Part shown: piece by piece, positions 1-64,000 of the stretch | How the letters are laid out: each line of letters starts with the position of its first letter | How positions within the stretch are numbered: position 1 is the first letter of the stretch | From: Caprella mutica | Lineage: Eukaryota; Arthropoda; Malacostraca; Amphipoda; Caprellidae | NCBI GenBank assembly: GCA_947561585.1 | Contig: CANNZV010001867.1 | Location: 1-64,000 of the forward strand | DNA length: 64,000 nucleotides | Direction: 5' to 3' | The notes under the pieces: generated by a model | The model's input: the letters and a program-made list of their open reading frames with translations, nothing else | Database searches by the model: none | What the model was told of the DNA's origin: nothing | Translations under genes and position numbers: made by a program

Positions 1-2111
1 GTACATCATCACAGTGACTCTTTTCTCTGATAGTACATCATCACAGTGACTCTTTTCTCTGATAGTACATCATCACAGTGACTCTTTTCTCTGATAGTAC
101 ATCATCACAGTGACTCTTTTCTCTGATAGTACATCATCACAGTGACTCTTTCTTCTGATAGTACATCATCACAGTGACTCTTTCCTCTGATAGTACATCA
201 TCACAGTGACTCTTTCCTCTAATAGTACATCATAACAGTGACTCTTTTCTCTGATAGTACATCACCACAATGACTCTTTTCTCTGATAGTACATCATCAC
301 AGTGACTCTTTTCTCTGATAGTACATCATCACAGTGACTCTTTTCTCTGATAGTACATCATCACAGTGACTCTTTTCTTTGATAGTGCATCATCACAGTG
401 ACTCTTTTCTCTGATAGTACATCACCACAGTGACTCTTTTCTCCGATAGTACATCATCACAGTGACTCTTTTCTCTGATAGTACATCATCACAGTGACTC
501 TTTTCTCTGATAGTACATCATCACAGTGACTCTTTCTTCTGATAGTACATCATCACAGTGACTCTTTCCTCTGATAGTACATCATCACAGTGACTCTTTC
601 CTCTAATAGTACATCACCACAGTGACTCTTTTCTCTGATAGTACATCATCACAGTGGCTCTTTCCTCTGATAGTACATCATCACAGTGACTCTTTTCTCT
701 GATAGTACATCATCACAGTGACTCTTTTCTCTGATAGTACATCATCACAGTGACTCTTTTCTCTAATAGTACATCATCACAGTGACTCTTTTCTCTGATA
801 GTACATCATCACAGTGACTCTTTTCTCTGATAGTACATCTTCACAGTGACTCTTTCCTCTGATAGTACATCATCACAGTGACTCTTTTCTCTGATAGTAA
901 ATCATCACAGTGACTCTTTTCTCTGATAGTACATCATCACAGTGACTCTTTTCTCTGATAGTACATCATCACAGTGACTCTTTTCTCTGATAATACATCA
1001 TCACAGTGACTCTTTTCTCTAATAGTACATCCTCACAGTGACTCTTTTCTCTGATAGTACATCTTCACAGTGACTCTTTCCTCTGATAGTACATCATCAC
1101 AGTGACTCTTTTCTCTGATAGTACATCATCACAGTGACTCTTTTCTCTGATAGTACATCATCACAGTGACTCTTTCCTCTTATAGTACATCATCACAGTG
1201 ACTCTTTTCTCTGATAGTACATCATCACAGTGACAATTTTCTCTGATAGTACATCATCACAGTGACTCTTTCTTCTGATAGTACATCATCACACTGACTC
1301 TTTTCTCTGATAGTACATCATCACAGTGACTCTTTCTTCTGATAGTACATCATCACAGTGACTATTTTTTCTGATAGTACATCATCACAGTGACTCTTTT
1401 CTCTGATAGTACATCATCACAGTGACTTTTTTCTCTGATAATACATCTTCATAGTGACTCTTTCCTCTGATAGTACATCATCACAGTGACTCTTTTCTCT
1501 GATAGTACATCATCACAGTGACTCTTTCCTCTGATAGTACATCATCACAGTGACTCTTTTCTCTGATAGTACATCATCACAGTGACTCTTTCTTCTGATA
1601 GTACATCATCACAGTGACTATTTTCTCTGATAGTACATCATCACAGTGTCTCTTTTCTCTGATAGTACATCATCCCAGTGACTCTTTTCTCTGATAGTAC
1701 ATCATCACAGTGTCTCTTTTCTCTAACAGTACATCATCACAGTGTCTCTTTTCTCTAATAGTACATCATCACAGTGACCCTTTTCTTTAATAGTACATCA
1801 TCACAGTGACACTTTTCTCTGATAGTACATCATCACAGTGACTCTTTTCTCTAATAGTACATCATCACAGTGTCTCTTTTCTCTCATAGTACATCATCAC
1901 AGTGACTCTTTTCTCTAATAGTACTTCATCACAGTGACTCTTTTCTCTGATAGTACATCATCACAGTGATTCTTTTCTCTGATAGTACATCATCACAGTG
2001 ACTCTTTACTCTGATAGTACATCATCACAGTGACTCTTTACTCTGATAGTACATCATCACAGTGACTCTTTTCTCTAATAGTACATCATCACAGTGACAC
2101 TTTTCTCTAAT
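1..2111. repeat. 32-bp satellite, array 1 (about 66 copies)
   Basis: Head-to-tail repeats of a 32-bp unit whose core is CAGTGACTCTTTTCTCTGAT followed by AGTACATCATCA. Units differ by single substitutions (CTCT/TTCT, GATA/AATA/TATA, CATCATC/CATCACC) and some are 31 bp. The array runs off the left edge of the window, so its true size is larger. The same unit makes a second array at 14988-15731 and occurs as single copies elsewhere. No open frame or spacer structure is present. Confidence 0.97.
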
Positions 2112-3197
2112 AATGATCCGAAATAACTAGATAACTAAAAATCAAAGAACAGTCAAGTGGTTGAGTAAAAGAATGTTAGAAAATTCTAGGAAGTCTTGAC
2201 TGCAATTGACATGCAAGGTCCACTAATCTCAAGTTCTCTCTCACGGCCACTTCAGCCTTAATAGGAACAAATTAAGGGCATTGACGGTACCTTTGTAACA
2301 ATCTTCTCCCCAATTGGACCTCTTCAGACAGTGTAAACAAATTGAAACATTTAGGAGGGGCGCCTGGCTTGTATATCTTAGCTACAGACAATGTCTGATA
2401 TTAGTCATTTCGCGCACCCAGTTTGTAGAATGTGAAGATTCGAAACCTAATCGCAGTCGCTTATCCGTAACGTCAAACATTAGTAGCCTTTTCAAATTGG
2501 ATGGGGGTGGACGGGCTGAAGATTATTATGTTGTTTGGGTTATACACTATACAGCTCTATGTAATTTGGCTATTTCGAAATATAATAAAATGTTATTTAA
2601 TATGTTTGGCATAGCTGTACTACTTTGTATGATTGTTGTTGTCCTGCTTTTTTTTTCGTTTGATAATTAGTCAATTGATGAATATTTCTTTTATCCCTTC
2701 AGAACAAATAACTCCAAACTATTTCAAGTATTTTGTAAGCAACAAAAATAGTTTATCTTTTTATAAATTTCTTTACTTTTTAAACATACTTAATTCAGCT
2801 TTAATAAATGAGAAAAATTATGAATATTCCAATAATTAATGATACAAATCCATTATAAACATAATTTACTGCAAGAGTTTACATCAAGACTTTTGAAAGT
2901 GAAATCTATTTTTTAAATTAAACCATACGTACAGTATTGACTACATGTTACAATAATATTAAAATAATTTATGTTTTCCTTACGAATTAGTTGTCAGTAA
3001 TATATTCTATTTATGAAAATTATTTCGAATGCCAATAAGTTTTATTCTGAAAGAAAGTGTGAGAGAAAATGACACTTCTACTGTACCATGTCCCTGCAAA
3101 TAATTTCAGTGGTGAAATCAAATAAACTGTGATTGTTTCGAGATAAAAAAAATGAAACTGATTGTGGTTTTGATCATACTTTACTTACGAACCTAGG
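2112..3197. other. AT-rich stretch, no gene recognised
   Basis: An open frame at 2314-2670 has no recognisable domain and no convincing ATG context, so I do not call it. An 18-nt string GCTTGTATATCTTAGCTA near 2367 recurs near 3656 inside the following element, which suggests related repeat debris. Confidence 0.5.
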
Positions 3198-4338
3198 ACT
3201 ATCAATTCCCAGTCATTTGATCCCCGATCATTCGATTCCCGTCAATAGATCCCCAGTCATTTGATCCCCGATAATTTGATTCCTGATCATTTGATTCCCG
3301 GTAATTAGATTCCTGGTCATTTGATTCCCGGTTAATAGATTCTTGGTCATTTGATCCCGGACAATTGATTTCCAGTCATATTTTTCTGTTTATACCCCTA
3401 TAGTAGACATTTTATATTGGGTTATATATTGATTATAAAACTTATAATTAAACGAGACACCAATTATGTAGATCAAATTAAAGAATAATGAACAAGGTTC
3501 AAACAATACGTACAAATAATGAAATCAAATTTACGTTCCGAAACAAATAATATTCAATGGCAAAATCGAATGTACTGGAATACCAGTGAACTATCACAAA
3601 TCGCACATACATACATGAGTGTGGAACAATTATTTCTCCTGCTACATAAACATCAGCTTGTATATCTTAGCTAAGTACATCTTAATTAAGGAGTAACTTC
3701 GGAAATTTGGTAGGTAGTTTTCAGTCACGCTGTTTTCACCGTAACTATTGAAAAACTAACAACCAAATGGACAAAGTTACTCCTAATATACTTTCTATTT
3801 CAGGAGAAATAATTGTTCACCATGTTCAACACCTGTTTGACTTGTCACAAGTGTGATTGGTAAAAGAAGCGGCCTATGTTTTTAGTCTATTAAATGAAAT
3901 GAAATTAAAATGAATACATAACAAATAAATAGAACAGTTAATAGCGTATATTATTGGCTATGAATTCTAAAAATTCTATTTTGTCTGAATTAATAACTAA
4001 TAAGTTGCGGCTATAATTTATAGCAATTTGAATTCGTTTTTTATGGCAAATGTATATATTTATTCCATATATAAATAGTAGTTGTTAATTTGATTCATAA
4101 ATAGAAATCATAGGAAAATGATTTATATAAAAATTATATAAGAAATAAATATAATGACTGGGAATCAAACGACCAGGAATCAAATTATTGACAAGGGATC
4201 AAATGATATGGGGATCAATTAACGAGGGATCAAATGGTACTGGGATCAATTGACAAGGGATCAAATGGTACGGGGATCAATTTGAATGGGATAAAATGAC
4301 ACTGAGATCAATTGACCGGTAATCAATTGACCGGCTAC
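3198..4338. mobile_element. Foldback-like element with inverted arrays of short degenerate repeats
   Basis: The left flank (about 3198-3380) is a degenerate array of a 15-20 bp motif like CATTTGATCCCCGAT. The right flank (about 4155-4338) is the reverse-complement array, with motifs like GGGATCAAATGGTAC. The arms enclose about 780 bp that itself contains a hairpin at 3611-3840. Arms built of short internal repeats are the hallmark of foldback (FB/TFB-type) elements. No transposase frame is visible, so this would be non-autonomous. Exact ends and target duplication could not be fixed by eye. Confidence 0.6.
3611..3840. repeat. Hairpin inside the foldback-like element
   Basis: GAACAATTATTTCTCCTG near 3626 is matched by CAGGAGAAATAATTGTTC near 3804. 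Inside it, AGGAGTAACTT near 3690 pairs with AAGTTACTCCT near 3773 and their extensions continue to pair with mismatches. This is a nested inverted repeat about 230 bp long, either a small MITE inserted in the larger element or its core. Confidence 0.7.
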
Positions 4339-4860
4339 CATTATTTACAATGAATATCAAATTTAAATATTTTCATTAATTTTCCTTGATTTTAATGAAG
4401 TAATATGAAACACTCCATCAGTTTCATTTATAAAGTAAATTATATTACCATGAGTTAATATATGTATTTGCCACCATTTTACCAACTCCTATACAAGTAA
4501 AATATTTCTCTCATCGCATCGTAGAATTTGACAGTTGAATATTGTGCCATTGTCACCAAATGACATCGAACTGACAGACAACTCGAAACAATTGGAGTGT
4601 GTGTTTGACGTCGTGTGCCATCAGCCAGAAACTGAACATGAACCGATGAGCACACAGAGCCCAAAGAGAAAATATGGTGGGACCATAGAAGATTAGTGGG
4701 GTTACATTATCATCTTGGATAAAATAGAAAGATAAAAAGAATTCTTCTTAGATGGTTATTAATATCACTGATATATATGCGTTTAAAACATAGATGAAAG
4801 AATGATTGGTTATATATATTACCAAAAATATGTATTATGAAATATTTTTGTATCTTTCTG
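4339..4860. other. No gene recognised
   Basis: AT-rich sequence without a supportable open frame. Near 4674 there is GGTGGGACCATAGAAGATTA, one of several dispersed copies of a GGGGCCATAGAAGAT-like motif seen across the window. Confidence 0.4.
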
Positions 4861-5285
4861 TCCCCTCTACATCATATCACATCGTTGCCCCCTCCATACC
4901 ACTACACTGTCCCCTCCATACAATGTCCCCTCCATACCTCCACATTGTCCCCTCCATACCTCCACATTGTCCCCGCCATACCTCCATATTGTCCCCTCCA
5001 TACCACCACATTGTCCCCTCCATACCTCCACATTGTCCCCTCCATACCACCACATTGCCCCCTTCCACCTCGTTGTCCCCCTCCACACCACCTCGATGTT
5101 CCCGTCCATACCTCGTTGTCGCTTCCATACCTCGTTGTCCCTTCTATACCTCGTTGTCCCCTCCATACCTCGTTGTAACCTCCAGATCTCCTTGTCCCCT
5201 CACGTTTCTGTACACCACGTTGCCCCCCTCCATACCACCTCGTTGTTTGTTGTCCCCTCCACCTCGTTGTCCCCTCACGCTCCTG
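4861..5285. repeat. C/T-rich minisatellite, 19-22 bp units
   Basis: The + strand is almost pyrimidine-only in blocks. Units of 22 bp (ACATTGTCCCCTCCATACCT core) in the left half change to 19-bp units (CCTCGTTGTCCCCTCCATA) in the right half. Long open frames exist on both strands only because the unit lacks stops; they are not genes. Confidence 0.9.
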
Positions 5286-7061
5286 TACACCATTAGCAGA
5301 TCTATTCTTCATGTCAAGAGCAGTTGTTGACTCGAATTATTACGCCTCACGCCAAGTCATCTCGGCATGGAAATTGCTACTCGACTCAAGTGAACGATCG
5401 TCTCCGTCGGTATCAGTTTACGCACAGGGAGACACGCAGTCGGGACATAGTAGAGGATCGGCAGATCATAATAATAATCGTTATCTAAATATCATAATCA
5501 CAGGTTTCTTGTCCGAAAGTTTTTATCTAGAATGTCCGACGACATACTGTTCTTTTAAATCTATTATAAATTTCAATTGGATTTCAGTCGATTATGTTAT
5601 CTTCTTAGATAGGTAATGCTTACATCGATTATAAAATGTAGTTAAAATTTTAATTCAAACTAATTTCTACCGATTTTTCAACAATTTTCCATTTTACTTT
5701 TTAGAATAGCTTACCATTTCCATTAAATTAATATAAATAGAAATTGTATTAGGAATCTATTATAAATTTGAACCTAAATGTTTAATAAAATTAGCTTATT
5801 TTTCTGTTCATATATAATAAACAACACATTAACTAAATTATTATTTTATGACAACAGAATAATTATTATTACAAAATAATTAGATAAAACTTTACTTTAA
5901 TTAGTTTTCGTAAGAAGATTATAAATTTGAACAATCAGAAAAGAAGTTTTCTATATAATCAATTCTTGAAAATCTCAAAATTAATTATACTTCAATCGAA
6001 TATTCTATTGTTTTTTTAATAGTTTTCTAATTTAAATTTAAAATATTTAACTGGAATACTGAAATAAAAAAAATTTTGTTGTCGTAATAATTCGTATTTT
6101 CAAATTTTTCAAATATATAATTTTCTCACAAATACAAATTAAAGTACAATTTTATAAGAACAATTTTTGTTTGTATTTTTTTTTGGGGTAAAATATGGAA
6201 CATTAATGTTTTAATTAATTATATGAACTGAAAATACTAACTTTATTAAAAGTTCATAATAAATTATCATTCATTGAAAAATTACTTCCAATTTATTATT
6301 TGAATAACATTAATATTTTCATATGGAACGCATAATACTATTATACAAAAGTTGGAGATTAATGGTTATATAAAAGGAATACGTTAGGTAATAATATAAC
6401 TTATATGTATACATCTATTATATTTATATATTCATATACACTATCATACAGGTTATCTTTGACCTCCTGTGTGGTCTGTTGCCTATACAGATGACGGTAT
6501 GACATCTACACAGCTGGAATGTGTAAATACAGGCCATAAATTTACATACATAATATTAAGGCAATATTACTGGTTGCGTAATGTATAGTGAATACTGATT
6601 ATTTAAAAATGAAATAATCATATTTTGTTTCATATTTAAAATTTCTCAATCTTTCAATTTTTTAACTATACATTAAATTTATATTTTATCTCACATATTT
6701 TTGTTCATAAAACAAGCTTCTCGTGTATTTTATATTATAACTATTGTGAAGTAAAATATAAATGACTCAATATAATATAGAAAATTAAAAATGACTAACA
6801 AAACATTGTCTTTCATTAAAAAATTCCAAATTAAAACACTCATATAATATTTACCTTCAAAAGAATTAGTTAAGCAAGTAAATATTCATAAACTGAATAA
6901 TGAAGAGCTCGCAATTATGAGATAAATTAGTTTACTTTTGTGCCACAAAAAGGCAGCATGTGGCGCTAGTGTTTGTTATTATTTCTCTTTCATTTGTTAG
7001 TTCAGAAAATAACTCAAGTGAATGTGGTGTTAGAAACACTCGAGTAACAGGTTCAGAACCT
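5286..7061. other. No gene recognised
   Basis: About 5290-5480 is less AT-rich and contains an ATG frame (5311-5616) with no recognisable domain, so I leave it uncalled. The remainder is AT-rich with homopolymer runs and no coding signature. Confidence 0.4.
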
Positions 7062-7661
7062 AGCAACAGTATTTCCTTTGAAAATATCAACAGTATTTCC
7101 TTTGAAAATATCAACAGTATTTCCTTAGAAAATATCAACAGCATTTCCTTAGAGAATATCAACAGTATTTCTTTAGAAAATATCAACAGCATTTCCTTAG
7201 AAAATATCAACAGCATTTCCTTAGAAAATATCAACAGTATTTCTTTAGAAAATATCAACAGTATTTCCTTAGAAAATATCAACAGCATTTCCTTAGAAAA
7301 TATCAACAGTATTTCCTTAGAGAATATCAACAGTATTTCCTTAGAAAATATCAACAGTATTTCCTTAGAAAATATCAACAGCATTTCCTTAGAAAATATC
7401 AACAGTATTTCTTTAGAAAATATCAACAGTATTTCCTTAGAAAATATCAACAGCATTTCCTTAGAAAATATCAACAGTATTTCTTTAGAAAATATCAACA
7501 GTATTTCCTTAGAGAATATCAACAGCATTCCCTTAGAAAATATCAACAGTATTTCTTTAGAAAATATCAACAGTATTTCCTTAGAAAATATCAACAGTAT
7601 TTCTTTAGAAAATATCAACAGTATTTCCTTAGAAAATATCAACAGTATTTTATTATATTAG
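6960..7661 (+). CDS. Possible repeat-encoded protein (NSISLENI octad repeats), unproven
   Basis: An open frame runs from 6921 to the TAG at 7659-7661. It has no ATG before the repeats: the only nearby ATG (6958) is out of frame, so a spliced upstream exon would be needed. The frame begins with a hydrophobic, signal-peptide-like segment (VALVFVIISLSFVSS), then a short Cys-containing linker, then about 24 copies of the octapeptide NSISLENI. Nearly all variation between the 24-bp units sits at third codon positions of this frame (AGT/AGC, TCC/TCT, GAA/GAG), with TTA/TTT and one TCC to CCC as replacements. That hints at coding constraint, but a 24-bp unit without stops is open trivially. I recognise no family. 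Confidence 0.2.
   Translation: MALVFVIISLSFVSSENNSSECGVRNTRVTGSEPSNSISFENINSISFENINSISLENINSISLENINSISLENINSISLENINSISLENINSISLENINSISLENINSISLENINSISLENINSISLENINSISLENINSISLENINSISLENINSISLENINSISLENINSISLENINSISLENINSIPLENINSISLENINSISLENINSISLENINSISLENINSILLY
7062..7650. repeat. 24-bp minisatellite (about 24 copies)
   Basis: Tandem copies of a 24-bp unit (AACAGTATTTCCTTAGAAAA plus TATC), with variants at unit positions 6, 12, 15 and 18 and one change at position 10. Both strands are open through the array because the period is a multiple of three. Confidence 0.95.
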
Positions 7662-8225
7662 GAAAATTTCAACCTAAAAAAAGCGATTTATTTTTCAGTG
7701 TATAGTTTTATGTTGGTCTAATATTCGGTTATTGAAACACCATTACAGTTAAGTGAGTTTTATTAATTTATTGTTATTGATTTTACTATTAAATAGCTTA
7801 TATACGTATTTTCTTTAAGAAAGTAAATCTTAATATAGTTATACAAAAAGTATAATTTAAAATCTATAACAAATATGGAAGTTGATTAAAAAGAACATAG
7901 GTTCACACTTTAATTGTTTAGATACTTATATATATATATATAAAACTGTAAATAGTAGAATAATGATATCTTAGAAATATGGAAAAATGTACTTATCTTT
8001 GCCAGCTTATATCACAGCTCTAGTAAAATACTATGTGTACAGTATTATAACAATTATCTTAGAATTATTCTTCTCCATCTTGATCTCAGTTTAATAACTT
8101 CATTATATTATTAAAATATATATTCAAAGAAACTGCTTAGTGTATGTATTTATTGTATTGGTTTAATATTGTTTACGGTGATAGTTCATATAGTATCAAT
8201 TAGATATATTTATTTATAGTATAAA
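7662..8225. other. No gene recognised
   Basis: AT-rich sequence between two minisatellites, with a TA microsatellite near 7926-7942 and no supportable frame. Confidence 0.4.
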
Positions 8226-8820
8226 CAATCCACTATAGCTCTAGTTACTATATTATAGCATTTAGTAACCAATTCACTATAGCATCAGTTACTATATTAT
8301 AGCATTTGGTAACTAATCCACTATAGCGTCAGTTACTATATTATAGCATTGGGTAACCAATCCACTATAGCATCAGTTACTATATTATAGCATTGGGTAA
8401 CTAATCCACTATAGCATCAGTTACTATATTATAGCATTTGGTAACTAATCCACTATAGCATCAGTTACTATATTATAGCATTTGGTAACTAATCCACTAT
8501 AGCATCAGTTACTATATTATAGCATTGGGTAACCAATCCACTATAGCATCAGTTACTATATTATAGCATTTGGTAACTAATCCACTATAGCATCAGTTAC
8601 TATATTATAGCATTTGGTAACCAATCCACTATAGCATCAGTTACTATATTATAGCATTTGGTAACTAATCCACTATAGCATCAGTTACTATATTATAGCA
8701 TTTGGTAACTAATCCACTATAGCATCAGTTACTATATTACAGCATTTGGTAACCAATCCACTATAGCATCAGTTACTATATTATAGCATTGGGTAACCAA
8801 TCCACTATAGCATCAGTTAC
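8226..8820. repeat. 44-bp minisatellite (about 13.5 copies)
   Basis: The unit contains CCACTATAGCATCAGTTACT followed by ATATTATAGCATTTGGTAAC. Variants alternate GGTAACTAAT and GGTAACCAAT, and CATTTGG and CATTGGG. A looser series of ATCAGCTACTATATT-like motifs occurs again at 20047-20140. Confidence 0.95.
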
Positions 8821-9303
8821 TTCTTTTACGACTCATTTGGTGGTATGATATCTTTATGACTCAGTTTCAGCAGATCTTATAGGCTAGTGATCCATGGATT
8901 ATTGGGACTCAGTATAGATCCAATTGGGAATTGCAGCAATATTTGCGAGCCATTCCTCATATGCCTTCCAATACTACTTTGGCAAATTAGCTTCTAACCC
9001 TTTCGATGTACCAATTAAAATTAGAATATAGAGTAATATTGATGAAATTCTATATACACGGCATGAAAATCTAATGTGGTGAAGCTGTAGTTAAATTTGC
9101 TTACGGATTTATATATTGTATGAGTATGAATGATTTGCTTAGAATAATGGATATATATTTACATTTTTTATGTATATGTGGGTTCATCGTATACATAGTT
9201 TACAATTAATTACAATTAGTTATTAGTATAGATCATAATAATTTGAGATTGAACTTTTCTTAACTAAAACTATATAGTAACAAATGATTTTTTTTAAATA
9301 TGT
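8821..9303. other. No gene recognised
   Basis: Unique-looking AT-rich sequence between the 44-bp array and the following MITE. Confidence 0.4.
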
Positions 9304-9305
9304 TA

Positions 9306-9541
9306 CAGTAGAACTCTTCTATAATGAAATCCTGTATAGTGAATGTAGTGTCATGAGTAATAAAGTAGCCTCTATAGTCTGATAATTCTCTTCAGTCTGC
9401 CATATAATTGCCATCAGTTTTAGAAAACTAAAGACCATTTGGTGGCAGACTAAAGAAAATTTGTTCACTATAGAGGCAACGTTCCTTACTGAGGACATTA
9501 CATCCACTATACATGATTTCATTATAGAGGAGTTTATACTG
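9306..9541. mobile_element. pogo/Tigger-like MITE (236 bp) with TA target duplication
   Basis: Terminal inverted repeats of about 50 bp: CAGTAGAACTCTTCTATAAT at the left and its imperfect complement ending in GAGTTTATACTG at the right. TA flanks both ends (9304-9305 and 9542-9543). CAGTxGAAC-type termini with TA duplication are known for the pogo/Tigger branch of Tc1-mariner. It has no transposase frame. Relatives lie at 59904 and 61400. Confidence 0.8.
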
Positions 9542-9543
9542 TA

Positions 9544-11842
9544 TTTTTTATCATAGTTTGACTTTCTACTTTTATCCCAAAGAGAAGTTATGGTAGCGTC
9601 ATAGAAGATTAAGATGGGGTCTTTTTCTCAATATTCCACGGTCTAACCTTATTTCTTTCTCAGGTATTAGTATTTTTAAACATAAATTTTCATCTTAAAT
9701 AATATACTCTTTATTATTTTATTGTTATTTGTGTCATCTTATGTTTTTTTTTATTTATCAGATATTTCTTCCAAGATACAATATATTTTTACATCTAATT
9801 TGCTAATTCAAAGTCCAAAGAATTTTTTTACTTAAATAGTTTGTTTCGAATGCTTATCGTGATATAACCCACAATTGCATACATTTGTAGAAAGAAGCAC
9901 ATCGTTCAATAATAAACAATAGCAACGTTTGTCCTTCAAATTCTAATCGAAAATCCACAAAATAGTGTGTAATCTTTTTCTTCTATGTCATATTATTGTT
10001 TCGTACTATTATTGCACAAAACATTTTAAGCATATAAAAATATATAGAAAATTAAATTGTACGTGATTTTGAGCTTAATAATTGTTAATAAAAATATAAA
10101 CTCTACAATATTAAGTAAACAATTAATAATGACCTATAAAAATAGGTGACATACTAAAAAAATCATTGAAGATTATAAATGTCTTAATAAACTGGAAATT
10201 ATATTCAAGATGATATATAATTGAATAAAAATTAATAATGTCTTACAGATAAATAAACAGGAAGAAATATTATATACTTGAATTGAGTAATACACTGAAT
10301 TTTTTGAAGATGAGTTAGAATCCAAATAAGCTGACACAGTATATTTCTATTTCACTGCCCCTATTCAATGCTATGGAATGATAGGTTTTTGGGAGTCAAT
10401 TCCCGGCTGTCCGCGGCAGACAATATCTGCCGCTAAGTACCGACACTCGAACCCTCAAGAGGGGGGAGGGGGGTTATGTCCCCCACTGGATAGGACTCTA
10501 TATTGACGGAGAGGAAGGATATAAACACCTAATACAAAGCACTTAGTAACTGTTAGACACATGGTATACTAAAATATATATAGATTCTTTCTGAGTTATG
10601 GTTTAGGTAATAAAACTTATATAGCTATAAAAAAATTATAATTATAAAATAAGTTTTCTCACATTTTCTTAATTTGTTTACTACGATTGGTATTTTTTAT
10701 CATAATTTATTTAAATTGAATCGAAAAAATTTAATTATATTTTTTTATGATCAATGTTACCGGACATCAAAATTTTAAATTTGAACAAACAAAAATCGTT
10801 TATCAATAAAAAGTTATTGAAATTTTAATCATGTCAAATTTTAAAAATACTGATATATAACAATCAGTTAATATTCATGTTATTTTTATTTTATGCCCAA
10901 ACAAATAGAAACAGAATGATATTTACTAATAGTTATAGGTAATAGAATATGAAAGCGAATAACATGATATAAACAGGGAGACAATGCTTTATGGTGGGGC
11001 TTTAGGAGAATGCGTTTCATCCCATCATAATCTCATATGGCCCCACCTTAATACTTTAATCTATTGGTGCTATATATATCGACTTCGTATAATATAATTA
11101 TAACACTAGACTTTGTTGCATGGATTATGTACATTGGATACATCTCAAAATATCATTAAAAAATTGATACCCTTTATAGCTGATCTTAGAATTATATTAA
11201 TTGATTTAACAAAAGAAATGAGTTTCAATAAAGAGAGTGAAAGTAACGTCCCTTTAAATTTTACTTTATCTACTTACACTAATTTATTCTAAGTATCCTC
11301 ATTACAAGTGCGATAAGATTTGAAACAAGTACCATCAGAGAAAAGAGTCACTGCAAGGTGCTTATTTCACTAATCACAGTTTTCTAATTTTCTGTCATTT
11401 CCAAATATTACAAATTATTCGTGAGTACTCAGACTAATTTAAAATATCTACAAACATTACAATTAATAAAGTATATTTTTTAAACCTGTGAACTGTGAAA
11501 AGATTGTCCCATTGACTATTTTCTGTGACTGTACATCTGCTTTTTATTGGAGATATATTCAAATGTAACAGTAGCTATAACGGGAATAAAAGGAATCGAT
11601 TTTTATATGGTTTAACATTGCATGGAATGTGTTTGAAATAAAAAATATTATACAGTGGTCAAAAAATGTTCAATCCAATTGACTTGATTTCATTGATTAG
11701 ATTGACCTGAATTATTATTAGATTTAAATTTTTTATATATCATTTTACCAAATTAAACATAATTTTGTCATCATTATTTTCTTTATAAATAATTCAATAG
11801 TTTTTTAATTAATTTGATAATAAATTATATAATTATACTTAG
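9544..11842. other. No gene recognised; GC-rich island and satellite monomer
   Basis: Mostly AT-rich. A GC-rich island at about 10381-10500 contains GAACCCTCAAGAGGGGGG; on the - strand it gives a GGGTTCGAG string weakly like a Pol III B box, but no tRNA or SINE can be folded with confidence. A short inverted repeat joins GGTGGGGC (10993) and GGCCCCACC (11059). Confidence 0.35.
11329..11357 (-). repeat. Solo monomer of the 32-bp satellite, inverted
   Basis: On the - strand this reads CAGTGACTCTTTTCTCTGAT followed by GGTAC, a 20-nt perfect match to the satellite core. It lies about 3.6 kb from the second array and 9 kb from the first. Confidence 0.85.
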
Positions 11843-12023
11843 GGTAAGTTCTTAATTATCGGTCAGCTCCACATTTTCGGTCATGTAAGAAAAAACGTGA
11901 GTAAAAACAACCAACCCGGGTTGGTTGTTTTTACTCAACCTATCCTAGTGAAATAATTATTCTTATATCGTTTTTTCTTACATGACCGAAAATGTGGAGC
12001 TGACCGATAATTAAGAACTTACC
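11843..12023. mobile_element. Palindromic MITE, about 180 bp, with nested perfect palindrome
   Basis: Terminal inverted repeats of about 56 bp start GGTAAGTTCTTAATTATCGG and end CCGATAATTAAGAACTTACC. Inside lies a second, perfect 19-bp inverted repeat meeting at its centre (GAGTAAAAACAACCAACCC and its complement, 11899-11936). Flanks are CTTAG on the left and TTAAG on the right, so a short TTA-type duplication is possible but not clean. No coding capacity. Confidence 0.85.
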
Positions 12024-13440
12024 TTAAGTAGATAAAAGTTCAGTAACTTTACTTATTTACTGTTTATAACAGCTTTATTTAATGTGTATAACATGATACT
12101 GTGTACAATAGCTGAAATTACCTAATTCAGTGTTGAAAAGTTCACCATGCAGTGTGTATATAGTCATCTGCAGGTTATTTTGGAAGCTGTCCAATCTATC
12201 TTTCTCTTTGGAGGTTTAACAAATGATCTCAGGGTGAGACAGATAAATCAAAACGTTAGCTGGGGTTGTTTGTTGTTTTGGGTAATTCCTCTACCGTCAG
12301 ATAACGTCACACCGTCGCTTGTCCGTCCGTTATCAGCGAAAGAGACGAACGACGGAGTGCTTTATCATCCGTAAACCATCGAAAAATATCTAGATCTTCT
12401 TCTGTCCTTTGTATTTTTATATATTGAAACAACTTTTTGTCTTATTAATTATTGTGTGGGTATATTTTCAATATGATGTCTACTTTTATGGGAATATATC
12501 ATCACCTATCAGTTTATTAGCAGTAATTATGATTGTTTTAATGAAGAAAACCACCTAAAATAATTGCGTAAAATATTTATTTAGTTTTATTTATTATCAC
12601 AAATATCATTTCCTTTCAACATTGATCCTCGTAAAAATGGTGCGAACGCAAAGGAAACTACTTTCTTTTTCAAGTCAAGACTTTTATTATTCTATGGTAT
12701 AACAAAATCATTTATTCGGTAGAAATTATATAGTTAATATATAATTTTACAGTATATACATACACATTTTTTAATTCGAATTTTATTTATTTCTATTGTT
12801 CATTGTAATTTACATATTGCTTTGAAAAAATAACTACGTGACAAGCACTGACTCTTGAAATTCAACATGAATAAATGCATGAACGCTGTTATTTTTTACT
12901 TCATATTTATATTGTATATCCTATAGAGTAATAAATAAAAATTAATTGGAATATAAATATTTATGTAGAAATATCTAAAATTTATTCTGATATTTTTCGT
13001 AAAATATGAAAAATGAAGTAAATTTCATTTGAATTATAAAAATTAAATCTAATAAAATTATAATGTATATTATTTGCAGTAAAGTTTGTATTTTATCACA
13101 CACTGTACTCTTTTCCATTTAAAATATTAGTGAAATAAACTATATGCATTATTTATATGCAAACTATTTTATAAATATAATATCTATATAGAAGCTATGT
13201 ACTCAATTTATCGATGAAATTAGACATATTTATAAGCACCTTAACATTCATAGTATATAATCATAAACTAAATTAAAAACATGAACATTAACTCCTGTTT
13301 TATTTGTAACAACTTTGAATATAAACATAATTAGATAAACTCATATTCTTTATGATGAACAAAATTAAAACTCTGATATAGTTTTAATTACCAGGTTTGA
13401 ATATTAAATAATGGATTGAAATTTCAATAGGTTGTTATTA
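12024..13440. other. No gene recognised
   Basis: A 75-codon ATG frame at 12147-12374 has no domain and no splice support. 12250-12380 is somewhat GC-richer. The rest is AT-rich. Confidence 0.35.
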
Positions 13441-13610
13441 GAGTTGTGACAATATGCTTTCAATATCATAGATCTTAAGAATATCACAGACGAAATGAAA
13501 GGGTATCGAATATTATATACCGATGGTTTAGAACGATTCAATACTGTTTAATTCTCTCCGGCTATAATATTTTCAGGATCGATGATTTTAGAAGCGTATT
13601 GTCACAACCC
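13441..13610. mobile_element. GTTGTGAC MITE, copy 1 (170 bp)
   Basis: Termini are GAGTTGTGACAATATGCTTT on the left and AGCGTATTGTCACAACCC on the right, with an internal segment GGTATCGAATA...TTAGAACGATTCAATAC. Three further copies with the same layout are at 21297, 28101 and 57582. There is no transposase frame and the superfamily is not assigned. Confidence 0.85.
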
Positions 13611-14241
13611 AAGAGTTTTCATTAACAAAATGCACCAACATATAAGCAGAAAATATATTATTTGTTGAAAGAACAGTTACTATTCTTTAATAGTTGGATG
13701 TGATTTTTCAAACAGGTTGTATTTAATTCCCATCTGATAGTTGACGCTCTAACATACTTTTAATACTATTATCCCCCCCCTTCTGAAACACACCATAGTT
13801 TCAATTCTATTCAATGTAAATAATACACCCCCGCCCCTCCCCTCTAAAACACACCAAATAGTTTAGGGCGATAAATTCTCATCAGGTTCTCATTCACAGG
13901 CGGCATCAGTCAGTCTAACGCGTTGGTACATCTCTCTTCGGAGGAGAATAGATGTTCTAGCTGAAAGAGACGTGTGTACTACATCCCCTTATCTGTCTAA
14001 TCATGATCTATTGCTAAGTCAAATGATAATAAACTGTAGAGTTTAGAATAGAGTATACCCTATCGATTCTATATTTTACAGGCTTAATTATACGGTTCGA
14101 TCAAAGTGGCCGCCCTTACTGTTATATAGTGTTTGTATAGTGTGATACAATATACTTGAATATAAAAGATTTATACAGTAAGGTCAAAGGAACAATTTTA
14201 TATTTCTTTCACTAATTAGAATGGATTAATTAGCTATTAAC
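13611..14241. other. No gene recognised; two C-rich imperfect direct repeats
   Basis: Two poly-C-rich segments near 13772 and 13827 are each followed by an AAAACACACCA-like string. Otherwise AT-rich. Confidence 0.35.
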
Positions 14242-14509
14242 ATAAATTTAGAAGTATTTAACGTCTGCTTTGAAACGAAGAGCTTTCTAGTTGAAGTCAA
14301 AAAGAAATTGAATACAAGGGACAGGAAGAAGAAGTCAGAAAGCAAAGTGACTCCTTCAACAAAGGCACCAACCACCAGTCCGTGACAATGTTCATGAATG
14401 CAGAAAAGCTACTTCGTGGATGCAATCACTTACCAAGGAATGATATTGAAAGGAACACAAGCACCGGTGACTGCACTCAAAAATAGAAGAGGAAAATGAA
14501 GAGGTGATA
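14242..14509 (+). pseudogene. Coding-like remnant broken by two TGA codons, unidentified
   Basis: One frame reads protein-like sequence from 14242 (INLEVFNVCFETKSFLVEV and a Lys-rich stretch) to a TGA at 14396, a second TGA at 14405, and then continues in the same frame (QKSYFVDAITYQG...) to a TGA near 14507. No indel separates the blocks. The amino-acid texture and frame continuity suggest a decayed transposon gene, but I cannot name a family and chance openness is possible. Confidence 0.22.
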
Positions 14510-14987
14510 GTAAATGTAAATCATTAGCCTACCTAAGACAAAAATCTAAGACTTCGTAGTTAAATAATTAACCTTTAAGTGCACTAATGTACTAGTTTTA
14601 AACTAAAGTAATTTTTTTAAACGTATTTAAGACTCCTGAACTTGTTTTCTTTACAATATCAAAATATTTTTACCAAAATACATTCAAATAGAACGAAAAA
14701 AATTATATGGTTAATTTACAACACACTATGTTTATATAATAGTTAAAAAACATTATATTTAACTTTTGAAATGGAAAAGAAAACATTTTAAAATACTGTT
14801 AGGAAAATTTGATAATTAATTTACAACACGCAGCTAATATTTGAAATATTTTTTATAAATAAATGGTGTATACGGCGGTAAATCATTTATCACTAAGCGA
14901 GATTTTTGGCGGCAAATTGTCATAACGGCGAATAATGTCCGAGACGAATTGTCCGGCGGCGAATTGAACGGCACCTTTTTCTCGAAT
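14510..14987. other. AT-rich spacer with GGCGAAT motifs
   Basis: From about 14870 to 14975 there are several spaced motifs such as GGCGGCAAATTGTC, ACGGCGAATAATGTCC and GGCGGCGAATTGAACGG, a degenerate short-repeat block that directly abuts the second satellite array. Confidence 0.5.
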
Positions 14988-15731
14988 AGTATAACATAAT
15001 CCCAGTGACTCTTTACTCTGATAGTACATCATCACAGTGACTCTTTTCTCTGATAGTACATCATCACAGTGACTCTTTTCTCTGATAGTACATCATCACA
15101 GTGACTCTTTTCTCTGATAGTACATCACCAAAGTGACTCTTTTCTCTGATAGTATCTCATCAGATTGACTCTTTTCTCTGATAGTACATTATCACAGTGA
15201 CTCTTTTCTCTGATAGTACATCATCACAGTGACTCTTTTCTCTGATAGTACATCACCACATTGATTCTTTTCTCTGATAGTACATCATCACAGTGACTCT
15301 TTTCTCTGATAGTACATCATCACAGTGACTCTTTTCTCTGATATTACATCATCACAGTGACTCTTTTCTCTGATAGTACATCATCACAGTGACTCGTTTC
15401 TTTGATAGTACATCATCACAGTGACTCTCTTCTCTGATAGTACATCATCACAGTGTCTCTTTTCTCCGATAGTACATCATCACAGTGACTCTTTTCTCTG
15501 ATAGTACATCATCACAGTGACTCTTTTCTCTGATAGTACATCTTCACAATGACTCTTTTCTCTGATAGTACATCATCACAGTGACTCTTTTCTCTGATAG
15601 TACATCATCACAGTGACTCTTTTCTCTGATAGCACATCATCACAGTGACTCTTTTCTCTGATAGTACATCATCACAGTGACTCTTTTCTCTGATAGTACA
15701 TCATCACAGTGACTCTTTTCTCTGATAGTAC
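14988..15731. repeat. 32-bp satellite, array 2 (about 23 copies)
   Basis: Same 32-bp unit and same orientation as the array at 1-2111, with similar scattered substitutions. It begins with a diverged unit (CATAATCCCAGTGACTCTTT) and ends abruptly at GATAGTACGTAAAG. Confidence 0.97.
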
Positions 15732-18700
15732 GTAAAGTTGCTGAATATTATAATAATAGAGATATTATGAACAATATAGTTCTGTACAAAAAACTTAAAC
15801 CAACTTTAATTGGTTATTTGAATAATATTCAGTTGAATAATCTTTCAAACTCTGCATCAATCATTTCAATATTTATTCACAGTCACAGAAAATGTGATAA
15901 TTTCACTTTCTTATTTGGAATTCCATTTGAAAATGAAGAGGCAATTTTTTGTTAGTTTCTTATGAGAGTTAAGGCGAGGTCTGAGTTGTTAGGGGGAATT
16001 TAATGCCCTGTCACGTACTGATGGGGAGATTGCAAATTTTACCTGCCAAACTGTGCTAAAGCTTTCCTTTCTTTTATTCCTGTTACATTTCCACAGCTGA
16101 ACTGAAATGTTTCGATTATTAAAGATTTTTATTTGGAATGGTCATATGAATTGCATTTCATGTTTTCTGAAACAGTGTGAATTTTTAATAACGAAATTGG
16201 ATAAAAAAAAGGGATGTTAAGAAATGAATTTGCTTATCAAAAGTAAGCCACAGTTTTCAAATTAAAACCCACTCGCATATTATGTGCATATGTAATAATT
16301 CATTATAGTTTGTATTTTGAGAAATAATCAGAAAATTAATGAAATATACAAAAAAATCATCCATCCTTAAAGAATATTAAATTATTTGTTAAAATATATA
16401 TTTTTCTAAGTTTTAAATTAGGGCAGTGCTATCGTAGACTCACGGTAGGCCCACAGATTTTCTGCGTTTCCGTTGAGCTTAATTTAAACCGGGTTAGAAT
16501 TAGTATCTTCTTCGATTTTACCCACGATAATTTTCTATCCTTACATTCCCTGGTCATAATTATATAATTAGATATACAGACCGCTCCAAGCGTGCATAAT
16601 TCCAGGCATCACCTAATTTACTCTAAATGCTAATTTGCCAGCTCACTTTTAGCCAAATTATCCTCCTATCAGTAAAGTACTACATTTATCATAAACACGA
16701 TAATTTTACCGATGCTACACTTCATCTTCTCTCATACAGTCTATGATTAGGTGAACGATAATATACCCAGTCGAAATTTTATAAACGGAATGTCATCTAT
16801 TTGAAATCAATCAATTCGAAATGTTTTCCTTTTATTTTCATCTTTGGAATTTCCGTACAGCGTTTTAAATTTCAATTGTTCATAATTTTTTTAAATCAAA
16901 TATTCAATAAGTAAAAAAATATGTTTTAATATCGAATACCGAACATCAGGGAGTTTAAAAAAAAAAATGGTAATAGGAATTTTTCAAATTTAAATCAAAT
17001 ATCCAATAAATTTTAGAAATACATTTTTATATTGAATGCCTACAATCGTCGGTAGAAGTTTTCCGATTGCGTATTCTCACCCAGTTTGATGGCCTTCAAA
17101 GGATGTGCTTACCCAACTCTTTTTACTTTCTTTGGGTGGTCTGTGTAGTGCGAGTAAATATGGTCAACCGCCCTAACTATTTACTTTGGTAGGAGCCTTT
17201 TATATCTCTTTAACTGCTTTACTTCAGGTAAAGGAGTGGAATAACGAATATGCAAATACTAGTTGCAACGTTTTTCTGGAATAAAGTTTTTAAAAGAAAT
17301 CAAAAATTTCTTCTTAAATGCAGATCATAAAAAAATATAATATATATACTATACCTAATTCAGCAATCAAGTATTTTATTACAGTTAAATATCATTCTTT
17401 TCAATTATCATTAAATTATTTTAGAACTAGTACAAATTAATTGCCTTTTCATAAAATTTATAAAATTTATAAATCATTCACAGTCTCAATAATTTTCCTC
17501 ACTATAAAAATTAAACCTCTGAAAGGTTAATCCAGGGCAAAGAAAAAGCATAGTTACCCTAAGGCAGAGACTATATTTACCCTAAAGAGGTAATTTAGAA
17601 TACGCCCTTTAACCCCCAAACCCCCTATCCTGGTACCAAGGGTGGTAACCGCCTATAGCCCTATAAGAAATAATTAGCAATTCATCTAAGGTTTATAAAG
17701 GCACTCTTCAAATTGAGCATGCAATATTAAATTGATTAATGCTAGTAGATCTTAAAAGGGAAAGTAATTGTTAGAGACCTATGGAAAGGGGTTATTATAA
17801 CCAACCTTCAGAATAACTAGGATATCCTTCTAGGGTTAACCTGATAAGTGATAAAGAAATTAAAATGAAATGATACAATGATTACTTTATTGAATTTAGA
17901 CATTTCTCAACACAAAAGTTACTAAAAACTAAACAAATAATGACTTTAATGTAGTCATAATGTTTAATGGACGATGATTTCCTTACAGAAATATGTTCAA
18001 TATACTCCATATTATAATCATTCATAAATCACTGTGTTTAATAAAAAAATACAATGTAACTTAAAAAATAATTTATGTGAAATATTAAATAAATATCTAT
18101 TTTCTAAAATTGAATACAGGCATATTTAGACATGGATGATGTAAGCTCCCAACAATATTAAAACTTTTAAACACTTGTATGTTTGTACCATCAATATGCC
18201 GTTCCTGAAATTCTGTGAATTTATATTCAATCCAATTGATATGCAAATATTACAAACTCAAATAATACTAAGTGGAATCACTGATATAATTAAATAGCTG
18301 CATTTGAATATTCTAAATAATTGCATTGTCAATATTTACTCTCACTTTAAATCCCCCACTCTTGAAATGCAAAATAAGTATATAAACCCCCTCATTGTTT
18401 ATTTATTGCCTAATTTGCAGATCTCTAATAACAACAAACGTATAAGGCGCACCAACGCTTAAACCATAAAGGTTACCATAAATATTACAGCAGTGCCATA
18501 TCGTCGCAGTGTTTGGGTGTGTGCCATATATGGCATATGGTAATCTGCGCAACTGATTTATGTACTGGAAAGCACTGCGCAGTCTTAGATAAAGAAATGC
18601 GAATAGCAGTATTTGATTAGTAATAATGATTATAGAAAGATAACTGATATTTTTCATGAGTTTTAAATGACAATATATCTAAACAAAATTGAAATTAGGA

Positions 18701-19908
18701 CCATGGAAGAGTAAGTGTTGACCCTACCCACCTCATAGTAAATAGATAGAAAAGTATACTAAGTTGCAAACTCATTGACGGTGAACTTGATTCCGGTCTT
18801 CAAAAACTATGTAGGCAAATGACATCACATAAAATCAGATGAAGTAATGTCAAAATGATAATTATATAAGTGCGGCAAGTAGATAGATAGAATATGTCAA
18901 TAAACAATATGTTTGGTTAGCTTCAAGTACCTAGATAACTTTTATATATTTAATACCAGGCTGGCATTTATAAGTTGGTTTATTTGCAAACTTGTAAAAT
19001 GTAAGGTATACCTAGAAACTATTGCATTTACAATGAAGCACTCAAATGACCATTATCTAACATATAAACCTGATTGCATATTGTAAAATGTTATTTTAAG
19101 CACATTTTGACGAATGAAATTTTCAATAAAAATTCTTATTTAATCAGATAAATGCAAATGAGTCTTAAATCCTTCAGTCACATTTACTCTAATGGAGATT
19201 TTGAAGGCTATTAAGCTGAAAATTATATGTGAATAGAGTGTAAAACGTGATAAAAACAATATTTTATTTAAGTTAATTTCAATGAAAATGAACATTTAAC
19301 TCAATAATACCACAATTTTTATTTGGAAATTACTAGTGTGACGTCACTCGTTTTAATCGATGTCACGTTCGTGGAGTATTTTCGGATGTTCCAATATTGT
19401 ACTCAGTATACTTTCTAATTATTTACTATGACCCAGCTTATCTGTATTACAAATTTTATGATAATTGCGTTTCCTGATTAGTTTTAATATAAACTATTAT
19501 ATAATTTCATTAATTGGCGGACATTTCTTGCAGTGTTTAAGGTTTGATAAATAACTGTAAAATGTACAAGACCCCTGCTTGTGTCCTTGCCTAGAATTTT
19601 TTTACCACCTGGACAATGTTTTCTTCCTGAGATCCTCAGCAGGTGATGCTATGTAAAGACTGTAACGGAACAGCTCAAGGGAAGATTTGTATTCGAATAT
19701 GAGATTTAGAGAGAAAGAATTTGAGATACATGGTCTCTGTTATGGCCGACATAAAACTGAAGAAAAGAGAAGAAGAAGAAAAAGAGAGAGAGATGAAATT
19801 GCTCTTCTAGATGCCTTACCAGAATCATGCATTTCTAGTGACTACCTATATTGCAAACAGTCTTTAAAATGCTATTTACACTTGCATTACTCTGTTCTAT
19901 GATAGTAC
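15732..19908. other. No gene recognised
   Basis: About 4 kb without a supportable gene. Open frames at 15767-15955 (+), 18403-18657 (-) and 19687-19902 (+) have no domains. An imperfect direct repeat (AAATCAAATAT-TCAATAA) occurs near 16894 and 16993. A perfect TGACGTCA (CRE-like) palindrome lies at 19339-19346 with no gene attached. Sequence around 17521-17660 is less AT-rich but non-coding in all frames I checked. Confidence 0.35.
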
Positions 19909-20042
19909 AAAAAGATGTTCAGTTTTCGGTAAGTAGTGACTAGAAAAGATCTTTTCAGTGAGCCATGTCATTTAAACTGAATGACACGGTATGTTGAAAA
20001 GATCATTCCTAGCCACTTCCTATCGAAAACTGAACATCTTTT
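19909..20042. mobile_element. AAAAGATGTTCAG MITE (about 134 bp)
   Basis: Near-perfect inverted repeat from AAAAGATGTTCAGTTTTCGG at the left to CGAAAACTGAACATCTTTT at the right. The inner parts (GATCTTTTCAGTG / TGAAAAGATC, GACATTTAAACTGAATGACA) also pair. It is a short foldable element without coding capacity. The left flank (CTCTGTTCTATGATAGTAC) resembles the end of a 32-bp satellite monomer. A related copy that has been amplified internally lies at 28541. Confidence 0.85.
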
Positions 20043-21296
20043 AGTAACTTGATATCAGCTACTATATTGGTTATACAGTATCAGCTACAATATACTGATA
20101 CTATACAGTATACAGTTTCAGCTACTGTGTCATAATATCTACTATTGCGCCATGTCAACTTTTGAGTATTTACCTAGTATCTTTACAGTTGATTCTGCTT
20201 TTTTTGTATTAAATCATTGAAGAGTATATATCTACAAATTATATTGTTCATCACACTTAGAAACATATGAGATAAAATAGATTAACATATAATATTACTT
20301 TACAATTATTTGATGAAATTTTTTCGTACTGAAAAGCAAAATTTGAACGTGTGAATGTTACAAAAACTATCGAGTTGATTTATATACTATAGTTATTGGT
20401 TGAAAAATGGTAAAAATTTGAACCAACTTTGCTGTAGTTGAAAGAATATTTCAATGAAAGTATTTTCACTGCTTTTTAATTTGTTCTCTTTAAGATAAAA
20501 ATTATACAAACAAAATATATTATTAAAGTTATAAATAAATAACATAATTAGTAGCATAATAAAAAAGATCCAAATTGTTTTAATATATGATAAAAAAAAG
20601 TAAAGTAAAACAATGTAAAAAAACCTATGTAACAAATTGGAATGCTTATATATATCTTCCTCTAATTTAAAAAAAGGTGTATAATATCGAAACGAATAAT
20701 ATTTTTTTATTCTCATATTAATAGAAAAATTACAACATATGGAAAACACATGGGATATCAGAATTTGAAAAATATGAAAATTAACAGGTAAAAAACAGTA
20801 AAAATATTGAAAGTAAAATTTTTACCATACATATCATCATACAAATAATCAACATCACTAAACTTTAAATACTCTCAATGAAAACAAACACCAAATAAAA
20901 TAATAACTGATATGAGAAAGAAAAACATCGCAATTCTTCTAGATTATAATTGTAAGAAGATTATATCTTCTTTTGATGGAAAAATCTTTCGAAGAAAGCA
21001 AATACTACAATATAATAATAGCCGATATGATAAAAAGAATATTGCAAATAGGTTTTATTTTTAATTGTAGATAGGTTTTATGAAAAAGTATTATCTTACA
21101 AAAGAAATTTTTGAAGGAAGCCAACACCAAAGTATTTCCCCGGTATAAGCTGAATGGAAGTCCACTGCCCCGTGGTGACCCCATCACAGTACATCACTTG
21201 TCAATAACACCCCACAGAGACAAACTATTACACACAGTAACCGTAGAGACTTTCTTCCTATTATACGGCACTATAACTTGCTATGCTATACCTACC
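20043..21296. other. No gene recognised
   Basis: 20047-20140 has degenerate ATCAGCTACTATATT motifs similar to the 44-bp minisatellite. The - strand frame at 20393-20749 is Phe/Ile/Lys-rich AT-driven noise. 20900-21110 has spaced AAGAAGATTATAT-type repetitions. Confidence 0.35.
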
Positions 21297-21466
21297 GGGT
21301 TGTGACAATATGCTTTTAAAAACCTAGATCCCAAAAATGTTATAGACGGATAGAATTATTGGATCGTTCTAAAACCAGCGATTTGTAGTATTCGATACCA
21401 TTTCATTTCATTTCGTCTCAGATATTCTTAAGATCTATGATTTAAAAAAACATATTGTCACAACCC
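21297..21466. mobile_element. GTTGTGAC MITE, copy 2 (170 bp)
   Basis: Starts GGGTTGTGACAATATGCTTT and ends CATATTGTCACAACCC, the cleanest termini of the family in this window. It has the same internal GGATCGTTCTAAAACCAGCG and GTATTCGATACC segments, here in the opposite orientation to copy 1. Confidence 0.9.
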
Positions 21467-22435
21467 TGTCATAACTTGTGTGTGTGAGTGTAATGTTGAA
21501 AATTGAAATTAAATGAAGAATTTTCTTCTACTGATTAGAGTTATATTATCGTGCTTTATTGAAAGGTATATTGTTCAAAATTTGACTAAATCCAAACGTT
21601 CATAAGAATGTTAGTTACATTTTGAATACAAAAATAGAGTGCCATGCTAAAAAAATTAGGGTGTTACATGTAGGAATAATTATGACGAAAATCTTCCAAA
21701 TATTCCACAAGCCTTTCGAATCTTCATAGTTTAGCTATACATACAGGGTCCACATTTTCCGAACAATTCGATAGCTCGCTCTTATAACGATTGAAAATAA
21801 GTCTGAGTCGTTATTTTGATAATAAAAGCCTGTAATACATATAACAGAGTAATAATGAAGTCTACCTGTGAATATCAAAGAAAATTTTCTATCATAGAAA
21901 ACTTTGTTTGATGATAGACTGATTTAAATTTATAAAACGATTTTAATGTTTTGTAATTTGTATTGTTTATCAAATATCAAGATCAAGTAGTCTTCGATAA
22001 TGAACTGAAATATAATATTTGACTTAGAGCAAGTTTTTAATTAATCTTTTCAGTGGATATTTGGACAAGTTAAATGAAATTGTTTAGCACCTAAATATTT
22101 TTATACCATTTATCGATTATTTAAAATCGTAGAATATGCGTAATAATTAAAAAAATTAATACTTCAAGTTTCGTACATATATTGTAAAATAGAGCAAGGA
22201 GCTAAATCTAATTTCTTCTGATAATCTTGATCTGTTTTTTGTAATAAGGTATTAATTATTCCAATATTGAGATACCTATATCGGTTTTTTAATTTATTCC
22301 TATTAATGTTATTTTAAAGAGATTTTAACAAATGAAAAAAATATAAAACAATAAAATATTTATAATATAATTTGTCTATTCTTAAATGCCTATTAATGGA
22401 AATTTCGTTACGAATATATGTTATGTAAAGAGCAT
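21467..22435. other. No gene recognised
   Basis: AT-rich sequence without coding or repeat structure that I can define. Confidence 0.35.
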
Positions 22436-23030
22436 GGCGTTTTTTTAACACCACATAAAAAGCTAATCTTGAGATGTGTTCACATTTGCGTTTTTTTTAA
22501 CGCTGAAAGAAAAATCATGCAATCCTTCTTTTCTCATTCAGTACATTCTTCTTTTTCTTTCTTTACTCCTTTAGTATAACAATTATACTGAAATTAATGA
22601 AGACAAATTTACCTTTGCAACAACCGCCATGTGCAATTGTGCATTTCCTACCTGTCAACTATGGAACAAACATTCACGCGCACAGAGAACTAAGAAATAA
22701 ATAATAATTCAGCATAATCAGAGGTTCGTGGGTATAAAAGGATAAACATTGTAGACAATTATTTTTCATTTTCTATTTTTCGTCAAAAGAACTTAGTATG
22801 TATGGTATCCCCACAGAGAAAAAACGCTAATGAGAACGTATCCCGCTAAAGTTCTTGCGTTTAAAAACCTGCAATTATTTGTAGCAGGAGACTGAGCAAT
22901 GCTGCGCAAAAAATAAACGGTGATGGAAAAAATGCAAGTGTGAAGGGTTCCGTTTGAAACAATTGCAGCTAAACTTATTAAATGCGTTTTTTTCACGCGG
23001 TGTTACAAAAACGCTAGCTTCGACTGAGAG
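22436..23030. mobile_element. Non-autonomous DNA transposon, GCGTTTTT/CGCGGTGTT type, copy 1
   Basis: The left part has GTTCACATTTGCGTTTTTTT. The right part has AAATGCGTTTTTTTCACGCG and GGTGTTACAAAAACGC. Internal landmarks GAGAAAAAACGCTAATG, TAGCAGGAG and TTTGAAACAATTG recur in the same order at 23420-23755. Termini of the form TTCACACTTGCGTTTTT are common among PIF/Harbinger-like MITEs, but the assignment is by resemblance only. Confidence 0.6.
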
Positions 23031-23329
23031 TGTTGAGACTAAAGTGCACCTTCTGTTGTTTTATTAAATATTGGCAATTAAATAGAAAGATGTGGTGTGA
23101 TAGATACTTAAAACAAATAAATGAATATAATGAATAGTAAATTACACAAAAATTACTAGCATTGACTTCTTTAATGGCAAAATGTGTCCGTTATTTTACA
23201 TAAAAATGAAACATTAGTTAGAAGATTACGTTAAATTACCTAACATATCAAATCTTCGCAAGATGTTGCAATATCAAACTGTGTGTCAAATCTTCAAAAT
23301 AATTAAATTATCTTTTTTTGCCAAAAACC

Positions 23330-23755
23330 CACGAGAGGAATATGCTCAATCTTATAATCGATAATTCGTAACCTACCTACCTATTAAAAATGGTCAGGGA
23401 CCCTTGTTACGTTGATAAAAAAGGATAAACACTCTGGACAGTTATTTTTTTCTAATTTATATTTTTTGTCATATCTTAAAAAATACTTTGAATTTCCAAA
23501 AAACAAATATACTATCTCGGCGGAGAAAAAACGCTAATGTGAACGATACAATAGACATTCATATCTTGCTAATGTTCTTGTGATGAAAATCCAGCAAGTG
23601 TTTTAGCAGGAGCCTGAGTAAAGTTGCGGAGAAATTATCACCTGTAGAAAAAAAACAAGTGTGGAAGGATCCATTTGAAACAATTGTAGCTAACTTTTTG
23701 CGTACCGCTTTTTTCCCGCGGTGTTAAAAACGCAAGTGTGAAGCGGGCCTTAAGT
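23330..23755. mobile_element. Non-autonomous DNA transposon, same family, copy 2
   Basis: Shares AAAAAGGATAAACA, GAGAAAAAACGCTAATG, TAGCAGGAGCCTGAG and CCATTTGAAACAATTG in order with copy 1. It ends with CGCGGTGTTAAAAACGCAAG and TGTGAAGCGGGCCTTAAG. The two copies lie in direct orientation about 690 bp apart and have diverged substantially. Confidence 0.65.
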
Positions 23756-23926
23756 GCACATTTACCCTTTGCCGTAAAAAAGGATTATTAATCCATTTAT
23801 ATATAAGACTTAGCTGATTATTCTGTGGTTTCATTATATTAAGGGGACCGTCTCCCTCAAATCAGTAAAAAAAAATTGCATAAAATGATATCCTATTGTC
23901 TCTCGGATAACGTGTTAAAATATTAG

Positions 23927-24966
23927 AGCTTCAAAAAAAATACAATATTGTAAATTATACCTGTCAGGTCTGTCAAAAGATCTGTCAGCACATGTATTGA
24001 GGGTTTATTTGGATCTCACATCAAATTATCTGTTGACTAGATGCATCAAAAAGAGGACACCAACACCCAAACAAGATCATCGACGCTAATTTATGGAACC
24101 AGAATTATTTCAGTTAGACAATTTTTTCCCAAAAAATTTTAGTTAATTGGTGCTCCTGAAAAGTACATTTTTTCGGCTTCAAAAGGCATCGACTCCTACT
24201 GTTTTCGACCTAGAGACATAGAGTTTGTTTCATTTTCTTCATAAAAGAGTTGCGCACGAAGTGACATGCGGTTTTTTTAGAATTTCTCAATGTGTGAAGA
24301 GGAATAATGATATATATGAAAGAAAGTCAATGTTTTTGAAAAATAATTAGAAAAAACTCTGTTTCAAATTTTCAGAGACGAAATTGAGAAAAAATAGCTC
24401 TGTAACTTTGTAGACAACTAAATTCTAAACAAGACGAAACCAACATCGTGTATCTAGTTCAAAAAATGTATGAGTTGATGCCTTTCCTTAAAAAAAATTC
24501 TAAATAAAAAATGCTCCATTTGAGTAGTTGCATTAACCCTTAAAATTTCAAATTTGTACTTTAATTTAAAAAAAAAGTTTGAAGGTTAATTAACTAATAT
24601 ACACATTTGAAATTTTAAGGGTTAATGCAATTATTATTTATTTAGGATACTTTTTAAATACATGGGATTGGTTAGTTTAGTGTTTTAGTTTGTTGTACAA
24701 ATGAATTTATTTGTCAACAAAGTGACACAGCTGTTTTTTTCAAATTCCTATAAGAAAAGAGGTAAAAAAGTTTTTTCTAATTTTTTTTCAAAAACATTGA
24801 TTTCTATTTATATATCTCATTATACTTCCTCACCCATTGAGAAATTTTTAAAAAACCCGCCATCATTTGATGTGAGACCCAAATAAACCTTCAATACCTG
24901 TGCTGACAGCTCTTTTGACAGACCTGACAGGTATAATTTACAATTTTGTCCATCTGTTTTTGAAGC
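23927..24966. mobile_element. Non-autonomous TIR transposon, about 1.04 kb
   Basis: Long terminal inverted repeats (about 95 bp) join GAGCTTCAAAAA, ACCTGTCAGGTCTGTCAAAAG and ACATCAAAT on the left (23927-24026) with their complements on the right (24858-24966). The core contains a further inverted repeat, TTAACCCTTAAAATTTCAAA (24535) against TTTGAAATTTTAAGGGTTAA (24607). The small frame at 24701-24886 does not resemble a transposase. Superfamily not assigned. Confidence 0.8.
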
Positions 24967-25825
24967 ACTTCTAGATTGTTTTCAACTTTAATATAATATA
25001 ACAATGTTTTAAAAAATAATTGCATTAATCACCAATTATTAATAAACGTCTGAATATGAAAATATCGGTTTGCCCAAATTTTATTCGCTGTAAAACATTT
25101 TGCTAGGATATTGTATATAAACGCATTATTTGTATATTTCAGTCGGATTCAAATTCTCATCTGTTTCAGAATCTAATTGTGTCACCTTTTAAACATTGTT
25201 CCTTATATTATTGGAAATTTGCGCTGTTATCAAAACGATCCACAATTTCCCCCTAATTTTTTCATATGGCTTTTGGTAAATTTTATTTCACTAACCGTTA
25301 TCAATTCCTTGCAATTATTCTTATACTTATCATATAAATATATACTAAAAGTTTGATGTAACATGTCATATTAGATATTTGAATTAATTGCTTTAACAAT
25401 TCTATCTAAATAATGAAATATGTATTTCACGAATTCATCAGTGAATGTGGTATACGGCAATACGTAACTGTACTAAGGATTAGATATATAAATATACAGA
25501 ATAACAGAACGCGAACATTTACCCATTATGTCTGAAAAACTAAAGAGCGGAATACAATCCAAAACGCTTTAATAATAAATAGTAGAACATCACAGTACTG
25601 GGAAAGTGAATGTCAACTTTTGGTAGGACAATTTTCTTTTCAATTTTTAGAATTTCGATTGGTTTGTTTGTTCACACCCAGTTCCCGACTACTGCAAGTG
25701 ACACCCCTAGCTACTCCCAGACTGCATCCAGTTCCTTATAGCTATGAGACTTTCTCTCTGTATCCTTGTCCTAGTTATGTATAACCTCATTAGTACCTGA
25801 CGAATAGGTTACATTGGTAAGTATG
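24967..25825. other. No gene recognised
   Basis: AT-rich sequence; nothing definable. Confidence 0.35.
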
Positions 25826-26075
25826 TTCTGGTGTCAAGGTGACACAGTGCCAGACACTGTGGCACCTCTCACTGACTCACTGACACACATTTAGCCATTT
25901 AAAAATCATATTAACCTATTGGATAGAATTTCAATGTACTCAACCACTTCTTTTTGTACTCTTTTTTTTTAGTTCAATATTTATCATCTCATTCATCGTG
26001 TCTGTGATGCTGTAAAAGATAAATTCTAATCTTTGATAAATGATGCATGAATATTATTGAGTAAATCGCTCGCTG
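25826..26075. repeat. Dispersed repeat, copy 1 (order B-A)
   Basis: Block B (TGTCAAGGTGACACAGTGCC...GGCACCTCTCAC) is followed by block A (ACTCAACCACTTCTTTT...TAATCTTTGATAAATG, GCATGAATATTA). The same two blocks occur in the opposite order at 27870-28085. Confidence 0.8.
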
Positions 26076-27869
26076 AACATAATAAATCTTTTGCCGATAA
26101 GAAATGCGATGCTTAAGATCAAACGATTGATAATTATTTTATTTATTGAAACTTATATTATTATATTATGCATGATTTATAATTTTTTTCCCGAATATTT
26201 CAAATTCATACTTCGAAGGATTTCAATAAGTTCTCTTTATTTTGCCACTGTTCTTATAACAACTTTAATACATAATTACTATCGCAAAATTGCGGAAGGT
26301 TAATTATATTTTGATCGGCAATATTTATTTATTTGTCGGCATAACTCAAAAGGTATTCAACCAAATCAATCAAAATCATATTGAACAGTTGTCTTTATCC
26401 AGGAACCATTTGATTAGATTTTGTGGGCGATCAGGTCGAAGGTTAAATTCACGAAAAGTTCAAAATGCGCTTTATAAGTGCCAGTTCTAGTTTTATTTGT
26501 GATCGTGTTATTAATCAGATAATTTACAGTTTTTATGATCACTACAAGATTTTGTATGATTAAGCAGATAGCATACTAATCCAAATTAATGTAGGTAAAT
26601 TTATTTCAACTATGGTTCTTACAATTTCAATTAGAAAATATTGAATTTCATGCCATTTTGACATTTGAGTTTCGAAATTTAAGACATTTTGAAATCTTCG
26701 GTTACGAAATCCAAGTAACAGGTAAAGTTTGTACAACGGACAGTACATGTACCGGAAAAAGTCTCCGCTATGCCAATCAATGGACGCTATGCGCGACTGA
26801 GGTTTTACTTCAATTAGGTATTTAAACTTTTTAAATTTTCTATAACAACATTTCAAAGAAATGCTAATGAAGTTAAAAAATCTCGGATTTATTATTAAAT
26901 GAAAATTTTAAGGAAAAATGAAAAATTTAACCCTTTGTGAAAATTTTAAGGAAATGTACGAAATAATAAATAGGTATAAAATAATGTTCACTTAAATGTG
27001 CTAAAGAATAAGATTGAAAGAAAAGGAAATATTTTCAACTTCACCTATAAAGATGTATCTCTGGCAAACTAATATACATCGCATAATTAATAATCGTTAA
27101 TTAAGCTGAACACAATATAAGAATAAATTTTTTCAATTCCCAATTCTAATTTGTTGTTTCTTATGAATAAATGTAGTATACATTACAATATAATATAGAA
27201 TAGTTACAACTCTTTTTAATTTCTACGGAACTTATCTAATCAAAGAAAATGTGGCGTAAAACATTAAGTACTGATTGTAAATTGCAATACCTCTGCATAT
27301 AATAATTATGACTGATTTTATATTTGGTAGACGGAAAAAAATATTTGTTAAACCATATAATTTGAAGAGGTGATTGTAACGAACTGCATGTCCGGCAGAA
27401 CGGATTTTTTGTCCTTTGTAGAGGTTTCTGTTTGTAGAGGTTTCCGATCGTCCGGTGTACGAACTTTACCTGCAATTTGACATGAAATAACGAATTTATG
27501 GTCATTATGAGCAGATATATAATAATTAGGATGTCGAATAATTATGTGATATCTTTAGTTTGATATTTTATATATTCTAAATTAGCTTGAACTTGTTAAA
27601 AAAATTCGTTCAAATAATATAAATTTGTATTTATACTAAATAACCTTTATATCAAAATAGACTAACATCACCATATACAGAATACACTATAATTGAAAAA
27701 TAAAAACAGAATCAGCCACAGCAATGATATTGTGTTTGATGATGAAACCTCTATTTTCATCATTTACAATTTTCAAACTCTACCCAAACTAAATATATCT
27801 CTGATAGGTAAAAGAATCAAAATCTCAATATAATTAACAAAAATCTTTCAGTTCCTAAGTAACATTTAT
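26076..27869. other. No gene recognised
   Basis: Frames at 26091-26303, 26290-26490 (+), 26560-26856 and 27236-27505 (-) are AT-driven and domain-less. Confidence 0.35.
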
Positions 27870-28085
27870 CTCATGGAAAGAATTTTGCTGCACTCAACCA
27901 CTTCTTTTAATTGAGCCATTCTACTCAGTTTAAGATTTATCAGCTTCATTCATTGAGTCTGGGATGCTTTAAGAGATAAAATCTAATCTTTGATTAATGG
28001 TGCATGAATATTATATATATATTTCGGTGAGTAGGTTCTAGTGTCAAGGTGACACAGTGCCAGACACTGTGGCACCTCTCACTGC
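27870..28085. repeat. Dispersed repeat, copy 2 (order A-B)
   Basis: Block A (CACTCAACCACTTCTTTTAA...CTAATCTTTGATTAATGGTG) precedes block B (AGTGTCAAGGTGACACAGTG...GGCACCTCTCACTG). Block B is itself a partial palindrome (CACAGTGCCAGACACTGTGGCAC). Confidence 0.8.
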
Positions 28086-28100
28086 TGGTTTAGAAGTCTA

Positions 28101-28288
28101 GGGTTTTGGTGATATGCTTTCAAAATCATAGATCTTGAAAATAGTACAGACGGATAGAATTAAATTGTATTGAATGGTTCTAAAGCAGCGGTATATAGTA
28201 TTCGATAGCAGTTAATATCGTTTCGTCTATAATATTCTTAAGATCTATTATTTTAAAAGCATTTTAAAAGCATCTTTAACACCATACC
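28101..28288. mobile_element. GTTGTGAC MITE, copy 3, diverged
   Basis: Left end GGGTTTTGGTGATATGCTTT and right end TTTAACACCATACC are diverged from the family termini. The internal CATAGATCTTGAAAATA, GGATAGAATT and GTATTCGATAGC segments match copy 2. A small direct duplication (TTTTAAAAGCA) lies next to the right end. Confidence 0.75.
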
Positions 28289-28540
28289 TATTATCAATAT
28301 TAGAAAAAATATTTTAATAATATCAAGGCATTATTAATTTTGAAACCAAAACAAAATTTCTTAATCTGACTATTTGAATAAATGTCTATTGAAACTTATT
28401 TGTTATCAGTAAAAAACACAAGTCTTATAAATGCTTTTCTATTAATAACTATATTCATAAAAAACACAAATTATTAAGAAAAAATGTTAGGTAAATGTTT
28501 AATAGCCGATATAACATAATAAAAGATAGAAAGTTGTAAA

Positions 28541-29010
28541 ATGATGTTCAGTTTTCGATAGGAAATTAATAGGAAGAATCTTTTCAGTGTACCGTGTAGT
28601 GGCTATAGGAAGGATCTTTTCAGTGTACCCTGTAGTGGCTAGGAAGGATCTTTTCAGTGTACCGTGCAGTGGCTAGGAAGGATCTTTTCAGTGTACCGTG
28701 CAGTGGCTAGGAAGGATATTTTCAGTGTACCGTGTAGTGGAAGGATCTTTTCAGTGTACTCTGTAGTGGCTAGGAAGGATCTTTTCAGTGTACCGTGTAG
28801 TGGCTAGGAAGGATCTTTTCAGTGTACCGTGTAGTGGCTATAGGAAGGATCTTTTCAGTGTACCGTGTAGTGGCTATAGGAAGGATCTTTTCAGTGTACC
28901 GTGTAGTGGCTATAGGAAGGATCTTTTCAGTGTACCGTGTAGTGGCTAGGAAGGATCTTTTCAGTGTACCGTGTAGTGGCTAGGAAGGATCTTTTCAGGA
29001 AGGCTATAGG
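28541..29010. repeat. 34-36 bp minisatellite grown inside a MITE
   Basis: The left edge, TGATGTTCAGTTTTCGATAG, is the terminal repeat of the MITE at 19909-20042. It runs into about 13 tandem copies of GGCTAGGAAGGATCTTTTCA + GTGTACCGTGTAGT, which is the MITE's inner-arm sequence. Some units are two bases longer (GGCTATAGG). The opposite terminal repeat is missing; the array ends at CTTTTCAGGAAGGCTATAGG. Confidence 0.85.
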
Positions 29011-29549
29011 AAGGAAGCTATATGTAACATTTTTTATTATTCCTTTCCAAAAAACTTTAAATATGTTGACTTACTTTACAAGATGATGCAGTGCATGGTA
29101 ATTTAAAATCTAAAATGAATTAAGACACAAAACCAATTTATAAAATACTGCTTAAAAAGATTCACATAAGTCTATAATAACACAAATTTTCTATAGAAAA
29201 ATCTTGAGTGTCGTTAAAATGTAAATTTCTCTACAAACTATTAAATATCTCCCAGCGTCTGTCACACCAATTAATATTTAAAAATTATTAATGTTGTAAG
29301 TCTACATTACGCCATAGAAACATGGAATCTGATGCAAATAAAATGTCGATAAAAAGGGTTATTTTAATTTGCATTTTAATAAGAAAAAGTGATAGGATAA
29401 AGGCGCAATCCTTAATTCTAGGAACTACTTATTATTGAGCCTTCAACGAAAAAAAGCATATAGGAAGGAATTATCCTCAAAGTCAGGATGAAAAAAGGCT
29501 TAAAGACTTGAAAATTGAAAGTATAGTTTAATCCCTAGAAGGTCATATA
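29011..29549. other. No gene recognised
   Basis: AT-rich sequence; nothing definable. Confidence 0.35.
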
Positions 29550-29647
29550 CCAAGGTAGAAATGTTTCTTGGTGACTTTTCTCCCAATATCGGGACAATAC
29601 AGCTATAATAAAGGACAGTAACTTGCCGCGAGAAACATTGCTACTTT
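29550..29647. mobile_element. Small MITE, AGGTAGCAATGTTTCT family
   Basis: Left end AAGGTAGAAATGTTTCTTGG and right end CGCGAGAAACATTGCTACTT are imperfect inverted repeats enclosing about 60 bp with CCCAATATCGGGAC. The termini match those of the element at 36516-36712. Confidence 0.65.
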
Positions 29648-30747
29648 TCTAGAATAGAGGTTAATTCATATCAGCACTAACTGAGCTATGGAAATTATAG
29701 AAAATATTAGCTTCTTAAACTGTGAAAAAAAATCAACAATATAATAGTGTTAATTACAGGATTATACTCATATAATACGCTATTTTAATCATAAATGAAT
29801 TACGTACTGATAGCTAATTTAAAAATATTGTCTAATAAAAGTTGGATACTATGTTTCATTTATTCATATTATTTGTAAGTTATAAAATACTTTGTAAATA
29901 CTAAAGATTATACATAAATGTTTAATGTTCATAAAGCATAATATAATTGTTCTTATATATTAAGCAAACTCTATATTTGTTCTCAAAAATGAAATAATAA
30001 ACTGTCACTATATGTTGTGACCAATAACCAACAAATGGTTAAGAACTCCAAATGAAGAAATAGATATTTCAAGTACAGTACACTCTACTAATCATTATGA
30101 TTAGTAGAGTCCTGAGTAATGAAACACCCTACATTTGTTATTAAAAATGTAAAATATATTTAAAATAATGAAATTCTTCTAAATTTGATACCATGTTCTT
30201 TTACTATTCATTTTAATCATATTAATATGAAAATATACATATTTTTCATTTGAATAAGACATTGAATGAAAATTTAAATATTGTTTTATAATTCCAAATT
30301 TTTCATAAAAAAGTCACAACTCTACTCTAAAAATTTAAAAAAAAATAAGATTGATTTTCATATAATTAATTATATATGTAAATTAGGTTAGATTTTCAAT
30401 TTAATGTAAATTTAAAAGTAATGGAATACATTTACTAGATTGAGTAAATCGTTGGAAATGATCTACTATTCTAAATAGTTTATTTGAACAAATATATCAC
30501 ATGCTTGTAATATTCTTAAAATTTATTGTAAAATGACTATTGATTAAAGGAGATTAATCGATTATATTGCCATAATCCATGTGTTTTTTGCTAAATTTAA
30601 AACTAACAATATTATATTATCACAATATGAAAGTTTAGATAAATTTTAATTTTAATATAGCATATATAATTACCATATAATAAAAAAGGATTAGTATTTG
30701 AGTGGAAATATGTTTCGAATATTTTTAGTTCATAAATTCAAAGAATT
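29648..30747. other. No gene recognised; short perfect palindrome
   Basis: AT-rich. At about 30085-30112, CTCTACTAATCA and TGATTAGTAGAG form a perfect hairpin with a tiny loop. Confidence 0.4.
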
Positions 30748-32655
30748 CATACATTAGTTCAACAGTTCTTGTATCAGTTCAACATTTCATATATTAGTTC
30801 AACATTTCATATATTAGTTCAACATTTCATATATTAGTTCAACAGTTCATATATTAGTTCAACAGTTCATATATTAGTTCAACAGTTCATATATTAGTTC
30901 AACATTTCATATATTAGTTCAACAGTTCACACATTAGTTCAACAGTTCCTGTATCAGTTCAACAGTTCATATATTAGTTCAACATTTCATATATTAGTTC
31001 AACATTTCATATATTAGTTCAACAGTTCACACATTAGTTCAACAGTTCCTGTATCAGTTCAACAGTTCATATATTATTTCAACATTTCATATATTAGTTC
31101 AACATTTCATATATTAGTTCAACATTTCATATATTAGTTCAACAGTTCATATATTAGTTCAACAGTTCATATATTAGTTCAACGTTTCATATATTAGTTC
31201 AACATTTCATATATTAGTTCAACAGTTCACACATTAGTTCAACAGTTCCTGTATCAGTTCAACAGTTCACACATTAGTTCAACAGTTCCTATATCAGTTC
31301 AACAGTTCCTGTATCAGTTCAACAGTTCATATATTATTTCAACATTTCATATATTAGTTCAACATTTCATATATTAGTTCAACAGTTCATATATTAGTTC
31401 AATATTTCATATATTAGTTCAACAGTTCATATATTAGTTCAACAGTTCATATATTAGTTCAACAGTTCACACATTAGTTCAACAGTTCCTGTATCAGTTC
31501 AACAGTTCCTGTATCAGTTCAAAAGTTCCTGTATCAGTTCAACAGTTCCTGTATCAGTTCAGCAGTTCCTGTATCAGTTCAACAGTTCCTGTATCTGTTC
31601 AACAGTTCATATATTAGTTCAACAGTTCATATATTAGTTCAACAGTTCCTGTATAAGTTCAACAGTTCCTGTATCAGTTCAACAGTTCATACATTAGTTC
31701 AACATTTCATACATTAGTTCAAAAGTTCATATATTAGTTCAACAGTTCATACATTAGTTCAACAGTTCCTGTATCGGTTCAACAGTTCCTGTATCAGTTC
31801 AACAGTTCCTGTATCAGTTCAACAGTTCCTGTATCTGTTCAATATTTCATACATTAGTTCAACAGTTCATATATTAGTTTAACAGTTCCTGTATCAGTTC
31901 AACAGTTCATATATTAGTTCAACAGTTCCTGTATCAGTTCAATAGTTCATATATTAGTTCAACAGTTCCTGTATCAGTTCGACAGTTCATACATTAGTTC
32001 AACAGTTCCTGCATGTATCAGTTCGACAGTTCATACATTAGTTCAACAGTTCCTGTATCAGTTCAAAAGTTCATATATTAGTTCAACAGTTCCTGTATTA
32101 GTTCAACAGTTCATACATTAGTTCAACAGTTCTTGAATCAGTTCAAAAGTTCATATATTAGTTCAACAGTTCCTGTATCAGTTCAACAGTTCAAATATTA
32201 GTTCAACAGTTCCTGTATAAGTTCAATAGTTCCTGTATCAGTTCAACAGTTCATATATTAGTTCAACAGTTCAAACATTAGTTCAACAGTTCCTATATCA
32301 GTTCAACAGTTCCTGTATCAGTTCAACAGTTCCTGTATCATTTCAACAGTTCCTGTATCAGTTCAACAGTTCACATATTAGTTTAACAGTTACTGTATCA
32401 GTTCAACAGTTCATATATTAGTTCAACAGTTCCTGTATCAGTTCAAACGTTCGTAAATTAGTTCAACAGTTCCTGTATCAGTTCAACAGTTCATAAATTA
32501 GTTCAAAAGCTCCTGTATCAGTTTAACAGTTCATATATTAGTTCAATCGTTCATATATTAGTTCAACAGTTCATATATTAGTTCTACAGTTCATATATTA
32601 GTTCTACAGTTCATATATCAGTTCAACAGTTCATATATCAGTTCAACAGTTCACA
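30748..32655. repeat. 20-bp satellite (about 95 copies)
   Basis: Units are TCATATATTAGTTCAACAGT (type A), TCCTGTATCAGTTCAACAGT (type B) and TCACACATTAGTTCAACAGT (type C). Type A dominates the left part, while A and B alternate in the right part (about 31880-32540), giving a loose 40-bp higher-order period. A 4-bp slip (GCATGTATC) occurs near 32011. No long frame. Confidence 0.97.
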
Positions 32656-33265
32656 TTTCTCAATATTAGCAGTGTCAGCTCCGTAGGCTTTATTCACTTC
32701 GTATTTACGTTTTAACGGTGAATGTTGATCTTGATCACTCATACCAGTTCTACTTACGCAGTCTTACATATTAAGGTCAAATACTTTCCATATTCAGTAA
32801 TGGAAAGTAATACAATTTAGTTAAAATTTCCTCTGTAAAAATCTAATTCTTATTAACCAATTTTTCTCAAAGATTTTTTTAAATATTAATTTTATATTAG
32901 GTCTTTTTTAGGTCATACATCGTTCATAAATTCATTAATGACTATCAAAGTAGTACGTAGTACATCCTAGATGCGCAGAAAAGTGTCCTAGTTTCAGAAA
33001 ATGAGGTGACCCACAATAAAAAAAAGTGTACCAATCAATTGCCAGTTAATCACTGTGACCTGCATGGTGTATTTAGTGCAATAAGTCACGGTCAGGTCAC
33101 GGTTTGTTGTTATCCCTTCAAGGTCACTGTACAGAGGCTTTAAAAATATAGACCAGCTGTGACCAACCTCAGTAATGCTACGAACGTGATCGAGTAAAGG
33201 TGTCCTATGTCTACAGGCAATAGATTTAACATAGTCTGCAAACGAGTCTATTAATTACCTAGATT
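32656..33265. other. Upstream region of the serine protease gene
   Basis: Less AT-rich than its surroundings at about 32960-33250, consistent with a promoter-proximal region. No repeat or other gene is seen. Confidence 0.4.
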
Positions 33266-33271
33266 TATAAA
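33266..33271 (+). promoter_or_regulatory. Candidate TATA box of the serine protease gene
   Basis: TATAAA within TTTATAAATAG lies 112 bp before the start codon at 33378. A transcription start about 30 bp downstream would give a 5' UTR of about 80 nt. A second TA-rich string (TATATAAACTATA near 33296) is an alternative. Confidence 0.4.
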
Positions 33272-33377
33272 TAGAAAACGATTGTATACTTTTATTTATA
33301 TAAACTATACAACTTGTGATATTAAAACTACAGATTTGGTAAATAAACAAACCGTGGTTATTATTTGTTAAATCAAA

Positions 33378-36300
33378 ATGGATTTAATTCATTCATCTTT
33401 TATTTTGTTTCTACTGAACTGGATCACAGGTTAGTTTAATAAATATTTATATTATATGCAACCAATGTAATTTCAAAAAAAAGTTCGTTTTGTGTTCACA
33501 CGGAATTTGAAATTAAAGAATGGTAATAAAACAATTCCTAAAATTAAATTGTATTTTTAAAAACATTTGCAATGAAACAATATACAAACCATTGTTATTA
33601 TTAATATTATTTTTAATAATGTTTTTAATTATTATTCATTATCATATAATTATCCAGCCGTATTAGATATTAATAGATTTTATATACGTAATTGATTTAC
33701 TTCATTTAAATCTCTTAAATTAATGAATCTGAAATTAACTATCAATTAATAATGAAAGCTGCTTTTAAAATTTTCTTTAACATATTAATATGTTTTTATA
33801 TCCGTTGAATTCAATGAGTTTTCTTCTCTATTTGCTGAACTGCATTAAACACTAAAACTTAACGTGTAGATGAAAAATGTTGATCATGAAAAATATTCGA
33901 GAAGATACAATATTGTTCCAATATTGGAACAATACTAGCAATATTGTACCAATATTGGAACAATATTGGTACAATATTGAGGAAATGTTGCCCCAATAAA
34001 TTTTGCTTTGCTTTGTAGACGACCTCCATAAGAAACCTGTTGATTTATTCCTAAATTTAGACCTAGCACTATAACCTCTGCTCCTCTGGTATCATAGTTT
34101 GTAACTAGAAATACAAGTCAATTATCCATCCTAATGAATAAATCAACAGATAATTATGATTATGATAGATATAGTAAAGTTAGACTTCAAATCAAAGAGA
34201 CTGCAAAAATAATTAATACTTTCAACTAGTCTATCCACAAATTTGTCATCGGCTGATAATCGTTCATAAACATTCACAGTATCGTAACGATTTTCAAACA
34301 ATAACATTGAAAATATAAACCAAATTATTTTCAAATGAAGCACGATAGGCAATCGTTATTAAATTTTATCATAAATTACGATTTAAATCTAATACTGTTT
34401 CATATTTTTTTATTCAAAATGACAAAAAAAATCTACTAAATAGAATTTTTTTATAATCTCTATGATATTATATTTACCGATGGTAATTTTTGCACTGGGA
34501 CACTTTAAGTGCAAGTGATCATGAACTGATATAATGAATGGTAAATAACTAAGGATATATACATATACATATAACCTGAGTGTACTATGAGAGTACTTTC
34601 ACTGCCTAACTGTTAAAAACTGGATTATCAGGAAGGGGAGGGACCAAATGGATTGCAAATCTTCCAGCTTTTATTCACTAATTCATCTAATTCCATGTCA
34701 TTAAAAATATTATGAAGTTAAATTTTTCAGAATAATTTTTTTGATAATAGGGTATTATAATTTACTTTTCAATTGAACATTTGTTTAAAATTTCTGTTCA
34801 GAAATTTAAAAATCAAAATTGATGATATATGAATATAATTGTATATATTGCATACAATATAATGATTTATAACAATAATCTTTAGGCCACACTAAATTAT
34901 GTGTGAATGTACTGTAACACTTTTACTTTCATTAGCAACGTTCCATTTGTTTTTCATGAACTGTGGAATAGAAATGTGTATTGAAATGAGATAGATAGGT
35001 ATTCTTGCTATCTATAAGTAGGTATGACATAAGTATAGATTAGCCTAAGATAGGTATACTATTGGTATAGGTAGGTATGCTATAGGTATAGATAGATATT
35101 CTGTAGGTATAGCTAGGTATGCTATAGGTATAGATAGATATTATGTAGGTATAGCTAGGATATGCTATAGGTATAGATGGATATTATGTAGATATAGCTA
35201 GGTATGCTATAGGTATAGATAGGTATGCTATAGGTATATAGATAGGTATGCTATAGGTATAGATAGATATTCTGTAGGTATAGCTAGGAATGCTATGGGT
35301 ATAGATAGATATTCTGTAGGTATAGCTAGGTATGCTACAGGTATAGATAGGTATGCCATAGGTATATAGATAGTTATGTTATAAAATAAATAGTTATGCT
35401 ATAGGTTTATGTAGAAATGTTATAGAAAAGGTATAGGTATTTTATGGTATACTGAGGGTTGTCGACTTTGACAAATTTCCGACACTGCCGAATATATCCT
35501 TAAGTTGTTTAATTTATTTTTCTTATTTTTTTAAGTCAAAAGTTTTCATTAAGACAAGAAGAATATAATTTTTAGAAGAGGTAATTGCTTCAGGAAGTAA
35601 ATTTTTGTAATCTCTTCATTTTTGAAGTTAAAAAAATAATTTATAGTATTTCTTAGCACTCTGGGAAAGTGCCCTAATTTTTCGTCTCTGGCAGCAACTC
35701 AGCAGAAGGTAACCAGCTTCTGAATTGTCTTCCCGGAAGTCCACAGCAAGCGAAACTAATTAAGCCAGTATTTAAAAGCGCTTGTAACGAATGACTGAGG
35801 CGATTGTTTGGTGTACTCTGTAAAGTATAATTATATATTTTATTAACCTATAAAGTATTTGTAGCTCTTATATTAAAACCAATGCTGGAATTAAAGGGCA
35901 ATTATATAAGTGTCCTTTCTAACTTCAGTAAAGGACAAGAACAGAAGATTTTAATAATAACTGTTCTTTGAAATATATGCAGTTGGAAAACCTAGGTATA
36001 TGTAGGTAGGCAAGATATAGGTTCAGGTAGGTATATAATGAAATGATTAATATTAAATAAAGGTAGGAGTAGTTTGTGCATAAGTAAGTAGGTTTCTTTT
36101 ACCTATAAGTAGGTATGACATAATTATGCTTCTAATTCACTGATTTTCAAATATATTCATTCCAAATTCCAAATAGTTCACCTGGATATAATGAAAATAA
36201 AATTTATATTTCTAATTTAATATATTTGTATTAACTTTAAATGTTCGTTTCATTAGTGTATATATTTTATTATGAAATACAGGATTCTCTAAATCAAATT

Positions 36301-39300
36301 ATATTTTATATCTGAATGTTGAAAAATTTATATTGATTTTCTAAAACTTCTGATTCTCCTTGCTAGTTTTATAAATCTCTATGTACAAGAAATATACTTG
36401 AAGAAAACAAAAATCATCTCATTAGATATAAAAAATTTTTCTTTCAAATTAGTTACAGTAGAATTTAAAAATCAAATGACGATCTATTATCGTTTTTTAG
36501 AGAATACATGAGTTTCCCAGGTAGCAATGTTTCTTGGGACAACATTGGCAATATTGGGACAACATTGGCAATATTGGGACAACATTGGCAATATTGGGAC
36601 AACATTGGCAATATTGGGACAGCATTGGCAATATTGGGACAACATTGGCAATATTGGGACAGCATTTGCAATATTGGGACAACACTGGCCCGAGAATCAT
36701 TGCTACCTGAGTTGGACTGTGTAGACTGGAGAGGCTACAGCTTATCATTTAGTTATACTCATAACAGGTTTTAACACACGTATTTCTATGCTGAAAATGG
36801 TAGATAAACAAGTTTTTCATGGAGTGTAATCAGGTAGAATAGAGCTATGCTTATCACTACTTTCTTACACTTTCTCTACTATTATATATAATGAAACTTC
36901 TATTGTAGAAATCAAGGTGAAATACCTAGATGTTCTTACATTTGAATCTTTTATACAGGTTATACAATTGCTTTTATATATGAATATATATTCAGGAGCT
37001 TACATAAATTAGTCTTTTCTCCGTTTTTAGCAACTATGATTATGCAGTCTATAATGAACAAATACGAACATTTTGTTGAAAACTGCCACCTTAATGATGA
37101 AAAATTAGTTAATTCAACCATTTAGTACAACCTTAACAATAATTAATATAGTAGGATTTTATGTTTCTATTCATAATGAATTAAAATAAGCCATTGTAAA
37201 TTCAATATTACACTATCAGTCCTAGCAAAGCGATATCAATCATCTAGTAACTCTTGCCTTCTTTTTCTTTCCAGCTTCTGATGGCAGGAAGATAATGTGG
37301 TCACCCCCTGGTTTTGGAATGCACTCTATTTTTCCGTACAGTTCAATGACGTAAGTAAAGACATTACTAAAGGACCGTACACACATAGGGTTTTTAATTC
37401 TTTCCAGCAGACTTTTTGCTAAGCTCCTCCTACTTTTTCCACGAGAATAAAAGGGAAAACGATATAATTATTTTTTTATTTTAGTTGTTAGTATCCATAC
37501 CTGCAGGTATCGTGGATACCAACTGAAATCAATAATAAATATATAGTTTTCATTATTGTCTCGTGGAAAAAGTAGGAGGGGCTTAGCAAAAAGTCTGGTG
37601 GAAAGACTTAAAAATCCCTACGTGTGTACGGCCCTTTATAGGTATTAGCGTTTATTTTAAATAAATGTATCTTATCATAAAAAAATATTCAAGTATATTT
37701 CTACAAATAAATTTGTTTCCAAATAATATTTTTCCCATTATTTTACGAAATAGAAAGCGTAAAAATTATCAATGCTCAAATTTAAATTGTGTACAAATAA
37801 ACTGTATCAATGTTTGGGTGATAAGCTGATAATGATAATAATTGTCAATTAATTAATGTATAATAATTGTCAATTAATTAATGTATAATAATTGTCAATT
37901 AATTAATGTATAATAATTGTCAATTAATTAATGTATAATAATTGTCAATTAATTAATGTATAATTATTGTACTATAATTTCTGCTAATATTTGATACATA
38001 AAATTATATATATTTGACTACGAAAACAAATGACATACTTTGCCAAATGAAATACGTATGACTTCTATAATTTATTCTAACTTTTCACATACAGTTGAAC
38101 AATGCCTTATTCAATTATTAACCCTCGTCCTGATCATATCCATCTCTAATGTTCTCCACCTCATTACCATGTAGTTAATTAGTCATTTTGCAGACAAGAT
38201 GAGACTTAATTATGCGGTTATAATCGTTTTGTATTAATTACTTAAACTACAAATGCTAAACTATGAATGAAAATTCAAATATTATAGACAGAAGTAATTT
38301 TTTTATATTGGATTTTTCAACATATATCTACTATAACTATTTATTTACCATATTTATATCATTGAAATTCAAAGTGATGACTACAGTTGATCATCAAATT
38401 GGTTGTCAATAATATCCAGATACAAATTACTTTATTTTTCTTAACTCAAAAGTCAATAAGACACGAAAAGGAAACAATATTAGGTTTTACTAAAACTTAT
38501 TTACTTCAGATTACAATAATTCGTATAAGGTATTATATATCCATGTAGTCAACGAGTTTATAGATTATGGATTTTTGAATTTTACTTTCAACTCTATTTT
38601 CTATTCCAGGCTGGGGTACAGATCAGGCGGTCACCCCAAATTCAGTCCCGGTAACACCCTTTACTCTCGGGGCCTGCACGGGGATAACAGTTCTCCCCAA
38701 TGTGGTCAGAGGACCGTACAACATGAATCGAGGACCAGCAGAATAATCGGTGGTTCATTGGTCCCTTACGGAGCCTATCCTTGGATGGTAAGTGGATCTG
38801 TTGGCAGTTGTTGATACAAATATTAAAATTAAAATGTTATCTTTGAGTTCATAAGAGTTTTAATAATTGAAATGTTCTTTCATTTTAACATCTTGCTACG
38901 AACAAATATTTTGAGTGAACTTTTAAAAAAGAATATATTTTGAGATAATATATGTTAATAGAACCTATTTAAGTAGAACACACTTTAATAAAACATATTT
39001 TTATATGAAATATTTTAATAGAACATATTTTGATAGAAAATATTTAAAACAGGGCACTATCTTGGCTACAATTTATATGTATTTTTAATATTTTCATAAT
39101 AACGTACAGATAGCAAACTAGCAATACAAAACTATTAAATTTTCCCTTGAAGTAATATTTTTCATTTTCTCCTCAGGCAAATGTGAAACTAAAGTACGGT
39201 ACCCGGTCCCACCACCAATGCGGTGGAGCCATCGTAGACAGTCACCACATCGTCACGGCAGCCCACTGTCTGGTGGCTAACAGTCCTAACGAGTACGAAG

Positions 39301-41309
39301 TGACCCTCGGTGACGACGATAGGGACTCTCTCGACGATGAAGAACAAACATTCGAGGTGGAAAGCTTCAAAATTCATCCAAAGTTTACCAAAAGTAAGAA
39401 TTGCCCTGAAAAGCTATAATAACTTTAGCAATCTCTAACTCTTCACTGTCCCTTTTATTTTCATTCATTTACAGTGAATGATGATTATATTAAATAAAAA
39501 AATGCAGGTCAAATAATTTAAATAAATCAATTAGATGTAAAAAATACATCAGGAATAAATTATTATTTTTCATTAAATATTAATTTGGCCTTAGAAGTAA
39601 AGTATATTCAGTTATCGGAACAAATAATATATTTATTTTGTTATAGAACAATAATAGATGACGTGTGCAGTGAATAGAATTAAACCCTAATATTATATTC
39701 TTCATAGGACTTCAACTCAATTTATTTTATCTCTCTTTAGATGCTTATCCTGGAGATCTCGCAGTCCTGAAGTTGAAGAGCAAGAATGGGAAGGGCATCA
39801 AAAGTAGCAACAGGGTTTCATCAGCTTGTCTGCCTACACCGGAGACTTCCTATCGTAATGGCACATGGTGCACTGTGGCTGGATGGGGAACAACTGATAG
39901 TGAGTGTTATCTCGGTATACATGGGTTATATAGTTTTACCATCAATGAATAAGTTGTAGTTAGGATTGGTTGATAAATTAGGATTGGTTGAAATTGGATA
40001 TAAATTCTTATACAGTCAAAAGCATTGTGAAAAAAGCATATAGTATATAGCTATAAAACGAAATAAGTAAATATCCTGGTGCCATGGAAGATTAAATCTC
40101 TCTGTGTATATTTTCAATTGTTTTAAACCATTTGAAAAAATTCTATAGAAAAATAATTTATAGTTTCAAGAAGTGAAGTATTAATATATAAATATTTTTC
40201 CAGACAATGATCCACCAACCAAGTCCAAAAGACTGAGGGCTGCGTCCATACCACTCATATCGACTGACATTTGTCGTGAGAGAAGCCTTAACGGACACAA
40301 GCTTGACGATGGAATGATCTGCGCTGGATTCCTGTCGGGTTCAGTCGATGCGTGTGTGGGAGATTCTGGTGGACCTCTTGTCTGTGAAGAAAATGGTAAG
40401 AAACTTAGTTCACGTAGAGGGAAATATTAGAGAAAAGCCATAGAAGAATAGAAGTGAAACCAAATGAAGTATAAAATAGGCGCAATTATTTTGCTCCAAG
40501 AAAATAATTTTGCTTGGGTGTAGATTTGAAGGATTTGTGTAAGTTAACAACTGGTTTGAGAATATGAGGCGTTTATTTTTAATTGGAATTACCAGACAAT
40601 AATGTTCACTTTGAATTATGATGACAGTATTATTGATTAAAATGTAATAATATAGAATATTTATTGTGCTGATCAACAGTAATCAAATAGATAACTTTTG
40701 GTTATAACCAAGCTAATATTAAAGCATTCAAAATGAGTTTGTAATTGATAAATAACAACTTAACTGTTATTTCAATTTTACGAACAACTATCATGTTATG
40801 TGTTTTATTTAGGAACTAAACTTTAAAAAAATGAATTATTTCCATTTCAATGATCAACAAGAAGGACCACCTTATAGCATATACTGAATTCAGTAATTTT
40901 ATTATAAAGCCATGCCGTATATTAACCGTGGAATTATCTTAAGTGAAACCAGGTAATTATCAAACCCGCTAATTATCTGAGATTGTAGTTGTAGATGATG
41001 ATTAGTACTTGGATGAAGAAGACCACCGTCCAATTTACTAAACAAATTAGTGCACAACGTTTGTTCAACTGAAAGGAAAACTGTTAAATTAATATACAAC
41101 GGAAGTCATTTCATTATTATATAATAATTAATGTAACGTCTACTTACACTAATAAATTATAATTAATTCATTATTTACCAACAGGTGTATACAATCTTCT
41201 GGGAGTTGTTTCTTGGGGTGATGGCTGCGCCGCTCCATCTAAACCTGGAGTTTACACCAACATTCAGTACTACCTCAAATGGATAAAAGAAACTATCGAT
41301 ACTCTATAA
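33378..41309 (+). CDS. Secreted trypsin-like serine protease (S1 family), 7 exons, 332 aa
   Basis: Exons: 33378-33429, 37275-37350, 38610-38787, 39177-39393, 39741-39899, 40204-40395 and 41185-41309 (TAA). All introns are GT-AG and phases match at every junction (999 nt in total). The ATG has good context (TCAAAATGG) and opens a signal peptide (residues 1 to about 18: [18 protein letters not shown]). A linker with Cys74 leads to the activation site Arg87-IIGG. Catalytic triad: His132 (TAAHC), Asp180 (DLAVL), Ser282 (GDSGGP). Asp276, six residues before Ser282, marks trypsin-type Arg/Lys specificity, supported by Trp302-Gly303 and Gly313. Cys74 and Cys204 probably hold the pro-piece to the catalytic domain, as in chymotrypsinogen. 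No CLIP domain is evident. It is expected to be a secreted zymogen. The physiological substrate cannot be told. Introns 1 and 2 host several MITEs and minisatellites. Confidence 0.93.
33900..33990. repeat. Nested CCAATATTGG palindromes
   Basis: Repeated self-complementary strings such as TTCCAATATTGGAACAATA and GTACCAATATTGG follow one another in intron 1 of the protease gene, ending near GAGGAAATGTTGCCCCAAT. Motif content resembles the CAATATTGGGACAACATTGG repeats at 36.5 kb. Confidence 0.7.
35000..35425. repeat. GGTATAGATAGATATTCTGTA minisatellite (about 42-bp period, degenerate)
   Basis: Interleaved TAGGTATGCTATAGGTATAG and ATAGATATTCTGTAGGTATAG blocks, with drop-outs, in intron 1 of the protease gene. 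Further GGTA/TAGGT-rich sequence continues to about 36120 in degenerate form. Confidence 0.85.
36516..36712. mobile_element. MITE with an internal 20-bp tandem array
   Basis: Left end CCAGGTAGCAATGTTTCTTG and right end CGAGAATCATTGCTACCTGA are inverted repeats. Between them lie about eight copies of the 20-bp unit GGGACAACATTGGCAATATT. Small frames on both strands come from the array. It is related by its termini to the element at 29550. It sits in intron 1 of the protease gene, about 560 bp before exon 2. Confidence 0.8.
37371..37635. mobile_element. 265-bp MITE in protease intron 2
   Basis: About 80-bp terminal inverted repeats: AGGACCGTACACACATAGGG, GCAGACTTTTTGCTAAGC and CTACTTTTTCCACGAGA on the left, with their complements on the right ending GTGTGTACGGCCCT. 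The left end lies 20 bp inside the intron, next to the exon-2 splice donor (37351). No coding capacity. Confidence 0.88.
37829..37967. repeat. 25-bp tandem repeat, about 5 copies
   Basis: Five nearly identical TAATAATTGTCAATTAATTA + ATGTA units in protease intron 2. Confidence 0.95.
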
Positions 41310-41408
41310 GAATCACAACTTGAACTTCATCAAGACCAACTGGGTGATATTTACTACAAAACATTTATTACAAAAGGATAAAACGCTTTTACATAAACCA
41401 ACAATCCT

Positions 41409-41414
41409 AATAAA
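41409..41414 (+). terminator. Candidate poly(A) signal of the protease gene
   Basis: AATAAA 100 bp after the stop codon at 41307-41309. It is the nearest canonical signal downstream of the gene. Confidence 0.45.
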
Positions 41415-43617
41415 TAGCGGTGATTGCATCCTCGCACATTGTCAGAATCATCTTTAAGATTTCAACAGTGCAACAGTTGCTTCAGGATTACGATCGCAAA
41501 ATAAGAAAAAATTTAATTCGTGACGTAATAGTCTTCAGAAAAATATCATAGAGGAAGATTTTTTTGTTCGTAGCCTAATCAAAAGTTTCATACTGAAATG
41601 AGAAAGCTAAAGTTTCAACCTGATTTTATTTGTTTATAACGACACCTGTTCAATATATGTTTGATTTCAAATGAAATTAGCAGGAATTGTCCAAAGGAAT
41701 TATGAGTGATCATGTTGTACCAAACGAAATTGAAATCGAATTTCGTTTCACTACATTATATCTAGGTGATGAAACTGTAATTTTAGTAATTATCTACCTC
41801 CTTGATAATAAGATACAATTAGGAATTTAGTTATATATTGTAGAATAAGCAGTGCTTTCCGTGACATTAATTTATAGTTGACCTTTAAATTTATGAGATT
41901 TTTTATATATTTCAGTGATAAAAAATAATTTTTGGATTTTAAATTCATTCATTAGAAATTTCAATTATTTTTCCATTAGGTAGGTTACGTTATCAGGGCA
42001 TTTAAATTTATGTTGATTTGAGAATGTGCGTGTTTAGCTGATTTAATTATAGATGAATAATTTTTAACTGTGCTATATCTTCTTTTCAATTACAAATATT
42101 AACAGATTTCGAATTTCAGGGAATATAAGAATAATAATGAATATATATATATATATATTATCTAGACAGAATTTGTTCTTTGGATAATACCACTTCTAAA
42201 TACTAATTCCCTATGAGAAAATAGAATGGGGCCATAGAAGATATACCCCATTATTGTTCTATTCCCCACCTTAATTTTATCTTTTCTCTATAGATTTCCT
42301 TATACCATTTCATTTTAAATTTCAAACATTGATTTCCAGAAAGCTGTTCCTCTAGAAATTTTATTTTTTCAAAAGACAATATTTTCAAGTATTTTTTTAA
42401 ATTATTCTTGTGATTTACTGTTAGTTTATATTTCTTTTCTGTTCCTCTATTAGCCTAGAAAAAAAACAAAGCATTAAAATATTGTTATTTTTGATAGAGT
42501 AATGAAGTTTATCATGATATACTCATGTGAATTGATGATATATATTATGTGATACGCATAATTTTGGTAGATTAGTTGTCTGAAAATGCCATTCTTAGTT
42601 GTGAAAATCTATGTACATATTTGGTAGGTAAGCTGCTGATATTGGACATGCAGTTCCATATGATCTCATTTAATGTTTAGTTAGGCAAGAAATTAAAAAT
42701 TAATAATATAAACGAGATTTTCATTCTAAACATCACACAGGGTTAACAAACTTGATAGAATCATGTAAAGTCAAAGAAAAATGTATCGATAGAGATTATT
42801 TTTTTACAGTTTACTAATATCACATTTCAAAAAGATATTTCAGTAATTGTAATTCTTGTAGATTATGATGACAGATTTGTAAGTTTTGAAAATAATAGGA
42901 AATTAGAAAACTGATTTGACATAATAACATCATGGGGAGACTCTTTTCTTTGATCTAAGTACAGTACAAATTTAAATAAATGTTTATTTATATATAACAT
43001 TGTTTTGGCACAGTTCTATTTGATGTAGTTTTTGACTTTTACAAAATATTAAATGAATTTACTCGTATTCTCTTTAAAGATTTCTACATTTTGATCAAAC
43101 TGTTTTATATGCAAACTATTACAGCAAACTAGAAACAAAATTCATATCGCAAATAAATTGTACAACTACACATAATCGCATATATGTTCATTTAACGATT
43201 TAGTGAATTGCAAACTGTGTTTCTTATATAAGACAGTTGATTATAGATCAAATGAATAATTTGAACCTCAATAAAATATCTATATTATAAATTCTTCTGA
43301 TAGATTCCTATAATTTAATGGTATGGATTATTTTTAATCAAAAAAGTTCAAACTAGATATAATTTATTTTATTTTGGTTGAAGTTTAAAAATGATAAATA
43401 AAATGATACCATATTGTTAAATATCAGGAAGTGGTTAACACAAAACATTTGAATGTGTTCAATGTTACTTTAGTAACAGATTTTATTCAGTGTACCTAGA
43501 CTATTCACTGCGACTAGACTTAGAGTGTTGAAGTTAGTGAGACAGTCAACCACCTCTATTCATTAGGAACAAGAGATCATTGATGCCATATCTTGCATCC
43601 GTGTTGACTGCTGATAA
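41415..43617. other. Intergenic region between the protease and SOUL genes
   Basis: AT-rich, with no supported exon. An upstream first exon of the SOUL gene, which should carry a signal peptide, may be hidden here, but I could not fix it. 42228-42290 contains GGGGCCATAGAAGATATACCCC, another copy of the dispersed motif. Confidence 0.4.
42925..42961 (+). repeat. Diverged solo monomer of the 32-bp satellite
   Basis: ACATCAT followed by GGGGAGACTCTTTTCTTTGAT and AAGTAC parallels the satellite unit (ACATCATCACAGTGACTCTTTTCTCTGAT), with changes concentrated in the CACAGT part. Confidence 0.55.
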
Positions 43618-46600
43618 TGTGAAGCAGTGTTAAAACTCTACCAACAATATGTATCTGAATACATACCTCACCTAGCTGATCTTCAACCAAAATGTTTTGA
43701 AATAAAGAAAAGTTATTTCCCTGATGAAATGGCTTTGTTTATGCTGAGAATCTCAACTATTCTCTCCATGGAAGAACTAGCAAATAATTCACTTCTATAC
43801 CAAAATAACACTGATTTAAAATATCCTCTTTATGACAATATATCACATAACATTCAAGAGTCAACGGGGCTTAATATCACAAGTGTTTCAAATGTACAGA
43901 ATAGTGATTCTAGTTTCTTCTTTACGAATCACTCAAATGTTCCATTCGCTTCAGCATTACAAGGCAATGAATGGAAAAATACAAACACCAAAAATATATT
44001 AGATGTTAATGTTACGGAAAATTTAGATTTTAATAAAAGTGAAAAATCTGAAGAGTTGTCCACATCGGCCACTGATTTGCTACAAAAGCAAGATATAAAT
44101 ATTGCCCAACCTGTCTCTGATTATTTAGAATTTATCAATGAACAAGAAGATAAAGAAAATTCAAATACTAATAGAAATATAAGTTCTTTGAATATGAATA
44201 AAAAGGCTTCTGACTTCGAGTACTATGATTTTCTGGCACCAAAAGAAAGAGATCCAATTCCTCCTCCTCTAACATCTTACTCCTTGGTGAGCCCAATACC
44301 GTTACCTAAAAATAGGAAGAAAACTAACATTACACAGAATATTTCAAACGACTTAATGAATCAGCAGAATACTTCAAATGGCCTGACGAATCAGAAGAAT
44401 ATCACAGAAAACAGAACACTGAACAGAACACTGAATACAGGTAATCCTTATCCATACGGGCCAATCGTGCTTCCTGATAACGCAGAGGTAAAACATTCTG
44501 TCGATCCTGAGACAATATCTTCAACGATATCTCCCGTCACTATACCTACAACAGAGCTTCTAACTCCAAATTCAGTTGAAAATGTCGATGATTATGAATA
44601 CCATTACGAATCTTACGAATACGATGCTCAAACACATGAAGTACACACTGAAAAGCCAACAGTTCTGTTTCATTTTGATGGACCAGGTTACATGCCGGAA
44701 GCACCGAGTACGAAGCCACCTCCAGTGTGAGTAAATTTTTAGTTTACCGCTGATTATAATTAGTCTTAATAGAAGCGTATTGCTTCGTGGGAAACAAAAG
44801 TTATATGAAAGTAAATGAAATATTAAAAACTCTAAATACAAATATATTTCACGAATGCATCTACATAGTTAGTGTGTATCTTTAATAATGTAATAATACG
44901 CTGCAATTTGCTATATTTATGGGTTATATTATAAAATAATGTAACTAATCTTTCTTCAGACGGGCTCCAACACCCAGCGATCCATGGAACTGCAGTATGA
45001 AATGTCCTAAGTGAGTGTGATCTTTAGCTAATGCTTCTCACATGAAACGAGTTTAATTATATTTGAAATTCTATTCAAATAAAAATAATTGTTTTATATA
45101 ATATTTTTTACAATTCTTCAATAAATACTTTATACGATATATATAGTGATAGTGAGACGATCATTACATTTTATAAATTAATAGCCTACATAACTTATGG
45201 ATTTGTCTATTTATAATATGCTAATGATAATCTCTAGCTATACACTAGAAGATTGGAACTCCTTTTATGAAGTACGGAGGTACCCTAAGATGACTTGGCT
45301 CAGTACAATCATCATCAACAAAGAACGGGTGTTGGCAGAACTGGAAGGATACATGAGGATCCAAGATTATTTCTTCGGATTAAATGATAGAGGTGATGCT
45401 CAAAGCTTACTATATTTCTTCACTTATTAAAAAAACGAGAAAGTTAGAGTATTAGCTTTGTTTAAGAAGTCAAACTAGGAAATTTGTCTTGGTTCAGCTT
45501 TACGAACTTCTATATATATATTTGTGAATCTTTAATACTTCTAGCGGTAAATTTTTTATACATATGTAGGTGTGACTAATACATTTCAAAATACATATAG
45601 TCAAATTGGTATAGGTGACTTTTTTTCAAAGATCCTCTTTCCTTTCTGACTGCTCCTTCCAGTCCCATGTATTTCATTTCCTTATGACGTCAGCGAAATG
45701 ACCTCTGGTTCCGAAGCAGACATTAATTTCCTACTGAAAATAATTAATAACTCATTTCATTTCAGGGTTGACGATGAACTTATCAGTCCCTTTCATAACG
45801 CAAATCAAACAAGGGAAGCACCCCGGAGTAGTGACTGAAATCAGTGACCACACGATTTCCCTTCATGTTCCTCCTGACGCTATACAAGAAGCATACGGCA
45901 TGCCTGCACCAATTAGCAACGAGGTGTTTAGCTATCGTAAAATTTGTTCTATACTGATGATGATCTAATTCAGAATTCTCACGACAGATAAGAATTCGAA
46001 ATTCTTTCTACTATATGTATATATGGTCGTCTAATTTAATATTTCAAAACTCTTCAGAATTTCACTAATTCTTTCGCTTTATTTAAATTAGTTAAACTCA
46101 TTAATCAATAGGAACATAGGAACACACTCAATAACAACGGAAACATAAAATTTTATCATCAAACCTTTCTTTTGCAGATCTTAATAGACACTCTGGAGCC
46201 AAAAACAGTATTCGTGAGCAGCTTCAAAATAGACATATGGGAAGTTACGAATGAGTTTCTGGAGAATAAAGCGCAACTGCTAATGGAGAAACTAAGAAGC
46301 AATGGAGAGGCCTTCATCGATCGATACTTTTACTTAGCGTCTTACAGCAGGTAATACTTAGGATTAGGTACATTCTACTTAAGATATGAACGTTTTAATG
46401 GTGAAAATAATAAACTGTAAGGAACTTACAATCATTGAAAAAATACTATTGATCAAAATAAAATAAATTTTAATAAATAAACTATCTGTGTTGTTTTAAA
46501 TTATGAACTGTTCCAAAAAAAGGAGATAGACCAATTTTTGTAATTTCACCTCCTTCGTGCGTAAAATATTGCGACTTTGATCAATTTAGACAATTTTAAT

Positions 46601-49600
46601 ATTTTATGTAATATTAACCATTTTAATAATTTGAGAACTTAAAATCGCTTCACATCTATAAACACAAACCCCTGGAACAATACAGGCAATTTTTTAAAAT
46701 TCATTTTCCTATCAATAGTATTTTTTCTATGCTCAATAAATCTTTCAAGTCATGTTCCTTATATATTTTTAAAATGAATGTCAATTATTATTGCTTGACT
46801 ATCGAAACGTCCTGATATTAAATACCATGCAGTACTAGTGTTACTTTTTTATCCTTAGCCTTCGCAGGCAATGGTATCTTTAATTGATATTCTACCTCAT
46901 TGTACAACCATAAATATTTCGATATAACGAAAAATATTCTTTCTTGGATCTCCTCATGTATCTTCACTTCGTATAGTATAGGTTAATTAAATCAGGTCAC
47001 TTAAAATGTGAATTCATAATAGTTCCTAACTGTTTCCAGACCAGAATTATATCAGCCGGTGTACTATGAAATTTGGATATACGCCACGACTCTGAGAACC
47101 CCGAAGGTTCAACCTCCGGAGCCAATGCCCAGACCCCGCATGCCACCCTTGAGTAAAATCACTCAAGACACCGTGCAGAAACTGTGCCGAGGTTCGTACA
47201 GAACTATGGTAGTTACTATAATATTTCAAGAGTTGTAGGTTATTATCATAATCCGATTCCAGCATATAAGTAATTTATTAGAGTAAAGACAGTAATAATA
47301 AAGGTATTGTAAGTAACATGGATACAGGGCATATAAATAGATTTCCTAATTAATAGAATAAATAATATGAATATTACATCTCTCCCCTTCCTCATTTATG
47401 AAATCAGTAGGTAAGGCGATCAGGAGGTTTCGTTACTCTAGTACTTCTCCTAATTTCTTGATCCGCACTTTCTAGTTATTCAGGTTCTAATTCAATTTCG
47501 GGTTACATAGTATTCTCTTCTAAGGTAGAACGATTTTCAAGTTATTCAGTTATTAATTCTTAATCCTCTTCATTAGTCTTTGTGCAATCCTCTTCATTTA
47601 AAATCACCTCGGTACAATCATATTATTAGTTTTAGATAGGAAATTATTGCTAAAAGTCCACATCTTCACTTTTCTCATTTATTGAGTTGGTATCAATTTC
47701 GATTGGAATTTATTTGAATTGTGATATGTCTCTTGTAACTCTTCTTTGTGCATCATTCATTGCTGTAATCATTGATCCTTTTTTAGCAATTACAGTCATT
47801 GGTGTAGGATCAAAAATAGGATCATTCTTGTTTCTCTAATGATTCCTCAACAGAACCATATCACCAATATTCACTTTCTTGTATTTCTTATGGTGTCTCT
47901 CTGCATAGTGTTTCATTTTATATTTTGAGATGTAGTCATTTCTTCTAATCGGTACCGTTATATTAACATTTACTTTCTGTTATATTTCTTCCAGTTCAGG
48001 TAATCGTGTTCTCATTTTTCGATTAAACATAACTTCATAGGGCGAAAAATTAGTACTAGTATGAGGAGTAGCACGATAATTTCGTAGATAAGTTTAAATT
48101 TCTTATAACCAATTTCTATTTTCAACTAATGAACTTCTTATGGATTTTCTCAAATTTCTCATCATTCTTTCAACTTCACCGTTGGCTCTTGGATGTCCTG
48201 GTGTAACTTTCCGATGTTGAATATCCAATTGCTAACAATAATGCTAAAACTTTGAGGAGGTGAATGGAGGGCCGTTATCTGTTCTTACTTCTTACGGAAC
48301 TCCAAACATGCCGATAATTTTATCAAATGAATCTATCACAGTGTCTGCTTGAAGATTATTTAAAACCTCCACTATTGGATATCGGGAATAATCATCGTGA
48401 ACAACAAATAGATATTTTTGATTTTCTATGGGACCAAGAAAATCCATGGAGAGTTGCTACCAACAGTATTTAGGTAGTTCTGACATGTGCAGTGGTTAAC
48501 TCTGACTTTAGTCTGTTACTGATTAGCAGGCTAAGCAATTTTATATTAATTCATAAACTTTCTTGTCGATGTTGGGAAACCACACCTTGCTTCGTAGCAG
48601 TTATTTGGTTTTTACAATACCCAGATGACCTTCATGAGCTTATTTTAATAATGTGTCTTGCTAAGAATCAGGAATTATAACGCGATGTCCTCTCATGATA
48701 AGGCCCTCTTCGCTTATCCATAATTCATCTTCAATATTGAAAAAGGATCTCAATTGCGTAGTTTGTTCTTTTGGTGGAGGCCATTTCTTGTTTATCAAAA
48801 ATTTCTCAACTTCTTGAAGTGTCTTGTCCTTCATTGTTTGCTCGACTAATTCCTTCTTTGATATTTTCTTCGGTATGCTAATATTAGTGATGTAATTGCA
48901 GTATTATTCTATTGATTCTTCCAAACGAATATCCTATTTTGAACCAACCACCGGGGCTCTTGAAAGATAATCTGAAGGGTTAGATTTACCTTCAGTATAT
49001 TCAACTGTAAAATCGTACTATTGCACCTTAAGTAGCATCCGTTCTATTCTTGACGTTATTTATGATCTTGGATTATTAAATATTCTCTCTAATGGTTTGT
49101 GATCAGAGAATACAGTAAATTTTTATCCTCTCAGGTATAGGTTGAAGTGGGCCGGTTATTCCCCAAATGACAGCTAGAGCTTCTCGTTCTATCTAGGAGT
49201 ACCTCTATTGTGTTTCTGAGAGAGCTTTACTTGCATAATTTATGGCTACTGTTTCATTGGTGCCTTTCTTAGATTGAATTAATAATGCCCCTAATCCAAC
49301 AGGACTGGCATCGACAATCAATTGCGTTTTCTGATTGATGTCAAAGTAAGACAATTATGAGTTAGTTTATAGCTCATCTTTTATTTATTTGACTGCTCTC
49401 TCGTGTTCCGAAGTCCAAGTCCATTTATTCTATTTCTGTAATTTTCTAAGCGGTGCTGTCAGAGATGCAAGTCTGCCAATGAATCTTCCACAATAGTTTG
49501 CCATTCCTAGAAAGCTCCTTAATTCTTTGATATTAGTTGGTGATGGCAGTTTCTTAATTGTTTGTACTCTAGTTGCATCGGGTGATATACCATTTTTAGA

Positions 49601-52600
49601 AAAAGTATATCCAAAGAATTTAATTTCATCTTGGCTGAAACTACATTTATCTTTATTTAATGTGAAACCACTTTATTCGAGGGACTACATGACAGCCTTC
49701 AGGTTATAGTCGTGTTCATTTTAAGTTTGTCCAAAAACAACAATGTCATCACTAATATTAATAGCTCCTGGTATATTAGCAATAGTGCTTTGAGTGATGT
49801 TTTGAAATACCTCAGCAGCAGATGAAATTCCAAAACTAAGTCTCTTGTATTTTCTCAAACCGACATGTGTTGAGAATGTAGTTATCGGGCGGCTATCAGG
49901 ATGTATCATTATTTGATGGTAACCTTGATTCAAGTCAAGCTTGGAAAAGACTGTAGCTCCATTAAATCTACAAATTATGTCATCAATGGTAGGTGAAAGA
50001 TGGCGTTCTCTTTAAATTGCCTTATTGGCTTCTCTCATATCTACGCACAATCTTATTTCTTTCGGATTATTTGGCTTTGGTACCACCACAATGGGTGATA
50101 CCCAGGGTGTAGGTCTATCAACTTCTTCTATGATGTCATTATCTTCTAGCTCCTTTATTTTATTCTCAATCTATTTCCTAAAATGAAAAGGAATTCTCCG
50201 ATGTTACTAGATGACTGGTTTAATGTTTTCATCTATATGTAGCTTGACTGAACTTCCTTTATATTTTCCAATTCCTTTAAATAAATTCGGGTAATCTTAC
50301 ATTAATTATGATGATGTGATATTATTTGCAATATCAATAATTTTTAATCTTGAAGCAGTTTTAAATCCCAATAAATTTCCTGTATTGTAGCTATCGGTAA
50401 CATAGAAAGTGACCTCTTCGTACACCTTATTAAAAGCAACAGTTGCTTTAAATTTTCCTTTTATTTTCATAGGATATTTACTTTAAAATGCGTATATTTA
50501 TATCGCAGTTTCCATTAGCTTCACCTTATTCTTGAGTAAGGAATAATGGTATCCATCTATTATGTTCACAGATGCTCCTGTATCTAAAAAAAATTAAATA
50601 TCTGTCCCGTTAAGCTTCATCATAATTTATGGTGCTTATTAGTAATTTGATGAAGCATTTTAGATGTATTCATGTTCAGAGCTAGTTGCAGTTTCATCTT
50701 CATCACTAGACTCCTTTATGTCAGTGTCAATAGATTTGATTGCTCTCTTCTTCTTGAAGCACACTGTTTCGAAGTGATTGAATCCCTTGCAATGGTTACA
50801 TTTCTTGCCTTTTGCTGGGCATTCTTTTGAGTGAGGATATTGTCCGCCACATCGGTAACATTTCTTTTCTTTCGTGTTTTCATTTGTTCTTAATTTGTTT
50901 ATTTTATGATTATTTTCCATTTCTGATGCCTGTGCTATGGACATCTCCATGGACCTGGCTGTAACGAGTAGCTTAGCAAGCGTAAGAGACTCCTGCAGTG
51001 CCTTTAATCTCAACTGATGTGAGGTGCATCCTTGTATGAGCTGTATTTTAATTTCATTGTCAGTATCATGAAATTCACAATTTGCAGCTATTTTCCTTAG
51101 GCGAGTGTGAAAAATGTCAATATTTTCATCTCGTCCTTGAACAGCTTTCCTGAATTTGATAACCTCAAATTCTACACTTTTTCTGGGGCAGAAATGGTTG
51201 TTGAGTAGAGTAACTAGTTCAGCAAAGGTGTCACATTTATCATTGGGCAGAGAACTATATATTTCAAAGAGTTCCTCTCCTCCATTGTGAAGCATCAGTG
51301 CTATCTTCTGTTCCTCTTCTTCTATTTTGTATGCTTTCAGCATGTTTTCAAATCTTGCCACATATTTTTTCCATCTTGCTCCAGCAGAGGTAATTTCTTC
51401 ATTTGCTACAAATGTTCCAATTTGTCCAAAAAGTTTTTCCATCGTCGCCAATATAATATTTCAAGAGTTGTAGGTTATTATCATAATCCGATTCCAGCAT
51501 ATAAGTAATTTATTAGAGTAAAGACAGTAATAATAAAGGTATTGTAAGTAACATGGATACAGGGCATATAATTAGATTTCCTAATTAATAGAATAAATAA
51601 TATGAATATTACAGTTACGGTGGCCGGAAATTTGGAAATTCGGTCTTGAAATTTTGGTTTCGGAATCATAAATGACCTCTCAACTTAAATTGCCATTATG
51701 TACTTTATTGTATCCGCTAGTTTGATGTACTTCACACTTCATGATTGTTTAATAACCTGGCAGGGGGGTTGGGGTATACATCTAACTTATACAAGCTATA
51801 TTATACCTAAGACCGAAAATTCCGAGACCGAATTTTCCGCTCAAATCTCATGTTAAATAAATGTCAATACATGGTAAAATTAATAATGTGACGTATCATT
51901 AATTTTAAAACGGTTAAGGGTGTTATTCGCTTTTAATAAATACACTACACATTTTAGTAATCATAACTTGAACTTTTTCTCTTTCTTTTCTTTAACAAAA
52001 TCATTATAAAATGAGATTGAATTTTCCAAGACCGAGTTTCCCTAGAACCGGTAGCTACAGAGCAAAAAGAAATCGATTTGCCGGATGACCAATTCAAATT
52101 ATCGATCATTCATGAAGACTTGCGTTGAATATATTGACAAAAGTTTTCTGAAAAAATGATAATAAACCATACTGAAGCTTTAATTAGGGGTATCACACCT
52201 GAACGTCAAATGCTGTTAGTTGTACTTCAATGGACTTTTCTTACAGGTGTAGAATGTCCATCCTTCGAGGTGGTCAGAGCTTACAAATATGGAATACAGA
52301 AGCGCCGCTACTACGATGTGATGTTCGCATCTGTATCTACTGGAGACTGCTACTTCTCTACTCTATCCGTCTGGCGAGGCTTCATGCCCTTACATCTATA
52401 CAAACATGGTAACTTATAAATCAAATATAAAAAGAAATACTTTGGACTGAAATCTTTCAATTAATCTAGTTTCTCTAGGTATGAACTCGCAAATGGAGGT
52501 CATAGAGGCTACTCGGCCAATAGCTGTTGTGAAAGTTGCTGAGGATTCGACCTCAAACACAGAGTGTCCACAAAATCTGACGATGTCGCTCTTTCTGCCA

Positions 52601-53385
52601 AGGAGGTTACATTCTGCTCCACCTGTAACTGGTTACACTGCGGTATGAATTCATTAATTGAATAAACTTAAGTTTAAAATATATAGTATGATTTAACGAA
52701 GGAACAAAGCAATTAATATGTCCGAAATATGAAACCGTATGAACTGTCATAATCATAAACTCAAATCTTATAAAAAAATTATTTCAATGCAATTTATAAG
52801 TCATTGTTTTGGTGAAATTCAAAGCAGTTTCACATTGTATTTGATTTCCGGTTTCTTTTTTTCTATTTGTCGATCAAATTCCATTGAATTTGTTTCTTAC
52901 TCTCCAATGGATATCAAACAACATTCTGTAGTATAATATTAGTGAATGAGGTACCTATAAAATCTTAATACATTACACCAACAATTTTCCTCCAATTTTA
53001 TTTGTAGATCATGAAATATCTAAATTATATCTTTGTGGTCTTTGCCGCATTAGCCAGGTCCGATTGAAATTACCTCCATGGAAGACGTGATGGTTTACGC
53101 TTACACCATCGGAGGCTATTTGATGGACCAAGATAGAATCAGGAGAGAACTTTCAGATTTCAAATACCGTCTCTTAGAGTTTGGAGCGTGCTACCGTGAA
53201 GATGTGTACTATGTGGTCATTTACGATTTCATTTCCAGGTAAATATTACCTAGTACTTCAAAATCTGTTTAGCTGACATTAGATGAAAACATTTTACAAA
53301 ATCTATCTTCTTCAGGTATCACGGAAGACAAAATGAAATTTGGTTGGTGGCTGAAAACTGCAGAGCGACAATGAATGGAAAATAG
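43618..53385 (+). CDS. Tandem two-domain SOUL (heme-binding) protein with Asn-rich N-terminus, 10 exons
   Basis: Exons: 43618-44726, 44960-45010, 45238-45392, 45766-45923, 46178-46350, 47040-47191, 52247-52408, 52479-52642, 53054-53238 and 53316-53385 (TAG). Phases match at every junction. The 5' end is open: the frame starts after a TAA at 43615, the first in-frame ATG is 43729, and an upstream exon is likely. Counting from 43627 the product is 789 aa. Residues 1-375 are low-complexity, Asn/Ser/Thr-rich with many N-glycosylation sequons (NNS, NNT, NIS, NIT, NHS, NVT) and Tyr/Asp-rich and Pro-rich patches, suggesting a secreted protein. Domain 1 (about 382-561) has CPNYTLEDWNSFYEVRRYP, LTMNLSVPF and the closing YYEIWIYA. 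Domain 2 (about 600-784) has CPSFEVVRAYKYGIQ, MNSQMEVIEATRPI and the closing NEIWLVAENC. These are SOUL/HEBP family landmarks; the family binds heme or other tetrapyrroles. Donor sites GTTCGT (exon 6) and GTGTTT (exon 4) are weak but fit the phase. Confidence 0.85.
47212..47216. other. Target-site duplication GTTAC (left)
   Basis: GTTAC immediately precedes the left LTR and is repeated at 51614-51618 immediately after the right LTR. A 5-bp duplication is typical of LTR-retrotransposon integration and shows that both ends are intact. Confidence 0.95.
47217..47378 (-). repeat. 3' LTR (162 bp)
   Basis: Direct repeat of 51452-51613, with one difference (ATATAAATAG against ATATAATTAG on the + strand). 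Its outer edge abuts the GTTAC duplication and its inner edge abuts the polypurine tract. Confidence 0.96.
47379..47393 (-). promoter_or_regulatory. Polypurine tract of the retrotransposon
   Basis: On the - strand this reads GAGGAAGGGGAGAGA and directly abuts the 3' LTR, the expected position of the plus-strand DNA primer. Confidence 0.92.
47404..50659 (-). CDS. pol: Pol (protease, RT, RNase H, integrase) written with in-frame TAA/TAG codons
   Basis: Continues in the Gag frame after the TAA at 50662. Landmarks: protease DTGAS at 50584; RT from about 50140, with an uninterrupted block 49933-49724 holding GYHQI, TTFSTH, YKRLSFG and the SDD catalytic box; RNase H DAS at 49312; integrase His/Cys cluster at 48636-48526 and DD35E with Asp 48444, Asp 48279 and Glu 48171 (exactly 36 codons after the second Asp). 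One frame change (an extra 1 or 4 nt) lies near 49147-49155; both halves are otherwise collinear. By hand count the frame has 51 TAA/TAG codons after the Gag stop and not one TGA until the final TGA at 47406, 10 nt before the polypurine tract. By the standard code this is a dead pol; read with UAR as Gln it is open apart from the frame change. Missense damage looks slight. Confidence 0.88.
50660..51442 (-). CDS. gag: Gag polyprotein of the mag-type element (intact, 260 aa)
   Basis: ATG at 51442-51440, TAA at 50662-50660. The open frame extends three codons further upstream to a TTG, but the ATG only 10 nt inside the LTR border is the natural start. The N-terminal two thirds match the helical capsid-like region of mag/Ty3 Gags (W-KKYV-RFE-ML early, then E-LV-LL--HF-P). 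The C-terminal part has two zinc knuckles: CYRCGGQYPHSKEC (CX2CX5HX3C) and CNHCKGFNHFETVC (CX2CX4HX4C), which bind genomic RNA. The tail is acidic (DEDE). It has nine Gln codons, all CAA/CAG, and no in-frame TAA/TAG, in contrast to the Pol region that follows in the same frame. Confidence 0.93.
   Translation of the reverse strand: MEKLFGQIGTFVANEEITSAGARWKKYVARFENMLKAYKIEEEEQKIALMLHNGGEELFEIYSSLPNDKCDTFAELVTLLNNHFCPRKSVEFEVIKFRKAVQGRDENIDIFHTRLRKIAANCEFHDTDNEIKIQLIQGCTSHQLRLKALQESLTLAKLLVTARSMEMSIAQASEMENNHKINKLRTNENTKEKKCYRCGGQYPHSKECPAKGKKCNHCKGFNHFETVCFKKKRAIKSIDTDIKESSDEDETATSSEHEYI
51433..51450 (-). promoter_or_regulatory. Primer-binding site, probably for tRNA-Ser
   Basis: One base inside the 5' LTR the - strand reads TGGCGACGATGG. 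TGGCGACGA is complementary to the 3' end (UCGUCGCCA) expected of a tRNA-Ser(GCU)-type acceptor stem; the following base departs. The Gag ATG lies within this site (bases 9-11). The tRNA assignment is inferred from general knowledge of acceptor stems. Confidence 0.7.
51452..51613 (-). repeat. 5' LTR (162 bp)
   Basis: Matches 47217-47378 except at one base. It should carry the element's promoter. The outer edge is followed by the second copy of GTTAC (51614-51618). Confidence 0.96.
51619..52052 (+). mobile_element. 430-bp dispersed repeat, copy A
   Basis: Begins GGTGGCCGGAAATTTGG and contains several TCGGTCTTGAAATT / GAGACCGAATTTTCCGC motifs near both ends, with GTATCCGCTAGTTTG, CATGATTGTTTAA and AATAAATACACTACACATTT in between. 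It ends near CCTAGAACCGG. An inverted copy is at 63472-63898. No TIR or coding frame is obvious. The retrotransposon landed immediately beside it. Confidence 0.85.
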
Positions 53386-56300
53386 ATTCGAATTTAACAT
53401 TTGATTTCGAATGAATTTAATTCTTTAATATTGTTTAAATGATACAGCAGAGAACAAATTGATGTCTGAATTATTCTTAAAATTTAATCAATGAATTATT
53501 CTCCAAATTTGAACTTTGAACTATTCTTAAAATTTGATTTTTGACTCATGAAATGATTTCGAAACAATGTGTATTTATTATCGGTTTTATAGGATGAACA
53601 TATTAGCCGTTTTGAAGCATTTGATTAATTCATGTAGTAATTTGAAGATTGCCGATGATGACGAAAAAATGGATTGTTACGATCCATATTACTCTGTGGG
53701 ACTTCACCGAAATACTTTGAAGACGTTCTCAGTCTTGGTCAACGTTTAAATATTGTTAAAATATTTTTTATTCAGATAACCAATTGACAAAAAGGGCCCT
53801 GAAGTCGAGGCTTAAAATTAGCAGGCAACCTATAACTAATAAAAAAACATTAAAAAAGGTTGTTTAAAATCATGATGCAGACCATTCCAAAATTTCAATC
53901 CCACTGAATGTCAAATAAAACAATCTTGACGTAAATACTCAGAAAACAAAAAAAATTATGTATGAGCGATAAGTAATATCATTGTACTATCTATAATTCT
54001 CTTCCTATTAATTATTTACATGATAAATATTAATTATCTGTAATTGTATTTAGGTACCTATGACTTTGATGAAAATATACTATGAAAAAATATATGTGAT
54101 TAACTTTATGGAACAATAAAATCTTTTCTCTTTCAATTGTTAGTGCTCGATTTGAATTTTTTACGAAATAATTAGATTTACGTGAAATTTGTTAACATAT
54201 AAATGACGGATTTTATTCCTAAATAATAATTGTAAACAATATTTAAATAATTATTGAATATTATTAGTGGGGAAAGAAGTATTTGTATTTATTATGTATT
54301 TAAATCACGCAACATTGCAAACTTTCCCCATCAGTAATTCACTGATTAACAATATTTAACCTTTGGACACTCATAGTACTCGAAAAGTGGGTGATATATT
54401 GTCCAGAGAGAAAAATATTGTGAGATCGTTGAAGATTGATTTGGGTCTCATCTCAGTATTCGGAGGCCCCACCATAACTTTCTCTCATGGGCGATACACA
54501 GAATTGATGAAAAATTTCAGATAGCAAACCTTCATTTTCATCGAACTGTATTGCTTTACTGTCTTGCTTTACTGTATTGCTTTACTGTCTTTATTTAATT
54601 CAGTTTCCTTTGGATTAAAATAGAATTATGATTGTTGACAGAAACATTAGGAACGAAATCAAGAAATTTGAATATTGTTGACATCGAAATTCATGTTTGG
54701 ATTCGCAGCACATCGGATGCACGAAAACCCGTCAAGATTTCAGTACGTAATATCTTTCCATAAAGTTTGGAGAAGTTCTGCAATCATTTCAAAGTTTAGA
54801 ACAAATTTGAAGCAAAGATGCAACATCAGGTATTTGCGAACAGATTCACAATGAGCCTTATATCAATTTGCTGTAGACTGTCCTGCTATACTTTATTAGT
54901 TATAAGGACTATATATAGCATGTAGAAAATAGTCGAGTATGGTCATTAATTATTTTTGACAATATTGTCACAATTTTTAGTTTGGCATATCCGACGAAAA
55001 TTGATAGTGTGTTAAATTCATTGATAAGTTACAATTGGTTTTTCGTTTGGAATTATTTATGATTGTAGATAGATAGATGATCTTTTGATCCTTGATTTAA
55101 TATAATTAGCAATTGGATTGGTGATTGTGATTTTTATTAATCATCTATCATTGCATGATAGACGATTTTAATTTTGTGATCAGGAACCATTCATGATTCG
55201 ATATTCAAGCAATTATATGTCATAAATTATGATATTTATTACACAACATTACCATTCTGTCTTTATAAAACGAATAACACTTGAAGGAACTTATAAAGCA
55301 TTTACTTCGAATAAATGACTTCTCGATTTTAATTCCCAGTCTTGAGTTTATTAATTTGAAAGAAAGAAAAGAAAACAATGTGTTTATTGAAAATTATTGT
55401 TATTCCTACATTAAATTCCCACAAATTGAAAGTTATGGAGGATTTCCACAAATTTTAATTTCAAAATATTTTTCATTTTGGGTATCAATTAAATTTAATT
55501 AATCAATTTGCAATAAATCCATCTTACTATTACTGCAGAATTATAAGTAATTTTTCATCGTTTGATAATAATATTAGCATGGTATTACCCGATCCATTTT
55601 TCTTTGAATAAATTCTACTTTAAACGAATTTCAAAGCGGGAATCCAGTGAGGAATGTTGAACAAACAAGCTGTCGAACATCTTTAGAACTTTATAGGGTA
55701 CAGCAGATTCTAGCCCATCATGCATATTTCGAATAGCCCCTTGTTACACTTATAAATAACTTGAAGAGTCCATACATAGTTTGCTGTAGTCCAATCTCTG
55801 GAGAAATGCATATATATTACAAGGCTAAATCTAGGAATTTCGGTGCTATGAACTTTTAAATGAAGAGTGGCAGGAAGAATTTAGCTCTTCCTCATTTTTT
55901 AGCTCTTTAATAACGCCTGGGATGAGAAACTCGAACAGAAAATATCGCTAATACTATCCTTAGTCGGTACGCAAACACCACTTTAACGGCTTACCCTTCG
56001 CTATGTTTATTTACAATCTAATTTCACGAGTAGAGTATCAGACGCTTATTGCACACTTTGCATGAAGAATTAAACTAATCACTAACAGAAATTAAATGAT
56101 TATCATATCATTATTTTCAAAATAATTATTAAAAATTCTACTCTAAATTTTTTGCTTTTCATTATAAATCTACTATTAAATTTGTTTTGAATTTAGTGGC
56201 TTAAGTACCCTTATAGGAAGTTTCAGTGGGGCCATAGACAATTATTAGGAAATCCCTTTAATTTCTCAGTGGTTTAATCATAACATTTTTATCTAAACAC

Positions 56301-57581
56301 TAAATTCAAAAAATAAATATATATACTATGTGCAAATACAAATAAGTTATTTGATATTATTTGTCAGGAATACATTTAACAGTTGTTTAACTGAGTCGGG
56401 TAAATGTTCCGAGTTAGCAGACAGTTTCACATTTTCGTTCACATCCAAGGCAAGAAGAATTTATTCCCAGGATATTAAGGAAATATCCCAGGAATAAATC
56501 CCACTTGCCTGGGAATAAAAAATCTTATATAATAATTATTATTTACCTCGTTCTTTTAATTCATGGATACCGGTAAGATATATTTAGATAATAATTATTT
56601 CATAATTTATTCTTATATTTATGTTCGAAAATATAGAACTGCCCAATAACCCGGAAATTGCCTTGTTGTTGTTTTTTTCCAAAGGAAAATAATTACTCGA
56701 TCATTATAGTCGATATTGGACCAATTTGTGAACAAGTTTTGAGTAAAAATCGGAGAAATTTTGACAATCTTTGCCTTAATTGTTCATGAATACTTTGGCA
56801 GGATATCGAAGATTATTTATCAGTTCGGACACGCAAACTCAATATTTCGGGGCCATGAAATTACACGAGGAACTTCTGAGTTATTAAATTAACGACCTTA
56901 AATTGGAAACTTTGAATAATTTCCTGTAATTTTGATGTATCTTTCATGGATGTTACTTACAAAATTTTAAAAAGATGTATTAATAAAATATTTATTTATT
57001 TCATATTAATATATTTGAATGATGCAACAGCGTTCGAAACACATTCGAATACTAATGCAAGTTTTCTCATATTCAAATATTAATATTAAATGGGTTTAAG
57101 CCGAATTTGAAGTAAGTAAATGAAGAAATAAATATTACCAATAAAATTCTTTCCACCCTGAAACTGTCCAATATTTTATACCGTGTTCTACCACTAAAAG
57201 TATAGAATTAACTATTTTAATAACAACTATCATTATTTGGAGCAATGGGATAATTTATTATCAATATAATATTGAATAATACCTGCAATAAGTAAATGCA
57301 TTACTAATAACATGACTGTTCTACCAAAATCTAGATGGATTAAATGAATGGAAAACTATCTTTCAATTTAAATTAGCATATTATAAGCCAGTCAGCGAGA
57401 AAGATGTGTGGGGCGTGGAAGATTTAGTAAATATTTTTATTTACTACATATTATACAGTCTCTATATATAGCGGTCAATCTGATAAATACGTTGGTTTCA
57501 TCTTGCCATCATTAAAACTTAATCAATCATTTTCGAAGATCAAGAACAGCTGTCCTAAATCGAACTTACTTCTTATAAATA
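53386..57581. other. No gene recognised downstream of the SOUL gene
   Basis: About 4.2 kb of AT-rich sequence. AATAAA strings at about 53838 and 53914 are candidate poly(A) signals for the SOUL gene. Frames at 53567-53749 and 55281-55502 have no domain. 54541-54590 has a short TTGCTTTACTGT tandem. GGGGCCATAGA occurs at 56229. Confidence 0.35.
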
Positions 57582-57737
57582 GGGTTGTGACAATATGCTT
57601 CTAAAATGATAGATACTAAAAATATCATAGACGAAACTTAATGAAATGGTATCGAATACTACAAACCGCTGGCTTAGAACGATTCAATACTTTTAAAATA
57701 TCTCTGTATATGATTCAAAAGCTTATTTTCACAACCC
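57582..57737. mobile_element. GTTGTGAC MITE, copy 4 (156 bp)
   Basis: Starts GGGTTGTGACAATATGCTTC and ends TTATTTTCACAACCC, flanked by TA on both sides. Internal GGTATCGAATACTACAAACC and TTAGAACGATTCAATAC are shared with copy 1. Confidence 0.88.
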
Positions 57738-58735
57738 TAGTTATTACTGAAAGCAAGATTGAGCACCCATACCTTTTCCAATGCAAGTTAGAGTAATACA
57801 GTTCTATATCAGTGAAGGCGTTACTCAAGTGTTTGTATGGAGACATCTTCAGATCTTGACGAAGAAGAACAGTAAACACAGTCCCATACGTAACTTCATA
57901 GGTCTGTATGGGCCGCTTATAGAATTCCTCTCGTGTCCTAAATTTTGTGATGCTTCATAGGTGACTGCATTTCTAGCTTCCTTTAACATTATGCCAGTTC
58001 TCCATATAAGAATTATGGGTAAATTTTAAATTGCAGAAAATGTTCACAACAGACTTAAACAGTTCTAAAATGCAAATAAAATTCTTTTGGTTAAACCTCT
58101 AGCCAGGATTTCATAATAAAGGCCGAAAATAAAAAGAATCGCAAGAACTTTAAAATTAGTCAAGTAGTGTAAATATTTTTAATTGAATTTTTTTATAATC
58201 AACGTTACTAAAATTATTTAGTAGTTCATCGTTATCGATTTCCTGAATTACGTATAAAGGTATATAATATACCAATGATCATTAAATCAAACAAATGATA
58301 TTTCATCTGAAATTCAATGCATAGAATGGCCGATGATCTTCGACGTTAATTTCACGAATGGGTCTCGAATCAGAAGAATTATGGACTACGGAAGCTAAGA
58401 TGTTTGGATTTGAAGTTAGGAGACATTTTTTAATCCCTCTTAGGGATTTGTCGTCGCAGCTTCGAGAGGGTTTGCTCAACTATAAAAATAAAGTTTGGAA
58501 TTAAAAATGGAGTTGAAGTTAATCCTAATTAATTCATTCACGTCATTACAGACCTGTAAGAACTATTTCAAAATATTGACTTGTAGGAAACTAACCATTA
58601 AGCTTTTGAAATGTTATTCTTGGTTCAATTTAATGTAAGTATTATTCAAGTCTTTTTTATTTAAACCACTAGAGGGAATATAAACAAATCTAAAGTAAAA
58701 GAATACATCCCCGTCAGAGTATTCATTAACGCAAA
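57738..58735. other. No gene recognised
   Basis: AT-rich spacer. It ends in CGCAAA directly before the ATG at 58736. Confidence 0.35.
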
Positions 58736-59839
58736 ATGAATTCGATGATAGATTTTAATATTACTTATTTTAGAGTCAATGAAAATAATATTGTCAATGC
58801 AAATAATATTGTCAATGAAAATAATATCGTCTATGCAATTAATATCGTCAATGCAAATAATATTGTCAATGAAAATAATATTGTCAATGAAAATAATATT
58901 GTCAATGAAAATAATATCGTTAATGAAAATAATATCGTCAATGAAAATAATATCGTCAATGAAAATAATATCGTTAATGAAAATAATATCGTAAATGAAA
59001 ATAATATCGTAAATGAAAATAATATCGTTAATGAAAATAATTTCGTCAATGAAAATAATATCGTCAATGAAAATAATATCGTTAATGAAAATAATATCGT
59101 AAATGAAAATAATATCGTAAATGAAAATAATATCGTCAATGAAAATAATATCGTTAATGAAAATAATATCGTAAATGAAAATAATATCGTCAATGAAAAT
59201 AATATCGTTAATGAAAATAATTTCGTTAATGAAAATAATATCGTTAATGAAAATAATTTCGTCAATGAAAATAATATCGTCAATGAAAATAATATCGTTA
59301 ATGAAAATAATATCGTAAATGAAAATAATATCGTAAATGAAAATAATATCGTCAATGAAAATAATATCGTTAATGAAAATAATATCGTAAATGAAAATAA
59401 TATCGTCAATGAAAATAATATCGTTAATGAAAATAATTTCGTTAATGAAAATAATATCGTCAATGAAAATAATATCGTTAATGAAAATAATATCGTTAAT
59501 GAAAATAATATCGTCAATGAAAATAATATCGTTAATGAAAATAATATCGTCAATGAAAATAATATCGTTAATGAAAATAATTTCGTCAATGAAAATAATA
59601 TCGTTAATGAAAATAATATCGTAAATGAAAATAATATCGTCAATGAAAATAATATCGTTAATGAAAATAATATCGTCAATGAAAATAATATCGTTAATGA
59701 AAATAATATCGTAAATGAAAATAATATCGTCAATGAAAATAATATCGTTAATGAAAATAATTTCGTTAATGAAAATAATATCGTCAATGAAAATAATATC
59801 GTCAATGAAAATTTCAATAGTAGGTTTTTTTCAAATTAA
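58736..59839 (+). CDS. Possible repeat-encoded protein (NNIVNE hexapeptide repeats), unproven
   Basis: A 367-codon ATG frame in good insect start context (GCAAAATGA). A 12-residue unique start (MNSMIDFNITYF) is followed by about 57 copies of the hexapeptide NNIVNE and a short tail (FNSRFFSN). Third-position changes dominate among units (ATT/ATC, GTC/GTT/GTA). The recurring replacement is Ile to Phe (ATC to TTC), spaced unevenly. There is no signal peptide, domain, or splice or poly(A) support. An 18-bp unit without stops is open by default, so this may be a plain minisatellite. Confidence 0.25.
   Translation: MNSMIDFNITYFRVNENNIVNANNIVNENNIVYAINIVNANNIVNENNIVNENNIVNENNIVNENNIVNENNIVNENNIVNENNIVNENNIVNENNIVNENNFVNENNIVNENNIVNENNIVNENNIVNENNIVNENNIVNENNIVNENNIVNENNIVNENNFVNENNIVNENNFVNENNIVNENNIVNENNIVNENNIVNENNIVNENNIVNENNIVNENNIVNENNIVNENNFVNENNIVNENNIVNENNIVNENNIVNENNIVNENNIVNENNIVNENNFVNENNIVNENNIVNENNIVNENNIVNENNIVNENNIVNENNIVNENNIVNENNIVNENNFVNENNIVNENNIVNENFNSRFFSN
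58776..59812. repeat. 18-bp minisatellite (about 57 copies)
   Basis: Tandem copies of AATAATATCGTCAATGAA, with variants TCGTTAATG, TCGTAAATG and TTTCGT distributed in recurring runs, so blocks of units have been duplicated together. The left end carries older-looking ATTGTCAATGCA variants. Open frames on the - strand are by-products. Confidence 0.96.
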
Positions 59840-59903
59840 ATATTTAGACTACCATAAATTATTAAAAAAATTTAACCAGAATTTCATTTAAGAAACACCG
59901 GTA

Positions 59904-60000
59904 CAGTACAACTCCTCTATAATGAAGTCCTGTATAGTGAACCATCCTGATTAGTAGAGATGTCATGTTCACCATGATAATTTCTTTTTAGTCTGGTTAT
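59904..60000. mobile_element. pogo-like MITE fragment (left end)
   Basis: TA then CAGTACAACTCCTCTATAAT and GAAGTCCTGTATAGTGAA match the left terminus of the element at 9306. The right terminal repeat is not found, so this copy is truncated. Confidence 0.7.
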
Positions 60001-61399
60001 AACTAAATTTAGGGTAATTTCCGAATTCCTTTTAGTATATTAGCCTCTGTAGGTTTAGAAGAAACTTAAACGTCCTGCTTCTGACATTCATTCATTCATG
60101 TATGTCTCCGTGCTAGTAGCATAACCGTGATAGACTGTGTATTAGGTAGCGTTTATTTCTTTTCTAATTATTATTAAACCTTAATTCATGACAAACTTAA
60201 TTCACAATCAATACTTATCTTCCAAATTATCTTACGAATCAATCAGATCTGAATTACATTACTCTTTTTCGGCTTTAGTGCAGTGGGGGTATTTAGCGGT
60301 CTGTCACGTTAGTGTGACACCGGATACTTTACTTTGTTCGATTTAGTAGTAGGTAGCCCTGATATAAACCAGTCATCATATTTTTGATACTTTACTAAAG
60401 TTCCTTTTTCATTCGTGTATTTCATTTGTCGCTCCATATGCCAGTATTTTGTTCCATTTACCATAGCAATGAACCTTTATTTTGTTCCAGGCATTATATT
60501 CACAATGTACGTATTGAACTATACCTTATGTGTTCTATGAAAGAGTTTACTTCTCAAAAGCCTTACACGCCATTACTCGTGCACTAACTTGGTAAGTTTA
60601 GTTTTTTCCATGTTGAAATTATTATAGTGCGAAATCTACGTTATTGTTATATGTATTTGTATTACTGATCAGATCAATAATTTGTAGACTTTAGATACGT
60701 GACTTTTCTGAATAACTTGTTGATAAGTAACTTAATAACTAATTATATGTCCATAATCTATTGTTGTTTGTAAATCTCGTATTCTGAAAACTTATCGTTT
60801 TCAGGTTACGAGCGTGAGTGAATAAAATATACCAAGACGGCTACATTCATTTACCTCGTTATCTGTTAAGATACCCTTTCGGTACAAAACTCTATCCCTA
60901 TATTGTAGTTATACCGTCTGTGATAATTGAACCATCCCGCATATTAAATTTCTGAGTAATGAAGTACCTTGTACTATAGTGATTTTTTAATGAAAGTATA
61001 TTGTATAGTCTCTCATATACGTAATGTCCAGTTTTTCCATGCATTTCTTGAAAGTTTATAATGGCTGTGCTCAAATGTTGTTCCAAAATAATCGCAAGTA
61101 AAGAGTCAGCTTCTATTGAACTAAGGTTTCATTTAATAAATCACATTAGATTTGAAATTAAATCCTAAATCCACTTTTACAAGCGATCGGTCAGGCAATT
61201 TGAATTCTCTCCCCATTTCGATGAATTGGATTATAATTTAATTTCTCCTTGCCATCATCTCCCGCTACTCCAAATATCACTGCAGGCAGCGGCAAAAACG
61301 TCCCTAAACAGACTGATGGATGGACAGACGGGATAAACGACGCAAAAATAGACTATTAATTAATAAACTAAATGAACTTGAGTGATTCTATTGGCTATA
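60001..61399. other. No gene recognised
   Basis: AT-rich with no supported exon. 60280-60340 is slightly GC-richer (TCTGTCACGTTAGTGTGACA). The - strand frame at 60898-61086 has no domain. Confidence 0.35.
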
Positions 61400-61595
61400 C
61401 GGTAGAGCTCCTCTATAGTGAATGTAGAGTCATGAGTAAGAGAATTACACCGTATAGTGAACAAATTTCCTTTAGTCTTCCATGAAAAAGCCATTAGTTT
61501 TCTATAACTGATGACCATTCATAGCAGACTAAAGGAAATTTAGTCTAACATGAAGTCAGAACTCTACATTCACTATTGAGGACTTCCACTATACT
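61400..61595. mobile_element. pogo-like MITE, second full-length but diverged copy
   Basis: TA then CGGTAGAGCTCCTCTATAGT and GAATGTAGAGTCATGAGTAA at the left; CTACATTCACTATTGAGGAC and TTCCACTATACTTG at the right. The internal TTTCCTTTAGTCT and AGACTAAAGGAAAT also pair. Confidence 0.78.
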
Positions 61596-63471
61596 TGTTT
61601 TTTTTTTGTATAGCAACAATGTGGTTCAAACTAACCAACATTCTCGTCCACTCGCATGTGGTTAATTCTTATTTGAAAGAATTTTCCTCCCAATGAAGAT
61701 TAATTTATCTATATTCAAGAAGCATTTTTTACATTGAATTTAATTCTTTATTAGGAAAAAAATAAAAGATTACATACCTACATGAGAAATACGGATAACA
61801 TATAAGCATTTACATAATTATACTTACAAATATTTGCTATGATTATATTAAGTAAACTAAACAATAATAAAAAATCCAAGCCTTTGCAAATAAAATTGGT
61901 AATTTAATGAATTGTTGATTAACTTAAATTCTGATAATCAGTCATAAATACATAAACAAGAAATTGTTGTGGAAAGCTTATAATTAGCAGATCTTCTATG
62001 ATCGCCGATATCGTAAAAAATTGTTATTCAGACATTAACATTATATACAATAACCATTTAAAATTTTTGATTAATTGATATTTATTTTTAATCGAATTAT
62101 TTAAATTAGTAGATAGATGACTGTTTTACATCGATTATAATTATATAATTGCCGAACATATTTTAGTCCGAAATGACAAGTATTATATATTATCAAACGT
62201 ATATGTTACTCAAATAATAGAGGGTAAATAAATATTCGAATACCATTCGAAATACTACATGTCTCTTACAAAGATAATTATATAATCAAAACTCTTATTG
62301 AGACGCAAAATAATTAAATGAAAATTAAATATTCAAATTTCATGTTCCAAAGATGGATTTACAAAAACGAAATCATGCCATTACTTTACTAACAGTCTAT
62401 TAAATGTGAGATTAACAGAAGGAGATATTCTCTGACAAATGACATAATAATAAATGACATATTTGTGCAACAGTCCTCTAAGCATGAAATCGAAACTATT
62501 ATTACATAATATTATATAGAACACATATTAAATCTATTAAAAATGATTGGAGAATTAATTATATTATAATGAAAATGTAGAGAAGTATATTATTTATTAC
62601 CCGTTCATGTCATATTTAGTCACTTAAATTGAATAAGAAACTGTTATGCTAATGAATTAAAAAGGGTAAACTCTAATAAATATACTGACTATAATAATTA
62701 AAAGCACCTTTCAAATAGAACTATTAATAGATAAAAGTTGAAATAACAAATAACTCAATATCATATAACTTCCAATTATGATTTTGAGGCAAAATGAGTT
62801 TATAGTGCAGTGTGGTATCTGTTAGATTGCAGGACTGTACTATAATAAGATTATAGTAACTTCTATCAGCAAAAATTTGTTATATAACTTTTTTAATCGA
62901 AATCGTTAAATTATCGAATAGAATATTATATTTTTCGAACCTTCGAATCTCCTCCCAAAAATTCTTTTTACCTTGTATGGCTCCATCGTGCTTTCTCTCT
63001 GGGTTATAAGTTGCTAAAATTGCCGTTTTGAAAATATATCTATATGTGGCTCGTGGTAACAATTGGATTAATTCCTACTCTTCACTACATATATAATTCA
63101 TTTATTTGGCTCAATTCTCTACCGATTATATACACATGAAATAAGAGTATGAAAATAACCTCGTTTTGCCTATAGATACATATTTCATAACAAGTACACT
63201 GTTGAGAAAATATGAACGACGAAAGTTTGCAATCGTCCATATTTCACTTTTGTACAACGCTTTTAGTCAATATTTGCGAAATTTCATTTATCTACATCTG
63301 TATAAGACGATAATCATTATGTAGGATTCGACGATATTTCAATCACAATTTATCACAAATATAAAACACTTAACAGTCTATCATCAAACTTTCTTCGGTC
63401 ATTTCAACCAAAAAAATAATCTTAAAAAATCTAAGAAGATTTCTAAGAAGAAGAAGTTCTATACTCTTCAA
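61596..63471. other. No gene recognised
   Basis: AT-rich. The - strand frame at 62880-63062 is short and domain-less. 63410-63465 has small AAGAAGATTTCTAAG repetitions. Confidence 0.35.
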
Positions 63472-63898
63472 AATAGGGTTCTAGGAAATTTATGTCTCAG
63501 TTTATAATGGTGTGATTATAGAACAATAAAAGAAAAAGTTGAAATTATGGATACTAAAATGTGTAGTGTATTTATTAAAAACGGGTAACGTAATTAACCG
63601 TTGTAAGATGATACGTAACATTAGTAATTTTGACATGTTTTGACATTTATTTAACATGAGATCTGAGCGGAAATTTCGGTCTCGGAATACTTGGTCTCAG
63701 GTATAATTAAAACTTATGAATTAGATGTATCCCCCTGCTAGGTGTTTAAACAATCATGCATGAGGTGTGCAATACAACAAACTAGCGGATACAACAAACT
63801 ACATAACGATCATTTATGGTTAGAGGTCATTCATAATTCTGAGACCAAATTTCAAGACCGAATATTCCAAGACCGAAATTTCCGAGACTAAAATTTCC
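63472..63898 (-). mobile_element. 430-bp dispersed repeat, copy B (inverted)
   Basis: Reverse-complement relative of 51619-52052. On the - strand it begins GGATGGCCGGAAATTTTAG and contains GTATCCGCTAGTTTG, ATGATTGTTTAAACACC and AATAAATACACTACACATTT in the same order. Both copies share clustered GAGACCGAAATTTCC motifs near each end. Confidence 0.85.
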
Positions 63899-64000
63899 GG
63901 CCATCCTAAAATAGAACCAATATGTACCTTAGTCGACAATATTAGTCAATCTGTTGGTTATATAAATATTCCTACTGTACGTGGTATGATTTTTATTATA
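63899..64000. other. Window end, nothing seen
   Basis: AT-rich sequence with no feature. Confidence 0.3.

What the first reader, a model, noticed from the sequence alone, without database searches (positions are those of the whole stretch)
47404..51442. Retrotransposon Pol frame with 52 TAA/TAG codons and no TGA: a UAR=Gln gene inside a standard-code animal genome
Seen: reading the - strand from the Gag ATG (51442) to the TGA at 47406, the frame is continuous from Gag through RT (51442 and 49933 are in phase) and, after one small frame change near 49150, through integrase. By hand I count 38 TAA and 14 TAG in frame (Gag terminator included) and zero TGA until one TGA placed just before the polypurine tract. 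Several TAR codons sit where mag relatives have conserved Gln: 49020 (before YDF of RNase H), 48603 (before LLR after the integrase zinc cluster), 48525 (after the second zinc Cys). Catalytic motifs of PR, RT, RH and IN are all intact. Six CGA codons survive in frame, so a general C-to-T process, which would also give TGA, does not explain it. Known: ciliates and some other protists read UAR as Gln with UGA as the sole stop. Inference: this element was shaped where UAR means Gln, by horizontal transfer or by exploiting a suppressor tRNA in the host. I know of no described animal case, but I could not search.
Basis: partly seen in the sequence, partly recalled or inferred. Interest (0 to 1): 0.97.

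Follow-up and report, generated by a model that had tools for sequence, protein, structure and literature searches.

The report
Animal retrotransposon with two genetic codes
A young jumping gene in this animal genome carries 51 in-frame stop codons in its enzyme gene, all UAA or UAG and never UGA, and where relatives can be compared they mostly have glutamine, lysine or glutamate there, so it is likely translated by reading those stops as glutamine, which would be a second genetic code inside an ordinary animal.

Summary
The insertion is young (LTRs 161/162 identical), so the stops predate it. Twenty more copies share the pattern. Family B in the same 903-Mb animal genome repeats it, as does C in anatomy: in intact loci a TAR-free Gag, then a same-frame Pol with 22-26 TARs before one TGA. 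TAR sites behave like Gln in A and B; in C the residue is unresolved. Polymorphism shows selection on Pol in all three. A stop-free relative with Gag and RT in one frame sits in the same genome. So Pol is likely decoded with UAR=Gln while Gag and host genes use the standard code. How is open: no suppressor tRNA-Gln was found with two patterns, but the genome has an intact intronless eRF1 paralog with KSASIKS for TASNIKS, my candidate for weakening release at UAR; untested. Horizontal transfer, hypermutation, editing and decay fit poorly.

The parts
51452..51613 (-). 5' LTR, 162 bp, TGTAATAT...ATATTATA; target duplication GTAAC at 51614-51618
51439..51450 (-). putative tRNA primer site TGGCGACGATGG beside the LTR, overlapping the Gag start
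   Evidence: primer role inferred from position
50660..51442 (-). Gag, 260 aa, two zinc-knuckle-like Cys clusters, standard-coded (9 CAR, 0 TAR), ends in TAA
   Evidence: Retrotrans_gag 22.3 bits, below its cut-off of 24.1; relatives P0241 (57%) and P0242 (84%, partial) align to the same last residue
49154..50659 (-). Pol part 1, same frame as Gag: protease, reverse transcriptase, most of RNase H; 21 TAR, 0 TGA
47407..49149 (-). Pol part 2: end of RNase H, integrase, C-terminal tail; 30 TAR, 0 TGA
47404..47406 (-). TGA, first TGA of the Pol frame and its presumed terminator; a second in-frame TGA follows after three more codons at 47394
47379..47393 (-). polypurine tract GAGGAAGGGGAGAGA
   Evidence: role inferred from position
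47217..47378 (-). 3' LTR, 161 of 162 bases as the 5' LTR; target duplication GTAAC at 47212-47216
43618..46348 (+). host gene region: 370-codon open exon 43618-44730 and exons 45239-45391 (SOUL domain), 45774-45923, 46178-46348; together 21 CAR and 0 TAR
   Evidence: exon limits of the short exons were set by eye, and that all four belong to one gene is inferred

Best explanation
The Pol gene of this Ty3-type retrotransposon is likely translated by reading UAA and UAG as glutamine, with UGA as its only stop, while Gag and the host genes keep the standard code. Shown: the codon pattern, its sharing by 21 copies, its repeat in family B and by anatomy in C, young insertions, a TAR-free Gag. Inferred from codon statistics: Pol is constrained, hence made. 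Inferred further: in most cells only Gag is made, ending at its UAA; in the cells where the element replicates (probably germ line) termination at UAR is weak and ribosomes read on through the Gag UAA and all of Pol with Gln until UGA. Proposed agent: the intact intronless eRF1 paralog at G000:C385:414336-415751, predicted to favour UGA and to compete with normal eRF1, so that a tRNA-Gln decodes UAR. The confidence is for UAR=Gln decoding of Pol; for the eRF1 paralog as its cause I give 0.3.
For: Profile test with TAR as X: 26 testable TAR sites favour Q by 22.6 nats (next K -4.9), as do the 22 CAR sites (14.4). Commonest homolog residue at TAR: Q 10, K 5, E 4, other 7 of 26; at CAR: Q 6, K 5, E 4, other 7 of 22. 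Mean homolog Q frequency at TAR 0.26, CAR 0.24, other 0.03 in A; 0.24, 0.29, 0.03 in B. In 17 young copies 808 of 821 comparisons at the 51 TAR sites are TAR, 2 CAR, 11 other, 0 TGA. TAR:CAR 51:29 equals Leu TTR:CTR 39:22 in Pol (p=1.0). Shared Pol polymorphisms 19 syn:12 nonsyn against singletons 36:87, p=0.0014; B 16:17 (4 loci) and C 13:10 (3 loci), below a neutral 71-78% nonsyn (p 0.001-0.02 and 0.0004-0.01). Private stop gains in the young A Pols: 8 TAR, 0 TGA (P 0.004-0.03 at neutral ratios). B has four loci with identical 173-bp LTRs and target duplications, C one with identical 166-bp LTRs. One intact locus per family: Gag 0 TAR of 30, Pol 100 of 216, p=8e-8. 47 of 112 RT matches scored (of 3253 candidates) are stop-free, so recoding is family-specific. 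eRF1 paralog: three eRF1 domains, GGQ kept, TASNIKS to KSASIKS, YLCDNKF to YNCSPTF, TGA stop, one copy found, beside a canonical eRF1 gene.
Against: No RNA, ribosome-footprint or peptide data. Some TAR sites fall where homologs do not carry Q: 48663 (L 98%), 50206 P, 49357 V, 48642 L, 48096 Y. Only 26 of 51 TAR sites could be scored. Family C gives almost no Gln signal: Q 0.8 against N 0.0 over 17 sites, Q commonest at 1 of 17 TAR sites against 10 of 51 CAR sites, three TARs on conserved Gly or Pro columns; A-C coincidence is weak (p 0.04-0.13) and B-C absent. B and C lie below the Leu T share (42 against 70%, 30 against 64%). Among young A copies there is 1 shared CAR/TAR swap against 3 shared TAR/non-Gln changes, and 3 copies gained a TAR in Gag. 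Fifty serial readthroughs need near-complete suppression; no suppressor tRNA was found. The paralog's motif also resembles eRF1s of ciliates that reassigned UGA: KS as in Blepharisma KSSNIKS, SIKS as in Euplotes TAESIKS; its expression and specificity are unknown.
Confidence: 0.78

Rival explanations
1. Same UAR=Gln decoding, but by a dedicated suppressor tRNA-Gln (UUA or CUA anticodon), as in ciliates and recoded phages, instead of weakened release.
For: Gln is the residue indicated in A and B; canonical eRF1 with TASNIKS is present, so something must compete with it; ciliates have such tRNAs (PMC4967479, passages).
Against: 32 tRNA-Gln anticodon/T-arm matches with up to 2 mismatches all have TTG or CTG anticodons; no exact match to a Gln arm with YTA, 34 with one mismatch, of which 15 are TTG arms; 13 of these 34 places fetched: one tRNA-Gln(TTG) control, one tRNA-Tyr, 11 no tRNA; none in the window or 40 element loci. 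Divergent arms were not covered.
Confidence: 0.3
2. Pol is dead and decayed; the families move in trans with helper proteins and the stops are neutral.
For: Non-autonomous LTR families exist (recalled); the window copy has a frame break; singletons in A have a neutral syn:nonsyn ratio (36:87); several B and C loci are broken.
Against: No TGA among 51 stops although neutral TAR:TGA gain would be 1.0-1.8 to 1; shared or within-family polymorphism points to selection on Pol in A, B and C; 97 of 105 and 41 of 43 conserved columns kept, counting TAR as Q; B has identical-LTR insertions and is equally TAR-coded. Old copies do gain TGA (L025, L026, L028).
Confidence: 0.05
3. The element came by horizontal transfer from a UAR=Gln organism such as a ciliate.
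For: Code and sole UGA stop match table 6.
Against: Gags have 0 TAR of 30; families at different TAR loads share one genome; A and B nest among standard-coded public relatives, those that bear organism names being animals, and a stop-free relative at 50% identity is in the same genome; no close relative in viral or prokaryotic contigs. No ciliate genome could be searched.
Confidence: 0.03
4. C-to-T hypermutation or U-to-C RNA editing explains the stops.
For: CAR to TAR is C to T.
Against: All 12 columns with His as commonest residue keep CAY, and TAY codons fit Tyr; no TGA although 6 CGA stand in Pol; the effect is frame- and gene-specific. Editing to CAR would be copied into new insertions by reverse transcription, yet only 2 of 821 comparisons are CAR.
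Confidence: 0.02

Closest known systems
Murine leukaemia virus Gag-UAG-Pol readthrough (PMC4178896, passages seen)
   Same: Gag and Pol in one frame, separated by a stop; 5-10% of ribosomes insert Gln at it; its RT is reported to bind eRF1
   Different: One stop and a downstream RNA structure there; here 22-53 further stops inside Pol and no structure common to A, B and C
Recoded gut phages, code 15, UAG=Gln (PMC9523058, PMC10879173; start of abstract in search listing only)
   Same: A mobile genetic entity whose genes read a stop as Gln in a standard-code host; the second abstract names suppressor tRNAs
   Different: Animal retrotransposon, both UAA and UAG, Gag exempt, no element-borne tRNA found
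Ciliate nuclear code UAR=Gln (PMC4967479, PMC4695839; passages)
   Same: UAR=Gln, UGA sole stop, altered TASNIKS and YCF motifs in eRF1
   Different: Here only Pol of some retrotransposons; neighbouring host exons and Gag are standard-coded and a canonical eRF1 is kept
Ty3/gypsy retrotransposons of the mag type (clade label recalled)
   Same: Gag, PR-RT-RH-IN order, 5-bp target duplication, short LTRs; up to 58% identity in RT-RH to standard-coded relatives
   Different: UAR as sense codon in Pol

Membership tests
Ty3/gypsy LTR retrotransposon | PR, RT, RNase H, integrase in this order, LTRs, 5-bp target duplication | tested here: met
Ty3/gypsy, mag clade | phylogenetic placement beside named mag elements | not tested
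   no named mag reference was aligned; clade label recalled
UAR=Gln code (table 6) | TAR at positions where homologs have Gln | tested here: met
   A (26 of 51 sites testable) and B (18 sites); C inconclusive
UAR=Gln code (table 6) | UGA the only stop in the reading frame | tested here: met
UAR=Gln code (table 6) | genome-wide reassignment | tested here: not met
   four host exons 21 CAR 0 TAR; Gag 0 of 30; 47 of 112 RT matches stop-free
Readthrough retroelement (MuLV type) | Gag and Pol in frame with a stop between them | tested here: met
   for A, B, C
Readthrough retroelement (MuLV type) | no further stops within Pol | tested here: not met
Readthrough retroelement (MuLV type) | stimulatory RNA structure after the Gag stop | tested here: inconclusive
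   hairpin in A, z -2.5; B z -2.2; C z +0.4; pseudoknots not modelled
Phage-like code switching | element-encoded suppressor tRNA | tested here: not met
   ARAGORN: 0 tRNAs in window and 40 loci; it finds a normal tRNA-Gln in L065
eRF1 (the C385 paralog) | three eRF1 domains and GGQ | tested here: met
eRF1 (the C385 paralog) | canonical TASNIKS stop-recognition motif | tested here: not met
   KSASIKS
Functional UAR decoding | Pol peptides with Gln at TAR sites | not testable with these tools
   no RNA or peptide data here

The most novel reading that the evidence does not exclude
This animal runs a conditional second genetic code: a diverged intronless eRF1 paralog that keeps UGA as stop and lets UAA/UAG through as Gln creates a cellular state, probably in the germ line, that at least two and perhaps three retrotransposon families exploit by writing their Pol, but not their Gag, in that code, so that replication enzymes are made only there.
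Probability: 0.28. Interest if true: 0.98.

Novelty: categorically new. Interest (0 to 1): 0.94.

Why it matters
Nuclear code changes are known from protists, and gene-level recoding from phages; I found no animal case in eight term searches of an open-access library (most subscription journals and preprint servers are not held). If true, an animal with standard-coded genes can decode dozens of UARs in one reading frame, code change can start gene by gene instead of genome by genome, and gene finders will have filed such elements as dead. It also makes the question how stop reassignment begins directly testable: one genome holds stop-free, single-UAG (family D), partial (B, C) and saturated (A) Pols plus two eRF1-type genes.

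Tried and rejected
Relatives in viral contigs and prokaryote contigs: none confirmed. tRNA-like candidates: 8 copies of a repeat with a Gln-like arm and TTA are not tRNAs by ARAGORN. Leaky-context idea: the base after TAR is A 20, T 12, C 12, G 7, no sign of one readthrough context. Per-site RNA signals: no structure common to A, B and C after the Gag stop. Viral origin of the eRF1 paralog: no relative in viral contigs. Census of Pao elements and of cuticle proteins (host clade): the machine did not answer. Family E (304-codon Gag) has Pol in another frame and is not counted as recoded; D (L044, L045) has a UAG after Gag and few other stops. In the notebook I ascribed TAESIKS to Stylonychia from memory; PMC4695839 gives it for Euplotes; the same note counts 7 repeats where one search shows 8.
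Full report
OBSERVATION. The window (G000:C1867:1-64000 of a 903-Mb assembly) holds a Ty3-type retrotransposon on the minus strand, LTRs 51452-51613 and 47217-47378, 161 of 162 bases identical, flanked by GTAAC on both sides. Gag (51442-50660) has 260 codons, 9 CAR and no stop before its TAA. Pol follows in the same frame with 21 TAR up to a frame break near 49150, then 30 TAR up to TGA 47406; 37 TAA, 14 TAG, 29 CAR, 0 TGA. The other frames of these pieces have 78 TGA among 200 stops; 0 of 51 has a chance of about 1e-11 on that share. Protease, RT, RNase H and integrase are recognised piece by piece.

AGE. One difference in 162 LTR bases means about 0.3% change per LTR since insertion, i.e. 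roughly ten substitutions in the 3.25 kb of Pol (my arithmetic). Fifty-one stops cannot be that young. They were inherited at insertion.

IS TAR GLUTAMINE? I aligned 120 RT-RNase H and 120 integrase homologs (the best 120 listed of 1731 and of 253) and scored each codon of the window copy against them, with TAR as X. At 26 TAR sites (the testable ones of 51) Gln is best with 22.6 nats, Lys next at -4.9; at 22 CAR sites Gln 14.4, Lys -7.8. Each sense codon present is best explained by its own residue, except CAG (3 sites). The commonest homolog residue is Q at 10, K at 5, E at 4 and another at 7 of the 26 TAR sites; at the 22 CAR sites Q 6, K 5, E 4, other 7. Mean Gln frequency in homologs is 0.26 at TAR, 0.24 at CAR, 0.03 elsewhere. 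Against it: Leu 98% at 48663, mostly Leu at 48642, Pro at 50206, Val at 49357, Tyr at 48096. The hits were retrieved with TAR read as Q, which may favour Q slightly. Counting TAR as Q, 97 of 105 and 41 of 43 columns conserved at 90% or more are kept. In Pol, TAR:CAR is 51:29 and Leu TTR:CTR is 39:22, the same share of first-base T (p=1.0), as expected if the C/T choice is synonymous.

OTHER COPIES. A Gag search of the genome scored 147 of 853 candidate places. I fetched 20 further copies of this family (A), one short fragment apart all other places at 80% identity or more, and compared them codon by codon, in pieces. In 17 young copies (three old ones, L025, L026, L028, left out of the count) 808 of 821 comparisons at the window's 51 TAR sites are TAR, 2 CAR, 11 other, 0 TGA; at 29 CAR sites 446 of 459 are CAR, 6 TAR, 7 other. 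The three old copies do contain internal TGA (2, 1 and 2 in part 1), so ordinary decay yields TGA here. Polymorphisms shared by copies, which arose in replicating lineages, are 19 synonymous to 12 non-synonymous in Pol; singletons are 36 to 87, the neutral ratio (p=0.0014). Left out of these counts: 15 sites with several changes, 2 third-base changes within Gln codons, 5 CAR/TAR and 19 TAR/non-Gln sites (1 and 3 of the last two shared). Private stop gains in Pol are 8 TAR and 0 TGA (P 0.004-0.03 at neutral ratios), which fits TAR being tolerated and TGA not. In Gag three copies gained one TAA each. So Pol protein appears to have been under selection while it carried these stops. The frame break is private to the window copy (17 of 20 others are continuous there).

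OTHER FAMILIES. Twenty loci of related Gags were fetched. Family B (46% in Gag, 61% in RT; 11 loci) has a 264-codon Gag with 9 CAR and no TAR, a TAA, and in four loci (L030, L032, L035, L037) 1062 codons to the first TGA with 24-26 TAR and 32-33 CAR; the other seven are broken, two of them by a TAG within Gag. Four B loci (L029-L032) have 173 of 173 identical LTR bases and matching 5-bp duplications. Family C (about 30% in Gag, 37% in RT; 4 loci fetched) has a 270-codon Gag with 12 CAR and no TAR, TAA, and 1049 codons to TGA with 22-23 TAR and 53 CAR in three loci; L041 has identical 166-bp LTRs; its putative primer site differs from that of A and B. Polymorphism in Pol is 16 syn:17 nonsyn in four B loci and 13:10 in three C loci; without selection 71-78% nonsyn is expected, computed on A's codons (p 0.001-0.02 and 0.0004-0.01). 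With one intact locus per family, Gags have 0 TAR of 30, Pols 100 of 216 (p=8e-8). TAR sites of B favour Gln (15.9, next Lys 1.6, 18 sites); those of C hardly do (Gln 0.8, Asn 0.0, 17 sites, Q commonest at 1) while its CAR sites still do (6.5, 51 sites, Q commonest at 10). The profile is distant from C, but the residue there is unresolved. Where B has TAR, A has a Gln codon at 7 of 11 sites against 35 of 624 elsewhere (p=9e-7); A-C is weak (p 0.04-0.13), B-C absent.

CONTRAST IN THE SAME GENOME. A census with the RT-RNase H piece scored 112 of 3253 candidates, so counts are lower bounds. From its table I count 20 places at 94% identity or more with 9-15 stops each, none TGA; 12 B-like places and 11 C places, none with TGA; 12 places with TGA, 9 of them partial matches; 47 without any stop; 10 others with TAR only. 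The closest stop-free relative (C2433, 50% identity) has Gag and RT in one open frame; at 13 TAR sites of A it has CAR 4, Lys 3, Glu 2, and Pro, Asp, Ser, Ile once each, while CAR stands at 8 of 337 non-Gln sites. Family D, sister of C in RT, has a UAG after Gag and few other stops. Thus stop-free, single-stop, partly recoded (TAR share of Gln codons 42% in B, 30% in C) and saturated (64% in A) forms coexist. Host exons beside the element, one with a SOUL domain, use 21 CAR and 0 TAR. The host is an animal: 38 wnt-domain matches on 7 contigs, 0 of 14 prokaryote controls (that Wnt is confined to animals is recalled). I could not name it.

HOW. A global loss of UAR termination is at odds with Gag, with the host exons and with the stop-free families. 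Per-site signals are unlikely: no common next base and no common structure. Either a suppressor tRNA-Gln or weak release at UAR in particular cells is needed, and it must be efficient: for 5% of ribosomes to pass 52 stops each stop needs about 94% readthrough (my arithmetic). A pattern for the canonical tRNA-Gln found 32 places, all TTG or CTG; an arm pattern gave no exact suppressor arm among 34 near matches, of which 13 places were fetched and scanned: one tRNA-Tyr, one tRNA-Gln (the control), 11 nothing. The eRF1_1 family search found four places: two exons that I read as Pelota, a canonical eRF1 exon with GTASNIKSRVNRLSV, and an intronless open frame of 473 codons at C385. That frame holds all three eRF1 domains (28.5, 113.5 and 82.8 bits, each over the cut-off), matches solved eRF1 (1dt9) with 273 bits, keeps GGQ, and has KSASIKS for TASNIKS and YNCSPTF for YLCDNKF; it ends in TGA, lies on a 541-kb contig, and is the only such copy among 7 candidates scored. 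PMC4695839 (passages) lists EAASIKD and YFCDPQF for Paramecium, where both changed motifs together give UGA-only release; the paralog shares A-S of ASIK and the P of the second motif with it. But Euplotes (TAESIKS) and Blepharisma (KSSNIKS), which reassigned UGA, share S or K-S. So the motif suggests altered stop recognition, not which kind. MuLV gives a precedent for a retroelement that depends on weak release: Gln is inserted at its Gag UAG and its RT binds eRF1 (PMC4178896, passages).

VERDICT. UAR=Gln decoding of Pol: likely (0.78). eRF1 paralog as cause: 0.3; suppressor tRNA: 0.3; the rest open. Restriction to germ line is inference. Direct proof needs footprints or peptides.

Noticed in passing
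L066:737-2152 (G000:C385:414336-415751): Intact intronless eRF1 paralog with TASNIKS changed to KSASIKS beside a canonical eRF1 gene in the same genome
   Followed up: partly
L044, L045: Family D: Gag ends in UAG in both loci, followed in frame by a Pol with few stops, a single-stop readthrough type related to family C
   Followed up: partly
window 50610-50660: A 13-bp hairpin follows the Gag stop in family A (z -2.5; also in L011, z -2.7); not seen in C
   Followed up: partly
G000:C194, C1459, C1497, C3576, C3946, C5404 (L050-L057): A repeat of 8 copies carries a tRNA-Gln-like arm with TTA in the loop, but is no tRNA by ARAGORN
   Followed up: yes
window 1-2112, 7064-7650, 30746-32653, 58775-59812: Large minisatellite arrays; those near 7 kb and 31 kb lie in long frames that are open under code 6 (6921-9287, 30702-33575), so an open frame under code 6 alone means little
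   Followed up: no
P0241, P0242: Gag relatives (57% and 84%) from public assemblies align to the same last residue as this Gag, so relatives with the same Gag end exist in other samples; no Pol on a contig of P0241's length (2671) is among the RT and integrase hits listed
   Followed up: no
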